From Odiellus spinosus (Eukaryota; Arthropoda; Arachnida; Opiliones; Phalangiidae): DNA of 64,000 nt. Every line of letters starts with the position of its first letter. Position 1 is the stretch's first letter. A program made the position numbers and the translations under genes. The DNA is taken from the NCBI GenBank assembly GCA_963920705.1, contig CAWUCO010000180.1:1-64000 (forward strand), read 5' to 3'. The notes below the pieces were generated by a model. The model did not search any database. It saw nothing but the letters and a program-made list of their open reading frames with translations, and was not told the origin of the DNA. This document shows, one piece after another, positions 1 to 64,000 of the stretch.

Positions 1-684
1 GGGTGAAATGAAACAATTTTAAGTTATTGAATATTTTTAAAGTTCTATGAAGTTGGGTTTTTCAAAAAATTGCTATTTCTTAAAGGGATAATGGAACCGA
101 ACAACAAATGATTTTTATCGATTCTTTATCGTGTAAATAGATCTAGTCCAACAGTAAAAATACTTTACAGACCAATATTAGATCTATTCTTGATAATCCG
201 AACAAGATTTTTACAAAACTTTCCAAAATTATGCTAATGAACTGTTTCCAATAATTAATTTGAATACAATACTAAGTGATTTGTTCCCATTGTCAGGGTT
301 ATAGACCCGGTTCCTATTTTAGAAAGTTTGGTCACTATTTTCCCCTAATTCTGCTTGGATAGGTGACTAATTTCGCTTTTATTTCGAGGCATTTTGGGTG
401 TAAAGCCTGAACTATGGATTAAACAACCTTGTGGTTTTAATCCATGCCTAAACTAAGTTGCGATTTTGATACACTAAGCCGATCTAAATTTCCATACATA
501 CAGATTAAAACACGAATCAACCGCGTCAGAAAAAATGATTTTAAACATTTCACGTTTTGATTATTTGGGTCTTTATCCTATTAAAATGGAGTTATACTTA
601 GTTTCAAATTAAAAGTATACTAATCTGTTGAAAAGAGTATTTTTTAATCGAATTAGACTTAAAATATGGGTGAGTTTTGATACA
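1..684. other. Intergenic AT-rich stretch with one MITE end
   Basis: No gene is visible. At about 76-130 there is one end of a MITE: the motif AAAGGGATAATGGAACC followed by AACAACAAATG and a run of T and ATCGATT. It closely matches both ends of the TTAA-flanked element at 3815-4235. The partner end is not visible in this stretch, so the copy is solo, truncated, or reaches past the window edge. The rest is low-complexity AT-rich sequence. Confidence 0.45.
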
Positions 685-804
685 GTATACGCAGTTTACG
701 AAAAATTTGTTACTGTTCCTGAAATAGCTAAAACTATTCCACTCGGACAAAAGCGAAAAAGAGGACGACCCCAATTATCGCGTAAAGCACTTGTAATTCA
801 ATAA
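685..804 (+). pseudogene. C-terminal fragment of a transposon-like protein (KRKRGRP tail)
   Basis: A short open frame without a good start codon ends with a basic patch reading KRKRGRPQLSRKALVIQ before TAA. A basic GRP patch followed by KAL(V/I)xQ is familiar from the ends of uncharacterised transposon-associated proteins in arthropods and cnidarians, sometimes together with SWIM zinc fingers. That link is from memory and uncertain. Upstream frames are broken, so this is a relic at best. It could also be chance coding-like sequence. Confidence 0.25.
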
Positions 805-1702
805 TTTTGACCGAAACAATTTTAGGTTTTTTTTTTTTAAATTATAGCGTAATGTATTGCTAATTTTGGCAGATTAAATTCTTTTTTTTTTTGGTTCAAG
901 AAATAGGGTCAAATTTATTCTTTTTTAAGGGTCTGATCTAATTTATTTCGAAAATTTTTAATGTGTATATGCATATTTTAATGCTCCTAATCTATTGAAA
1001 TAAAAACGTTACTATAGTCTATGTCTTCATTGTCGCTTTAATGTGAAGCAACTCTTGGAGTTTCTCCAGGACAATGCTACAGCAGCAGCTGCTGTCCTTG
1101 AAAAACTACAGGAGGCGCTCTAGTTATAAACTCCAAGACATGGGCAGTACCTTTATCTTCGGATAGAAATTTGGCAGCTATAGTAATCAGAAATAGAAAA
1201 AGAGTTATAAAAAATATTTCCAGTAATTTACGTCAAGACCACGTTGGATTTTCTTCAAACGGATTGACACATGATACTAAATCTCACAGGGAATAAAGTA
1301 GTCCGTGTCTACTCCCTATAATCACGACAAACATATTTTATTAAATTGTAAATATATAATAAGGAGAATGACATTGACACCCGAGTCTATTATATTCTGA
1401 AAAAAAGCTCTAGTGAAAAACCTAGCTTTATAAGAAAAGACCAACAATTTAAGGCACTTCGGGCAATTTAAATATTTAAAGGGAGGGCGAATAGAAAATC
1501 GAGTGATTTGTATCTGAATTCTGCAAAATAAATTGTCACGTAATGTAGACACGCAACCTGACTCGATTCGGGTCTTGTCAAATAGAACTTAGTCTTTAGA
1601 AATTGATAAAAAAAATCGCGAGGCTGTTTTTACAATTCTACAGAATAACGAAAGAAATCGGCTTTCCAAATGAGAAAACATATTCTAATTTGGCCAAAAT
1701 GG

Positions 1703-2661
1703 ATCTAGGATAGTTCGGTGTAGGATAATTGGCTGCCGGAATATTCGGTTTGGGGAAAATTGGGTGCACGGAAAACTCGGTGTTTCAAAAAATTTATTTT
1801 CAATTTAATTTTCCAATTTATTTTCCAATTTTAAAAAGAAGCGTGGTGTGCTACACCAAAAATATACACCTTTCCCACATTTCACTATTTTGCTTTATAG
1901 GTCTATTGAACCTTAATTCTTACTAATGCTGAATAAAAATTATAGCATTTAATTGAGGCTTCAATCTATCTTTAATTGAGACCCTGGTACAAATCTCGAA
2001 AGACCGAGATTAACTAACCTAACCTTACCTATCGTAGTAAAAGTGGGATGGGCTAATTCAAGGGATTAACGAACCTTACCTAATCTTACCTAAAATATTA
2101 CGAGAGGAACGGTTTAGCCCGAGCTAGGGATTACCTAGTTGGAAGGATGGGCTATTTCCATAACCTAATTTAACCATACCTTAAAGATTACAAGATGGAA
2201 TGGGTAGCCCGAGGGATTAACTACTTGGAAGGATGGGCTAATTTGAGGAATTAAATAACCTAGTCTTGCCTAAAATGTTACAAATAGCCCGAGCTAGGGA
2301 TTAACTAGTTGGAAGGATGGGCTAATTTGAGGAATTAAATAACCTAGCCTTACCTAAAATATTACAAATAGGCCGAGCTAAGGATTAACTAGTTGGAGGG
2401 ATTGGTTAATTAGAAGGATTAACGAACCTAACCTTACCTTAAAGATTACCAGATGGACGGGGTAGCTCGAGGAATTAACTAGTTGGAGGTATGGGCTAAT
2501 TCGAGGGATTAACTAACCTAACATTATCTAAAATATTATTTGCACCGAATTTTCCGCCCAAACCGCACCAAATATTCACGCACCCAATATTCCTAACAAC
2601 AAATTTTCCGGCAGCCAGTTTTCCGGCAGGCAATTTTCCTGCACCGAACTATCCGTATACC
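1703..2661. mobile_element. MULE-like non-autonomous element with repeat-built TIRs (family C)
   Basis: Both ends read GGATAGTTCGGTG(T/C)AGGA in inverted orientation. They continue into several degenerate copies of a roughly 15-nt unit (AATTTTCCGGCAGCC type). The flanks carry GGCCAAAAT at 1692-1700 and 2662-2670, a 9-bp match within 11 bp, as expected for a target-site duplication. The insertion lies inside the arms of the 1546-3031 element. The core holds a separate tandem repeat. There is no coding capacity. Assignment to Mutator-like elements rests on target-duplication length and TIR style only. Confidence 0.6.
1985..2545 (+). repeat. Tandem repeat, about 110 bp, with CCTAACCTTACCTA phrases
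   Basis: Units repeat the phrases AACCTAACCTTACCTAAAAT, ATTAC, TAGCCCGAGCTAGGGATTAAC and GGATGGGCTAATT about five times with small deletions. The array forms the core of the element at 1703-2661. The CCTAA flavour resembles the arthropod telomere repeat, but it is interleaved with other sequence and is not a telomeric array. Confidence 0.65.
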
Positions 2662-2692
2662 GGCCAAAATCATTCTAATTGAATAATTCCAA

Positions 2693-2802
2693 CAGAATTC
2701 GACCAAATGAAAAAACCGGAATTCAACAAAAGTGAGGCAAAATTTTAAATGCCTTTGGTCTACTTATGTTGAATTCGGGGTATTTCATTAGGTCGAATTC
2801 TG
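2693..2802. repeat. Palindrome with about 36-bp arms
   Basis: CAGAATTCGACCAAATGAAA at 2693 is matched in inverted orientation by the sequence ending GGTCGAATTCTG at 2802, with a short loop between. It lies in the right arm of the 1546-3031 element and has no counterpart in the left arm. It is probably a small foldback insertion. Confidence 0.6.
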
Positions 2803-3093
2803 CAGGAATTTTACAATTTGAACCATTTTTGACAAAATTAGAAGACTTTTTCTCGTTGGGAAAGCCGATTTATTTCACTATCCTACGGAATCGTATTGAA
2901 TTGAACAGTAAAACCGACGCCACGCGCGTATGTAAAAACAGCCTCGCGAATTTCAATTTCTTGTGATTCAATTCGCGAACTTGTCGAGAGATTAATTTGA
3001 CAAGGCCCATTCGCGTCAGGTTGCGTGTCTAAATATTCTTGTTGATAATAATCATGTGACCTTGGTTTTTTTTTCGAGCCCTTCCTGTCATTA

Positions 3094-3127
3094 GCGCATG
3101 CGCAGTATTATTCGCGCAATATAAAAG
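3094..3127 (+). promoter_or_regulatory. Possible promoter: NRF1-like palindrome plus TATA box
   Basis: GCGCATGCGC at 3094-3103 is a perfect match to the NRF1 palindrome. TATAAAA follows at 3120-3126. About 200 bp downstream is an ATG followed by a consensus splice donor. The combination suggests a real transcription start, but nothing confirms use. Confidence 0.4.
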
Positions 3128-3149
3128 TTAGAGACGCCGGTGTCAGAAG

Positions 3150-3322
3150 GAGGAGAGTTTGGATGACCGCGAGAAGTTAAAGTCACTGAAAAGTTCAATG
3201 TACCATTATTCAAAGTAAAGCGGAATAAAACTTAAAGTATCGAGTTATAATTAAACCTAGTATAACGTTGTTAGTTTCTTTATCGCCATATATTTTCGAT
3301 TGAGATGGCATTAAGTACATTG
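3150..3322 (+). CDS. Possible first exon of an unidentified gene (MALSTL)
   Basis: After the promoter-like block a leader of about 155 nt runs to ATG at 3305. Six codons (MALSTL) then end exactly at a strong donor, TTG|GTAAGT at 3322/3323. The exon ends in phase 0. The next ALKBH3-like coding exon at 4655 needs two carried bases, so a direct join is out of phase. A polypyrimidine acceptor at about 3356 would give a stop within five codons. The remaining exons were not found; the transcript could be non-coding or a broken gene. Confidence 0.3.
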
Positions 3323-3814
3323 GTAAGTGGTTTCTTTTTATAGTCCCTCTCTTCAGAATTTAGCGTTTTAAGTAAGCCATCGGCATTCCCGGCCAGGTTA
3401 CGATCTCCCCTGAATCCGTTACAAAATCCTCGCGTCACGTGGTATGGCACGCTCTTTAATTGAATCGCCCGAAAAATATAGTTTGATTATTTACAAAACG
3501 AAAAGCTCAATCGCTCGTACAAATTTTATTAAGGTTTAAACTCGATGAATTTGAATATTGGGGAAAAATAGACATATTCATTTAAGAAGCAGGGAGCCAC
3601 CCCTTGTAGGTTGAGTTTTTGTCGAAACTGGTAATCTTAAGCCTCGTTCATACTTGAGGACAAAATCGGTTCCCAAACCGGTACGAAGCGTTTCCTGTTA
3701 TCCTTTGTTTATCACTGGTATTTCCTCTTTAGGGATATTTATAGTTACGAAATAAGTTGATTTTCCTTTTCACCCTCTCTTTAACTACCAAAATTTCTTT
3801 GCAAATACTAACTC

Positions 3815-4235
3815 TTTAAAGGGAGAATGCAACCCAACAACAAGTGTTTATTGATTGCTTTTCGATTAGATTGGCCTAATCAACAAATATTAGAAATAAA
3901 ATAACTTAAACAGAAAATGGGCTTAGCTGGATTCATAGTGATAATGAATTTCATCTCATTGATGGGTCGGCGACCAATCGAATGTTTTTGGAAGTCTCAT
4001 GGAGATCTCACTTTAAAGACGGCCCTTTGCTCATTGGTCAATGACCCTTCAATGCGAAGAAATTCAGGATCTCCAGGAATCCAGCTAAACTTATTTTACG
4101 GGTAAGTTTTAAATTGATTTCTAGTTTGTATTTGTTTAAATTTCTTAAACTAGCGGATAAGGCGTATTTAAACGATAAGAAATCGATAAAAATTATAAAA
4201 AAATCACTTGTTGTTAGGTTGCATTCTCCCTTTAA
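3815..4235. mobile_element. TTAA-flanked MITE (piggyBac-like target)
   Basis: Inverted ends of at least 33 bp, AGGGAGAATGCAACC(C/T)AACAACAAGTG, are each bordered by TTAA (3816-3819 and 4232-4235). TTAA duplication is the hallmark of piggyBac-type insertion. Length is about 420 bp with no transposase. The ORF-like stretch at 3917-4105 inside it resembles no family I know. Related ends occur at about 76, 5499, 51555 and 55937 in this window. Confidence 0.65.
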
Positions 4236-4477
4236 ATACAGCCTTCATATATCTCATGGATATTAGTTTGACCCAAACGTGAGCGATTTTCTTCTCAGCA
4301 CCTGCTGGCTTTGAACCATTATCCTCCAAAAACTTAAAAGCTACAGGAAGTTCTTATTAGCAAATGCTAGGGCAAGCTTCAGCATAATATACGCAAAAGG
4401 GGCTCTATAATAGTTTCCAGGGGAACCACTATTTTCCTTAGCCCCCAGAGAACATGATACCTTGACACCCCACACCC

Positions 4478-4486
4478 TATATAAAG
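4478..4486 (+). promoter_or_regulatory. TATA-like box upstream of the ALKBH3-like gene
   Basis: TATATAAAG lies about 100 bp before the first coding exon of the AlkB-family gene, a plausible core-promoter distance for a short 5' UTR. Evidence is position and sequence only. Confidence 0.3.
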
Positions 4487-4579
4487 TGAAAAATCTGTTT
4501 GGTATTGGTCACTTCTTGATCGTATCCAGTATCTAAGCAAATCTACAATCCTTTTTAGAATTTCCGAAAATTTTCTAAA

Positions 4580-6440
4580 ATGTAAGTAATTTTGGTCCCA
4601 TATGCTACATATATAATTATTTATTTTGTCAATAATTATATTTCATCATTTTAGGAATATTCAAATAGGCAATATGTGGGTGATGGCCTACATTGGCCAA
4701 ATCAATCAAACTTCCGCGCTGGTATGGAAAACCACCAGGTTTGAAGACTTACGTCATTTTCCGGGGCAAGCAAATCCAAACCACCTAGGACTGACGTTCC
4801 TTCCGGTGCGACTAGAGGGCAGAACACCGGTGATGGTGTCGTTTTGTATAAACGTTTCAAATGTGGACCCAACAACAATAAGTAATAATCCAAATTTTCC
4901 TTTTAATAGAAAGGTTGAGATATTATACTTGGGAAGTGTACGCGAAACTATATATGCATTCTTCTTAAGATTTCTCAATCTCACTATCGTATATAATAAG
5001 TTTTCATATAAAATGAGTTTTTTAGATATTACCAATTATAATTTATTTTATTTTAATAATTTAACCAGCCCCAGAGCTTTGGGCTCCAATACAACCGGTA
5101 AGCGGCTCACAGCCCTATGAAGGAGAGGCCCAGGCACCTGAAAATAGTGAACAGGCCACCATCTCCAAGACGAACGAGAAGATGTGCGGTCGCGCCAACT
5201 GTTTAAAAAGAGAGCGGGGGAACAGCGCCAGAGGTCGGGGGACCAAATACGCAAGAGGTCCTAGGACGACCTCAGGAAGCTTGGTAAAGAGGGGTGCCGA
5301 GGATTCCACCCCTAGAGAGACCCATTTACCTGGTAAATATTGTAACTTATATTTATAGGGATTTTATTTGGCTAGCTCATATTCAATTTCAGAGCGAAAG
5401 TTATTTATCTCCGCCTGCAAATATAATAGACCATTTTAATTTTAGTTTTGATTTTCTCTTAGTGAAAATAACTCATTTACTTAATTTAGACTTTCCTTAA
5501 AGGGATAATTAAGACGAGGAATGTAGTATTTTTAATCGATTTTAATGAACTAAACTAATTTGAAGTTTAAATTTGTTTTGTAATGGACTATTACAATTAT
5601 CCGAAGAACCTTGAATAATAAATAAGATTTTAATTGAATTATTGGTCACTCTAGTTTTTTATTTTTTATTCACGCTAGACAGTTGAAGTAGGCCTTTTTT
5701 ATAATACGATTAGGAACATTAAAATATTAAAAGGTCTCTCGTTATTTTATATTCTATTCTGTCGTACTTCTGTCTTAATAATATAATTTGCTAATTACAC
5801 TGTTTATATTTATATCTTTTAGGATCTCACGTTATCGTACCAGGTGTGCAAAGATTGAAGGGAGGGGCCCAGGTCGAGCTCTACTTGGATTTCGTGCCTC
5901 ACATAAACGTAGAAGACCTTGTGATGGAATTTCAAGATAAATTTGAAAAAAATGATAATCTTCCTCGCAAGATCTACGTTTGTGAACCCGAAATATCATA
6001 AGTACTCCTATGGGAAAACGACCAATAAATCGTTGGACGAGTGGCCGAGGTCTCTATTGATACTAAAAAAAATGGTGGAAAAAAAAACTAAATTTTTATT
6101 CAATGCAGCCGTTTGCAATTATTACGTGGATGGCAACGACTCGTTTGGTTGGCACGCTGATGATGAAAAAGGAGTTCATGCAGTGATTGCTTCCTTGTCT
6201 TTCGGGGCAACGAGAAATTTTGAAATGAAACCAAATGGGTGCCAAGTTGCACAAAAGTCAGTTGACCTGACACATGGATCCTTGCTTTTGATGAAAGGGA
6301 CCTGCCAGCAAACCTGGCAACATCGTGTACCAAGAGCGGCAGATCCCTTTCATACAAAATCAAGGATAAACATAACTTTCCGTTATATGGGGGATATTGA
6401 ACAAATTAATGTTCAGAATCCACCATATAACGGAGAGTAA
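4580..6440 (+). CDS. ALKBH3: AlkB-family 2-oxoglutarate/Fe(II) dioxygenase, ALKBH3-like, four exons, one frame break
   Basis: AlkB enzymes oxidatively remove methyl groups from damaged DNA or RNA. Exon ends seen: ..AT|GTAAGT at 4581 (the ATG is split by the intron), 4655-4881, 5069-5332, 5823-6440. Every junction keeps one reading frame. The catalytic core is in exon 4: NYYVDGNDSFGWHADDE with the iron-binding H and D (codons at 6153 and 6159), IASLSFGATRNFEM, the second histidine in WQHRVPR (6321), and RINITFR ending at 6383, whose first arginine (6363) would bind 2-oxoglutarate. These match ALKBH3 better than ALKBH2. The first two coding exons are poorly conserved, basic and Gly/Ser-rich, as expected of a disordered N-terminus. 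One extra base in the AAA at 5991-5993 breaks the frame between PRKIYVCEPE and YHKYSYGK, giving a stop at 5999. Without it the product is about 369 residues. The break may be a base-call error or a young inactivation. AATAAA is at 6804. Confidence 0.8.
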
Positions 6441-6582
6441 TGTCAGGTCAATTGACTTTCTTCATTTCAAAATTTCTCCAAGCCTTCGATCTTCAGGTAG
6501 CAATCTAGTGGACTCCTTTTTTTTCATCAGCTCGCCGAAAACAGAGGCGTTGTCATTTATGTATAATTGCAAACGTATAAAT

Positions 6583-6730
6583 TTAATTGTCTCTTTATAA
6601 ATTTAATTGTCTCTTTATAAATTTAATTGTCTCTTTTAATTGTCTAATTCTTAACTTAATTGTCTCTTCTTAACCTAATTGTCTAATTCTTAAATTCATT
6701 GTCTCTTCTTAATCTAATTGTCCGTAATTT
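6583..6730 (+). repeat. Tandem repeat of AATTTAATTGTCTCTTTATA units
   Basis: Right after the ALKBH3-like stop, three near-perfect copies of a roughly 20-nt unit are followed by degenerate AATTGTCTCTTCTTAA units as far as 6730. They lie in the likely 3' UTR, before the AATAAA. Confidence 0.7.
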
Positions 6731-7129
6731 ATCTTAATTGTCTCTTTAACCGTCACTTTAATTTGTCTACCGTAATGACCATAACCTAACCACCATTTTA
6801 ACAAATAAAACCTAAAAATAAAAAGCGCTTTTGAGATTTTTTTCTTATATCCCGATTTTTCCCGATATTGTATACCTGGCAATGTAAAAAATTGAGTGGC
6901 ACGAGCTCGTTTTTTTATTTTAAAGAACTCTCTTCATATTGGAGTTTAATAATATATTACTTGATTCGTCCAATGAATGACTATAAACCCAGTTTTAAAG
7001 TCTACAAACATCACTTTTAGGTCCTATAACACATGGTAATAGTGATTAAAAATACACTATGTTCCATCTGGGTGAAATCAGTGGCTTCATCTATCACATC
7101 TATCCGTATGGGTTTTATCCACACCCCCC

Positions 7130-7620
7130 GTTTTTGAGCCGAGATTTTTGGCTTAATATGTACCAGCCTGATATATATAGTATAGTATATGTGAAAAAGC
7201 AATTTTTTCCTAATTTTCATAATTTTATTTCCTTATGAAAGAAAGAGATGTTTTTAACGAGACGTATCTCATTCGAAAGAGGAGTTTAATTAGTATAATT
7301 GAGAATTATTTAAAAAACTTAGACCGTTTTTGAGCCGAGATATATGGCTTAATATGTACCCCCCCCCCCTGATAGTTATATAGTATAAAATTTGTGAAAA
7401 AACTAGTTTTTCCTAATTTTCATAATTTTATTTCCTTATGAAGGAAAGAGATGTTTTTAACGAGACTATCTCATTCGAAAGAGGAATTTAATTAGAATAA
7501 TTAAAAATTATTTAAAAAACTTTGACCGTTTTTGAGCCGAGATATACGGTTTTTTATCCACCCCCTTGATAAATATACAGTATATGTGAAAAAGCTAGTT
7601 TGAATTTTGAAGCTTTATTT
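7130..7620 (+). repeat. Tandem repeat, about 200 bp, 2.5 copies
   Basis: GTTTTTGAGCCGAGAT recurs at about 7130, 7326 and 7528. Each copy is followed by a short C run, GATA...TATAGTATA, GTGAAAAA and CCTTATGAA(A/G)GAAAGAGATG. A homopolymer of 10 C lies at about 7360. No gene is present. The flanks at 6830-7130 and 7620-8230 show nothing recognisable. Confidence 0.7.
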
Positions 7621-8269
7621 GCGTCATCAATGCGCCATCTATTGTGAAGTGATTACGTAAAATTTTGTTAACTTTAGTTCAAATGCTTTATTTACAAAGC
7701 ATTTATATTTAAAATATTAAAAATAATGAATATAATGATAAATGATATCAGTTATCCCTAATTTTAACGTTTTTACCGTAAAATTCGTCGAAAACTAAAC
7801 CTTGATAGGTAGGTCAGAAAATGGTTTTAGGCCATATCTCGAGTTGCGAGTCTGGCAGAATCTGGGATATTTTTTGGGCCGATTGATCTGGCCGAATGAA
7901 CGACCGATTCTGCCAAATTGACGACGATTCCATCCAAGTGCAGCTATGGTAACGTTTACCTCAAAACCGCTTGCCGGCACTTGAACCTTTTTACTTTGAG
8001 AATGTATTAGTCTCAAATTAGGCTTATAGTAAAATCAACCAGAAAGATCTTTTCCGAATGTGAAAGTGAACAGTTTTATGTTTAATAGCTAGAATATTAT
8101 AGTTTTCGCTTCGGTTAGATTACGATATTCAGACCACCCACTAAATAAAGATGGCTATGGACTAATTAGGACCTGGGGAGTTCAGAAAAAAAACTTAAAA
8201 AAAATCTACGACCAGCAGAAATGTAGGAAAAATAAATTGGAAATTTTCCATTGATGACTTCAAACGACT

Positions 8270-8727
8270 TATCTAGTGAACGAATCAACTTGCGTATCTA
8301 TTCAATTACATCAAGAACAACACTGATCGCGTTTAAAAGCCTTATCAGGCAAATGAATTAACTTAAGACGTACCACCGAACCCTGGTCAGAACTCTAATC
8401 GCGTTTATATCTCTTATTTTAAGAATGGATTAACATGATGTGTTTATTAAGATCATATTTCCTACTACAGTAATAAGAACACATAACATGTTTAAACGCT
8501 TTATCTCCTTTTTAATTCCTATTTTCGTGTATGGATTAACTTGCTTTTAGTTAGATCTATTTTCCTAACAGACGCGTAAGAGCACTGATCGCATTTAAAG
8601 GGTTTATTGGACGAATGGATTAATTTGTGTCGATCAAGTCTATGTTTGAACTTACAAGCGTAAAAACATTGATCACATTTAAACGGGCTTATCGGGCAAA
8701 TGAATTGCCTTATGTTTATTTAGTTCA
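8270..8727 (-). pseudogene. C2H2 zinc-finger pseudogene fragment
   Basis: Antisense reading shows repeated remnants of C2H2 finger modules (FKCDQCSYA...KHKLIH...DKPFKC style), recognisable from the recurring strings CATTTAAA, CTTATC(G/A)GGC and GTAAGAAC. Frameshifts and stops break every module. It is the left half of a degenerate finger array that resumes at 10293 after the foldback insertion. Confidence 0.6.
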
Positions 8728-10292
8728 AAGAACAACCCAAACGGCCCATAATAATTTGGGTAACGTAATACTAAAATTTTTTGTTTCGCCACTAGTAAAA
8801 TTTTATTGTGATACTAAACTAAGGTTGTGTCCTCACCTTTCTACCACAAATATAATCATTTAACCATTATAGTCTGCGAATACATATCAATTGAAGTTTA
8901 GCTCGATAATGTTAAAGATAGGCCACATTGTTGGATTCGACAATGGAGTAGACTGTCTTCGCCCACCTGAAATCAGTTGAAATTGTGAATATTAGTAGAT
9001 ACCCGATAGATAAAGATTCTGGGAAAATATCGTTTTGTAACTGCCATGATATTTTTCTCAGCAACGATTTATACTACCCAGAATTTTGACATAATTTGAG
9101 GTGCGGAAGACCTAAACGCCTGTAAAAGTGTTCAACCTGCCGAACAACTAAGTTTTGCAGCAAAGCAAATTCAAGGAACGAGGCACAGACTATACAGCTA
9201 ACTCGTATAGTTTTTGTGTTCTGAAAAAACAAAGAAATAACACCGAAAAAGTATACTGTACTGGTTTTTATTAAGAAACACTTTATGAGTAATTCAACGA
9301 AAAATACAATTTTAGTGGCATTATCTTTCAAACAATGTTAGGTAAATCGTCCAAATCACCAGCATCGTCGCAGACTGCACGCAATTTAGATTGATACCAG
9401 CTACCGCTATCTTCGTGTCGTTTATAGCCCAGGTACCAAATAAGGCTGCTAACGTGAGCACAAGTTCCGATGGTCAAGTTCCCCCCTTTACAGTTGCAAT
9501 ACCACGAAGTAACTGAATCAATCCCGATACCATTAGGAACGTATCGAATCAAAGCCTGATGCGTGGCTAAGGCAGAGTACTAACTCCCTACGCGAACACG
9601 AATTAGGTCTTTTTCCACTTGGCAAACTTCATCGTTGAAAGAGCCGGACTTTTCAATAATCAAAGCGACGTAATATTCCGCGTGCTTTGCTTTAAAGTCG
9701 CTCATTTCAAAAAAATTGTTATTTTTCGTTGAATTACTCATAAAGTGTTTCTTAATGAAAACCACTACAGTATACTTTTCGGTGTTATTTCTCTTTGTTT
9801 TTTCAGAACACAAAGACTATACGAATTAGCTGTATAGTGTGTGCCTCGCTCCTTGAATTTGCTTTGCTGCAAAACTTTGTTGTTCGGCAGGTTGAACACT
9901 TTTACAGGCGTTTAGGTCTTCCGCACCTCAAATTATGTCAAAATTCTGGGTAATATAAATCGTTGCTGAGAAAAATCCCATGGCAGTTACAAAACGATAT
10001 TTTCCCAGAATCTTTATCGTGTATCTACTAATCAAAATTTCAACTGATTTCAGGTGGGGGAAGACAGTCTACTCCATTGTCGAATCCAACGATGTGGCAT
10101 ATCTTTAACATTATCGAGCTAAACTTCAATTGATTTGTATTCGCAGACTAAAATGGTTAAATGATTATATTTGTGGTAGAAAGGTGAGGACACAACCCTA
10201 GTTTACTATCACAATAAAGTTTTACCAGTGGCGAAACAAAACATTTTAACATTACGTTACCCAAATTCCTATGGGCCGTTTGGGTTGATCTT
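8728..10292. mobile_element. Foldback element with about 580-bp inverted arms and a SWIM ORF
   Basis: The left arm (8728-9310) and right arm (9713-10292) are near-identical inverted copies. They start AAGA(A/T)CAACCCAAACGGCCCATA and differ by scattered substitutions. The 400-bp loop holds most of a SWIM zinc-finger coding region on the minus strand. The element splits a C2H2 finger module: the host halves read TTATTTAGTTCA on the left and TTTCTCATGACAAGCG on the right. No clear target duplication is visible. Long inverted arms around a short loop are the hallmark of foldback transposons. The arm similarity suggests a recent origin or gene conversion. Confidence 0.75.
9328..9813 (-). pseudogene. 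SWIM zinc-finger protein fragment, one in-frame stop
   Basis: One minus-strand frame reads from about 9813 to 9328 with a single TAG at 9580-9582. The first part includes VEKDLIRVRVGS and the second IGIDSVTSWYCNCKGGNL followed by TCAHVSSLIWYLGYKRHE. The CxC...CxH pattern (CNC...CAH) defines the SWIM zinc finger. This wording (liRVRxxS, GIDSxTxWYCxC, CAHVxSxIWYLGY) belongs to an uncharacterised SWIM protein family common in arthropod, cnidarian and fish genomes, probably transposon-derived. About the first 33 codons lie in the right inverted arm. The product is a fragment with no start region. Confidence 0.65.
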
Positions 10293-10356
10293 TCTCATGA
10301 CAAGCGTAAGAACACAGATCGCATTTAAATGGCTTATCGCGCGAACGACTCAACTT
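10293..10356 (-). pseudogene. C2H2 finger remnant right of the foldback element
   Basis: GACAAGCGTAAGAACACAGA followed by TCGCATTTAAATGGCTTATCG is the antisense core of a C2H2 finger and continues the array interrupted at 8727. It runs straight into the 183-bp satellite. Confidence 0.55.
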
Positions 10357-11240
10357 GGAAATTTGGAAAAAAAGGCCATTTTATTAACTTTTTATTAAGC
10401 GTAACTTTTAAACTAAGCGAGGTCCAGCTATATCACTAGTCTTAATCGATAGATAATTAAATGTTCAATAACGTATTTAAATTATAGAACGATCCTATGT
10501 GTGTGAAAGGAGTTATTAGGCAAAATATTCTTCCCCCCAGCGAAATTTGGAAAAAAAGTCCATTTTACTAACTTTAATTAAGCGTAACTTTTAAACTAAG
10601 CGAGGTCCAGCTATAACACTAGTCTTAATCGATAGATAATTAAATGTTCAATAAATAATTTAAATTATAGAACGATCCTATGTGTGTGAAGGGAGTTATT
10701 AGGCAAAATATTCTTCCCCCCAGCGAAATTTGGAAAAAAAGGCCATTTTATTAACTTTAATTAAGCGTAACTTTTAAACTAAGCGAGGTCCAGCTATAAC
10801 ACTAGTCTTAATCGATAGATAATTAAATGTTCAATAACGTATTTAAATTATAGAACGATCCTATGTGTGTGAAAGGAGTTATTAGGCAAAATATTATTCC
10901 CCCCAGCGAAATTTGGAAAAAAAGTCCATTTTACTAACTTTAATTAAGCGTAACTTTTAAACTAAGCGAGGTCCAAATATAACACTAGACTTAATCGATA
11001 GATAATTAAATGTTCAATAAATAATTTAAATTATAGAACGATCCTATGTGTGTGAAGGGAGTTATTAGGCAAAATATTCTTCCCCCCAGCGAAATTTGGA
11101 AAAAAAAGGTCATTTTACTAACTTTAATTAAGCGTAACTTTTAAACTAAGCGAGGTCCAAATATAACACTAGTCTTAATCGATAGATAATTAAATGTTCA
11201 ATAACGTATTTAATTTTTAGAACGTTCCTATGTGTAGGAT
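10357..11240. repeat. 183-bp satellite, about 4.8 units, alternating A/B types
   Basis: CAGCGAAATTTGG recurs at 10538, 10721, 10904 and 11088, a period of 183-184 bp, with a first partial unit from about 10357. Units 1, 3 and 5 share ATAACGTATTTAA; 1 and 3 also share GAAAGGAG and GGCCATTTTATT. Units 2 and 4 share ATAAATAATTTAA, GAAGGGAG and GTCCATTTTACT. The real repeat is therefore a dimer of about 367 bp. It sits between zinc-finger debris and the truncated LINE. Confidence 0.85.
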
Positions 11241-11252
11241 GGGAGATATTAA

Positions 11253-11309
11253 CCCTGGCTGGTAGTGTACGAGAGGGCGAAGTTCAATTCCCGAGTCCAG
11301 CAGCCAGGG
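11253..11309. repeat. Hairpin with tRNA-like A/B box spelling at a LINE-satellite junction
   Basis: CCCTGGCTG (11253-11261) and CAGCCAGGG (11301-11309) are perfect 9-bp inverted repeats. Between them lies AGTTCAATTCC, close to a pol III B box, and TGGCTGGTAGTG resembles an A box. No cloverleaf folds convincingly, so it is not called a tRNA gene. It could be a SINE head fragment. Confidence 0.3.
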
Positions 11310-12178
11310 GAGTCCGTCAATAAATTTGTAACCACACCCAATTCTAATTCTACCTACTCTTAAAACGGCTTGAAAGGCCAACGGGGCGACATCAAAAACC
11401 CAATTCATATTAAGACCCTTGTTAGAGTAATTAAACCTCTTTGTAAAGCCGACTTCGGTGAAGGAGCCATCGCCCTTTGAGACTATTTCCGCGATAATCT
11501 CCTTCTCCGAAACGTCCCTACTAGCGTTTCTAACAATTATTTTAGGTTAGCCTTGTTCCCTTTTCCCGCTAACTGAATCTTAACTTGATCCTTAATTTCG
11601 GCGGTGGTATCAACCGCATTATTAAGCTTACTTAGATCCTCGTCTTTTCGAAAACAGAACAAAATACCGATCCCACGGCAATGACTGTGACTATCTATCT
11701 CTATACCAAGCTTAATAGGGTCAATGTGTTTCTTAATAAGGTTAAACACATCAATAGAAGTTACTACGGGGTCGACAGGATAAATTATAAGGACGAAATC
11801 ATCGGGAGGGGGCCTACGAGCGGGAACCCTAACCTCCTTAGCCGAAGTGGGCTTAGTGGCGGCGATTTGGGCATAAGTATTGTCCTGACTAGTACCTACA
11901 GGGGTAGCGGTGGACTGGGCTCTCTTCCTAGCTTTCTTACGGCGAACCAAGGTAAAGGGGGGTTCCTGCGGAGTAGTGTCTTCGGAAATAGAAATACCCT
12001 CGGGATGGACGGGAATATCAGTAGCGCAGAAAACGGGCCTGGGAATGACTTGTTGCCTTAGTCCCTCAAGTTGGCCTTTCAAATAGGAAATCTCACGAGA
12101 TTGGGCCTCAAAAATGTCGTACATCCTGTTAAAAATAAGAGTGGCATCTAAGCTTATAGCCTTAGTAAAACCGATCAC
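11310..12178 (-). mobile_element. R1-like non-LTR retrotransposon, ORF1 only, frameshifted
   Basis: The minus-strand ORF 12178-11537 has a coiled-coil start (ISYLKGQLEGLRQQ), a basic Ser/Pro-rich middle, then DDFVLIIYPVDP and DVFNLIKKHIDP. After a one-base loss near 11543 the frame continues as KIIVRNASRDVSEKEII, GFTKRFNYSN and MNWVFDVAPLAFQAVLRVGRIRIG. This order (VLIxPxD, KIxVRNxxRDVxE, WVFxVxPxxxxxLLxxGRIxIG) is typical of ORF1 (Gag-like) in the R1 clade. The CCHC knuckles and the whole ORF2 (endonuclease, RT) are missing; the element stops near 11310. The first codon of the open frame is GTG; the first ATG is 18 codons in. Confidence 0.7.
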
Positions 12179-12802
12179 GCCTCAACTCAGTAGAAAGGGA
12201 GTGTGTCACTCTTAGTCATGAGTCCTTTAGGCCTAGGAACTCAGCTCAACCCCCCCACCACGGGAAGGTGGTGACACGCGGGGGGAGGTTCTAAGGACAC
12301 TCAGTTTGGAGATTTCTAAAGCGCTCTATCGTTTCTCACATAACAGCGCTATATCCGCCGTCATATCATCACCGCGTCCAGGACCGAGAAGGTCAATACC
12401 AGCAAAACCACATCCATGGAAAGTGGTCAGCAAAGTACAGAGCGAACCAACCAAACCCTTAATGAGCTTGACTGTCGTCCTCGACTCGGTGAGGCTTTGG
12501 TAACATAAGACCTAGGGAGCCGACAGCGGAGAGCTCCTTCGACACTTATGCACCATCCACCCCAGAACTCTACCCAATCAAAGCCTGAGCCGGAGACGCA
12601 TCCACACTAGTCCCCCATACTTAAGTCATCTAGGCGCCAGGAGAGTTTCCCACGCTCTTCCACGGCGCCCATGCCGAGATGAACGAATGCGCCCCAACTC
12701 AGTAGAAAGGGAGTGTGTCACTCTTGGTCATGAGTCCTTTAGGCCTAGGAGCTCAGCTCAACCCCCCACCACGGGAAGGTGGTGACACGCGGGGGGAGGT
12801 TT
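12179..12802 (-). promoter_or_regulatory. LINE 5' UTR with duplicated, GC-rich monomer
   Basis: A block of about 113 bp, ACTCAGTAGAAAGGGAGTGT to GGTGACACGCGGGGGGAGGT, occurs at 12180-12291 and again at 12692-12802, 512 bp apart. It contains the hairpin CCACC..GGTGG. It lies directly upstream of ORF1 in minus-strand sense. It probably represents tandem 5' UTR monomers of the kind that serve as internal promoters in some LINEs. GC content is well above the surroundings. Confidence 0.6.
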
Positions 12803-13084
12803 ACGGTTGTTCTTGTAGTTGACATTGGAAGGCACTTTGAGTTAGGCCAGACTGTCTGTGATCACATATTCTAATCAACACTTGCCTTAAATGTGCTAAA
12901 ATTGTCAAAAGGGCCGGATTTAAGTATGAAAGTGTGTATTTCGTCATTAATTTAAGCTAAGCTGATTGATGCACCCACTTTTCATTCGCACAAAAATACC
13001 ATCGTCTCACCTTACAATCTTATTTTTCTGCCGCTATTTAGGAAGATTGCTACCAGAATTTTAATTGGGGTTTTAATTATTTCT

Positions 13085-13850
13085 TTCGCAAATGAAATAA
13101 CTTGTGTCTATCTAGATCATTTCTCCTCACAGAAGCGTAAGAACAATGATCACATTTAAAGGGCGAATTAAGTTTACACTTAAAATCAAAAGCTTAGGAA
13201 CATTGGTCGCATTTATAGAGCTTTATATAGCAAATGCATTAACTTTTGTTTATTTTGTTCATAGTTCTTAAGACAAGCGTAAGAACATAGTTCTTAAGAC
13301 AAGCGTAAGAACATTGGTCGCTTTTATAGAGCTTATGGAACAAATGAGTTAACTTGTTATTAATTATATCATTTTTCGTAGTAGAAACGTTTGAACATTG
13401 ATTGCATTTAAATTGATTATCGTTCAAATAAATCAACTTGTGTAAATTAAGTTTATATTTCCATTCGCAAGCATAGGAACATTGGTCGCATTTGAAAGGC
13501 TTATCGGGTTGAATGAATTAACTCGTGTTTCTTAAGTTGCTGTTTCGAACTACACGCTTACGAACACTGGTCGCATTTAAAGGACTTATCGGGCGAACTT
13601 CTTTAATATCTGTTTCGAATTCGACGCGTATGAACAGTCGTCGCACTTAAATGGCTTATCGGTCGCTAAATGACTTAACTTGTGGGTTTTTAAATCTTTT
13701 TTCTCATTAGAAACGAAAGGGCACTGATTGCATTTAAATTGCTTTATTCGCAAATGTTTTAACTTGTGTTTATTTAGATCATAATTTCTAATGGAAGTGT
13801 AAGGTCATTGATCGCGAGGCATTCTCCCCGACTCTCAATAAGATACCGTT
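13085..13850 (-). pseudogene. Degenerate C2H2 zinc-finger array
   Basis: At least seven antisense finger modules are recognisable by spaced CATTTAAA(G/T), TTATCGGGC and ACTTGTGTTTATT motifs about 84 bp apart. All contain frameshifts. The short block AGTTCTTAAGACAAGCGTAA is duplicated side by side at 13262-13310. This continues the array of 8270-8727, displaced by the foldback, satellite and LINE insertions. Confidence 0.6.
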
Positions 13851-14039
13851 TTTGACGAAAATTACGCTTTTAGCCGATTAAAGAGGAACTATTATTTAAG
13901 AGTGAGCATCAAAGTGATTCTAAGGACTGTTTCATTGATTTGTGCCCCCAGACACTTCCGACTATACACGAGAATCTAATTGACAAAGGCGAAACTAGAT
14001 CGAAATCACGAGTGATAATTCACAGAAGCGACTGCAAAA

Positions 14040-14640
14040 GGAAACAAAGACAATTCCCGAATAAGCGCTTTAAATGCGACCATTGCCCTGATGCTTCTAA
14101 TAGAAAATGTCAATTTAATAGATACCATGAATTCGTCACGTAAGCCCTTTAAGCGCAATCACTGTTCCTACTCTTGCATCTCAAAATATCTTCTAAAAAG
14201 TCACAACTTAATTAATTTACCCGATAAAGCTTTTAAATGCGATCTGTGTAGCTACGCGTGTAAATTGAAACATGCTTACTAGACATAAGTTAATCCATTC
14301 ATCCGATAACCCCATAAAATGCGAACAATGCTCTTATTCTTGCAATTTGAAACAAACTTAATTTACACAAGTTAACCCATTCGCCGACTACGCGCTTTCA
14401 ATGCGATCAGTGTTTTTACGCTTCTATTAGGAAAAGGGATTTATATAAACAAGAGTTACTCCATTTTCGCAATAAGAAATTTAAATGCAATCATTGTACT
14501 TACGTTTCAAACTTGAAAAAAGATCTGAATAACCTGAATATAATTGAACACTTGTCCGATAAGCCATTTTAGCGCGAACAATGTACCTACGCATCCAAAA
14601 CGAATTATCAACTTAAGAGACAGAAGGTAATCCATTCGAC
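14040..14640 (+). pseudogene. C2H2 zinc-finger array, plus strand, broken
   Basis: Sense-strand modules include KRFKCDHCPDASNRKC and KAFKCDLCSYACKLKH, with three or four further fingers in shifting frames. Several modules lack a second cysteine or a histidine. The orientation is opposite to the arrays on either side, so the cluster contains an inversion or divergent genes. No intact reading frame spans more than two fingers. Confidence 0.6.
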
Positions 14641-14754
14641 CGAAAAGACCATTGAGATTCTTCAACTTCTGGTGTTCACAGCCTTTTATGGGCCAATAGG
14701 ATCTCGAAAATATATATAACAAACCACAGGTAAATGGAAATTTATCAAATGCCC

Positions 14755-15015
14755 AAAAACTAATTAAATTCTATCATATACCTCAAAAATCTAATCAAAT
14801 TCAATCAAATGCCTCAAAACATAATTAAATTTGATCAAGTGTCTCAAAAAATAATTTAATTCAGTCAAACGCCTCAAAAAATAATTTAATTGAATCAAAT
14901 GCCTCAAAAAATTAAATTCGATCAATTGCCCTAAAAAATAATTAAATTCGATCAAATGCATCAAAAAATTAATCAAATTCGAACTAAAAACTAATTTAAT
15001 TCGATTATTTGAACC
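14755..15015. repeat. 33-bp tandem repeat, about 8 copies
   Basis: Units read CTCAAAAAATAATTTAATTC followed by (A/G)ATCAAATGC. Because 33 is a multiple of 3, the minus strand shows an 11-residue repeat (LIEFNYFLRHL type). This is a minisatellite rather than a gene: there is no start context and the units vary freely. Confidence 0.7.
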
Positions 15016-15617
15016 GTTTTTTCAAATTTAATCAAATGAACATTCGGTCAAACGTCACACTGATGAAACGAATTTCGTTCAGACAATATTGCGCCGTATT
15101 ATATTAGCCAAGATTTCTCCTCGGGCAGATTTCACCCTAGAAATTTCATTAGAGATTAAGCCAATGATAAAACAAAATCTATTACAAAAAATATCATTAT
15201 AACGAAACCTCGAAGTGTAATTCAAAGAATGATAAAAAATTATAGAAGTAAACACTGAGAATTCTTATGTAGCCATATACTCTTTATAGGTTGATTTTAC
15301 CAGAAAAAAATGATTGTTCTTTGGTGCCCATCATCTTGTAGCTGTCATGTTTAAACCGTCAACTGCATAACCGTTTCCTTATTGGTTGTTGGCATCCTAG
15401 ACGATTGCGATATTTGCCAAAATCTACTCGGCGTTAATACTTTCGATTTCGAGCGGTTTTTTGATCACGAGGAAACAAAGGCGTGATCGCGCAAGAAACA
15501 ATTTATTATTAGATAGATTTAAGAGTAGAATGTCTGAAAACATAAGTAGCGAAACAATATATCCATTATTTGTCTTGATCTAGATATTTTTCGTTAAGCC
15601 TTGGCAACTACGAGCCG
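15016..15617. other. No feature seen
   Basis: AT-rich unique sequence. I found no open frame with family resemblance, no RNA fold and no clear repeat. Confidence 0.5.
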
Positions 15618-16090
15618 TTATAATATGAAATAACGGCAAATCGGAGATTCGAGCAATTGAATTAACTTGTGATTGATTAGATAGTCTCTCGTATTATAAG
15701 GGTCTACCCCCATTTCGCCCAAAACATTTGGCCCAATTCCCATTTGGCCCAATCTCAAATAATCTAACCTAACCCTACCTAACCTAACAATTGGGCGAAA
15801 TGGGAATAGATCATTTTGGGCGAAATATTTTGGGCAAAATGGGAACACACCATTATGAGGGTGAGAACACTAATCTTTTATCAGACGCGAATACTCACTG
15901 ATTGGATTTAGAAGGTTTGTCTTAATCACATCCTCTCCATTGTCAATTAGATTCATATCTCTAGATTGAAGTGTCTCCCGGTTCGAATCAGTAAGAGACT
16001 CGTTAGAATCACTAAGGCTTTCCTTCTTGACGTGGAACCCTGATCAGAACGCTCGGCGCCTTTAAATTTGTTATTTCGCGAATGGAAAAC
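15618..16090 (-). pseudogene. Second zinc-finger gene relic (N-terminal module and one finger)
   Basis: Reading minus, 16040-15880 encodes KKESLSDSNESLTDSN and MNLIDNGEDV, near-copies of the KREYLSDSNESHTDSN and KLIDNGEDV modules of the neighbour at 16091-17275. The following finger is split by the 148-bp element at 15704-15851. The far half (YLINHKLIQLLE) resumes on the other side. This shows tandem duplication of a zinc-finger gene. Confidence 0.6.
15704..15851. mobile_element. Mini MULE-like element, unit TTCCCATTTCGCCCAA (family A)
   Basis: Inverted ends are built from CCCATTTCGCCCAAAA-type units around a short CTAACCTAACCC core. The flanks are ATTATAAGGGT (15693-15703) and ATTATGAGGGT (15852-15862), an 11-bp duplication with one mismatch. 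The insertion splits a zinc-finger module. Same family as 39600-40266. Confidence 0.7.
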
Positions 16091-17275
16091 CGTATGTTAA
16101 GTAAATTGATCTTTCCGACGACAACTATAGGAACACTGGTCGCATTTAAAGTGTTTATCGGACAAATGGGTTGACTTTTGCGTTTTAAGTTTATAAAGGT
16201 ATTGCGATTTAGAAGCGTAAGAACACTGTTCGCATTTATAAGGCTTATTATCGAGTACATGAATTAGCTGGTGTTGCTTTAGTTGGTGATTCGAGCAAAA
16301 TACGCGCGAACACTGATCGCATCTCAAGGGTTAATCGGGCAAATGGATTAACTTAAGAATTTTAAGTTTATATTTCCGATTACTCGCGTAAGAACACTGG
16401 ACGCATTTAAAGGGCGTATCGGGCGAATGAATTAACCCGTGTTTCTGTAGTTGGTGTATTAATCTACAAGCGTAAGACCATTGGTCGCATTTAAGGGGCT
16501 TATCGGACGAATGGATTAAATTGTTTCTGTGTTTATCACGACAAGAGTAGGGACACTGGTCGCATTTAAAGGGCTTTTCGGAAGAATGAATCAACACGTG
16601 GCTATTAAAATGATACTTCTTATTAGAATTAAATGAGCATTGATCGCATTTAAATCGTTTAACAGGGGAATGTCCGAATTTCCTTTTATATAGTTTATTT
16701 TTATTAGTAACGTTTGAAAACTGATCGCTTTTGTGACTTATCAGTTGTGGCTCCAGCAATACATCCTCTCCGTTGTCAATTAGTTTCACCTTCCGGCTAG
16801 AATCACTGAGGCATTCCTTCTCTTCGTTGATTGCCGCCGAAGCCGCATCGCTACGTGGAAATGGCTTATTTTGCAAATGGATTAACTTGTGTATTTTAAG
16901 TTTATTATTTTTTTTTTGTTTTGAAGCATATGAACACTGTTCGCGTTTAAATTACTTATCAGTTGAATGGGCCAACTTGTGTTTATTGAGGAAAGTTTTC
17001 TTTTTACAAGAATACAAACATTGATCCCGTTTAAAAGGCTTAGTTGGTGAAAGAATTAACTGGTTCGAATCGGTATGAGACTCGTTGGAATCACTGAGGT
17101 ATTCTCTCTTAACGTGGATGACCGTCGAACTCAAGTTTTCATTGCGCAAGAATTGCCGTTCCGAGGAGTTTTCCTCTTTTATTGGAAAAGAAGCGCAAAT
17201 TTTGTCAAAAAAAAGCGTTGGATTGAGAGTCAAGGAGAATGAACTCATTCTATTCTTGAATACCGTCTTCTTCAA
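16091..17275 (-). pseudogene. C2H2 zinc-finger gene, best preserved of the cluster, with stops
   Basis: The minus-strand product starts with an acidic region (KICASFPIKEENSSERQF, KREYLSDSNESHTDSN). Then come a finger (KPFKRDQCLYSC), a linker (KLIDNGEDVLLEPQ), and at least six further fingers such as KRFKCDQCSFNSNKKYHF, KPFKCDQCPYSCRDKH and HFKCDQCSYSCRRKDQF. Two in-frame nonsense codons replace expected residues: TAA before FKREQCSYA (near 16953) and TAA before PLRCDQCSR (near 16330). One finger has CDQW instead of CDQC. Such proteins bind DNA in the nucleus. With two stops this copy is probably inactive, though each fault is a single base. The exact start is unclear. Confidence 0.65.
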
Positions 17276-17759
17276 GTTTCTTTTTACTTCCCCGACAGGG
17301 TCGTGTCTGTGTGTGTGTCACTTCCAGTGTAAACGAAAATCACGTGACCTAGCTCGTGGAGCCAAAGGTCTAGAGACGTAATCATGCCAGCTTATCGTTC
17401 AATTCCGTTTAACGGGAATTATCTCCTTTAAGCATGGCTGCTACATTGAGTTTCAGGTATCGTGCAATTATATATAACAGGACGTCTGCAATTGCATATT
17501 ATCGACTCCCACCATCCACTTTACGGTCAAACCTCGATGCTGGACAGTTGAAGGCGATTATATGAAATGGGACATCTCCCACTGTTATAATCACCTCAGA
17601 CCATCCCCACAACATCGAGAAATCACCTCCAGAAGGAGTCGTAAGGCAAGCAAAAGTCTCTATTGAATTTTTTTCCCAAAACGGTCCCGTATAACGAGCG
17701 TAGCGCCACCGTTAAACATTTCAAAGAAACGATAATTTAGGACAAGATGTCAGCTACCA

Positions 17760-17979
17760 TATGTACGTCGGGTTAGACTTAGACGCCGCGAATACAAAAC
17801 CCGGCAGCGGCGTGAGCGTGTTTCGACGGCAGCGCGCCGAGTTTTTTCCCTAGGTAGCAGCGTAACCTATCGGCGTATGACGTCGCGTCTCTCAGCTCTC
17901 CCGTGAACGACTGGGCAGAATTTATATTTTACTTTCGTGGCGAGAAGTGAAAGAAATAACTTACCGTAGGTTTCCTAAT

Positions 17980-18013
<34 letters not shown>
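17760..18013. repeat. Dispersed repeat ending in a 33-A tract
   Basis: TACGTCGGGTTAGACTTAGA and GGCAGCGGCGTGA at about 17762-17815 are related to TACGTCCGCTAGACTAGACT and GGCAGCGGCGTGA at 31260-31315. The copy is followed, about 170 bp on, by an uninterrupted A tract at 17981-18013. It might be a retroposed or MITE-like sequence. Confidence 0.45.
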
Positions 18014-18014
<1 letters not shown>

Positions 18015-18640
18015 AATTTATAAAGTTTGTGGTTAATAAACAGCGGTTGGGGTTTGACCTCTATTGACAAATTTCGTTGACTCTGTTCGACGAAGCCATA
18101 TTGCGGCAGATTTAGGACTCCAGAGACATACACTGGAGGGTGCGCGGCGCGTTAAGCGGGAAAAAAAGGTCTAAAATTATTTTGCTTGCCTTGCGACTGC
18201 TTCTGGTTGTGATTTCTTGATGTACACACCCAGGTCCAACCTCCAGTTTCCGACCCAGCGGGCCATACTAGCGAGGCGCCCCTGACTAATATGGTCCACA
18301 TCAACCTTTCCAGCGTTGCCAACCTTTGAACATTCGATTGTCGTACAAAGTGCTCGAAACTATCGTATTTTTGCTAAAATTATCGTACGCATAAAAGTGC
18401 TAGAAAATAGCAAACTATTTACGGATTTTTAAGCGTTTTATGTGCATACAAGCTGGAGCTGTAAGTCTGTCTTAGCTCTAGCCGGTCTATTTAATGGAAA
18501 AAAGCGGCCTGCGGGAATTGTAAAAGAACTAAAACATGTAGTTTTTTACTCCATCACTGCTCATGAGATGTTTTGCCCTCTAGTCTCTAGATCTAGACTG
18601 ATTTACCTTGCCAGCTAGAAGGTATATAACAATATTAACC
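18014..18640. other. No gene seen
   Basis: Moderately GC-rich start, then AT-rich. No open frame of note and no repeat recognised. It separates the A tract from the truncated LINE. Confidence 0.45.
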
Positions 18641-18654
18641 GTGTTGCAATGTCA

Positions 18655-20700
18655 CTATTTGCTTTTTTTATAGACATCTGACCACGATTCACCATTAAAT
18701 ATTAATACAGTATCGTCTGCATATGCTACGTTGTGGTCGGCTATATTATTATTTAGTAAGTTATTTATATAGATTAGAAATAGTGTTGGTCCTAAAACTG
18801 ATCCTTGTGGAATCCCAAATTTATGTTGAACAGCGTTACTTAGGGTATTTCCTATTTTAACTTTTGCCCGACGTCCATTAAGGTAACTATTAAACCATTT
18901 TAATGGAAGGCCTCTGATACCAATGTTATTAAGTTTATCCGAGAGAATGCTATGGCTCACAGTATCAAAGGCATTTGCTAAGTCTAGGAAAATAGCTAGT
19001 ACTTTTTTGCTTTGGTCTAAGTTTTTAACTAAATAACTATTAAAAGAGTAAAGGGCGTCTTCGGTGGAATGTCCTTTACGAAAGCCGTATGGATGGTTGG
19101 AAATTAAATTATTACGTTGTAGGTAGCTTTCTAATTGATATTTTACGCATTTTTCTAATATCTTTGAAAGGCACGAAAGAATACATATGGGTCTGTAATT
19201 AGATAATATAGTTGGGTCTCCATTTTTGAATATGGGAGTGATTATGGCTATTTTACAAGAATCAGGGAAAATACCAGATTCAATACTTAAATTTATAATG
19301 TAAGTGATTGGTTCTGAGATATATTTACTAAATTACTTCAAAATTTTAGAACTTAGTTTATCCACACCTCGGGAATTTGAATTTCTTATTGCAGCTATAC
19401 TTTTGATAACATCATTTGCACAAATTGGATGCATGAAAAATGTTTTGTCGTGTCTTGGATCAAGGAAAATGTTTTTTTATGGTTTCGATATTGTTTCTTG
19501 TGGTGATTATATTTGCTAAGTTAGGGCCCACATTTGAGAAATATCTGTTAAATTCATTTCCTATTATATTAGGGTTACTATCTACATCATAGGACTTTTT
19601 GTTTAATCTTATAGATTTAACATTTTTTTTATTGTTTTTTGTTGGGTTTAGTATACTATTTATTGTAGACCACATTTTAGAGTTATCTGATTTAGCAATG
19701 ATAATTTTATCCATATAATATTTATTTTTTGTGATTTTAATTAAATTATTTAGTTTATTTCTATAACAGATAAACTCGTTTTTTAAATCGACATTAGATG
19801 GTTGTTTGTTTTAGTCTTTGTTTTAACTTGTCGCGTGTTTTAATACTTTTAAGTAAACTAGGTGTTATCCAAGGTTTTAGTGGTTTGAATTTAGTAAAAT
19901 CTAATCTCGTAACTGTTTTTGTTGCAAGATTTAAGTAGAAGTTAAAAGTATTTATGAATTCATCAGCTGCACTGTTTACATCTTGTTTAGAGTAGACACA
20001 CTGCCAGGTTTCGAATGATAGAAGTCGATCTAACTTTATATAGTCCGTTTTTACAGTATTGAACGAATTTGTTTGTATAGGTTTTTTTGGTTTTAGAGTT
20101 TGTAGTTCGAGGATTATTGGTGAGTGGTCAGTAATGGATGTCTCCAGAATAAAGGAGTTGAACACAATATTGAATTTAGATTTAACCATGAAGTGATCTA
20201 GACAAGACATCATACGAGTAGGGTATTTAATCCATGATGAAAAATAATAAGTACTTAAAATGTCCAGGTAGGTGTTGATTGCTAGGTTATTCTTTGCGGC
20301 TAGGATATCAATGTTTAGGTCTCCCGCGATAATTACGTCTTGATTGGAGCCAAAAGTTTCTATTTCTTTTTCTAAATCAACTAAGAAAGCTGGTAAATCT
20401 GAATTGGGTGATCGATAAACAGATAGTAATGTGATGAATCGTTCGTTAAATTTAACGTCTAATTTTAAGCAATTGCTTTCGTGTAGCGAGATTTCAATAA
20501 ACTTAAAAGGTGTACAACTAATCCGTCAGCAATGTTGTTGAATTTCGTTGTGTGTATTTGCTGATAGTTATTGATATTGAAATGAAGAATATTTACACTA
20601 CTAAGCCAACATTCCGATAGAATTATAATGTCAAATAGTACTTGGATTTCGTTTAGGATTATCACGAGTTCATCAAAATGTTTTCAAATACTACGTATAT
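18655..20700 (-). mobile_element. CR1/Jockey-group LINE, endonuclease and reverse transcriptase, 3' end missing
   Basis: In minus order: APE-type endonuclease (FDIIILSECWLSS near 20620; SITDHSPIILEL near 20110), a linker, then reverse transcriptase. An uninterrupted frame of about 227 codons from 19335 to 18655 contains NYRPICILSCLSKILE, GFRKGHSTEDALYSF, FLDLANAFDTVSHS (catalytic Asp), FGIPQGSVLGPTLFLI and VAYADDTVLI (YADD active site). A TAA at about 19336 and frameshifts near 19460 and 19790 break the polyprotein. The sequence ends about 15 residues after YADD, so the RT thumb and 3' UTR are absent. Confidence 0.85.
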
Positions 20701-21045
20701 TCAAGTGAATTATTTTAAAGTTGTCTAGAGTTTTATATCGTTCTGTTAGGTTTTTAATCGAAATATTGTTTGAACAATTTGTTGTCGCTGTTTGCATTAA
20801 GATAATGTAGGTGTGTTAATACACTGATATGTATCCATAAATTAAGCGTCTAGTTTCTCTAAGTCAAGTAGATTTTTTATTCTAATGGCCCGGTCTCCTT
20901 CTTTTTTCCTGATAAAAACTTTGCCGTCGGATACCCGAAAAAATTTGAAATTATTCTTATTTGCATATTGTTTAGATTCGTAAAATAGTTTTTTATTGAT
21001 AGGAGTTAGGCGTTCGTTTAGGTAGATCCTTTTTTTTCGAATGAA

Positions 21046-21797
21046 TTATGAATATCCGAGGCCAATAAACCCTGATTTTTTTATTTTTTTAAACGCTGAT
21101 AATAGATTATTTCGAATAGATTCGTTATTTAATTTAACTATTATAGATTTTATCCTGTTATCTTTGGTTACGCCTTGAGGGTAGCGATAAATTTTGGCAA
21201 TATTATCTGTATGAAAGGTTACTCCTAAATACTTGGCTATTTCTTTAAAAATATTTGCTAGATTTTCGTTTTGTGATTCTTTTAACCCGACAATTTCAAT
21301 TTCGCAAAATAATTGTTGCTGTTTTAGATAATTTACTTCTTCTTTCAAATCGTTGAACTCATCTAATATTATTTTGTCATTACCCTTTAATAAGAAATTT
21401 TCTTCTTTGATGTGCTCTAAAATTTTAGACTGTTTTCCTAATTCCTCGTTGAAATCATCGATTTTTTTAGAAGAGAATTCCACAGATATTTGGAAATCGT
21501 TCAACTTGGCTTCAATGTTATCAAGTTTATTTAATTTTAATAAAATTAAACTTATCTGGTTCGCAATGCTAGCATCCATTATATTTGAGGTACTGGTTTC
21601 GATATCCTTTTCGCCGTCAGTTTTTTTGCACTCGTCACACTTCCAGTTATTTTTTTATTTCCAAGTTTACGAAGGTTTTCGGTGGTTTTTATCGACGTAC
21701 ACTTTGCGTGAAAGTAGTTTTCACACTCTCCTTTACTTTGTATTATCTCTTTCGGGTTAGTAAGATCCTCGTTACAAGCATTACATAACTCGGACAT
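21046..21797 (-). mobile_element. ORF1 of the same LINE: PHD-like finger, coiled coil, nucleic-acid-binding domain
   Basis: Minus strand. It begins MSELCNACNEDLTNPK with further Cys/His residues (CENYFHAKC) typical of a PHD finger. One extra A in the run near 21652 shifts the frame; the other frame completes the finger as NWKCDECKK. Then follow a long coiled coil (LNKLDNIEAKLNDFQ to LKEEVNYLKQQQ) and a C-terminal domain ending IYRYPQGV, IKSIIVKLNNESIRNNLLSA, as in LINE ORF1 chaperones. The likely 5' end lies just beyond 21800. Inactive because of the frameshift, unless that is a base-call error. Confidence 0.75.
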
Positions 21798-22061
21798 AGT
21801 TTTTTACGGTATTTTATATTTTTTTGATTTAAGAATGCTTAGTACGGAGCTACTAGGAAATGCGACTGTCCTCCGCCAATTCCAATGCATAACATAAATC
21901 AAAAATGGGAGAAAGTTCAATGCATTTAAATTTTAATTTAAAATAATGGTATTGTTTAACTAAATCTAATTAATCACGAAGCTGAAAAATTAATTTAAAA
22001 TTCGACATAGTTTAGAAAATATTTAAGAATTTGTCCAAAAATTTAAAGAAATGTGACCGTT

Positions 22062-22361
22062 TAATACCAGCTTGAGTTGGCAGCACGCGCTAAGCTGTTT
22101 TCCATATTTCATTTAGTCCAAAAAGCAAAGGTATAACGGGCAGTATAGGCTTAGTCTTGCTGCAAACTTGGGGTGGATTTGAAGAATCTAAATAAAAGTG
22201 GGTTTACAGGGATATCCAACTGAATTCGAATTAATAGAGACAAAGGTACTTTGAAAAAATTTGATAAGACTTCTTTCGGGTACGAGAGTATATTTAGTTA
22301 AACACAGATTTAAATAATGAAATATTGATAAAGTACATGAAGTAATAGAAAGTAAGGTGCC
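22062..22361. repeat. Dispersed repeat pair (copies near 23960-24115 and 25205-25320)
   Basis: TTAATACCAGCTTGAG...TGCTGCAAACT(T/C) near 22062-22200 matches AAATACCAGCTTGAG...TGCTGCAAACTC near 25205-25320. GAATTCGA(A/G)TTAATAGAGA...AAGGTG at 22213-22360 matches 23983-24105. The second copy provides an empty-site comparison for the element at 22362. Confidence 0.6.
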
Positions 22362-23865
22362 AGGGAGTCTATTCTCTAACTTCATTCGGATCGAAAGCTG
22401 CTCGAATCATTCGGAATTCGGGTTGTCTGGGCCAAAAATACAAATAAGCGTATTCTGTAGGGCTCGAATCCGAATCATTCGGTTCGGGTTGATTCGAACC
22501 ATTCGGCGGCCGATAGAGCCGTCCGAATCAAGTTTCCTCTCTTTTTGAGTGTTTTCCCCCTTTCTTTCAGCCCCGTTTCTCCTCGTCTCAAGGTGTTTGT
22601 ACGTAAAATTTAACCGCCATGTTTCATCAACTACAAATCAAAATAATCAAATTTTCGGCAATAAAAAACTACCCGTGGTCAATTAAGTAATTAGAATTGT
22701 ATCTTAAACGTGTCGATTGCGTAGGGGCCCATCTATTTACATTTATCTTAGATTTTTCGGTTGAATAGGTAAGGTTAACGAGTCAATGTTTTTAGGCCTT
22801 GGTTGATAATACCCGGCTCCGTCCCAAGGTTGGTAGAGTCAAGAGATATTCGCTGGCTCCGTCCGACGGTCCGAGGCTCTTGCCAATTAATTCAATTTGA
22901 CCGTCGAATTTTGACGGAGCTTCGAGAATTTGGACCCGGGCGGCTACCAATATTTTAAGCGTAAACGTATACCAACTTGCCGGCGATTTTTTTTTTGTTA
23001 GTCAATAATTATACGCTTTTCGCTAAATGATTGTATTTATTTTCAATTAAATTTAATCATTTTAAGTTTAACGGTAGATGATTGTATTTATTTTAAATTA
23101 AATAACATAAAAGTTTAGCGCTAGATGATTGAATTTATTTTATATTGATATTAAATCTAATAAGTAAAAGTCTAGTACGCTAGATGATCGTATTTAAATT
23201 AAATTAATATTAAATCTTATGATTTGGAGCATTACTCTGAATTATTGTTTAATTACGTATCAAATTTATTTCACGAAAGGATTCTTCTAGATAAATACCA
23301 ACGATTGGTATTTTTATTGCCATCTAAATTTAAATTAATATGGTTATTTAAACGAATGGCATTATGAAAACCATATAAACTACATAAGTCTGAAATTACC
23401 ATTTTATTTAATCGTTTATTGAATAAAGAATCATTATTCATATACTAACCCTTAATTCCAAATAAGTTTACACTCTGTTTCATTAAATTTAAAAAATAAA
23501 AATAACTAAGAGCCATATTCATAATTTGATCAATATAATAATGCTAAATTTCCCAAGAAATCAAACACATTTGATCGAGTTGAATAATGTCCCAAAACTA
23601 TTGTTTTAAAAATCTAAATATTTTAAAATCTTCCCGCCCGAATTCTGACCAATAAGAGAGAAATAATACCTCGCGATCTCCTACTTTCTCCACATAAAAT
23701 GACGTACACTATGATTCGGATTCGGGCTCGAAGGGATCCGAATCACCATTCGAATAAGGGTTAGAGAATAGGCTTTTTTGAATCAAACCCGAATGAAGGC
23801 GATGCGAATGATTCGAACTCTCCGAATTCGAATGCTTTGGATTTTTTTAGAGAATAACCTCCCTG
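22362..23865. mobile_element. 1.5-kb element, TIR CAGGGAG..TATTCTCTAA, GAATCATTCGG subterminal repeats (family D)
   Basis: Ends are CAGGGAGTCTATTCTCTAA and, inverted, CAGGGAGGTTATTCTCTAA. Inside each end are many degenerate units on the theme CGAATCATTCGGATTCGGG, inverted between the two ends. A second TTAGAGAATAGG motif precedes the right end. The core is AT-rich with repeated GCTAGATGATTGTATTTA. Comparison with the related flank near 24090-24115 shows the uninterrupted target. No ORF of note. Confidence 0.65.
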
Positions 23866-24115
23866 AATTTGTTACAAAAGGCGAAAGGGTGAAACCATAA
23901 GATAAGCTGATCTTTATCAATTGCTTCAAAATGGTAAACAAAAAATTTATTTCTTAAACAGTAGAATGATAAGGAATATCCATTGAATTCGAGTTAATAG
24001 AGAGAAAGTATAGTTTATTGAGTACGAGTGCTTCTCTTGTTTAAACAAAGATCTCCATAACGAAAGATTGATAAGCTATATGAAGCAATAGAGAGAAAGG
24101 TGGCTGAATGGGTTA

Positions 24116-24612
24116 CGAAAAGGTTAAAACACTGCCTTCTGTAATACTAGGCCACGAAATGCCAACTACAACTTTTTTTTTTGACATTTTTAATTTGCAA
24201 TTTGTCCGAGATAGATGCCACTTTCCTGATGTATGAATAGCCATTCGCGAGTCTCGCGTCGCCAAGAACCAATAAGATAAGGCACTAGCGAAGTAACATC
24301 GTAGAACTCCTAGCGACATCTAGGTGATAACGTAGAGATCTTGATTTAAATTTACGATTTGATTTAGAACTAGCTTTTAATGTAAAAATCTAAAAATCAC
24401 TGTTTAATTATTTAAATTAAATCCTAATTAATTTTTTCTCCATTATTAACCTAAAATTCGTATATATTTTTAATTTTCGGCCTACATTTGAATTTCCCGC
24501 TTTTTTTTTACCTCAAGAAAGCGACGTCTAACGATATTTTTGAAATCGGTAACGCCACCCCCTTGCTTTTCCTACGGATAGTCATAGTATTAAAGAAGGC
24601 AATGGTTAAAAC
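24116..24612. mobile_element. TIR element, AACACTGCCTTCTNTAATACTA
   Basis: The inverted end AACACTGCCTTCTGTAATACTAGG on the left matches the TAGTATTAAAGAAGGCAATG end on the right. A second copy is at 62098-62620. Both contain, in opposite strands, a conserved stretch translating as MSL(G/W)VLR(C/S)YF..ALS...LA.R.SR. That stretch is probably just conserved DNA, not a protein. Confidence 0.65.
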
Positions 24613-25820
24613 ATAAACCTAGCCGAACTTTATTAAGTGATTCTAGATTAATGAACAAAAAATTAATTTATTAAACGGTAAATAAGCTATTTTTAATGGT
24701 ATTTTTATAGATAGCTGAAAATTACATTCACTGGGTTCTTCTACTCGGGTAGCCCTCTTCAGCCCTTTAATTTTGACTATTATATTATATCATGAGTATC
24801 CCATTAAATTCACCTTAATTCACCGTAATTAAAAAGTAGGCACGATTTTCTTATTATTTTACTTTTTAACTTTAATAAATCTTTTGGCCTATATAAACGA
24901 AATTTACAGATTCGGCACTCATAGATGCACAACTCCAATGGGTGGCTTAAGGCAGCGTTTAGAGTTGTGGTGAACCCTCTCACTTGCGCGATTGTGTCGT
25001 CTTCGATTTTGTCGGCAATCGTTTCTCGCCTATATTTCGGTGATAAGAGGCTTCTTTCTCACAATCTTTTGGTTAGAGTACTCGAATAAACTGAGGCGAT
25101 TGAATTTAAATCGCATTACTTAGAAATGTGGCTAATTTAATCTATTGTGTCTCTGTAAGAACATTCCACAATGAAATGTCAAGGGATTAAATATCACTTG
25201 TGTGTTAAATACCAGCTTGAGTACTCAGAACTCGCCTACGTTCAACCGAAGGTAGTGTAATCTTAGGCTGCTGCAAACTCAATGTGGTTTGGATCATCTA
25301 AGTACAATTCTTCTACTACACTCTAGTTGATAGATTATACTCGGAGTATTTATTATAACCAGTTCAAGCGGAATTTGAGTATAAAATTTAAAGTTTAGGC
25401 GGATTAACGTTAGAAATCAATAGAAAAATTATAGTCATGGAAACTTTGAAATACAGTAGGTTTCTTGTGTTTAAAAAACCAACGGTGTATATTTGAATAA
25501 AAAATGCGCATCTGATGTTGGAAAAAAAAAGCCGGGAAAATTTCCCAAAAAAGTAATTTCAAAAGCAGGCGTGTCCAGTGAACTTCGTTAGAGAGCAGAG
25601 CAGAGCAAAGGTAGTAAGATAGCTATAAAGATTTAAGTCATGCTTTTATTGTATTAGAGAAGTTGGCATTATAGAGATATTTATTAAAGGTAATTGACTA
25701 TTACCTTTGGACTTCGATTTGTTTGTGTATGTTACTATCATCGTTCAGCTAAATTATAGTTAAATATAAGTTGGAGGCTTAGGAGTACGGAAGAGTAGTT
25801 AAACTTCGTGAATATCAACC
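24613..25820. other. No gene seen
   Basis: AT-rich sequence with the dispersed repeat copy at 25205-25320 described above. Nothing else could be supported. Confidence 0.5.
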
Positions 25821-25827
25821 AACGCAG

Positions 25828-26248
25828 AATGTCATCACCATTTGAATTCAACAGAGCAACTTCACTAGTGCCATTTCCATATAACAGCAGGTAGAGACGG
25901 GCTGGCTAGAAAAATTAGGACATAAAGAAGCGAGTGTTTTGAGACTCGACATGTTAGATGCCTATAGTCACATGTAAAAATAACTATTCAAGTGTAAATA
26001 CTAACGATATGGAATTTGGTATTTTTTTTTATTTTAAGAGTGCTGAAGAAGGTCTTGTCAGCCTGACATCGGTTTTTGACAAGCTATATCCTTGGATTCT
26101 TCCAATGACTGAGATGATTCACACGTATGATGAAAACATCAGCAATGGTCCTCTATTAGAACGTCAGAACAAGGAATTCAGACGAAATCAATATCGGAAG
26201 TATTGCCAATCATCTACCGAGGAAGGGCTAATGGAACTTGCAGTCTAG
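25828..26248 (+). CDS. Unidentified small ORF region
   Basis: ATG at 25828 opens MSSPFEFNRATSLVPFPYNSR, which ends at a possible donor (CAG|GTAGAG, near 25890). A second open stretch, 25958-26248, ends with TEMIHTYDENISNGPLLERQ, NKEFRRNQYRKYCQSSTEEG and LMELAV before a stop. The composition is charged and protein-like, but I recognise no family and no acceptor that joins the two convincingly. It may be a gene fragment. Confidence 0.2.
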
Positions 26249-27150
26249 AATATCTTGGGTTTGTCCAAGAGTAACTTGAATGGATAATCTCCGTCGTTTT
26301 ATTTTCGTCTCTTCTGGACGGAAGTCACCCCAGACTGAATCATTCGTTTTTATTAAATCATTGGATTAACAAATGATAATTGGGCAGTACAGCCTAATGA
26401 TACCGATGCTTTTATTTATATGGCTAGAATTTGTAATCACTTATTTACATATAATATAAACATTTCATTGTATGTGTCTCTGCTTATCCTACGACCTGAC
26501 ATAAAATAAGGTCATAGGAAATTTGAGTACTCTGAGTAGAGTGAGAAAATTGTTAAACACTGTAACATAGAGGGGAAATATAATACGTGCAATCAAAAGC
26601 ACCCTGGTCCATATACTCACTCCTAATTCTTTACATGCATCCATCTTTTATTTAAATTAGGGTTAGGTTAACGTTGTCGGGGAGGTAAAATTTTGGTTTC
26701 CCAACTTGTTTAACTTTGATGTATACTATAGAGTGTTGTTAATTCATGGTGTATTAAAAAAGGTGTTGAAGGCAAAATATTAAATATTTATGTTGTCATT
26801 TTGCCAATTGGATTCAAATTTTTACGATTGCAGAAGCGCATATTTGGAAAACTGTAGTCTCGCTTTCTCTGATATATTATTTGGAATAATTGATTTTTCG
26901 CTCTTGTTCGTTTCGTTATAATATTTTTAGTTTTTTGGTTTCGCTATTTTGACCCTCGATAACTTGCCTTGGACCTTTTGGTTTTCGCTATTGTGACCTA
27001 GACACAGGTTAACGAACCCATAATTCCAAAAAGAAAGAAACATTACAGTGACTACTTGCGTATAATAAATAGTAGGTTTTCTTAAAAAAAGTGCAACTTT
27101 AATTAAGCAAAAAATTTTAAAAACACAAATAAACATTCCTGTTAGTGACG
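26249..27150. other. No gene seen; short AATAGCGAAACCAAAA repeats
   Basis: Around 26925-27000 two degenerate units, TTTTGGTTTCGCTATTTTGACC and TTTTGGTTTTCGCTATTGTGACC, recur. Otherwise AT-rich sequence without features. Confidence 0.4.
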
Positions 27151-27154
27151 ACTA

Positions 27155-27182
27155 GTTTCGCGTCTTACAGGCGCATCATCAG
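27155..27182 (-). ncRNA. Hammerhead-like core at a Penelope-type terminus
   Basis: Minus strand: CTGATGAT, a stem GCG...CGC, then GAAAC. This is the CUGANGA-stem-GAAAC arrangement of hammerhead ribozymes found in the terminal repeats of Penelope-like elements. An extra T lies between the core and stem II, as in the copy at 46180. Stem I pairing is not evident, so catalysis is doubtful. Confidence 0.4.
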
Positions 27183-27350
27183 TTAGAGATCGGGGTTTAG
27201 ACAAGAAATTTCTGATCATTTTATTTTATTTTTTCATAATTTATCCACGGGAAGTCTATGATAAATGCAATGTAATTGCGAATAATTTTCCGATTATTTT
27301 TTTATGATTATCTGATTAACTGATTTTGGTGGATCTCTACATCAGTTCTA
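27183..27350. repeat. Dispersed repeat, second copy at 60790-60935
   Basis: AGAGATCGGGGTTTAGACAAG and CCACGGGAAGTCTATGATAAATGC, then GATTAACTGATT, are about 80% matched by 60790-60935. The two edges of this copy are weak inverted repeats (CATCAGTTAGAGATC and GATCTCTACATCAG), suggesting a MITE of about 170 bp. Confidence 0.55.
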
Positions 27351-27885
27351 AATTTTAGAGTTCCAAATATTTCTTCAAACCAACTTCGTCACGTGATTCA
27401 AAGGGGCGTGTATAGGGTTTTTTATACCAAAGGTCAGTAACGAAGCTCCCCGGACCGTCGTCCCGACTGAGAGCCAATTGCTTTTTTTTCGAGTTTTTCG
27501 AATATCTAATGATTCGCGTACATTAAATTTAATATATTTATCTATCGTAGCAAACTTATAACAAAATTATAACAAATTTATGTGAAATCAGTTATATGGT
27601 CAGGATTGGAAACGTGTTCGGCTAATGCTTGTTTTTACGTCATTTTCGTGCTCGTGAAAGTGGAATTTCAAATTGATTTTAAAATATTATTCATTCTTTA
27701 ATCTTAATTTTTCCAATTCATGAACGGTTTACCAAAAATTTAACATACATTATAATATTTAACATTTAAATATTACGATGAAGTATTATATTATGAAACG
27801 ATAAAATTAACAAAAAATTGTAACTATCCAAACGCCAAGCACTACAGTAACCTTGCTCAAGGCCAAAGAAATTGTTTCTTAAAAT
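27351..27885. other. No gene seen
   Basis: AT-rich sequence downstream of the LACTB-like relic. No open frame or repeat could be supported. Confidence 0.45.
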
Positions 27886-29048
27886 TTACACGGTGTCTTT
27901 ATCAAAACATTTCACAATACCTACCGCTAAATCACCTAGGATTGGACTTTGATCAGAATTGGTTAAAATTGCCACTACAATACCTCGTGGAGTATCTACC
28001 ATTTGACTTTTATTTACAATTTCCTCGTCATTACTGGTATTATCATTTGGTTGTATTAAAAGTACACAAGCTGCCCCTGAATTTAAACCTTCGTGGAAAA
28101 CGGCAAACTTTTGTAATTTACATAAATTACACGCTTCTTTACGTGGAATTATACCCCATCCCATGCCGTACGGATATTGCTTGACTAATTGACTCTGTTC
28201 AGTTGGTTGCCAAAGTTTTTCAACCGTATTTGCGTTCAGAAAACCATTTTCTTTACCCTGGTAGCAATAGAGCATGATGTTTCAAAGTTTAACTAAATCT
28301 CCCGCTGTTGATTGAAAACCTCCTCCAGCCCAATAAAGCGAGCTGTCAATATACGGACTATTAACTATGGATCCATTCTTTTTCGTATAATATCTCGCTC
28401 GACCGTAAGTCAGAGAATCGTTTAGATCGAAAGATGTATTTTCCAATCCCAGCGTTTCAAACATTTTGGACATATGGTTTTTAAACGATTCCTTCGCGGC
28501 GTTTTCGATAACGGCGCTTAGTACGCTAAAACCGTGCGATGAATAAGAATACTTCTCGCCAGGTTTGAACAATAACGATTCATTATCAAAGACCTTTAGG
28601 GCGTCTCTCACATTTTCGTAATGTTTCGTGTTATAAAACTCTTCGTTTTGAAAAACGTCTTTACCATGCAGAGTCGGTTTCGAGTAATGTCTTATGCCAC
28701 TTAGATTTGAAACGAGGTGTCTAGGTGTAATGACGACGTTTGTTCCATCGAATTTGGGCTGTGGATAGTCTTCTATATATTCGAGAATTGATTCGTCCAT
28801 GTCTAATTTTCCCTCTTCCCAGAGTTTAGCAGCGGCTGTGGCGGTAATTGATTTGCTTACGCTGGCAATTCTCATGATGGTGTCTGCTCGGCACGGTACT
28901 TGGTTTTCCAAGTCCGAATATCCAAATGCTTCAGCCCAGGTCAATTTTCCATCGACGCTCACGGCTACAGTCATTCCAGGGATTCCGTAAGCGTCTTTTG
29001 AGCGTTGTATTAATAGTTGGCTCTGCTTTATCGCGTCGGTTGCAATTC
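27886..29048 (-). pseudogene. LACTB: LACTB-like serine beta-lactamase domain, one nonsense codon
   Basis: LACTB is a mitochondrial serine protease of the penicillin-binding/beta-lactamase fold. Minus order: KDAYGIPGMTVAVSVDGK, WAEAFGYSDLENQVPC, MRIASVSKSITATAA (SxxK nucleophile, S-V-S-K), LSGIRHYSK, PGEKYSYSSHGFSVLS (the YxS/YxN motif), YWAGGGFQSTAGDLV, then YPYGMGWGIIPRKE and FAVFHEGLNSGAACVLLI in the HTGG position, ending CFDKDTV. The two parts share one frame, separated by a single TGA at 28282-28284 where KFGN is expected (KL*N). The 5' edge, CTACAG|GAATTG at 29049/29048, is a good acceptor in phase 1, so an upstream exon existed. A plausible targeting exon was not found. HEG instead of HTG is unusual. 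One point mutation makes this young pseudogene, variant or base-call error hard to separate. Confidence 0.75.
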
Positions 29049-29051
29049 CTG

Positions 29052-31453
29052 TAGATGAAGTAATTTACCAATTTAGATATCGTAATGTACCGTGGCTAAT
29101 ATTAACGATTTCGTATCTTAGAAAGAACATAGGAAGAAGCGCTAGTGTTTTACGCTTAATTATAATCTGCATTCGAAAGCTAATTATTCATAGAGCTTCG
29201 AAAGGAACGAAGTCTTGTTTCCTTTCTCTCATGGACAATCTCGGGATTTGGATAAAGGCTACCTGGTTCTAGCTCTTCCTTTAACTCCTGAAATTTCGCT
29301 AGTCTTCGAGCGGCGTTTGTAACGACAAAAATATTAAAAATAGGGAATAAAACTGGCTCATCGCTTCTCAGTTTGAAAATTTCTCTTGAACTCGGCTAAA
29401 GACGGGTAAAGAAAACGAGCTTGAAAAAAATCAGTTTTTGCATTCTTTTTAGTGGCAAGATTTGTCCTCGACAGAATCGAGTGAAATGAGTCAAGGGAAA
29501 CGACGCCACTTATTCTAGCTTCTGATTCTTCTTACACATGAAGTGTGGTTAAAAACGATTCAAACGAATGCACCCCGCGAAGAGTACAGTTCAGTTTTCC
29601 ATCCCAAAGATATGTCCCTTTAATTATAGTAAAATTATACCCAAATTCATTGCCACGTCACGAAAACTATCCCTAAGTAAAATCATTAGACAGTAATCTA
29701 TGGGACGCTTCGGTAACGTTGCTGAACCGATCTTCAATCAGGGAACGGCTAAGTGGGCGTATCTTTTATTCATATTTAAAGTAGCCCACATAAGTGAGTG
29801 AAAGCGGGTTTTTGTGAAAATTTGCGTAAGTTTTTCCACTAAGCAAAATTGCTTAATACTATATATAGGGGTGAAGCAACAAATAATTTATATACGCCGA
29901 AATGAAAGAATTAGACTTTACGGATGAGGACCGCTTTACAAAACTAGACATTGGGACAATCGTGGAAAAATGAGAAATATATACAACCTTTAATGGATGG
30001 GCCTAGACGAGCTCAACCTGGGGTATCTCTAAATAATATAGCTCTCGTTTTGGCGCCAAATGACCGATGGCGTAAAAATTGTAAAATTAAATAATATACT
30101 TAATATTTGCAGCTATTTCCGCAGTTTGAATTGGGTCATTTTATTTAAATTTTAGAATATTTTTCGATGATTATATATTCTTTGCTGGTTAAAGGGGCAA
30201 GAACTAAACTTGGGAGGGTTGACTGTTATTCCCTCCTACGAGCTTGCTTATATGTTAAAAATAAATTCTTTTACCTTCTTGAACATTAGTTGCCTTTTTG
30301 TTTTCAAATGAATTTTGGTTGAAGCCCTCAGTTTTTATTCCAGCAGCATTGAAAATGATACGCGGGTTCGAGCCTATTTTTCTCAATTGTAAAAGTAAAC
30401 CTAATTTCTTCGAAAAACTTGGTAAAATACTGTGTACGCCGTTTCGAAACATTACTGACAGAAATACGATTAAAGGTTATTGAGAATTTTGGAAAGACTA
30501 ACAAATGGTGAACGCTCATATATATATATAGTACGCAGTAACTATATTAAATATATATCTTATGTCGAAGGAATTTATGACTAACGGAAACTATGTTGAA
30601 AAAATGTGTGATATGTCAAATATGCATCTAAAAATTTGTCACATTTTGACTGACAGCGCATATAAAGTATATTTATTTCAGGATCTTATATAATAATAAC
30701 CCAAAAAGTGCAAATGCGTTCCGACAAAATTTAATTTTCATAAAATTCCTATTCGTTTAAAGTGAGGCTGTCATCATTTTTTAAATACCTATGGTTTATA
30801 TTTTGTTTTATCAGGAAAACCATAAGGCTATTATCTCTAGGTGGCCAAAAGAAAAACCGATGTTTCGAATGGATATCTATATCTACGAAACGTTTTTTCA
30901 GTACTTGCGTAGGGCTAGCTAGTGATTTCGAACTAAACCTTTTAAGTCTTTAAAATTGGGAGTTCTAACCGAAAAAATTTTACAGAATCTTAGTTACGTT
31001 AAGAGGAAAAATTCATAATCGGAATAAATTATAAAACAGTATTATCGGAATAACTCTTAATCGGAGTAACCACAAGAAAAATAATTACCATAAGTTAGAC
31101 TCATCCATAGAAGCAATGGTGCCGGCATTCGCATGCGCTTACGCATATACCCCCCCCCCCGTTTGAGAGATTTAGGTACCACCAGAAAAGGGTGGAACAA
31201 ACTCAAACGGGGCTGAGGAACTCGAGCACCCCGATGCGGCAACAAGGCGCATTAAGTAAATACGTCCGCTAGACTAGACTCCGACCACGGAAAAAACGGG
31301 GCAGCGGCGTGATCAGGTTTTATGAGTTTCGGCGGCGTCAAAAATATTTAAAAGTTATTCGGCTCGTAATCGACGGCGTCGTAGAGATAAACGACGTTAG
31401 AATGATCCAAAGCGCGTGTTAATTTAACCTAATCAGTTTAGTCGGCTAGATTA
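29052..31453. other. No gene supported; weak ORF debris and simple repeats
   Basis: A minus-strand open stretch at about 29320-29180 (AARRLAKFQELKEELEPG) could be part of a LACTB 5' exon but is unproven. A short (TA)n lies near 30520, and a run of 11 C near 31150. At 31260-31315 is the partner of the GC-rich dispersed repeat at 17762. Nothing else was recognised. Confidence 0.4.
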
Positions 31454-32118
31454 AAGAATAGCTACTCCAGCCATTTTTTATTATTATTTTTTTTCAATTC
31501 ATTATAATGAGAAAAAAATCTTGGTGCAAACATTTTCCACCGGAGATCATTATTAAGAAAGTTACACACGCTTAATTGCGATGCACCAAGGCTTACCCAT
31601 TGTTTACAACTGCCTACTGGGGACTCGCACTGCCCAGTAAAATTCCCGAGAGGTATAAATTTAGCAGAGGCTTACCTTTGGTTGCTAAATTCCAGAGAAA
31701 TTCCTCGCAAAAACGTTTCTAAGCAAATTAGCACCTTACTGTTAAAAGGTTGATAAGAATGCAGGGACACTAAAATGTAGAAAAAAAGGACTCCAAAATT
31801 GAAAAATTATTTTCGTGAATATTTATACATAAGAAAACAATATTTAATTAGTTTAGTTTAATTTAGATTAGGTAAGTGTAATTCAATTTAGGTTAGGTTA
31901 GGCATAAGTAATTATGGCACTGTGTTGTTGCAGATTTAATTGAATGTTCGTGTTGTGAAAAAACTCTTGATCTATGTCTATGGGTTTTTTACATAGAAAG
32001 CTTCAAATTTCAATTATTTGTACCTTTCTTAATAATGCTTTCCGGTGGAAAAATTTTGCACCATAATTTTTTCTCATTATACTGAATTGAAAAAAAAAAT
32101 GGCGGAAGTAGCTTTTCT
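31454..32118. mobile_element. MITE with about 108-bp TIRs
   Basis: The left end AGAATAGCTACTCCAGCCAT continues through TTCAATTCATTATAATGAGA and CCACCGGAGATCATTATTAA. It is matched in inverted order by the right end to about 32118 (AGAAAAGCTACTTCCGCCAT in reverse complement). About 85% identity over roughly 108 bp. The core contains GGTTAGGTTAGGCATAAG and no ORF. Confidence 0.7.
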
Positions 32119-32280
32119 TCAAAACTCCCAGTTTAGTCAATAATATTATTGAAAGCTTTGCGGAATATCTGAAAAATAAACGTGTTAAATAAAAGCGTTT
32201 GAGTGAGGTCTACATAGACAGCGTTCTGAAATATATAACACGTTTCTTCCGGCAGAATTAATACTCAGTTCGCGGATTTC

Positions 32281-34440
32281 TTAAAAAATAAATATCCTTA
32301 CACGAGGAATGTGCTGATCAATGTTGCCCTTGGTGTTTGGATTAATTTGATGTGACCTGAGGTTTGTTGACCAGTATATTGATTCGTTTAATTGTGCAAA
32401 GAGATATCTTTCATATTTTTCAATATTTAATGTATATATAGATATTCGCAGTAATTTTCCTTTTTTTTTTGCAGGCTTCAACCTTGAAGCTTCCTCGTTC
32501 AAGCTTAGACGAGATTTTGGCACACGTTTTTTCCCCTTTGAGAAATACTCCCGCAAAAGTAGTGTCATGTGATAATTGGGAGCCAATCAGTTTGAGCCTC
32601 AGCTTGTTTACGTTTTTCTTCTCTCTCCGGTCGTTTTGGAATCGTTAACTGTCTATCTATCCCATGATTCTCGGGTAGGGCTTTGAATGAGTTGGTCATG
32701 TATTCACCCCCATTATCACTTCGGAGATAGTTGCTCCTTGATAATTTTGCACCCTTCGATACGAGTCAAATTTATCGTCTACCTCATTCTTTCTTCGCAT
32801 CATAAGGACTTGTGCATAGCTCGAGAAATCGTCAATAAAAGTCACGAAGTTAGAGCTTCCCCCTTTCGATGTAGGTTCAACTGGACCAACAACATCCGAA
32901 TGAATGAGTATCAGCGGTTTCTCTTGTCTAGTGAAACTCCTAGTCGGAAACAGTTTGCTTTTAAGATTCCCTTTCATACACGTTTCACAATTTGTGCTGA
33001 TTATCTCTTCATCTAATGTGATGTTAGGACCTACGGGTTTAGGCATTTGTTTAATGGCTGCTTTGTGTAAGTGGCCTAACCGTCTACGCCATAACTCTTC
33101 ATTTTGCGTCATCTCGTTGTTCGTCGCTTTAAACGCCAGCTCTTCTTTCCCCATTCCATTAGATAAGTTTCTTGTCATTACGTTTTCTTCATAGAAATGG
33201 AATAATTTTCCTTCTTTGAAACCTTTCGCTATTATAGTTTCGTCTTTCAGAACTTCAGCTGCTTGTTTCTTCAATTATATTTCGATGCTGATAGTAAATT
33301 TCCACGTAACTCCGGAACGAAGAGAGAGTCCATCAGTGTGAGCGTCCATTCTCCACAAACGTCACTTAATTTAATTCGGACGTTTCCTCGCCCCGTGGCT
33401 TTCAACTATCCACCTTCTGCGACTTCGACTGTGCTTCGACACTCTAAACGTCATGAATTTGTTTCGTTGAGACTTCATATGTTCCGTCGCCCCGCTGTCC
33501 ATCACCCATATTCCAGTTTCCATTGTGGTTGAATTTCTTGTGTCAGACAGTGCAGCTTTCATTATAAATATGGCTTGAAACCAGCTTGTTTCCCTAAGCG
33601 ATGTACAGCAACTCCAGCCATGTATTTGGGTGTGGTTTACAATGTTGGATTACTTTTGGTATCGTATGGGAAACCTCTCGCTAAATGTCCAAATTCTAAA
33701 CACTTATAGTATCTTCATTAGAACGTTCTTCTATCTTCCTTTTGCTTTGTTTTTCCTTGAAAGGTTCCTCTTTCATTCTTTCCTCCGTTATCTGATCATT
33801 GTACGAAACGACCACCCGAATCTCCTCTTTGTATATCTTTAAAAGAACGCTCTCTACCTCTTCCTCGTACGTTGCTACCCTGAAGGGTCTGGACTTTTAG
33901 TGACTTTGCTTTGTCTTCTAACACACTAGTATCTTCTTTAGCGAAGCCTACCTTCCTTCTTCCTCTGTCAGTTTTTCTTTTAATGATGTCATCGAAAGAT
34001 AATCTTTATCTATACGTAAGCTTCTGGATAGGAATTCGTATTCTTTTGGTAATCCCAAAACAGCAAAGCCAGCCAAAACGACTTCATCAAATAAGTAGCC
34101 CGCATATTTCACTTTATAATATAAAGCATTTCTGCGAGTTAAATAATCGCCTATCGAATCACTTGGTTTCTTCTCTGTAAGAACGAAATCTTTCACAAGC
34201 AATAAACCATGCCAAGTGTCATAAGTCGTGTAAATCTCTCATCAGCAGCAAAGTCACAACCTGATATCCTTCTATCTGTTATCCAAGCTTTGTAGTTGAC
34301 GATCATATAAAAAATGGATTTAGCTTTGTGATCTCGTGCCCTCATCTCAGCTCTTATTTCTGTTATCAAAGCACATCCCGGGTCCACAGTCGACCAACAC
34401 CCTTTTGCCTCTAACAAGCCTTGCGCTCTCATAGACCAAT
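32281..34440 (-). mobile_element. Ty1/copia retrotransposon remnant: gag, protease, integrase
   Basis: Minus order from high to low coordinate: gag fragments (34432-33948; SIGDYLTRRNALYYKVKYAG, FAVLGLPKEYEFL); protease (33562-33371; WVMDSGATEHM with the DSG active site); GAG-pre-integrase and integrase zinc region (LWRRRLGHLHKAAIKQMP, CETCMKGNLKSKLFP); and the integrase core (LILIHSDVVGPVEPTSKGG, NFVTFIDDFSSYAQVLMMRR) at 33274-32696. Each piece is in a different frame or separated by stops. Reverse transcriptase, RNase H and the 3' LTR were not found; the remnant fades near 32281. The family is clear from protein order (integrase before RT is the copia arrangement). Confidence 0.85.
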
Positions 34441-34681
34441 ATCGATAGTTTCAGCATTAAGCTTCCCAATATTGTATTCGTCACCCATTTCTTACTCGAT
34501 TTGGTTTCTTCTTTTATGTAATGACTGTCATAAACATTTACAGGACCTTCGTTTCTCTTCTTTCAGTAGGCCTTTGTCTTTCCGATATACTTCTTCTCAA
34601 TAACGTGTTTCTTCTTAAAAGCGTTTCTTCTTGTTCACTTATTTCGTACGCTGGTTTTCTTCTTTTACGCGCAGTTTACGT

Positions 34682-34698
34682 CGCCTGGACCCATAACC
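34682..34698 (-). other. Copia primer-binding site
   Basis: GGTTATGGGTCCAGGCG on the minus strand abuts the end of the LTR with no gap. It resembles the complement of the initiator tRNA-Met anticodon arm, the primer region used by copia-type elements. Confidence 0.7.
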
Positions 34699-34897
34699 TG
34701 TTATTATTTATAAGTAAAGGACGACAAAGAAGCGTTACATAATAAGGTGACTTTTTAATGTTATTAAATACAAAAGTAAAAGTTAAAAGGTGTTGTCTCT
34801 CGCTCTTTCTTTTTATGTCTGTCGGTATTAATGTTCGGTAGAGGGCGATACCGTCTACACAAATTTGTTAAATTAAAGCAACCGGGAACTGTGAACA
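34699..34897 (-). repeat. 5' LTR of the copia remnant, 199 bp
   Basis: The minus strand starts TGTTCACAGTTCC and ends AATAATAACA, so it has TGTT...AACA terminal inversions. It lies immediately before the primer-binding site. No partner LTR was found in the window, so the element is truncated at its 3' side. Confidence 0.7.
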
Positions 34898-34956
34898 GTT
34901 TCCACCAATATGTTTAACGTATTATTTTGTTGTTTTTTTGTTGTTTTTTCGCGAAT

Positions 34957-36625
34957 TCTACAAATTGGTACCATTTTGGATGTTTTCTTGAAAAATTTAA
35001 AGTGAAGTCAGAGGCAGACATTTCGCATTTTGAATCAATACGTTGGGATGACCATGAAAAAATTCGCAATAAAATGACTGGTGAACGTTCAACGGGCACG
35101 CCTGCAAATACAGACCCTACTCAAAAAAGTGAATTTTCAACAGAGTACGCGAAGTCAAACCAATCTTCCTGCAGGGGATGCGAAGAATACCTCGCGAAAG
35201 ACCAACCTAGCATATCAAAAAATTTATAGAGAAAGTTATAAATCGAGGCGATTCGGTCCATTTCAACTTTGGTATGACGTTGATTTTTTCGCTCAAGCTA
35301 GAGAAGATTTGAATTTTCTCGACGATGGCTCCAAAATTCCAGGGTTTATGACACTTGATGTTGTAGATCAAAGAAAAACTGAAGAAAATAGACGTTTGAC
35401 CAGAAAAAAAAAAAAAAAAACTGAAAATCCTCCGGAAATCCTTGATGGAGAAATGAAAAAACTCGAAAACAAATCTCAAATGCTTTACAATTGGCGCGAT
35501 TCTCTGAAAAAACTGCTTAAAAAGAAGCGAAAGATGAACTTTTAGAGTATAATGATCTGGAAATTCCAACTGGAGAAGGCGAGATTCTCGATAGACTATC
35601 TGATATTATGGCTTTTGGCGCTTTTGTACCATGCACCGAATGCGATCAAGGACAGTTTGTTTTTGCCAGTAACGGGTATCAATGTACGGGAAATATAAGC
35701 GAGTGGAGTAAATGATTAAACGTTACGAAACTCCCCGCGAGAAAACCTTTCCTCATTCCAAACGAGTCCAAAGGAGAATTTCCTTTCTTTTAAAAGAGTT
35801 ATAAGAACGAGAAGCGTGATTGATATTTTCCCGCTAACGAACCTACGCCAACATTTAAAAAGACTTTATCATCTACATCGGGAATCAAAAGAGTGCCTCG
35901 ACCTCTACTCAACGCAAAAATTGTTTTGGTGGGTAATCTGTAAAGAAGCGTTACAGAAAACCATACCTCGATTAGGAGGCATTGTGGTTTCGCAAATTGA
36001 TAGAAATACAACTTGCGTTATTAGTACTAAGGAGGATGTTGAAAAAAAAAAGATAAAAAAGATCAGAGAAGCGGAAGAAAATGACCTACCCGTTGTTTCC
36101 GAAGATTTCATTGACGCTGTTGAAAAGAGTGGTTCGGTTCTAACGATCAAAAAGTACAGCATCGATAGCTGGGGTGGAAACCCGGAAGATAGAATTCAAT
36201 CAGCTACCGAAAAGAAGCTTATAAGTACGGGAAAAAGCGAGTTCCATTTCTCATCGAGTAAAAGCACCAAAGTCCATCTCGCCCTTAAAGGGAGTGTGCC
36301 TGTTGAACCAGATTCTAAACTCGAAGCCCGTGCTCATGTTTGAGAAGAGAAAAATGGTATATACTATGCTGTTCTTGGAAAAGTTGAAATAGCTCTTGGA
36401 ACAAACTCTTTTTAAAAGTTACAAGTATTAAAGTCCGACGAAAGAAGCAAACCCTGGATTTTTCGGAGCTGGGGTCGTGTTGGAACATCGATCGAAGGAA
36501 ACAAAACTGAAGAGTTTGAGGATGAGACCGAAGCTGTTGCGCAATTCAAACGTCTTTATGAAGAAAAAACTGTTATTCCCTGGGAGTTAAGAGTCTTACC
36601 ACCCAGGAGTACCATAAAGCTTTTG
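34957..36625 (+). pseudogene. PARP1: PARP1 pseudogene: zinc fingers, PADR1, BRCT, WGR; no catalytic domain
   Basis: PARP1 senses DNA breaks and makes poly(ADP-ribose). Plus-strand order: end of finger 1 (NWYHFGCFLEKFKVKSEADI, RWDDHEKIRNKM); finger 2 (FSTEYAKSNQSSCRGCEEYL, RRFGPFQLWYDVDFFAQARE); PADR1/finger 3 (NWRDSLKKLLKK, FGAFVPCTECDQGQFVF); BRCT (LGGIVVSQIDRNTTCVIS, LPVVSEDFIDAVEKSGS); and WGR (RSWGRVGTSIEGNKTEEFED, KRLYEEKTVIPWELR). Frames change at least four times and stops occur, for example in finger 2 (SKNL*). There are no introns where the functional gene should have many, which fits retrocopying. The catalytic domain and half of finger 1 are missing. Its 3' border is the start of an inverted partial copy. 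Confidence 0.85.
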
Positions 36626-37372
36626 TCGCGGGGAGTTTCGTAACGTTTAAACATTTACTCCACTCGCTTAAATTTCCCGTACAGCGATACCCGTTACTGA
36701 CAAAACAAACTGTCCTGATCATTATATTTTAAAAGTTCAATCATTCGCTTCTTTTTAAGCAGTTTTTCCAGAGAATCGCGCCACTTGTAAACCATTTGAG
36801 AATGTTCTTCGAGCTTTTTCTTTTCTCCATCAAGGATTTCCGGAGGATTTTCTGTTTTAATTTTTTTTTAAAGGTAAAACGTCTTTTTTCTTCAGTTTTT
36901 CTTTGATTGCTCTCTGATCTACAACATCAAGTGTCATAAACCCTGGAATTTTCGAGCCATCGTCGAAAAAATTCAAATTTCCTCTAGCTTGAGCGAAACA
37001 ATCTACATTATACCAAGCTGGAAATGGACCGAATCGCCTCGATTTATTACTTTCTCTATAATTTTTTGATATCCTAGGCTGGTCTTTCACGATGTATTCT
37101 TCGCATCCCCTGCAGGAAGATTTGTTTGGCCTTGCGTACTCTGTTGAAAATTCGCTTAATTGAGCAGGGTCTGTATTACCTGGCGTGCCCGTTGAGCTTT
37201 CTCTTTTCGTTTCTTTTGGAGTTAATGAAGTTCCTGAAGTTTCACTAGTCATTTTATTGCGAATTTTTTCCTGGTCATCCCAACGTAATGATTCAAAATG
37301 TGAAATGTCCGCCTCTGACTTCACTTTAAATTTTTCAAAAATACAACCAAAATGGTACCAATTTGTAGCCTT
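36626..37372 (-). pseudogene. PARP1: Inverted partial copy of the PARP1 pseudogene
   Basis: The minus strand repeats the first half of the neighbouring pseudogene: SEADISHFESLRWDDQEKI, FSTEYARPNKSSCRGCEEYI, SRRFGPFPAWYNVDCFAQAR and NFFDDGSKIPGFMTLDVVDQ. A block of about 95 bp (the DRLSDIMAFGAFVPCTE region) is deleted between two GATC strings. The finger 2 cysteine lost in the plus copy (WYDVDFF) is kept here (WYNVDCF), so the copies diverged separately or from a better ancestor. The copies face tail to tail and share the ends GCTACAAATTGGTACC-like and GAAACTCCCCGCGA. Confidence 0.8.
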
Positions 37373-39599
37373 TGTTATGTTCCCCGTCTGTCAAGAGTTG
37401 ATTATGGAGTTCCAATGAATCTTAACCTTGTTAAAGAGTATGGATTTTTAATAGATACTATCTCGTTTTGTTTACAAAATTTAACTGGGCCTGATATCCG
37501 CTTTTAAGGCTGTACCACAAAAAAAAGTTAAGGTTTTCTGCCACCAGATGTCCTTAGCTTCGATTTTATTCTAAACAAGACGTCGCGTAGTGAGATTTTC
37601 CAGAAAATGTGATAAATTCAACCTGAAATTTCAAAGTGTAAGTGGTCTCTTCCAGTGAGCTCAATTCTCATTTAAGCAATAGATAAACTGTTGACTAGCT
37701 AATTTGAAAGTACTGAAAATTCCGGCTGAATCGTGGGGGGGGCGAGTCATCTTACTTACTGGATAATTGCCCCCACGGGACCTTTGATGATAGAGGGTAA
37801 TACGGAGGAAAGAAATCGCAGCTATTAGAAGGTCAGAATTCGATGGCCCCCGAGCGGATTTTGCCGGAACTACGAGATTTTGGGCACAAGGTTAATTTCA
37901 ATGGCGAAATATAGCACTGTATTTAAACTTAACTCGCACGCGTATCAGTAATGGGAAAATTACGGGAATTGTTTTAAAAAAAAGCTGAATGTGTATTTCA
38001 GGGGATGAAGGTTTTTCGAAATTGTAAAATGAAAAGAAGTGTGTGATTTCGATGTATGAAAATCATGTAGAAATTTTCGAAAAACTAAATTTGACTTTGA
38101 ACTTACTTAACTCCCGAATTAATAATTGAATCTTCCTGAAAGTATCTCATCCCTTTGACCCAACAATTGTGATTGAAAAGAGCTTAGAAAAAAAAATTTC
38201 GGACCCATACATTTGACGCGAGTTACATTATAATGAACAAGCGCGAATGCAAAAGGGCATTAACTTAAACTAAAATTACTCAAAAACTAATTCTTTCAAG
38301 ATCTTAAAAAATTACCAGTTTAAAGATAAGATTTCAATAATTAAGTTTGAAAAGTTTCATAGCTTTGTTGAAGTTTTAAAGGGATTAAAAACGTAAATGA
38401 AATTCATCGAAAACTGCTTTTTTACTGCGGTAGGGCCTTAACATTTTATACACGCTCTTTATTTTTTCTCCCGTGCCTGAGGCACCGTTCGAATTTCAAC
38501 TAAACTTTTTTTCGCGATCAATTTTGATTCAACAGTTTATAATATCATAGAGCATATACATTAGGCGTGGCTAAGAGAAGTCATGTGACACAAAAGCAGA
38601 AATTCAAAAACTGGAGGACCAACGTAGCTCCTTTAGCCATTTCGCGCCTGTATTTACACCGCACGTTTATATTTTTAATTATATTCCTTTAAGCTAATTT
38701 TGATTAATTTTAAAACTTTTTGCTTATTTTATAATTATTCATAGCGGGAAAATAGAAGCGGGTCCAAATTTAACTTTTTACCGATTCCGTTAATTAAAAC
38801 AAAAGTTTAAAAAAAGACCTTTGCAAACCTAGCCAAATTAATAATAAGCGAAACCTCAAAAAATTGATTCATACTTGAAAACGAAAGGTTTAACACAGGA
38901 ATATAATTTTATTAAAGGTAAGATTAATGATTTTATCCAAGTTAATAATATTACAGGTTTTTAAAAGCAATGTTTTCATATTTAACCAGCTATACTGCAG
39001 GGTAGTCACAATAATACCGATTGGCAGAATTTGGACCATTATTTTAATCTTTGATATGATAATAAACCCGAAGAGGATTTATTTTCTCATGGAAGACAAT
39101 CACGCTCCTTGAATCGATCAAGAATGTAATCGTACACTTCCATAACCGATAATCCTAGCTCCGATTTGAGAGGCACTCGAATGACGTAAACATTAACGAC
39201 AATGAACATTTGAATAAAGCTAAGTTAAGCCAGCGAATCAAGTAAAACAGATCTCAATACGAGTTCAGCATCAATCTTTAGCGTAGAATCATTTGATTTC
39301 GCTCGTTTGTTTAATTGAAAAGAAAAAACTTTACGGATGGATCGAAATGGTGATTCTCCGCTTCAGCCGAAGCAAAGCTTTGGATAGTAAAGCTTTAAAT
39401 ATTAAATTATTTAAATTGAATTGTTTGGATAGTAAAGCTTTAAATATTAAATTATTTAAATTGAATTGTTCCGTGTTGTCTAAAGTTGTAATTTTGCACG
39501 TTACAACATCACAATTCCAATATGCGTAGTCATTTTTCTTTGTTCCATTATGTTATTGCTATTGGGTGTGGAAATTTCAATTTCAGTAAGTACCGATTC
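37373..39599. other. No gene seen
   Basis: AT-rich sequence with a short run of G at about 37735 and a 53-bp direct duplication TGGATAGTAAAGCTTTAAAT... at 39378-39470. The short open frames here resemble no protein family known to me. Confidence 0.5.
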
Positions 39600-40266
39600 G
39601 GTTTGTTCCCATTTCGCCCAAAATTATCTATTCCCATTTCGCCCAATCCTACTTCACCCAAACGTATTATCATTTGCCCCAAAATTATCGAATCCCAATT
39701 CGCCCAAACCAAAATTTCCGTGTCCCAATTCGCCCAATCCAACTTCGCCCAATCGTTTTATCAGTTAGTAAAGAATTATCTATTCCCATTTCGCTCAACC
39801 TAAAATTGCTTTTCCCGTTTCGCCTAAAATTGTTAGGTTGGGTTAGGTTACCAAAACTAATAAAGTAAATTGTTCTTAAGATTGAGTTGGGTTATGTTGG
39901 CTTGGGTTAGGTTACCAAAACTAATAAAGAAAATTGTTCTATAGATTGAGTTGGGTTAGGGTTGGTTGGGTTAAGGTAGGTTGGGTTGGGTTACCAAAAT
40001 TAATAAAGTAAATTGTTTAGTTACATCAAGAAGTGCGTGTAGAAATAATTAAACAGGACGAAGGAACTGATGAAGAGGATTTTGTTCGCATATGCCTTGG
40101 GTGTGGATTGGGAGAAATAAGAATTTGGCAAAAATGGAATTATGCGAAATGTGATTGGACGAAATAGGATTGGGCCTAATAAATTGGGCTGATATGGAAT
40201 TGGGCCAATTGAGTTTGGGCGAAATGGGAATTGGGCCAAATGGTTTGGGCGAATCGGGGTAGAACC
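39600..40266. mobile_element. MULE-like element, unit TTCCCATTTCGCCCAA (family A, long copy)
   Basis: The left end has about ten units of the form TTCCCATTTCGCCCAAAA(T/A). The right end has the inverted form TTGGGCGAAATGGGAATTGG. The termini are GGTTTGTTCCCATTTCGCCC and, inverted, GGTTCTACCCCGATTCGCCC. The core has four degenerate GGTTGGGTTAGGTTACCAAAA units. Only a weak GATTC match flanks both ends, so the target duplication is uncertain. Same family as 15704-15851. Confidence 0.7.
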
Positions 40267-41420
40267 AAAGATTCATTTTCAGTTAATCAAATAGAAAAAT
40301 ATGTGAATAAAGATTAAGAAAGTCGGCAATTTCTTCTGTTTGTTGTGTATATACTTTACTTGATTCAAAAAGCAAGCAAAAAGAAAAATATTCTTCGAAC
40401 GGAGACGACTTAAACTGGTCGAGTAACCATCACCGAAGTCAAAGCTAAGTTACATCTCTAATAAACTGTAACCGTTTGTTACAATTCTAATTGTTTCGGC
40501 TAAGTCCTTTTCTCCCTAGACTTAACCTATCCAGGTTCTGCCCGCTTCCTCCTTTATGGTATGATCTCTCCAATACTCTGGACCCTTAATTTCCTTAAGA
40601 ATAACTAAACCGACTGATTCTTAATTGCTTTATTCCGGTTCAATTAAATAATTACAAGTACGATTTAACAATCGCGTGACTTCGCGAGTCAGTCCATGAT
40701 CTTATGATCTCCAACCACAATCCCAATCACACTAAAATATTGAAAAGGGTTTCTACCCTTATCACCTCGGATGGGAGGTGGGAGACAACGGTCACGAGAA
40801 AATAGGACCATTAATAGATTTAGCCTTTGCCCCTTTTGGCGCTTGACATGAGTCAAACCCACTAGGCAGGGTGCCGTTTTTCGGGTACTTTTACAAGGCA
40901 ACCAAAGTGTGGATTAAATCCATTTCCCACATTTTTCGGGGTACATTTTCTCGGGTCCGTTGCAAAACTTATCCATTTTATTTGTAAATTGAGAATAATA
41001 ACGAACCACGGTTTGAAACTGTCTTTCTTTCAATTTTTAAAATAAAATCAGTTTTTATTTTATTTTACCTAATCACGTGTCATCTTCGTACACTAATTTT
41101 AACCTCTTTAGAATTTTAATTTCAATATTTATTTAATTTGAAAAGGAATCTTCTTATTTGTACTTACATTGTTTTCATTTAGAATAAAAAAAATGGATTT
41201 TCAAATAGTGAATGCTATTATTCACTATCTGTTATTCCATTAAAACAGGAATCCAACTTTAGACGTAATTATCCTTTAATTCGAGATCCTTAAAAATGGA
41301 TCTAATCCTCTAATTAAAATTATTTGAAACAAATATTAAGCTTGAACCAAAAGATATGTTCTGAGTAACAAGTTTACCAAGTTGAAATGTTTGGTATATC
41401 GTAAATACGGGCATCGAAAC
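40267..41420. other. No gene seen
   Basis: AT-rich unique sequence. No repeat, RNA or protein family could be supported. Confidence 0.5.
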
Positions 41421-41649
41421 TAGGGATGGAACGAAGCTTCGACTTCGGTGATATTCGGCCATTTAGCCGTAGCTTTGCTTCGGCCGAAGTTTAACTCATC
41501 TTCGGCCCAATATTGTTTTCTTTTTTCGCGTGCTTTTTGAATGAAGAAATCAAAAATATATCCGCAACAAATAAAACTAATTTCAGACTTTCTTAATCTT
41601 TATTAGTTTTTAATAATTTTTTAAAATAAAGTATTCAATTTAATACTTA

Positions 41650-43515
41650 TATCCAAGTAGTGGAAGGTTATGATGAATGAAGGCCAATTTCTCAGCATTC
41701 TGTGAGATGATCTTCATAAATATTCCCAGTTTCTGAAAACAGTCGTTCGCTGTAGACACTGCTGGCTGGAGCACTGAGGAATTTGCGGGCCAGGCACGCT
41801 AGATTCGGGAAGGTGGATTTGTTAACTTTCCAAAATGCAAAGGGGCATTCCTTCCTCCCTAGCAACGAAAGTGCGGAAAATGAGTTCCACTCCGATTCCA
41901 GTTGTTTATCCATCTGAGGCTCCACTTGATCTCTACTTTCTTCAGTTTGACTTCCTTCTTGTCCTTGGCTTTGACTCATTTTTGCAGCTTCCGTAATTTC
42001 GTCGTACACGTCGCAGAATGATGTGTGACGACTGTGACGAGCGGTCTTGGCAGATGGTGACCCTACCACTTCGGAACGAGCCTCGTCTATCACAACTCTA
42101 CCACCGTTATTCAGCTTGGTGAACTCTTCCTGCATCATTTTCTTAATAGGTTCTAGCTTATCCATCATGAACGCTAACTTGAATCGAGGGTCCAATGCGG
42201 TTGCCACAACGAAATGCTTCTTTTCTAACACATCTTTGAGGAATCGACGATCCAACGCCTTCTTCAGAGTCTCCTTCATGGTACCTACACCAGCATGAGC
42301 AGGATTTACTTTTGTGAGGAAACGGTTCAATGTCACAAGATTTGGAATCACCTCCGAAATTACGGAGAAGGAGCTACTGACTGATTTTGTAATTTCTTCG
42401 AATGGCTAAAGAAGAGCTAGCGATGCCTCGAGAAGATTCCATTGGTTCTGGGTCAGGTCCGAAATTTTTGGTTCTGGGTCAGGTCCGAAATTTTTGGTTC
42501 TGGGTCAGGTCCGAAATTTTTGACTCTGTGGCATAGAGTGCAAGACTTCTCTTTTGCTCCGACAATCTGTCAAGAAGGTAGTAGGTCGAATTCCAGCATG
42601 TTTTAACGTCCTGAACGAGCTTCTTGTTGGCCATATTCAACTCAGTTTGAATTTCTTTAAGTCGCGTGCAAGCTTTTGAAGAGTGGTTGAAATGAGTGAC
42701 AATTCCCCTTGCTGCTCCGATCATATCATGAATGGCTCTCTGGCTATTGATAGCATCTCCAATTGCTAGCTGCAGTATGTGAATGATGCAGGCTTCATTG
42801 TCAAATCCACCATCGTTAGCTCCCTTGACAATATTGGCGGCATTGTCACGAATCAGTAAATGACTTCTGTCATCTTGAATGGCCCAATCATCTCTCATCT
42901 TTGTCAGCATCTCGGCAATGTTTTCTGCGTTGTGTTTTGCTAGGAAACGTTGAACGCTGAGCACCGCGTGATTCAAAGCAAAATCAGGGGTAAGCCCGTG
43001 TCCAGTGAAGCTAATGATAATTTTGTCCTTGAAATAAGTACGGGATGGAACCTGCTGACAGAAATTTTTTTCTAAGTATAACGATATTTTACTGCATACA
43101 GCCTTTGAAATTGTGAATTTTTTCCATTTAATGACTTACCTTGTAGTTTGGCACAATCTAATTTATCAGGCGGAGAAATCCCTCATTTTCCACAATGGAG
43201 TAAGGCTGATTATCGAGGGCCATCATTTCACCTATTGAGTAATGTATTTCTGTAGCTCTGTAATCGTTGATGTTCCAAATTTTCATCCTCTCCAACACAG
43301 CAGCCAAAGTGGGTTGGCTGAAATTGGGCTGAATATCAACTGCAGTAGATGATTTAGCACTCTGGGCACCAGGCACCTGAACAGCTTTTCCACTTTCTTT
43401 CTTGATCATTTGCTTATATTCACTTTGATGCTTTCGCTCCAGGTGAGTCCTTAAGCTTGTTGTGCTTGCAGATTTACCCTGGCCTCCACGAGATAACTTA
43501 ACCTGGCACAAATTG
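41650..43515 (-). pseudogene. hAT (ZBED-type) transposase, inactivated
   Basis: Minus order: BED zinc finger (CQVKLSRGGQ, TTSLRTHLERKHQSEY); a possible intron (AAG|GTAAGT near 43138 to TTAG near 43075); QQVPSRTYFKDKI; then FTGHGLTPDFALNHAVLSVQ, HLLIRDNAANIVKGANDGGF and CIIHILQLAIGDAI; TCWNSTYYLLDRLSEQKRSL; FVVATALDPRFKLAFM; and the dimerisation domain FWKVNKSTFPNLACLARKFL, APASSVYSERLFSETGNIYE. The segment with the first catalytic Asp (between YFKDKI and FTGHG) is deleted. A tandem insertion at 42443-42525 disrupts the middle. A one-base shift near 41700 moves the last residues (NAEKLAFIHHNLPLL) to another frame. It cannot be active as it stands. Confidence 0.85.
42443..42525 (-). repeat. 27-bp tandem triplication inside the hAT transposase
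   Basis: GGTTCTGGGTCAGGTCCGAA plus ATTTTT occurs three times in a row. The coding original (SKISDLTQNQK) is present once in other hAT transposases by family logic, so this is a local replication-slippage expansion. Confidence 0.8.
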
Positions 43516-44018
43516 CATACGGCTTTAGTAGTATCCTCTTCGAAAACATCGAAGTAATCCCAAATAACACTTTTTTTAGGAATCAGCCATTTTTCGATCT
43601 ACCCCTATTTTCGAAATATTTTCCGAAAGACACAAAGATTTCTGAATTCTTGATGCCCTGGAATGACCGTTTTACCAAGTTTATTCTTCGAGGAGACCGG
43701 CAGAAAATGTTTACGAAGGAATAATTTTTTACTTTTAGTTTTACTTTTGATATGGAGTATGGACTGGTCAAGATAACTCTCCGTGTCAACGTAAAAAGAA
43801 AGCTTAGCATAAGTAGTATTAACTTAAGTACCTTGAATACAATTATATATTTATCGATCGAGTAGGTTTCATTAGAGTTTCTGAATTAAGGCCTAATTCC
43901 AATAAAAGAGTGGAAAGAGAAATATCAAAATAAAGTAAAGAAATGCGATTCTCATAAAATTCGGATAATTCCCGCTTCGTTCCATCTCTCGAAACGTGTG
44001 GCTACCTCCTAAAAGATT

Positions 44019-44933
44019 AATTATGTCCACTAGCGCAGTTCCTATTACCGCAGTTCCCATTAGCGCAATTTCCCATTAGCGCCGCTTCCTAATAACCGCT
44101 ATGTCCTAGACGCGCAATCCACTCTTTCCTAAAACTTTTTTTAACCCTACCTTCTAAAGGGTTTCCTGTTTCAGCATTTATTGTCTCAGAAAAACTAACC
44201 TAACCTAAACCACTGGATCACGTTCAAAAAGGATGTTTTTTAAAAGAGAATTCACAAATGAGCATTACCTAAATGAAAAATTTGTAATTTAGTAGTACCA
44301 CTTTGTCTTTTATTTTAGCATAAAAATAACTTGACCGCTATTAAAATTAAATCTGTAATTAAACCCGACGTAAAATTTACAAAACTGACCCACAACACGG
44401 AAAACAGCAAAATCATGCAAAACTTAACAGAAACACGTACGCAAAATTGAACAGAAACACGTACGCAAAATTGACCACTTAATCTATTTCGTTTTTTTTT
44501 TCGTTTTTCCTACATTATATGAAACTGCTAACAACAATTAAAACTGAAATGAACCGCAATTATTTTTAAAAATTTACATGAACCAAATAAATCGAAAACT
44601 ATAACATATCGTTAACCGTATGTAGGCTCGAACTCACTATCTTCTGGTTAGAAGCCGTCTATGCTAATCATTCCGCTACCGAACCAAGGCAACTCGCTTA
44701 AAAAAAACATTTATCTCCATATGGGAAACGGCGCTTATGGGAATTGCGCTAAAGGGAAACTGCGCAAATGGGAATCGGCGCTATTGGGAAACGGCGCTAA
44801 TGGGAAACAGCGCTAATGGGAATTGCGCTAATGGGAAATTGCGCTAATGGGGACGGCGCTAATGGGAACGGCGCAAATGGGAATGGCGCTAATGGGAAAC
44901 TGCGCTAATAGGAACTGCGCTAATAGGCATATA
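44019..44933. mobile_element. MULE-like element, unit TTCCCATTAGCGC, with tRNA-derived core (family B)
   Basis: Flanked by a perfect 11-bp duplication, CCTAAAAGATT at 44008-44018 and 44934-44944. The left end carries units CAGTTCCCATTAGCGCAATT; the right end carries about 13 inverted units GGGAAACGGCGCTAAT. The termini (TATATGCCTATTAGCGCAGTTCC and its left equivalent) are inverted repeats. The core contains a tRNA-like block on the minus strand. A second full copy is at 52888-53537 and half a copy at 47990-48118. Confidence 0.8.
44632..44690 (-). tRNA. tRNA-derived block (tRNA-Arg UCU-like), not a functional tRNA
   Basis: The minus strand reads GGTAGCGGAATGATTAGCAT, AGACGGCTTCTAACCAGAAG, then AGTTCGAGCC. 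The last matches a pol III B box and TTAGCATAGACGG resembles an A box. The loop CTTCTAA has the tRNA-Arg(UCU) anticodon, but the anticodon stem is mismatched. The same block, in the other orientation relative to the window, lies inside the second family B copy at 52998. Confidence 0.45.
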
Positions 44934-44944
44934 CCTAAAAGATT

Positions 44945-45260
44945 GGGAACTTTCAAAGGTGAAAAATTGTGGCGATAATCAAAGTAGAAGGTTCAGTATT
45001 AAGCTAGAATTCAATATTTCACTTGCAAAGTAGTTCTATAAATAATCCATGGAGTTTGATAACTGGTTACTAAGGTATCTTGGATAACGAGAGAGATTGG
45101 CCGGAAACTCGTTAACAACGAGTTATCCAACTCCTCGATGCTTGTTAAACGTAGTCTACTCTGCAAGAAAAAATATAGATTTGTAGCCTAATCAAGAACA
45201 AAAGGTTTTGGATTTAATTAATTTAGATGAGCTTGGTAAATAAAAATAACTTGATAAGAT
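44945..45260. other. No feature seen
   Basis: AT-rich spacer between the family B element and the Penelope-like element. Confidence 0.5.
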
Positions 45261-45389
45261 TTAATTAAAATATTTTTCACAAGGAGTCACTGCAGTTTTA
45301 TTTATCAATAATTTTATTGACTAAGACAACGTTTCGGAGCTATTACTCCGATAGTTAGGCTATCAGACGAGAAAGATAAGGATTTACGA

Positions 45390-45986
45390 ATGATCAAGGA
45401 ACAGTTATTAAATAGTGGATATCCCGAGAAAATGATCGACAGAGAGATTGAGAAACAGAAAGATAAGGATAGATTAACGGAGAAAAAAGAAAAGGAAAAA
45501 GATAGAATATGGATAGTTTTACCATATTATGAGGGTTTGAATGAACGCCTAAAAAGAAAGTTAGGGAAAATGGGAATAGATGTAGTAAGTAGAGGCACTG
45601 AAACATTAGAGAAAAAAATGGTAAATTGGGGAGAATATAGAAAACGGGAAAAAATTTTAGACGAAAATAAGAAAGGTATCATATACGAGGTTAATTGTAA
45701 TTGCGATTTAAAATATATTGGGGAAACAAAAAGGACGATTAGTGAAAGAAAAAAAGAACATAAATATGCGGTAAAAAGAGGGGAGGAAAAAAATGCGTTG
45801 GCAATGCATATAAAAAATAATAAAGAGCATAAAATTAATTGGGATAGTTTTAAAATTGTAAAAATGGAGAAAGATTACTGGAAAAGAAAAATAGGAGAAA
45901 GCTTAATAATAGAAAAAAAGGGAAATATGAATTTAGAGGAAGGGTTAAAAATTAAAGGTTGCTGGAAGAGAGGGAGGGGCAATTAG
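45390..45986 (+). CDS. GIY-YIG endonuclease domain of a Penelope-like element
   Basis: The 198-residue ORF has a charged Lys/Glu-rich start and then the endonuclease: KGIIYEVNCNCDLKYIGETK (the GIY-YIG core as GIIYEV and KYIGET, with a Cys pair), RTISERKKEHKYAVKRG (catalytic Arg, then Lys/His), ALAMHIKNNKEHKINWDSFK, and the metal-binding Glu in RKIGESLIIEKK. In the intact element this domain nicks target DNA at the C-terminus of a reverse transcriptase. Here the frame is open from ATG to stop. Upstream stops in the left terminal repeat show that the RT is gone. The open frame in a truncated copy suggests recent insertion. Confidence 0.85.
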   Translation: MIKEQLLNSGYPEKMIDREIEKQKDKDRLTEKKEKEKDRIWIVLPYYEGLNERLKRKLGKMGIDVVSRGTETLEKKMVNWGEYRKREKILDENKKGIIYEVNCNCDLKYIGETKRTISERKKEHKYAVKRGEEKNALAMHIKNNKEHKINWDSFKIVKMEKDYWKRKIGESLIIEKKGNMNLEEGLKIKGCWKRGRGN

Positions 45987-46179
45987 ATAAGAGGAGGTTT
46001 TGGAACCGGTTTGCATTAAGGGTAGATGGACAGGGATTTAAATGATTAAAAAAATTTTTTAAATGATTAGAAATTTTTTTAAAAGAATTAGAGTTTTTTT
46101 AAATGATTAGATTGTTAAAGTTTTTTTAAGTTGTATATATATAAAATATGTAATTAATGAAAGGGAATTAGTAGTGGAC

Positions 46180-46216
46180 CTGATGATGGAGTAATAGCTC
46201 CGAAACGTTGTCTTAG
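46180..46216 (+). ncRNA. Hammerhead-like ribozyme core in the Penelope terminal repeat
   Basis: CTGATGA (46180-46186), T, a stem GGAG/CTCC with loop TAATAG, GAAAC (46202-46206), then GTTGTC. The order CUGANGA-stem II-GAAA-short stem III-GUC is that of the type I hammerheads described in Penelope-like elements. The extra T before stem II and poor stem I pairing argue for reduced or lost activity. The left inverted copy keeps the stem and GAAAC but not CTGATGA. Confidence 0.5.
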
Positions 46217-46267
46217 TCAATAAAATTATTGATAAATAAAACTGCAGTGAAAAATATTTTAATTAAA

Positions 46268-46884
46268 TGTATAATACCTGCAAAAGAAATGATTGGTTAT
46301 AATACTTGATAAGATATTTCTGATTATAGCGATAGTTCTACACTCAATCCTTAGGGTTAAATAAATAAGGATCTAAATCATTGATAACTTTAATTTTTTT
46401 GCTATAACGTTTTTCGGGACCTTTGTTCGACTTAGACAACTCTCTGAAAATATGTTAGCTACCAAAATAATTAATAGAAATTAATGTGAGTATAAGGAAA
46501 ACCACTAACCTATTAAAATGCTATTTTCTCGACTGCTAAAAATCTGTTGGTCCTCCACCTTTTCAAACCGAGAGAAAGCGTCTCTGTTACTATGGCGACG
46601 GGGGCGGGGTTTAGGGGTATTGTCAATGAAGGCCTGGCTTTGGCAAGGCAATTTTAGAATTCTCGCTTTTTTTGTGTTATTCATTTTAAAAATTTGTCCC
46701 TTTACATCCGGTTCATCATTAATGGTTTTCAACCAATCAGAGCCTCTATGATGTCATAGAAAACGTCGCGCGCATACCGGAAGTTGAGATGTAAATTTTC
46801 AAGCGAGAAACCTCCAAGCCAAGCCTTTTACTCCTTTCTAATCTCTATGATAAAATATCAGCGTATGATTTCATTTTAAATTTC
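46268..46884. other. No gene supported
   Basis: Includes a moderately GC-rich block at about 46555-46620 (GACGGGGGCGGGG) with unique sequence around it. Open frames here match no family known to me. Confidence 0.4.
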
Positions 46885-47965
46885 CCTTCCTCATCCTGAT
46901 GTCGTACATTTTGCATCTAGATGCGATGGGAATATAAGAGTAGGTAATTTAGTTTGAATGACGTCTCTATTTAGGAATAGCATTGCTGGTGATTTTCCGG
47001 TTGTTGTGTGTGTGGCTGATCGGTAATTCATCAAATGAGTGAGTAGTTGTGTTTTCCATTGTAGTCTATCAATTAAGTCGGTACGAATTGTTTTGCAAAA
47101 ATTAGCATCTGTCTTTTGGCCTGAGGCCACCTAGGGGTAGTATTATGGTGACTGAAACCCAGCTGCTTGGAAAAATTCTGAAAGTTTACTCTACTAAAAG
47201 GTGTACCATTGTCTGATTTTAACTTGGAAGGAATTCCCAACATTGAAAACATGTTCCTTAAGGCTTTAATTGTTGATGAAGCGGTGGTGGAAGAAACAAT
47301 GGCAATTGCAGGATATCGGCTTTATTCGTTAATAACAGCTAAGATGTATTCACCTGTTGGCGTGGGCCAAAAAAATCTACCGCTATGGAATGCCAAGGGT
47401 ATTTCGGTAATATGGTCATTTGTAGTGGTTCACATTGCTTATTTGGTGTTGTGGCCAGGCATGGTATACAATGATCACTTTCTTGATATTTGTAAACCAT
47501 AATTTATCTCGAAATAGTTTTTTGGTTCTCACTACACCAGGATGTCCTTCGAGAGCAACATCGATTGCCGCAGGAATTAGTGATTATGGCAAAAGCTATG
47601 TTGGTGCCGCGCAGAAGCAATCCTTCACTTTCAGTTAGTTGATATTTTATGTTCTTGAAAGCTTCCCACAAGGCTTTATCTTTATCGGGATAAAGAACGA
47701 CCGATTCCCAAAGAGAGACATCGAATTGCATTGAATATTGGGGTCAGGGTTTCATCTTTGAGTGTCGCCTGTTTTACATCCGCGATCGTTATTGAGCCAA
47801 ATGGTGTTACTGTAGCTATCGGATAGGCGACAATAAGAGTGTGTATCTTGCAAGGATGTCGTGAAATATAATCAACAGGGTTAGTTTTTCCAGGATGTTA
47901 TTGAACATTAAAAACGGATTGTTTTAACCGAAGTATCCATCGTTGTATCCTGATTGAGGTCATTG
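46885..47965 (-). mobile_element. Ty3/gypsy pol relic: RNase H end and integrase
   Basis: Minus order: RNase H end (RIQRWILRLKQSVFNVQ then HPGKTNPVDYISRHPCKI near 47950-47850); the integrase zinc region (NKCDHC..C-like near 47500, degenerate); core DFFGP near 47380; and the C-terminal core SGQKTDANFCKTIRTDLIDR, NYRSATHTTTGKSPAMLFLN and RDVIQTKLPTL (47130-46891). YRSxxHxTTGxSPAxLxFxR is the Ty3/gypsy signature. Several stops and frameshifts; no LTR or gag found. The higher-coordinate side abuts the half family B element. Confidence 0.8.
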
Positions 47966-47989
47966 TTCGAGGGTGGTTAAAGATGGGGT

Positions 47990-48118
47990 ATGTGCCTATT
48001 AGCGCAGTTCCCATTAGCGCATTTTTCCATTAGCGCGGTGCCCATTTGCGCCGTCCCCCATTAGCGCCGTTTCCCACTAGCGCCGATTCCCTTTTGCGCC
48101 GTTTCCCATTAGCGCCAT
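47990..48118. mobile_element. Half of a family B element (TTCCCATTAGCGC array)
   Basis: It starts at TATGTGCCTATTAGCGCAGTTCC, identical to the terminus at 52888, with about seven units of (TTCCCATTAGCGCCG). It then ends abruptly in the LINE at 48120. The other arm is missing, so the insertion was followed by deletion or recombination. Confidence 0.65.
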
Positions 48119-48119
48119 T

Positions 48120-49851
48120 TCTAAAAGCTTAGAAAGGTGGCTTAAAATAGAAATTGGTCTATAATTACATAGTTCCAAACGATCACCTGATTTATTTATA
48201 GGTGAGACAATGGCTAATTTTAACGACTCTGGGAATATCCCTGTTGTGAAACTCAGATTGATTATGTAAGTTAATGGCGGTTTAATATAATTAACAATAG
48301 TTTTTATAATTGCGGATCTAATGACCGATAGCGGAATTAAGGTTAAGAGAGTTTATTATTTAACGTACTTCGCATTCATCTACCGGGGCAAGAAATAAAG
48401 AGTTTTGAATTTGTTTAAGTTTTATCCCTTCAGTGTTTGGAGTATTTACTGTTTGATTCGTTAGGATATTGTTCGCGAGAGTCTCACCTATCGTAGAAAA
48501 ATAATTATTAAACATCGTAGCATACTTTACAGGGTCTCGAATCGCGTCTATTACAATATTGTTATCAGAACTGTTTTTTACTTTAGTTATGGGGATTTTA
48601 GGTTTAGTCCTCGAGGAGGCTTCGTTTATCGTTTGCCGTCTTTGTTAAGATTTTCAATTTTAGTCCGATAATAATTATTTTTTATAACTTTTATTAAAGT
48701 ATTTAAGTTATTTCTATATTTAATAAATTTTAACTTTAATTTAGAATTAAATGGTTCTTTTAAACATTTTAGCTTTAATTTATCTCTAATTTTTATCGAC
48801 GTTACCAATCCTAATGTCATCCAGGGTTTTTTAAATTTAACATTTAAATTTATTCTTATATCGCGTTTAAGAGTTGAGGCTAATTTTATGTAGAGATTGA
48901 GTGTATCCAAAAAAATTTCCAGGGCAAAGTTTACATTTGTCGATTTGTAAACAGTTAGCCATTTATCAAACTGGAGCCAAAAGTTAAGTTATCGTAATGT
49001 ATTTTAGTATGTTGTTTCAGTTTTTTACAATCGCGTGGTAATTCTAAATCACATTTTGCATTAATAATGATTGGATAATGATCTGTTATATTCGTTTCAA
49101 GTATAAAACTCTTAAAGTCAATATTATTTTAGATTTAACAAAACAATGGTCACTACATGTTTTTGAATGTACCGAAATTCTAGTATAATTATGTATAAGA
49201 GGTACATAGCCACGTAGACTTAAAATATCTAGATACTCAATACTGCCATCCTTCATTTCTGGTGAGATAATATTTATATTAATGTCTCGTATCAAATACT
49301 TATTTAATATGTTGAATTTATTACAGTCAGTTAGCAGTTGGTCTAGCTTCGGTAAAAAGTTCAAAAAGTTACTGGTCGGTGAGCGATATGCATAGATAAA
49401 TCGGTGAGCTATACGATTATTATGTCTAATATATAGGTAAATAGCATTTACTCCACCTATGTCTACTTCGGTGGATTCTATATTTAAATGGATTTTTGTA
49501 AAAACTAATATTCCATCATTTTGATTATTAAATTTTTATGTATAGGAATTTTGATAATCATTTAATTTAAATAAATCTAGGTTTTTACCTTCTAGCCAGC
49601 ATTCTAACAAAACTATGATATCAAAGTCGAGACCGAGGTTGTTTAAAAATAGTCTTAGTTCATCAAAATTTTTCGTGATGCTAAGAATGTTATGATGAAA
49701 AACTTTTAACCCAAATTTATGATTATTTTATTTTCTTACAGCAATCATTTGTTTTTAAATTGTGAGGATAAAGCTCTGCAGTATGGAAATTTATTTGGTT
49801 TGAGAGGTCAAAGTTTGAAACGAAGTTCATAAAATTATATAATTTTTTTTA

Positions 49852-49883
<32 letters not shown>

Positions 49884-50745
49884 TTTTTATCGTATTTGTT
49901 TAAGATCTTTAATAGACGTAATTCTGTGTATTTTCGCGTTTTCCTCCGAAGCAAAACTCTACAATCGTTTACACAGACAAATTTGAAATTTATATTCTTT
50001 AGCATACATTTTGGTTTCAAATCGCAATTTTTTGAGATATAAAGAGAACATATTATCTCTCATTTTTAAAAGTTTGATGAATTTTATCACAAAATAGGTT
50101 ATTCTTATTTTTTGCAGCATCGATTACACTATCTCTAACTAGTATGTCTCGAAATTTAATTTCAATTGGGTTAATCGTTTTTTTTAGAATTAGTACTATT
50201 AATTAAATTTTTTTACGATAACATTTTATAATATCATTAGGTTTTATGGATAAAGATAAGGATCTAGCAATTCAACAATCTGAATCGGATTTTCGTTTCC
50301 GGTTTCTGGAATACCAGAAAATCAAGAGAATCTTCAGTTTGTTGAAATTCAAGGTCAGCTACTTTTACTTCTAAATAAGCTACCTTCGATTCTAATTCAA
50401 TATTCTTCGCTGTTATTTTTTGTAATTCGTTTTTTATGGTTGTGATAGAGTGAGTTATGTCTTTCATTCCTTCATTAAAATCGTCTATTTTGTTACAACA
50501 AAATTTAACCGATTCTTCTATATCAGTAATATTTTTCTCAATAGAATTTAATTTGTCCAATTTCTGAGAAATATTCGTAATTAAGTTCATTATTGTATAT
50601 AAAGTAGGTTGTTGACTTACTAGGACGTCTTCTTTGGCGGCTATTTTACAGCTTTGCCTTTTGGAGCCCAGTTTTCGTAGGTTTACTTCGTTTGTGCATT
50701 TTGCTTGGAAGAATTCTTGACAAGAACCAGAGCATTGAAGCATAT
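48120..50745 (-). mobile_element. Second CR1/Jockey-group LINE copy, degenerate, 3' end missing
   Basis: Minus order: ORF1 (50743-50264) with a C..C zinc-finger remnant (MLQCSGSCQEFFQAKCTNE) and coiled coil (KLDKLNSIEKNITDIEESVK, DFNEGMKDITHSITTIKNEL) matching the ORF1 at 21046-21797; endonuclease fragments (49364-49086); a conserved linker, FKKPWMTLGLVTSIKIRDKL, that parallels LKPWITPSLLKSIKTRDKLK in the first copy; and the RT start KLAIVSPINKSGDRLELCNY RPISIL. It ends within the RT at 48120, where the family B array begins. An (ATT)n microsatellite lies at 49850-49880. Confidence 0.75.
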
Positions 50746-50849
50746 CTTCAACTGAGGCAGTCGTTAATAACTAGTTACATCCAGCAAAGCAATTTGCCAT
50801 AGCGAAATCAAAACACCGTTTGATAACTTAATCGAAAATAAAATTTCAG

Positions 50850-50998
50850 TGGGAGACACCGCTCTCCACGGAGGCGGGTGGAATATCCATAGAGGCGGCA
50901 ATCTAAAATTTCGGAGGGGGCAAGTTCGACATTGCTGGGGGCAATCGAATTTATTGCAGGGGGCAAGATCAATATTGGAGGGGCAATGCCCCCTGTGT
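50850..50998. repeat. Degenerate GGGGGCAA-unit array
   Basis: GGAGGGGGCAAGTTCGACATT, GCTGGGGGCAATCG and GCAGGGGGCAAGATC repeat at 20-30-nt intervals, ending in GGGGCAATGCCCC. This is another short-phrase array of the style seen throughout the window. No flanking inverted partner was recognised. Confidence 0.45.
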
Positions 50999-51074
50999 TG
51001 GTTTATTTATTGAAATAGATTGTTGTAAACCGAATAGCCGTGAAATTTGTAACTAATATACTTGACTCATCCTC

Positions 51075-54000
51075 TTAGTTTTGGTTTTCAAGTTGTTGAC
51101 TAATAATTACAATGTAAGAAACCACTGCACTAAACATCTGCAAAAAATAACAATTTCAACATTTGTAAGCTTCACAACGAACCCGTAGAGACTTACATTT
51201 ATAATTGAAGAATTGTTTATGACAAACATGTGAAGAAACGTAAACCCGGTGGGCTCACTCAAGAGACTCGTCATCCCCGAAATTATCTGAAAACAAAGAC
51301 GTAACTTTTTTGTGACGTTCATAGTGTATTGCTATTGCGGCTAATATTAATCGTTCGAATTGAGAGTTGGTAAAATAATTTCTCTACAAATGCAATACCA
51401 GCCTAACGAATACAAGGTGGATATGTATACAAAGCCGACGAGCCAGGTTCAGGAAAAAATGGTCTCCTTGATCGACCTTGATGACTACATATAAAGACAT
51501 CTTTTTCAATTATCACTCAAAGTTGGCCGAAAAGAGGCTTTTCCTACTGGTCTAACTATTTAAAAGGAGAGTGGAACCTATAAACAAGTGATTTCTTAGC
51601 GATCTACTGATTTTATCCTAAAATATCAAAGTTCTATTAACAAATTTATTCTGAAAAATAACTCGGGTTTAACTAAAATTCCTTTTGAAGCGTATATTAA
51701 ATCAATCATAAGAACCATTTTACGCGTCGATCCCGCAAATTTATAACTTACTGTAAGTTTATGCTCCGCTTTCATGGGAATCAAAGATATTCCATAAAGT
51801 TTAAAACTTATCTTCTGAGCCTGAAATAAAACAAATATTATCATTTATAATAGACATGTCTAAGAATCTGGTAGGAATTCCACGTGACAATGTTCTTTTC
51901 ATAGTTTCAGGAGTACATAAACGAAAGTAATTAAAATTTACCCCTTATTTGCGTATGTTTTCCCGATAAGGGAAAGAAAGAGGCTCCATAGTCTCTTAGC
52001 CTAGGATGTACTTCTAAATCATGGTGGAAATAATTCTTTTATATTATATCTACATACACATGCATAAACACTCTCTGTATTTTTGAGCAAAGAGAATTGT
52101 CCAAATTAATAAAGTTTAGGTTTATTGGTGCACAATGCTAAACTTCATGAAAAGAAAAATTCGTCAATCAAATGAAATATTAAGTAAAGAAATGTGTGTT
52201 TTTCGCCTTTATCATGTGGGAGCCGTGTGGGCAAATAACCTCGCTCTATTTTAACTCTTGCCTTTCATCCGGTACTTTTTTTAATATCGCAGTATCTTAA
52301 ATAGATGCCTCGAAATACAGATGTAGTTGGGGGAAGGAACGTAGCTTTCAACGCGTTTGTTCCAATTGTTGTCGCTCCTTAAGAAGGGCATATTTTCGTG
52401 TAACGTCGCGGTGTTCCCTCTTCGCGTTGCGGCCTTCGACACAACGTTGGTCAACAAATTTTGTGTAAAGGCCCATGCATTGTATTTCCCTTCATTTTTG
52501 GATTTTATGTCCGCAAAATAGTATGTCAGTTTAATTTTTAATTTTTTAGAGTTACATAAGTTAAAACCGAGGGGACTGACACTTAGGGAATTCGGCAGAA
52601 CTCCGCGAACTCTTAAACTTACGCTAACTCACTTCTACTCTCATAATTTTTATGCGAAGTCTTGCAAATTTTCAAAACTCTGGGAAATATTGGAAACTCC
52701 CACGAACTCCACTCGCGAGAACTCTCTCGAATTCGCCCCAACTCTTTCGAATCTGTAAGAGTTCTTAGAAATTAGGGAGAACTCAAAAAATTGGAACGAA
52801 TTCGAAGAACTCACGCGAACTCCGGGAACTACAGTGAACTCAGGTGTAGGTTTCCACCTTTTCGGTTAGAAAATGGAAATATAAGGGTATGTGCCTATTA
52901 GCGCAGTTCATATTAGCGCCATCCCCATTTGCGCAGTTTCCCATTAGCGCAATTCCTATAAGCGCGGTTTCCGATAGGGAGATAAACGTTTTTTTAGTTG
53001 GGTAGCCGTGATTCGTAGCGGGGAGGTTAGCATAGACGGCTTTTAACCAGAAGATAGTGAGTTCGAGCCTACTTTCGGAAAATGGTATGTTATAGTTTTC
53101 GATTAATTTGGTTTTAATTGTTGTTAGCAAATTCAGATAATATTGAAAAAAAAAACTAAATAGGTCATTTTTGCCTACGTGTTTCTGTAGAGTTTGGCAT
53201 GATTTTGCTAATTTCCGTGTTGTGAGTCAGGTTTGTAAATTTTGCGGCGGTTTTATTAAAGATTTAATTTTAATAAGGCTCAATTTTTTATGCTAAAATA
53301 AAGGACAAAATGTTACTACTAAATTACAAATTTTCCATTTAGGTAATGCTCATTTGTTAATTATCTTTTAGAAAACTTCGTTTTTGAATGCGATTTAGTG
53401 GTTAAGGTTAGATTAGTTCTTCTGGGACATTAAATGGTGACATTATAATGGGAAACTGCGCCAATGGGAACGGCGCTTATAGGAATTGCGCTAATGGGAA
53501 ACTGTGCAAGTGGGAACTGCGCTAATGGGCATAATTCAATATAAGTAGGGTAAAACCTTTTCCCGTAATGATTTTCTAAGAATCATTTTTTACCGTTTCC
53601 ATGGTCCTTTTAAAACTACGTTTTATGTACTCCTGATGGTCGCCGACGATTTCACCCAATTCCCATTAACCCATTTACATTTCCCTTAAAATGACTGAAA
53701 TTTAATATATACAGTGTAAATAGACTATATATAATGAGAAAGTATGGTTTGGCGTACAACTAAATATTTTCCCGTTCCTTGTAGTAGCAATTCAAAATGG
53801 GAAACTAATTTTCAAGGCTAAAATTTCTCTTTGAAAGTGGCTTTGGTTGAACGGAAATTGGGTCTTATGTATTTGGGTGAAACGAGAAATAATATTTTTG
53901 GTTAAAAGATAACCATTCTTAAATCTCGTTTTGGGTAAAATATGAAGAACCATCCGGGTTGTTTACATTGTTTGGTATAGCTGCTGCGCTGAAGAGTAAA

Positions 54001-55711
54001 ATACACTGATAAATGGCCAAACCAATCGTCCACAAGCCAGTGATTACTTTGGACACAATTTCCATTTTTACCCACATTAACTGAAAGATTAGAAAGCAAA
54101 ATAGCGGAGTATGGATGGTAATAATAGAGGCAGCGTAGTATTTCATAAAGGCGTTCATTTCTCCACATAAATTTGTTACGCGGTAATGATGTCGCATCAC
54201 GTCAGTAATGGCGCGGATTGGGCTGATCCGAAAATCGTGGTCATCGAAGCTTTCGTTCATGACACGATTGATGTCATTGTACTTAATCTTGACGAGAAAT
54301 CCCAATATAAGAAACCAATGAAGTGACAAACACCACACGGCGGAAGTGTAAAGGGCGGCGAGACAGTTCATGCCAAACCAGACGTAGGGCAAGGTACCAC
54401 CTTTCGAAGACTTTAAAGCCATGCCACTGAGCACGATTTGGCTTGACATGAAGACAATCGTCAGGCAAACGAAAATTACCAAGAAAATAGTCTTGATTAA
54501 AGAGAAAGAAAGTTTAGAGGACATGATTTATTTAAGTGTGGCTGTTCCCATTTTTTAAGAAGACATGGAATATTTTTTTAAAATATTCCATGTCTTCTTA
54601 AAAAATGGGGACAGCCACACTTAAATAAAAAGGATGGGATAGTCACAGATCATCTTAAAAGTGTCTTACTTAAAAGTAAGACACTTTCAAGATGCTCTGT
54701 GACTATCCCATCTTTTTATCGAAGGATTTTTGGTTTTTTGGCGGTTATATACTATTTTAAACTAAAGCTTGATGCGTATTTTGGATTTAAATTAAAATTG
54801 TCAAATAATATACAAATTTGAATTTAGTTTAACGGGATTGTCAAGTATTTTTACTAAAAAGAAAATTCTTTAAGCTGTTATTTCCTAATTAGTGAAGCAA
54901 CCATAGTGACTTATTGTAGAATTATGTGTCATATATATGAATTTGACAGTCATTTTTATCTTTCCGAAATTGCTACTTAACTTATATTTAGTTTCAAGAG
55001 AAAACTTTGACCTTTTAGATCAGGCAGTATCGTTGATGAGAGTTAATTAAAAATCGTTTTAAATATTTTAAAATACAATAAAAAAAATTTTGTTGGGAAA
55101 AATTAAGGCAACATTTCGGCCCCACCGATTAATTTCTTATGGAATATTTAAAAGTAGCTTACTTGCGCCTTGCGAAATCTTTTGATCCATCGATCATCGC
55201 ACTCATCACCTTCACTTCTATCTTTCTGAACTTCCTCGAAACGTTTGTGCAGTTTTTTATAGAAATCAACTCGTTTCAGAGAGAAAACGTAAAACAAGAT
55301 GCTAAGAACGCTGCAAATCCCGGTATAAGAGATTGAGTTCACAACACTAACAGTCCGGGATCCTTTAAAAGTCGCGAAAAAATTTCCCCAGAGCTCGATA
55401 GAAGCTTGAGGTTCGTATAATGTTGAAATTGACAGGCGAAGAAAGTTTAAAAATAGAACTATCATGACGAAAAAATGGTAACAAGATGTAAAGGAGAATC
55501 TATCGCTGCAGACTTTTTCACGCGGTGAACATTTATAAACGGATATTCCCAAAAATCTAAGGGTTCGCAAGGTTGGCCCTAACAGATCGCATAAGTGATA
55601 ATTAACGGTTATACGTGGTAAAACTGAAACCTTGGACATCGCGAATTCTGGCCGATACGGAATAGGGATACGCATTCGAGGTCGACGAATTTTATACGTT
55701 TTTAAAGACAT
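51075..55711 (-). CDS. Gustatory receptor (7tm_7), five exons, complete model
   Basis: Arthropod gustatory receptors are ligand-gated channels of chemosensory neurons. Minus-strand exons: 55711-55163, 54491-53967, 51820-51752, 51286-51197, 51137-51075. All four introns are phase 0 with GT-AG ends (CAA|GTAAGC, AAT|GTAAAC, ACA|GTAAGT, AAT|GTAAGT) and good pyrimidine tracts. Length 431 residues, normal for the family. Exon 1 holds the N-terminus (CDLLGPTLRTLRFLGISVYK) and TM1-2; exon 2 holds TM3-6 (IFLVIFVCLTIVFMSS; YAASIITIHTPLFCFLIFQL); exons 3-5 hold AQKISFKLYGI, PTGFTFLHMFVINNSSIIN and SYIVIISQQ. The last corresponds to the TM7 signature TYhhhhhQF, here SY and Q conserved but F lost. AATAAA sits about 70 nt past the stop (51002-51007). 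I chose ATG 55711 as start; no stop disrupts the model. The ligand is unknown. Confidence 0.85.
52565..52850. repeat. Degenerate CGAACTC/GAGTTC phrase array in receptor intron 3
   Basis: AACTC recurs about 17 times (CGAACTC, GAACTCT, GCGAACTCC) over 285 bp, spaced 10-20 nt apart. It is not a perfect tandem repeat. It directly precedes the family B element. Confidence 0.55.
52888..53537. mobile_element. Family B element (TTCCCATTAGCGC) in receptor intron 3
   Basis: It begins TATGTGCCTATTAGCGCAGTT and ends in inverted units GGGAACTGCGCTAATGGGCATA. The flanks AAATATAAGGG (left, 52877-52887) and AATATAAGTAGGG (right, 53538-53550) look like an 11-bp duplication with a later 2-nt insertion. The core shares tRNA-like and AT-rich blocks with the copy at 44019-44933, in reversed orientation. 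Confidence 0.7.
52998..53075 (+). tRNA. tRNA-derived block inside family B element, not functional
   Basis: GGTAGCCGTGATTCGTAGCG, GTTAGCATAGACGGC, TTTTAACCAGAAGATAG and AGTTCGAGCC parallel the block at 44632-44690. The anticodon region is further decayed (TTTTAA instead of TTCTAA). Confidence 0.4.
54530..54626. repeat. Near-perfect 97-bp palindrome in receptor intron 1
   Basis: ATTTAAGTGTGGCTGTTCCC with the following TTTTTTAAGAAGACATGGAA is mirrored by TTCCATGTCTTCTTAAAAAA and GGGGACAGCCACACTTAAAT, with almost no loop. One mismatch is seen in about 46 pairs. It ends about 40 nt from the acceptor of exon 2. Confidence 0.8.
54628..54718. repeat. Second adjacent palindrome in receptor intron 1
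   Basis: AAAGGATGGGATAGTCACAG...AAGTGTCTTACTT is mirrored by AAGTAAGACACTTTCAAGAT...CTGTGACTATCCCATCTTTT. It starts within two bases of the first palindrome's end and has similar size but a different sequence. Confidence 0.8.
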
Positions 55712-56290
55712 AGAATAATGTGCGTACAACGTAGAGAGAACTGTGGTCAGTTTAAAACGCGTGTTAGTGTGTTACGAATGTTTAATTTTTTTCGAGTCTG
55801 ATCGATAACCTTTAAAATAAACCTATTTTAATCGATACGTCGTTTATTTAAAGTTATGAATTGGACGGCAACACGACACTGTACAAAGAAAGTAAATAAA
55901 ACATATCAAATGAGTACAGTAGAATAGTGGATAATCTTTAAAAGGGATAGTACCGTTAAGCAATATGGATAAATATCTTAAAAGATACAGATAGATAACA
56001 AAACCTTGCATTGATAAGCGTCATCTTTCGCCAAACAATGGCAAAAGTAGTAACTCGTGCGTGTCTGCCTCTTCTTTACCCGTAGCAGACACGCACGAGG
56101 TGGGTGGAGGAGGTTGTTCTGGGTCGACCCGAGCGAGGGCCGAATGGCACTTGACGAGAATCATGACCAAGAGTGACCAACCCCTATCAACAGTTTCTGG
56201 CGTGCCAGTTGTTGAAAGAAGGAATCAGCCCTTCGTTAAACAGTCCCAATTAGTACTGAACTGCTATCTCATGTCCAGAGCTATGATAGT
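55712..56290. other. No gene seen; one short hairpin
   Basis: CTCGTGCGTGTCTGC and GCAGACACGCACGAG (about 56056-56099) form a perfect 15-bp stem with a 14-nt loop. The remainder is the upstream region of the receptor gene and unique sequence. An AAAGGGATAGTACC MITE end lies near 55937. Confidence 0.45.
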
Positions 56291-56399
56291 CCCAGCAAAC
56301 ACAAATCATCCCATGGATATCCAAATTAGATCCATTTGTCCCAGGTTGGTCATATCTAAAAATCCCAAAAATAAAACGTTGCGGGGATATCTAGCATAT

Positions 56400-57535
56400 G
56401 TCCAAATGTCCAAGGCTCACTATATCCAAATATCCAATCTAATTGTCGGCTCAGAGACATCCATATTGTATCCAAATATCCACGGCTGAAAACATCCACA
56501 TTTCCAAAATAAATGTAGTCTCAGAGACATCCATATTGTATCCAAATATCCACGGCTTTCAATATCCACATATCCAAAATAAATGTAGACTCAGAGACAT
56601 CCATGTGGTATCCAAATATCCACAGCTTTCAACATCCACATATCCAAAATAAATGCAGTCTCAGAGACGTACACATTTCATCCAAATATCCACGGCTTTC
56701 AACATCCACATATTCAAAATAAATGTAGTCTCAGAGACGTACACATTTCATCCAAATATCCACGGCTGAAAACATCCACATATCCAAAATAAATGTAGTC
56801 TCAGAGACATCCGTATTGTATCCAAATATCCACGGTTTTCAACATCCACATATCCAAAATAAATGTAGTCTCAGAGACGTACACATTTTATCCAAATATC
56901 CACGGCTGAAAATATCCACATATCCAAAATAAATGTAGTCTCAGAGACATCCATATTGTATCCAAATATCCACGGCTTTCAACATCCACATATTCAAATT
57001 AAATGTAGTCTCAGAGACGTACACATTTCATCCAAATATCCACGGCTGAAAACATCCACATATCCAAAATAAATGTAGTCTCAGAGACATCCGTATTGTA
57101 TCCAAATATCCACGGCTTTCAACATCCACATATCCAAAATAAATGTAGTCTCAGAGACGTACACATTTCATCCAAATATCCACGGCTGAAAACATCCATA
57201 TATCCAAAATAAATGTAGTCTCAGAGACGTACACATTTAATCCAAGGCTGAAAACATCCATATATCCAAAAACCAATGTAGTCTCAAAGACGTACACATT
57301 TTATCCAAATATCCAAGGCTGAAAACATCCACATATCCAAAAACAAATGCAGTCTCAGAGACGTACACATTCTATCCAAATATCCACTGCTGACAATATT
57401 CCACGTATTAAAAATAAATATAGTGTAAGGGACATCCTCATTTTATCCCAATATACAAGGGTCACAACATCCATATATCCAAAATAAATGTAGCTCAGAG
57501 ACGTGCACATTTTATCCAAATATCCACGGATCCTA
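56400..57535. repeat. 71-bp minisatellite, about 16 units, two alternating types
   Basis: Units read ATCCACATATCCAAAATAAA, TGTAGTCTCAGAGAC, then either ATCCATATTGTATCC (type 1) or GTACACATTTCATCC (type 2), then AAATATCCACGGCT followed by TTCAAC or GAAAAC. Types 1 and 2 often alternate. Later units (from 57240) are shorter and more divergent. Confidence 0.85.
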
Positions 57536-58794
57536 AATCAATATCGTCTTCCAGAACTCCACACGTACCCGGCCGGAGCACTGTGTATCTCAGAGCTCTG
57601 GGACGCTATTAAACAGATATATAGATCATCTAGCTGAATTACATCTGGACTACAGCCACTTAATTAATAGCAAGGAAAAATACTATAAGCGGTAGCATAA
57701 CGGACGCCTCGGTAAGCCTCCCTGAACGCAACGGATTGGTCAATTTGCATTCTTTATTAAAGAGTAAAGAAATCTTCTGTGGGGCGTGGGAAAACTTGTT
57801 GCTCTTTATTAAAGCTTACATATATATTAGAACAGTAAAGAGAAACTTCCCATTCTAAGTGTAATTATTAAGCTAATCAGAAACAAATTTTTGGGAGCAA
57901 CATTGTTTTTAAGCACGGAGCTTCTACTCCTCTCCTTTATTCTCCACGCTCCTATAGCCGTAATTTACTCTGTACAAGACGACCTAAGACGACTAAGTTC
58001 GCCATTTTTTAGGGAAACCTAAGGCGAGAAGGTAAGATATCGTTGTTAGCTTAAAATATTATGAATTTTCGTTTTTTCTAATTGTTTTATTTTTTATTTT
58101 AGCTTTGTATTGAACTGATTTTGGATCTTCTAAAAAGGTAAAATATTTTTAAACTGTATTATATATATTATAAGCCTACGAAAAAACGGGTTAAGCCCAA
58201 TAAGCCGCCTCCTATTCCTTTAGAGGAAATATGCATTTTTGGCCTAGGCTTAGGAAAGCCTGCCTGGCGAAAGCTGGGCAGCGTGACCGGCAACGTGGTT
58301 TTTCTTAATAAATTTCTCGTTTTCGCTCGTGTTTTTAATTGGGTTGTTATTTTGAATATAGTGTGTTTCTGTAGCTTGATGGATATTTTATTCTTATATT
58401 ATTTATTATTAAACTAATAAAAGTTCAATTTTCTAGCCAACTGTGTAAGAGATTACGACAAATGTGGACATTGAAAAATTTATCAAATATTGGTTTCGTC
58501 ACTCTCCAACGCGCTTGCGAACAAAGAATATTACTGGTTGACTGATGTATTGTGAAATAAAATGGCCTTGCCTCTTTTGGTTTTATTTAAATTGTTAACA
58601 TAATTTTTTTAAATTTAATCATGATTATAAAGAACTTTAATTAAAAATGAGATCACTGACATCGAATTGAGATATTCAAGATTTTAAGAGTTATGACTGA
58701 AAAAGAGGTTTGGCAATAAACTCCTAAAATTTGAATGCTTATGTCTCATTTCTAATTAAATTTGGAATTAAAGAATTATGTGCATATCGCTTTC

Positions 58795-59010
58795 CAATAG
58801 ATGTTCAAACGATTTCCATACAATATCCTACAGATGTTCACAAATCTCCATAAAATATCCAATAGACATTCAATAATTCTCCATAAAAAATCCAATGGAC
58901 GTTCAATCATTCTCCATAAGAAATCCAATAGGCGTTCATACAATCTCCACAAAATGTCCAATAAACGTTCACACATTTTCCATAAAATATCCAATAGACA
59001 TCCAGTAAGA
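58795..59010. repeat. 42-bp minisatellite, about 5 units
   Basis: Units read CATAAAATATCCAATAGACG TTCAAACAATCTC with variation. The ATCCA phrase is shared with the 71-bp array, so both probably grew from the element's terminal unit. Confidence 0.65.
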
Positions 59011-59346
59011 ATTCCTTATTTATCCATTAGAGGTCCCTGTTACATTCAAGCTTATACTCCAAATGTCCACTGGACATCCTCTTAAGTATGTTCAAAGTCC
59101 AGAAAAATATCCAGGACATGTGAAATAAACATCCCCATAAATAATATTTTTGGTCCAAATAATATCTCTTCGATGTCCAAAAAAAATATTTTCTACATCC
59201 ATTGCACAACTAAAACGCTGACATTTGGATGTCTAAAAAATGTCTAATGAACAGAATCCATGGATATATAGATATCTCAAGGACATATCAAACATCCATG
59301 GGTGATATCCAGTAGATATTCATGGGATCAGTTTGTGTTTGCTGGG

Positions 59347-60730
59347 GTGGAGATATAGAGGGCACGGTGCAACTGTTCCGATGGGGATCCTCTTGTTAGC
59401 CTAACACGAGACGACAGGCTCTCTCAGTGCGCGTGTTTGGTTCGCTCTGCTCCACAAGAAGGGTCACGACCCAAAATATCTCTTACGATAAGCAGTTTTA
59501 GAAATATACTACGTGGTTTTCTGAGTATTTATTTTTATCAAAGTGTAGGTGACTCTTCGAGGATCAAGATAAAGATCAGTTAGGCGGCCGATTCCCATTC
59601 GACAGAATACTCTCTAGTGCGGCGGTGCCAATTATCATACATTATCAGGTGCCTAAGATGATGGTAGAAATACATATACAACACTTTTTGGCAACCACAA
59701 AAATTGCGGTGTACTTACATGGAACTATACCTAATATTTCCGCTAATATTTTCCTGTAAAATGAAACGTGTCTCGTCACAAAAATGTTTTGATCAGATCG
59801 TTGTACTAGAGTTCGTATAATTTTTATTAATTGGATTAAATCTACTAAATTCTGCTATACAGTATATTAACTGTTTGATTAAAAAAAAGACTTTTTATTT
59901 GAGTTATCTTATTCAAAAATAATCTATAAAACATAATCCTATTCCGTTTTTATCCAAAACATGGCCTTATTTTAGAATATTATCCTGGTTATAAGTTCGG
60001 ATAGAACAATTCAAAATTTATATTCGTAAAAAATAATGAATAAAAAATTGATTTAAAATCTTAGTTTCGTTGTTTTATTTATACTCTTCAAATTAAAAGT
60101 CAATTTGAAATATTTTTCTTATATTTTAGACTAATTCTGGAATTGGGAATTATGTTACCCATCGTTATGTTTCAATACGAATAATTTGTTCGTAGATAAA
60201 GCGCCATTCGGGTAAACCTCATACATTTAGCAATTTTAAACAAATTTCATTTTTTAGTTACGAACAATTCTTACCTAAAATAAAATATCTGAAAATATAA
60301 TATAGCTCTACGTGGTACTCTCCTTTAAATACAATTCATTCATTATATTTGAAGATCGATAAATCATTATAATTTTCTTATATGTTTCGACTTTTTTAAG
60401 TAAAGGAAGCAGTAAGAATGCGGATGGCTGAGGGAGGCTAAATAATTGATTTTGAGGGAGTGGTCAGTTTTAAAGAGTAGGAAAATAAATTACATTTTCC
60501 AATGGAGTTTTCCTTACCGATGTTTTATTAACGAAAATTGAGTAAAAGAAAGAAAATTCGACAACCTTCCCTAAGGGAATTGCGCTCAGCCTTTCACCCT
60601 AAAATTCTGTTTATCCCAAAAAATCTTGGGAAATATTTTTTTAATAATTTAGCCGCATTTTTGTGTCTAGAGCTATTAGGTGAATAGCAAACCATAGGCA
60701 TAAACTGATAGATTATAATGTCTCGGCTAC
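59347..60730. other. No gene seen
   Basis: AT-rich unique sequence. No repeat or protein family could be supported. Confidence 0.5.
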
Positions 60731-60930
60731 CTATAATACCAAGAATAGATTTAACACGAGAATATTGAATTGTACGCTATAGCTCCATTTAGAGGTCGGG
60801 GTTTGGATTAGAAAATTTGTTTGTTTTATCTTTATTCATATTTTGGCATTACCCACGGGAAGTGTATGGTAAATGCAAGGTAATCGCGAATAATTAACCG
60901 ATCATTTTTTATTATTAACTGATTAATTCA

Positions 60931-61376
60931 AGGGGCCGGACATTTATTAAAAATTTGTACGGGATTTTGAAATCTTGGATTTTGCGTTGGATGTCGTGAT
61001 TTCTTGCCGGATTTCGGGATTGTGTCTCGGATTTCAAAATTTTCCCGGATATTGGATTTCTTCGCGGATTTCTGGATTTTTTTGCTGAATTTCTTGGCAG
61101 ATTTCTGAATTTTTCCGGATTTTGGATTTCTTGATTTTAATTTCAGATATCGCGATTTTTTTAACAGATTTCTTTATTTCTAGTCGGATTTCAAATTCTT
61201 CACGGATTTCTAGATTTCTTGTCGGATTTCGCGATTCTTTTTCGGATTTCGTAATGTTGGAGAAATTCTTTGGATTTTTAAAAAATCCAAAATCCATGTC
61301 GGATTTGTTGCTGTTTTTCGGATTTTGTTTCGGTTTTCGTCAGAAGTGTACGGGATTTATTCAAATGTCCGACCCC
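60931..61376. mobile_element. Element of CGGATTTCNNGATTT units (family F)
   Basis: The ends AGGGGCCGGACATTTATTAAA and, inverted, AGGGGTCGGACATTTGAATAAA enclose about 18 degenerate units on the theme GCGGATTTCTNGATTTTTT. Near the right end are two inverted AAAATCCAAAATCC copies. No ORF. No target duplication seen. The build matches families A-E. Confidence 0.65.
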
Positions 61377-61519
61377 TCGGATAAACCAAATATTTATGGT
61401 GTCTTGTTCAAATCCCGACCTCTAGATCCAGTATAACGCTATTCAGAATTGGGAGGAGCTTGCTATATTTGACGTATTTATGTGATATCATTTTAACCCT
61501 ATCACGAGCTTTCGAGGTC

Positions 61520-62040
61520 AGTGTGAATTGTTTAGGGGGTGCACCGTAAACGAGTACATAACACCCCCGCCAATCCATGCGACGCACGCGAAATCACGCC
61601 CAGAACGGGAAACAAGGCCAAAGAGCGGGAACCGAAGAACCCCAGACCAGTGCTCCGCACACACGTGGAGCGACTAAGGCAGCAGAAGGAAAGGTATATG
61701 GCTTGGCGACCAGAACCCAATGGCAGAGGGAGCTGCCTGAGGCCAAGAAGGGCCCCGCGAGCCGGCCGGGTGTGGGGGAGACGGCCGTGTTACAATTCGC
61801 GGACTAGGATGGATCCTAGAACTCGGGCCCCCACACCACGACAAGGATGGAACACTACCCCCACCCTGCGCGTGAATTCGAGGTCCGTGACACTCAGTTA
61901 GCTCTGATGCCAGTGCCTCCATCCGCGAAGCCTGATATCCTCCCGCACTTATCGTAGAAAACCGTTAACCGCTTCCTGTGCACGTGACAGGAGGGGCGGC
62001 GTAAGACCCCATAGGCTCCACCCTATTGTGACTAGCGTGC
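61520..62040. other. GC-rich island of unknown origin
   Basis: About 60% GC against roughly 33% outside, with sharp edges. Short open frames on both strands (for example 61539-61901 plus) are rich in Arg, Pro and Gly, as expected from base composition alone. No motif is recognisable. It may be the 5' region of a retroelement or foreign DNA captured by the composite. Confidence 0.5.
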
Positions 62041-62097
62041 ATAAAAAGGTATAGCGCTTCAATATTCTCGTATTAAACCTATTCTTGGTATTAACTA

Positions 62098-62620
62098 TAG
62101 TTTCCATACACTGCCTTCACTAATACTAGGCATACCCTTAGAGAAAAAAATGGGGCGGAGGTACCGATTTCAAAAATATCGTTAGATGTCACTTTCTTGA
62201 GGATAAAAAAGTTGCGTAAAATTCAAATGTAGTCGGAAAATTCATAAATGTTAGGGTAATAGCCTATAATACAGATTTGTAAGAATTGGGATTTATTTTA
62301 AGTGTCAAATAATTTAACAGTGATTTTTACAATATTTATATTTAAAATTAACAATTTCTAAATCAAATCATAAATTTAATCAAGATCTTTGTATTACCAC
62401 CTAGATGTCACTATGGGTTCTACGATCATACTTCGATAGAGCCTTATCTAATTCGATCTTGGCGAAGCGAGCCTCGCGATTGCTTATTCCTTACGTAATC
62501 CCCAGAAAGATTCCTCAGGAAAGTGACATCTATCTCGACAATTTTCAAATAGAAAATGACCAAAATAAAAACTTGAATCTGGTATTTCGAGGCCAAGTAT
62601 TAGAGAAGGCAGTGTTCCAT
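62098..62620. mobile_element. Second copy of the AACACTGCCTTC TIR element
   Basis: It starts TACACTGCCTTCACTAATACTAGG and ends CAAGTATTAGAGAAGGCAGTGTT. Length (about 520 bp) and interior match the copy at 24116-24612 in inverted sense. An ORF-like stretch (62405-62743) runs out of the element and is not considered a gene. Confidence 0.7.
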
Positions 62621-63374
62621 CAGAGAGTTGAGGATGAAATCCCCGCGATAATTGTCCATCCAATTAAATCCAAAACGATTGCGTTGATCTTTGTCTCGTA
62701 TTCGACCGATTACCATTGGAGTGAATGGATTTATATTATTTAAAATACGGTAAAATACACATTATTTCAAAAAAAGCTTTCTAAAGTTTTTAATGCTTTA
62801 TATTAATATTAACTATTTAAATTCAAATGTTTGGGTTAGGCAAGCGTATTCCACTTTGTTTATGTTGTAATCATTTTTGGCTTATTTATATAAAAAAAAA
62901 CATATCCTAAACAACAGATCGCACTGGTTGGATCCCTAAAGTCTCCCAAATATTTCATTTAAATATTTCATCATATTTCCATAAAACGTTCTTACATTTT
63001 GCTTAATATTTCCCTAAAATCATTCATATTAATATAAAAATTTCGGAAGTAACAAGTATCAAAGTATACATCTGGTGATTTTGTCGAATTCTTCATTGCA
63101 CACCTACCAGTAGTATACACTCTTTTCTTTCAAATGTGCATAGAGAAAAGAAAAAAATTATAATTTGGTAATCTAGATTGCACGGATTTTTTAGTGCAAA
63201 TTATAACCCAAATGATCATATTGGTCCGATCCCAGTTTGTCCTAATAACTGGGTGTTATAGAGACAAGGGCTGTGAGTAAAAATTCTAAAATGGGTTCGA
63301 TCTAAGCATGGGCCAAGAAACGATAAATCCAGGAAATGACTCTAGCGTCTACTAAAAGAAACATGCTACGTTAT
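62621..63374. other. No gene seen
   Basis: AT-rich unique sequence without recognisable features. Confidence 0.5.
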
Positions 63375-63558
63375 GCGTGTTGAAAGTTAGTCTGTCAGTA
63401 ATGAAACTCGAAAACAATAAACAAGTCGTCGCGAACGAGGTAGTAAGGTAGCTTATGCGTGTTGAATGTTAGTCTGTCAGTAATGAAAACTCGAAGACAA
63501 TAAAGTCGTTGCGAAGGGAGCTTATGCGTGTTGAGTTCTAGTCTGTCAGTAATAAAAA
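63375..63558. repeat. Tandem repeat, 70-83 bp, three units
   Basis: GCTTATGCGTGTTGAAAGTT AGTCTGTCAGTAATGAAA with ACTCGAAAACAATAAA...GTCG recurs at about 63375, 63450 and 63522. It runs directly into the 15-bp array. Confidence 0.75.
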
Positions 63559-63782
63559 CATGATTTGAATAACATGATTTGAGAAACATGATTTGAAAAA
63601 CATGATTTGAAAAACATGATTTGAAAAGCATGATTTGAAAAGCATGATTTGAAAAGCATGATTTGAAAAGCATGATTTGAAAAGCATGATTTGAAAAGCA
63701 TGATTTGAAAAGCATGATTTGAAAAGCATGACTTGAAAAACATGACTTGAAAAACATGATTTGAAAAACATGATTTGAATGC
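63559..63782. repeat. 15-bp tandem repeat, about 15 copies
   Basis: Unit GAAAAGCATGATTTG, with GAAAAACATGATTTG and GAATAACATGATTTG variants at both edges and ACTTG variants near 63730. All three minus-strand frames are open (SCFSNHAFQIMLFK-like periodic peptides) because the unit is a multiple of three and lacks stops. Confidence 0.85.
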
Positions 63783-64000
63783 AATTCGTCTTTTTCAATA
63801 TATCGCATAAAAACGCTCACGGTCATATATTCGGCTCGGGAAATTTCCGCAACTTCGTGTTTAAAGGAATCTCGAGATGCCATTCAAATTGTTTAAAGAG
63901 CGTTTATGCCTGCATAACACACCCCTGCTATAGAATCATTCCTTTAATTCAGCCTCTTTTACAATGTCAGGGGTCCAGCTATTCCTATGGGCTTGACCAT

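Follow-up and report, generated by a model that had tools for sequence, protein, structure and literature searches.

Mirror-image arrays of a short unit at the ends of three families of putative mobile elements in a contig of Odiellus spinosus

Short inverted arrays of a degenerate phrase recur, in several unlike versions, along a 64,000-nt stretch of the opilionid Odiellus spinosus (assembly GCA_963920705.1, contig CAWUCO010000180.1, positions 1 to 64,000), hereafter the window. Do they belong to one kind of mobile element, and what would have moved them? An initial annotation had listed six such families, A to F, and assigned them to a single lineage that keeps reinventing its terminal unit. 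Three of the six, A, B, and C, look like short relics of mobile elements that carry no protein and whose ends are mirror-image arrays of a phrase of 15 to 16 nt (Table 1). They lie in a region with coding pieces that include zinc-finger repeats, a beta-lactamase-family gene, and PARP zinc-finger and BRCT pieces (animal-type).

Table 1. Positions and structure of the arrays and associated features in the window; unit strands are from the weight-matrix scan.
Feature	Positions	Strand	Length	Units or structure	Ends or flanks
Element A1	15701..15851		151 bp	Three per end: 3 on +, then 3 on -	Flanks ATTATAAG / ATTATGAG
Element A2	39600..40266		~667 bp	Nine per end: 9 on +, then 9 on -	No fitting target duplication
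Element B1	44018..44935		918 bp in the register of B2	4 left, 13 right: 4 on +, then 13 on -	Flanks TAAAAGAT
Element B2	52886..53537		652 bp	5 per end: 5 on +, then 5 on -	Flanks AATATAAG / AATATAAG
Lone B end	47987..48121	+		8 on +, from 47993 in the scan	
Element C, non-autonomous	1701..2661			2 on -, then 4 on +	Ends GGATCTAGGATAGTTCGGTG / GGTATACGGATAGTTCGGTG
Probable target duplication of C, left copy	1692..1700		8-9 bp		GGCCAAAA(T)
Probable target duplication of C, right copy	2662..2670				GGCCAAAA(T)
Intact mirror arm of the palindrome entered by C	2741..2900	-		Inverted repeats I19 (82%), I21 (78%)	
E satellite	56401-57529		70-bp unit	~16 copies, one direction	
End types of these elements					GGTATGTGCCTATTAGCGC-type, GGTTTGTTCCCATTTCGCC-type

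The foldback-type TIR structure, that is, inverted ends composed of repeated short units, is clear for A and B and weaker for C. In the weight-matrix scan, every unit left of the centre of A1, A2, B1, and B2 lies on the + strand, and every unit right of it lies on the - strand. The phrase TTCCCATTAGCGC has 22 matches with at most one mismatch against 0.06 expected, and TTCCCATTTCGCCCAA has 11 with at most two mismatches against 0.05. The B matrix finds 37 matches in the window but 1 to 3 in each of five shuffled windows, and 35 of the 37 fall within the named arrays, among them those of a lone B end that is 84 to 86% like the right array of B1 and for which no partner end was identified. For the A matrix, there are 42 matches versus 10 to 16 in shuffled windows (n = 5); 24 lie within the named arrays, and the remaining 18 are about as many as chance would give. 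The C matrix is barely above chance across the window (22 matches versus 11 to 19 in shuffled ones). The units of C, about 15 nt long, point inward, 84-bp direct repeats lie internally, the two ends match each other in inverted orientation at 76% over 75 nt (E = 1.6e-8), and C has 33 inverted 8-mer pairs, where 200 base shuffles gave 22 at most.

The units of D, E, and F are essentially one-directional in the same scan, and the claim of inverted arrays of ~15-nt units in all six families therefore holds for the first three only. D was set aside with three units, all on the + strand, and 3 inverted 8-mer pairs (shuffle maximum, 4), and E was set aside with 16 copies all on the + strand and 4 such pairs versus a shuffle mean of 11.4. 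F comes closer to the annotated picture, with 32 inverted 8-mer pairs (shuffle maximum, 8) and an inverted terminal match of 14/16. It was nevertheless rejected as a family member, having 12 units on the + strand and a single one on the - strand (15.5 bits, at 61410), which lies outside its terminal match. Its inverted blastn self-match is confined to a palindrome at 61269-61291, and a search for flanking duplications of 6 to 10 bp, allowing one mismatch, gave none. Both D and F have features of their own. D, a 157-bp stretch (22378-22534), has a terminal match of 13/16, with 5 of 6 flanking bases alike, and is perhaps a small decayed inverted element. F, at 60931-61377, is a short element with ends AGGGG(C/T)CGGACATTT, which we take to be hAT-like in appearance, and internal CGGATTT repeats in one direction.

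Target duplications were sought by scoring every boundary pair around each element. B2 has an 8/8 duplication, AATATAAG, beyond which the adjacent bases differ, and its ends match at 15/20. The flanks of B1 are identical over 11/11 bases, CCTAAAAGATT, which in the register of B2 are cut to the 8 bp TAAAAGAT; its own ends match at 13/20 in that case, versus 14/20 with 10 bp and 15/20 with 12 bp (duplication 11/12). The flanks of A1, ATTATAAG and ATTATGAG, agree at 7/8 in the best end register (ends 15/20) and at 10/11 if extended. For A2, whose right end was placed at 40266 by likeness to A1 (40265 in some comparisons), no duplication fits the ends, and the best repeat (11/12) lies unevenly outside them. 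The candidate duplication of C, GGCCAAAAT, is matched at 9/9, with ends at 15/20. The 9 to 11 bp originally annotated for A to C is thus better given as about 8 to 9 bp: B2 has 8 bp, C has 8 to 9 bp, and B1 has 8 to 11 bp, all within the 8 to 11 bp of Mutator-like elements (8 to 9 bp in Muta), with 7/8 for A1 and none fitting for A2.

Element C entered one arm of a palindrome, and the intact mirror arm serves as an empty site for it. Joined and aligned with this arm, the flanks of C score 188 if 8 bp are collapsed, 185 if 9, 182 if 10, and 180 if none. The boundaries that had been annotated, 1692-2672, imply a 9-bp duplication, ATTCTAATT; the ends then match at 5/20, and the joined flanks score 140 against the arm. 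These scores (188 or 185 versus 140) argue that the duplicated word is most likely GGCCAAAA(T) and not ATTCTAATT, and the earlier boundaries are rejected. The margin of the collapsed over the uncollapsed alignment is small, and that over the ATTCTAATT alignment is large.

Could the arrays instead be minisatellites that were inverted by chance rearrangement and never moved? Tandem repeats with many different periods abound in the window (66 rows), as such an origin would have it, but the flanking duplications, the empty site of C, and the occurrence of B at two separate places as full-length homologous copies make it very improbable. B1 and B2 belong to the same family, lie in opposite orientation, and give a gapped alignment from end to end, in which the homologous end has 13 units in one copy and 5 in the other.

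The spacing of B units is either 15 (16 times) or 16 (14 times), with no other value. Across the 35 units, conservation is lowest at position 14 (0.60 bits), followed by position 2 (0.94) and position 15 (1.00), and the remaining positions carry 1.16 to 2.0 bits; the unit reads as a core of ~13 nt plus a short spacer. The outermost unit has its own base at position 2, a G in 5/5 outermost units versus 1/30 others (Fisher p = 1.8e-5, post hoc). The A units are spaced loosely (14 to 16 in 12/20 cases), and their weakest positions (n = 24) are 1, 10, 5, and 7, without the conserved core and variable 3' spacer of B. Unit order shows no conservation beyond chance, either among A arrays (p = 0.15 to 1.0, pairwise permutations) or among inner B units (pairwise p = 0.06 to 0.87 with all units shuffled and 0.26 to 0.995 with the terminal unit fixed; in a second scoring, 0.08 to 1.0 per pair and 0.10 for the sum). 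Homogenization within B arrays was rejected, with mean unit distances of 2.55 to 4.0 of 16 positions within arrays and 2.85 to 3.7 between them, not generally smaller within. A tRNA-like core suspected by eye in B1 and B2 was likewise dropped, as ARAGORN found none and Rfam gave none at E up to 1.

How far do the three families share a history? The initial annotation pointed to TTCCCATT, common to the A and B units, which by itself is weak evidence (unit A versus unit B, p = 0.056). The ends say more. Over the first 14 nt, A and B ends have a mean of 8.35 matching positions (4 x 5 end pairs), a value reached by 0 of 20,000 column shuffles (p = 5e-5, post hoc register), and longer spans give p = 5.5e-4 at 16 nt and 2e-3 at 20 nt (post hoc). 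All nine A and B ends have their outermost unit starting at nt 7, with the right end of A2 at 40266; the boundaries of the A2 ends and of the lone B end were set by this alignment alone, with no fitting duplication. With the same placement, 9/11 ends of A, B, and C start with GG (8/11 with 40265), the exceptions being the right end of B2 (GA) and the left end of B1 (TA). The likeness of C ends at 14 nt has p = 0.028 to A and 0.004 to B, and 0.006 to 0.05 at longer lengths (all post hoc), and the C unit compared by rotation with A or B units gives p = 0.44 to 0.87. A and B are thus probably of common ancestry, and the placement of C in their lineage is suggestive only; the proposal of one lineage survives in this narrower form, D, E, and F being without the architecture.

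It is quite conceivable, if short of an even chance, that A, B, and C are mobile but that C, or all three, come from unrelated lineages that converged on this architecture, which would be compatible with the other explanations taken family by family. The C unit is unlike those of A and B, the likeness of C ends reaches only p = 0.004 to 0.05, and the foldback structure is known in different superfamilies in the parts of the literature drawn on here (PMC3169594, PMC4079207). Against convergence, A and B ends begin alike, their first units sit at the same offset, and their orientation agrees.

Another part of the original proposal was that the two ends of a copy drift together. In the outer 50 nt, with identity counted over aligned columns, both pairs of homologous ends of A1 and A2 reach 94%, against 83% and 80% for opposite ends within one copy, and therefore A speaks against joint drift. 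B is mixed: homologous ends are 84 to 92% identical, opposite ends within one copy are 84% (B1) and 71% (B2) identical, and the right end of B2 scores 34 with the opposite-type end of B1 versus 30 with its homologue. One could go further and regard A, B, and C as stages that a single transposase lineage passed through within one genome, in which the outermost unit would be held by selection for cleavage, the inner array would turn over freely, and the unit sequence would shift with the DNA-binding domain of the transposase. This is speculative and we consider it rather unlikely, but if true, the arrays would be a readable fossil record of coevolution between a transposase and its sites.

Which enzyme might have moved the elements? 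Stop-to-stop frames of at least 80 codons overlap A1, A2, and B2 (six in all) but not B1 or C, and the six have no Pfam match at E up to 0.1. No MULE domain or Merlin (IS1595-type) transposase came up in 31 Pfam queries with selected frames of the window (one queried twice). The window also encodes a 2OG-Fe(II) oxygenase (PF13532), which we read as AlkB-like, a non-LTR-type reverse transcriptase, and a hAT gene. The hAT gene, in three frames, lies just beside B1 between likely 16-nt inverted ends, AGGGATGGAACGAAGC (41422-43989 with the ends); the copy at 41422 has a 94% inverted partner at 43974-43989, among the 25 of 41 pairs listed.

A transposase of the hAT or P superfamily, which also make 8-bp duplications, might have moved A, B, and C instead. 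The ends of hAT and P elements usually begin with CA. Those of A, B, and C begin with GG (9), GA (1), and TA (1), and the likely ends of the hAT gene, AGGGATGGAACGAAGC, are unlike them, which also led us to reject this gene, at 41.7-43.6 kb, as their source. The 8-bp duplication of B2 and the position of the hAT gene next to B1 would fit a hAT or P origin, and subterminal repeats are known in Ac/Ds. Additional binding sites occur in Galileo, but its three sites lie ~70, 570, and 710 bp from the end and not every 15 to 16 bp, according to the portion of the report used (PMC3688188). On this evidence, a hAT or P transposase is decidedly unlikely.

Relatives of the elements were not found in three scans of viral contigs, a collection that may omit the genome of the window itself, and these misses carry little weight. 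A scan of bacterial and archaeal contigs, where the host genome is possibly absent, matched two bacterial MAG contigs. In one (L001, whole contig examined), two GGAATGGGAAAAC phrases stand next to an inverted repeat, and the other (L002, last 1,043 bases examined) has a short ATTCCCATTCGGCGCT run; both are unlike A, B, and C and were rejected as relatives.

The window contains further repeats of other kinds. A long inverted repeat at 8727-10293, with arm pieces of 269, 227, and 67 nt that are 93 to 96% complementary, has zinc-finger-like repeats on both sides; its central short frame (9331-9579), which by eye we presume to resemble a SWIM-type zinc finger, has no Pfam match. A tandem repeat of 183 bp follows at 10358-11251 (4.9 copies, 94% matches). 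An inverted duplicate at 34958-37368, with arm pieces 84 to 93% complementary, spans a region with the PARP zinc-finger and BRCT coding pieces, and a perfect 63-nt inverted repeat at 45287-46250 surrounds a frame of 198 aa (45390-45986) for which Pfam gave no match.

We read A, B, and C as non-autonomous mobile elements because of their inverted arrays, mostly GG ends, duplications of 8 to 9 bp in C and B2 (8 to 11 bp in B1), two oppositely oriented full B copies, and lack of any Pfam domain in the six frames of at least 80 codons that overlap them. It is rather probable, in our judgment, that they are foldback cut-and-paste DNA transposons and that the enzyme mobilizing them is a Mutator-like transposase of the Phantom/Muta group whose gene lies elsewhere in the genome. 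Each unit would be a transposase binding site on a 15- to 16-bp period, and the outermost B unit, with its own base, would mark the end for cleavage. Inner units may be interchangeable, raising affinity and being gained or lost through slippage or unequal exchange. A and B would then be sister families in one lineage, with C perhaps a third. Several findings count against a Mutator-like transposase: no transposase of any superfamily is tied to the ends of A, B, and C, A2 has no fitting duplication, the ends of B1 agree slightly better at 10 or 12 bp, collapsing the duplication of C brings a small gain (188 or 185 versus 180), the spacing in A is loose, the A unit lacks the core-and-spacer pattern of B, the inner B units keep no common order beyond chance, and the comparisons of A, B, and C ends are post hoc.

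The same non-autonomous foldback elements might have been moved by a Merlin transposase instead. In the part of the Merlin report cited here, these transposons have a conserved terminal 5'-GG, duplications of 8 or 9 bp, and TIRs of 24 to 462 bp; in one family the 5' and 3' ends differ greatly, and in another, two copies differ in tandem-repeat number, one having a 12-bp tandem repeat (PMC8101967). The GG start of 9/11 ends of A, B, and C and the length of their duplications fit this description. The same part of the report makes no mention of inverted TIR arrays of short units and does not place short-unit arrays in the TIRs, whereas Muta1 has a 15- to 16-bp period in its TIR (PMC8101967, PMC5225508). 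The register of B1 and the tandem repeats reported for Merlin make a Mutator-like transposase slightly less likely and Merlin slightly more so, and we still regard Merlin as unlikely. Most arthropod MULE ends open with three G/C bases (PMC13359780), and invertebrate Phantom elements have duplications of 8 to 10 bp where these are indicated (PMC6446971), as far as the excerpts consulted go. G/C-rich first TIR bases, a Mutator-like (Phantom/Muta) trait, are found in A, B, and C and are common to Merlin.

The window offers a small natural series. For C, the palindrome that it entered also holds an empty site, and in B the two homologous arrays, of 13 and 5 units, have an outermost unit distinct from the rest. 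Should the genome carry many copies, such arrays could tell whether transposase binding sites change one unit at a time, one end at a time, or as a whole block.

The closest match found among known systems is the Phantom/Muta group of Mutator-like foldback elements, to which A, B, and C may belong. In the material cited from Aedes aegypti, Muta1 has duplications of 8 or 9 bp and nine copies of a 12-bp repeat with 3- to 4-bp spacers, Muta5 has a 15-bp repeat, Muta1 derivatives vary in copy number, and 10 of 12 long-TIR MULE families have short subterminal tandem repeats (PMC5225508), meaning that different subterminal arrays within one superfamily have already been described. The elements of the window resemble Muta1 and Muta5 in their duplications of 8 to 9 bp, short terminal motif, subterminal tandem repeats, non-autonomous derivatives, and several families per genome; the repeat plus spacer of Muta1 equals the 15- to 16-bp period of B, a likeness of architecture. 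They differ in that no transposase is seen here. Muta1 has a palindromic 10-bp terminal motif, and its excision has been assayed in laboratory yeast. Galileo, of Drosophila, is also foldback-like, with TIR tandem repeats whose further sites are bound by the DNA-binding domain of its transposase in footprinting and binding assays in vitro, but these sites are hundreds of bases apart and it belongs to the P superfamily (PMC3688188, as excerpted). Tetris is a non-autonomous foldback element with 8- to 10-bp duplications whose TIRs hold tandem units in varying number, but these units are ~220 bp long in the text available (PMC4079207). Tm1 of root-knot nematodes has a variable count of a ~14-bp motif in its TIRs and generally unlike 7-bp motifs at its two ends, comparable to the differing ends of B; it differs in its 9-bp duplications, four-domain TIR, nematode hosts, and known transposase, judging from the sections used (PMC3169594). 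The array-ended architecture is thus of a known kind, with precedents in mosquito and nematode transposons, and the elements as they stand look like ordinary non-autonomous foldback transposons.
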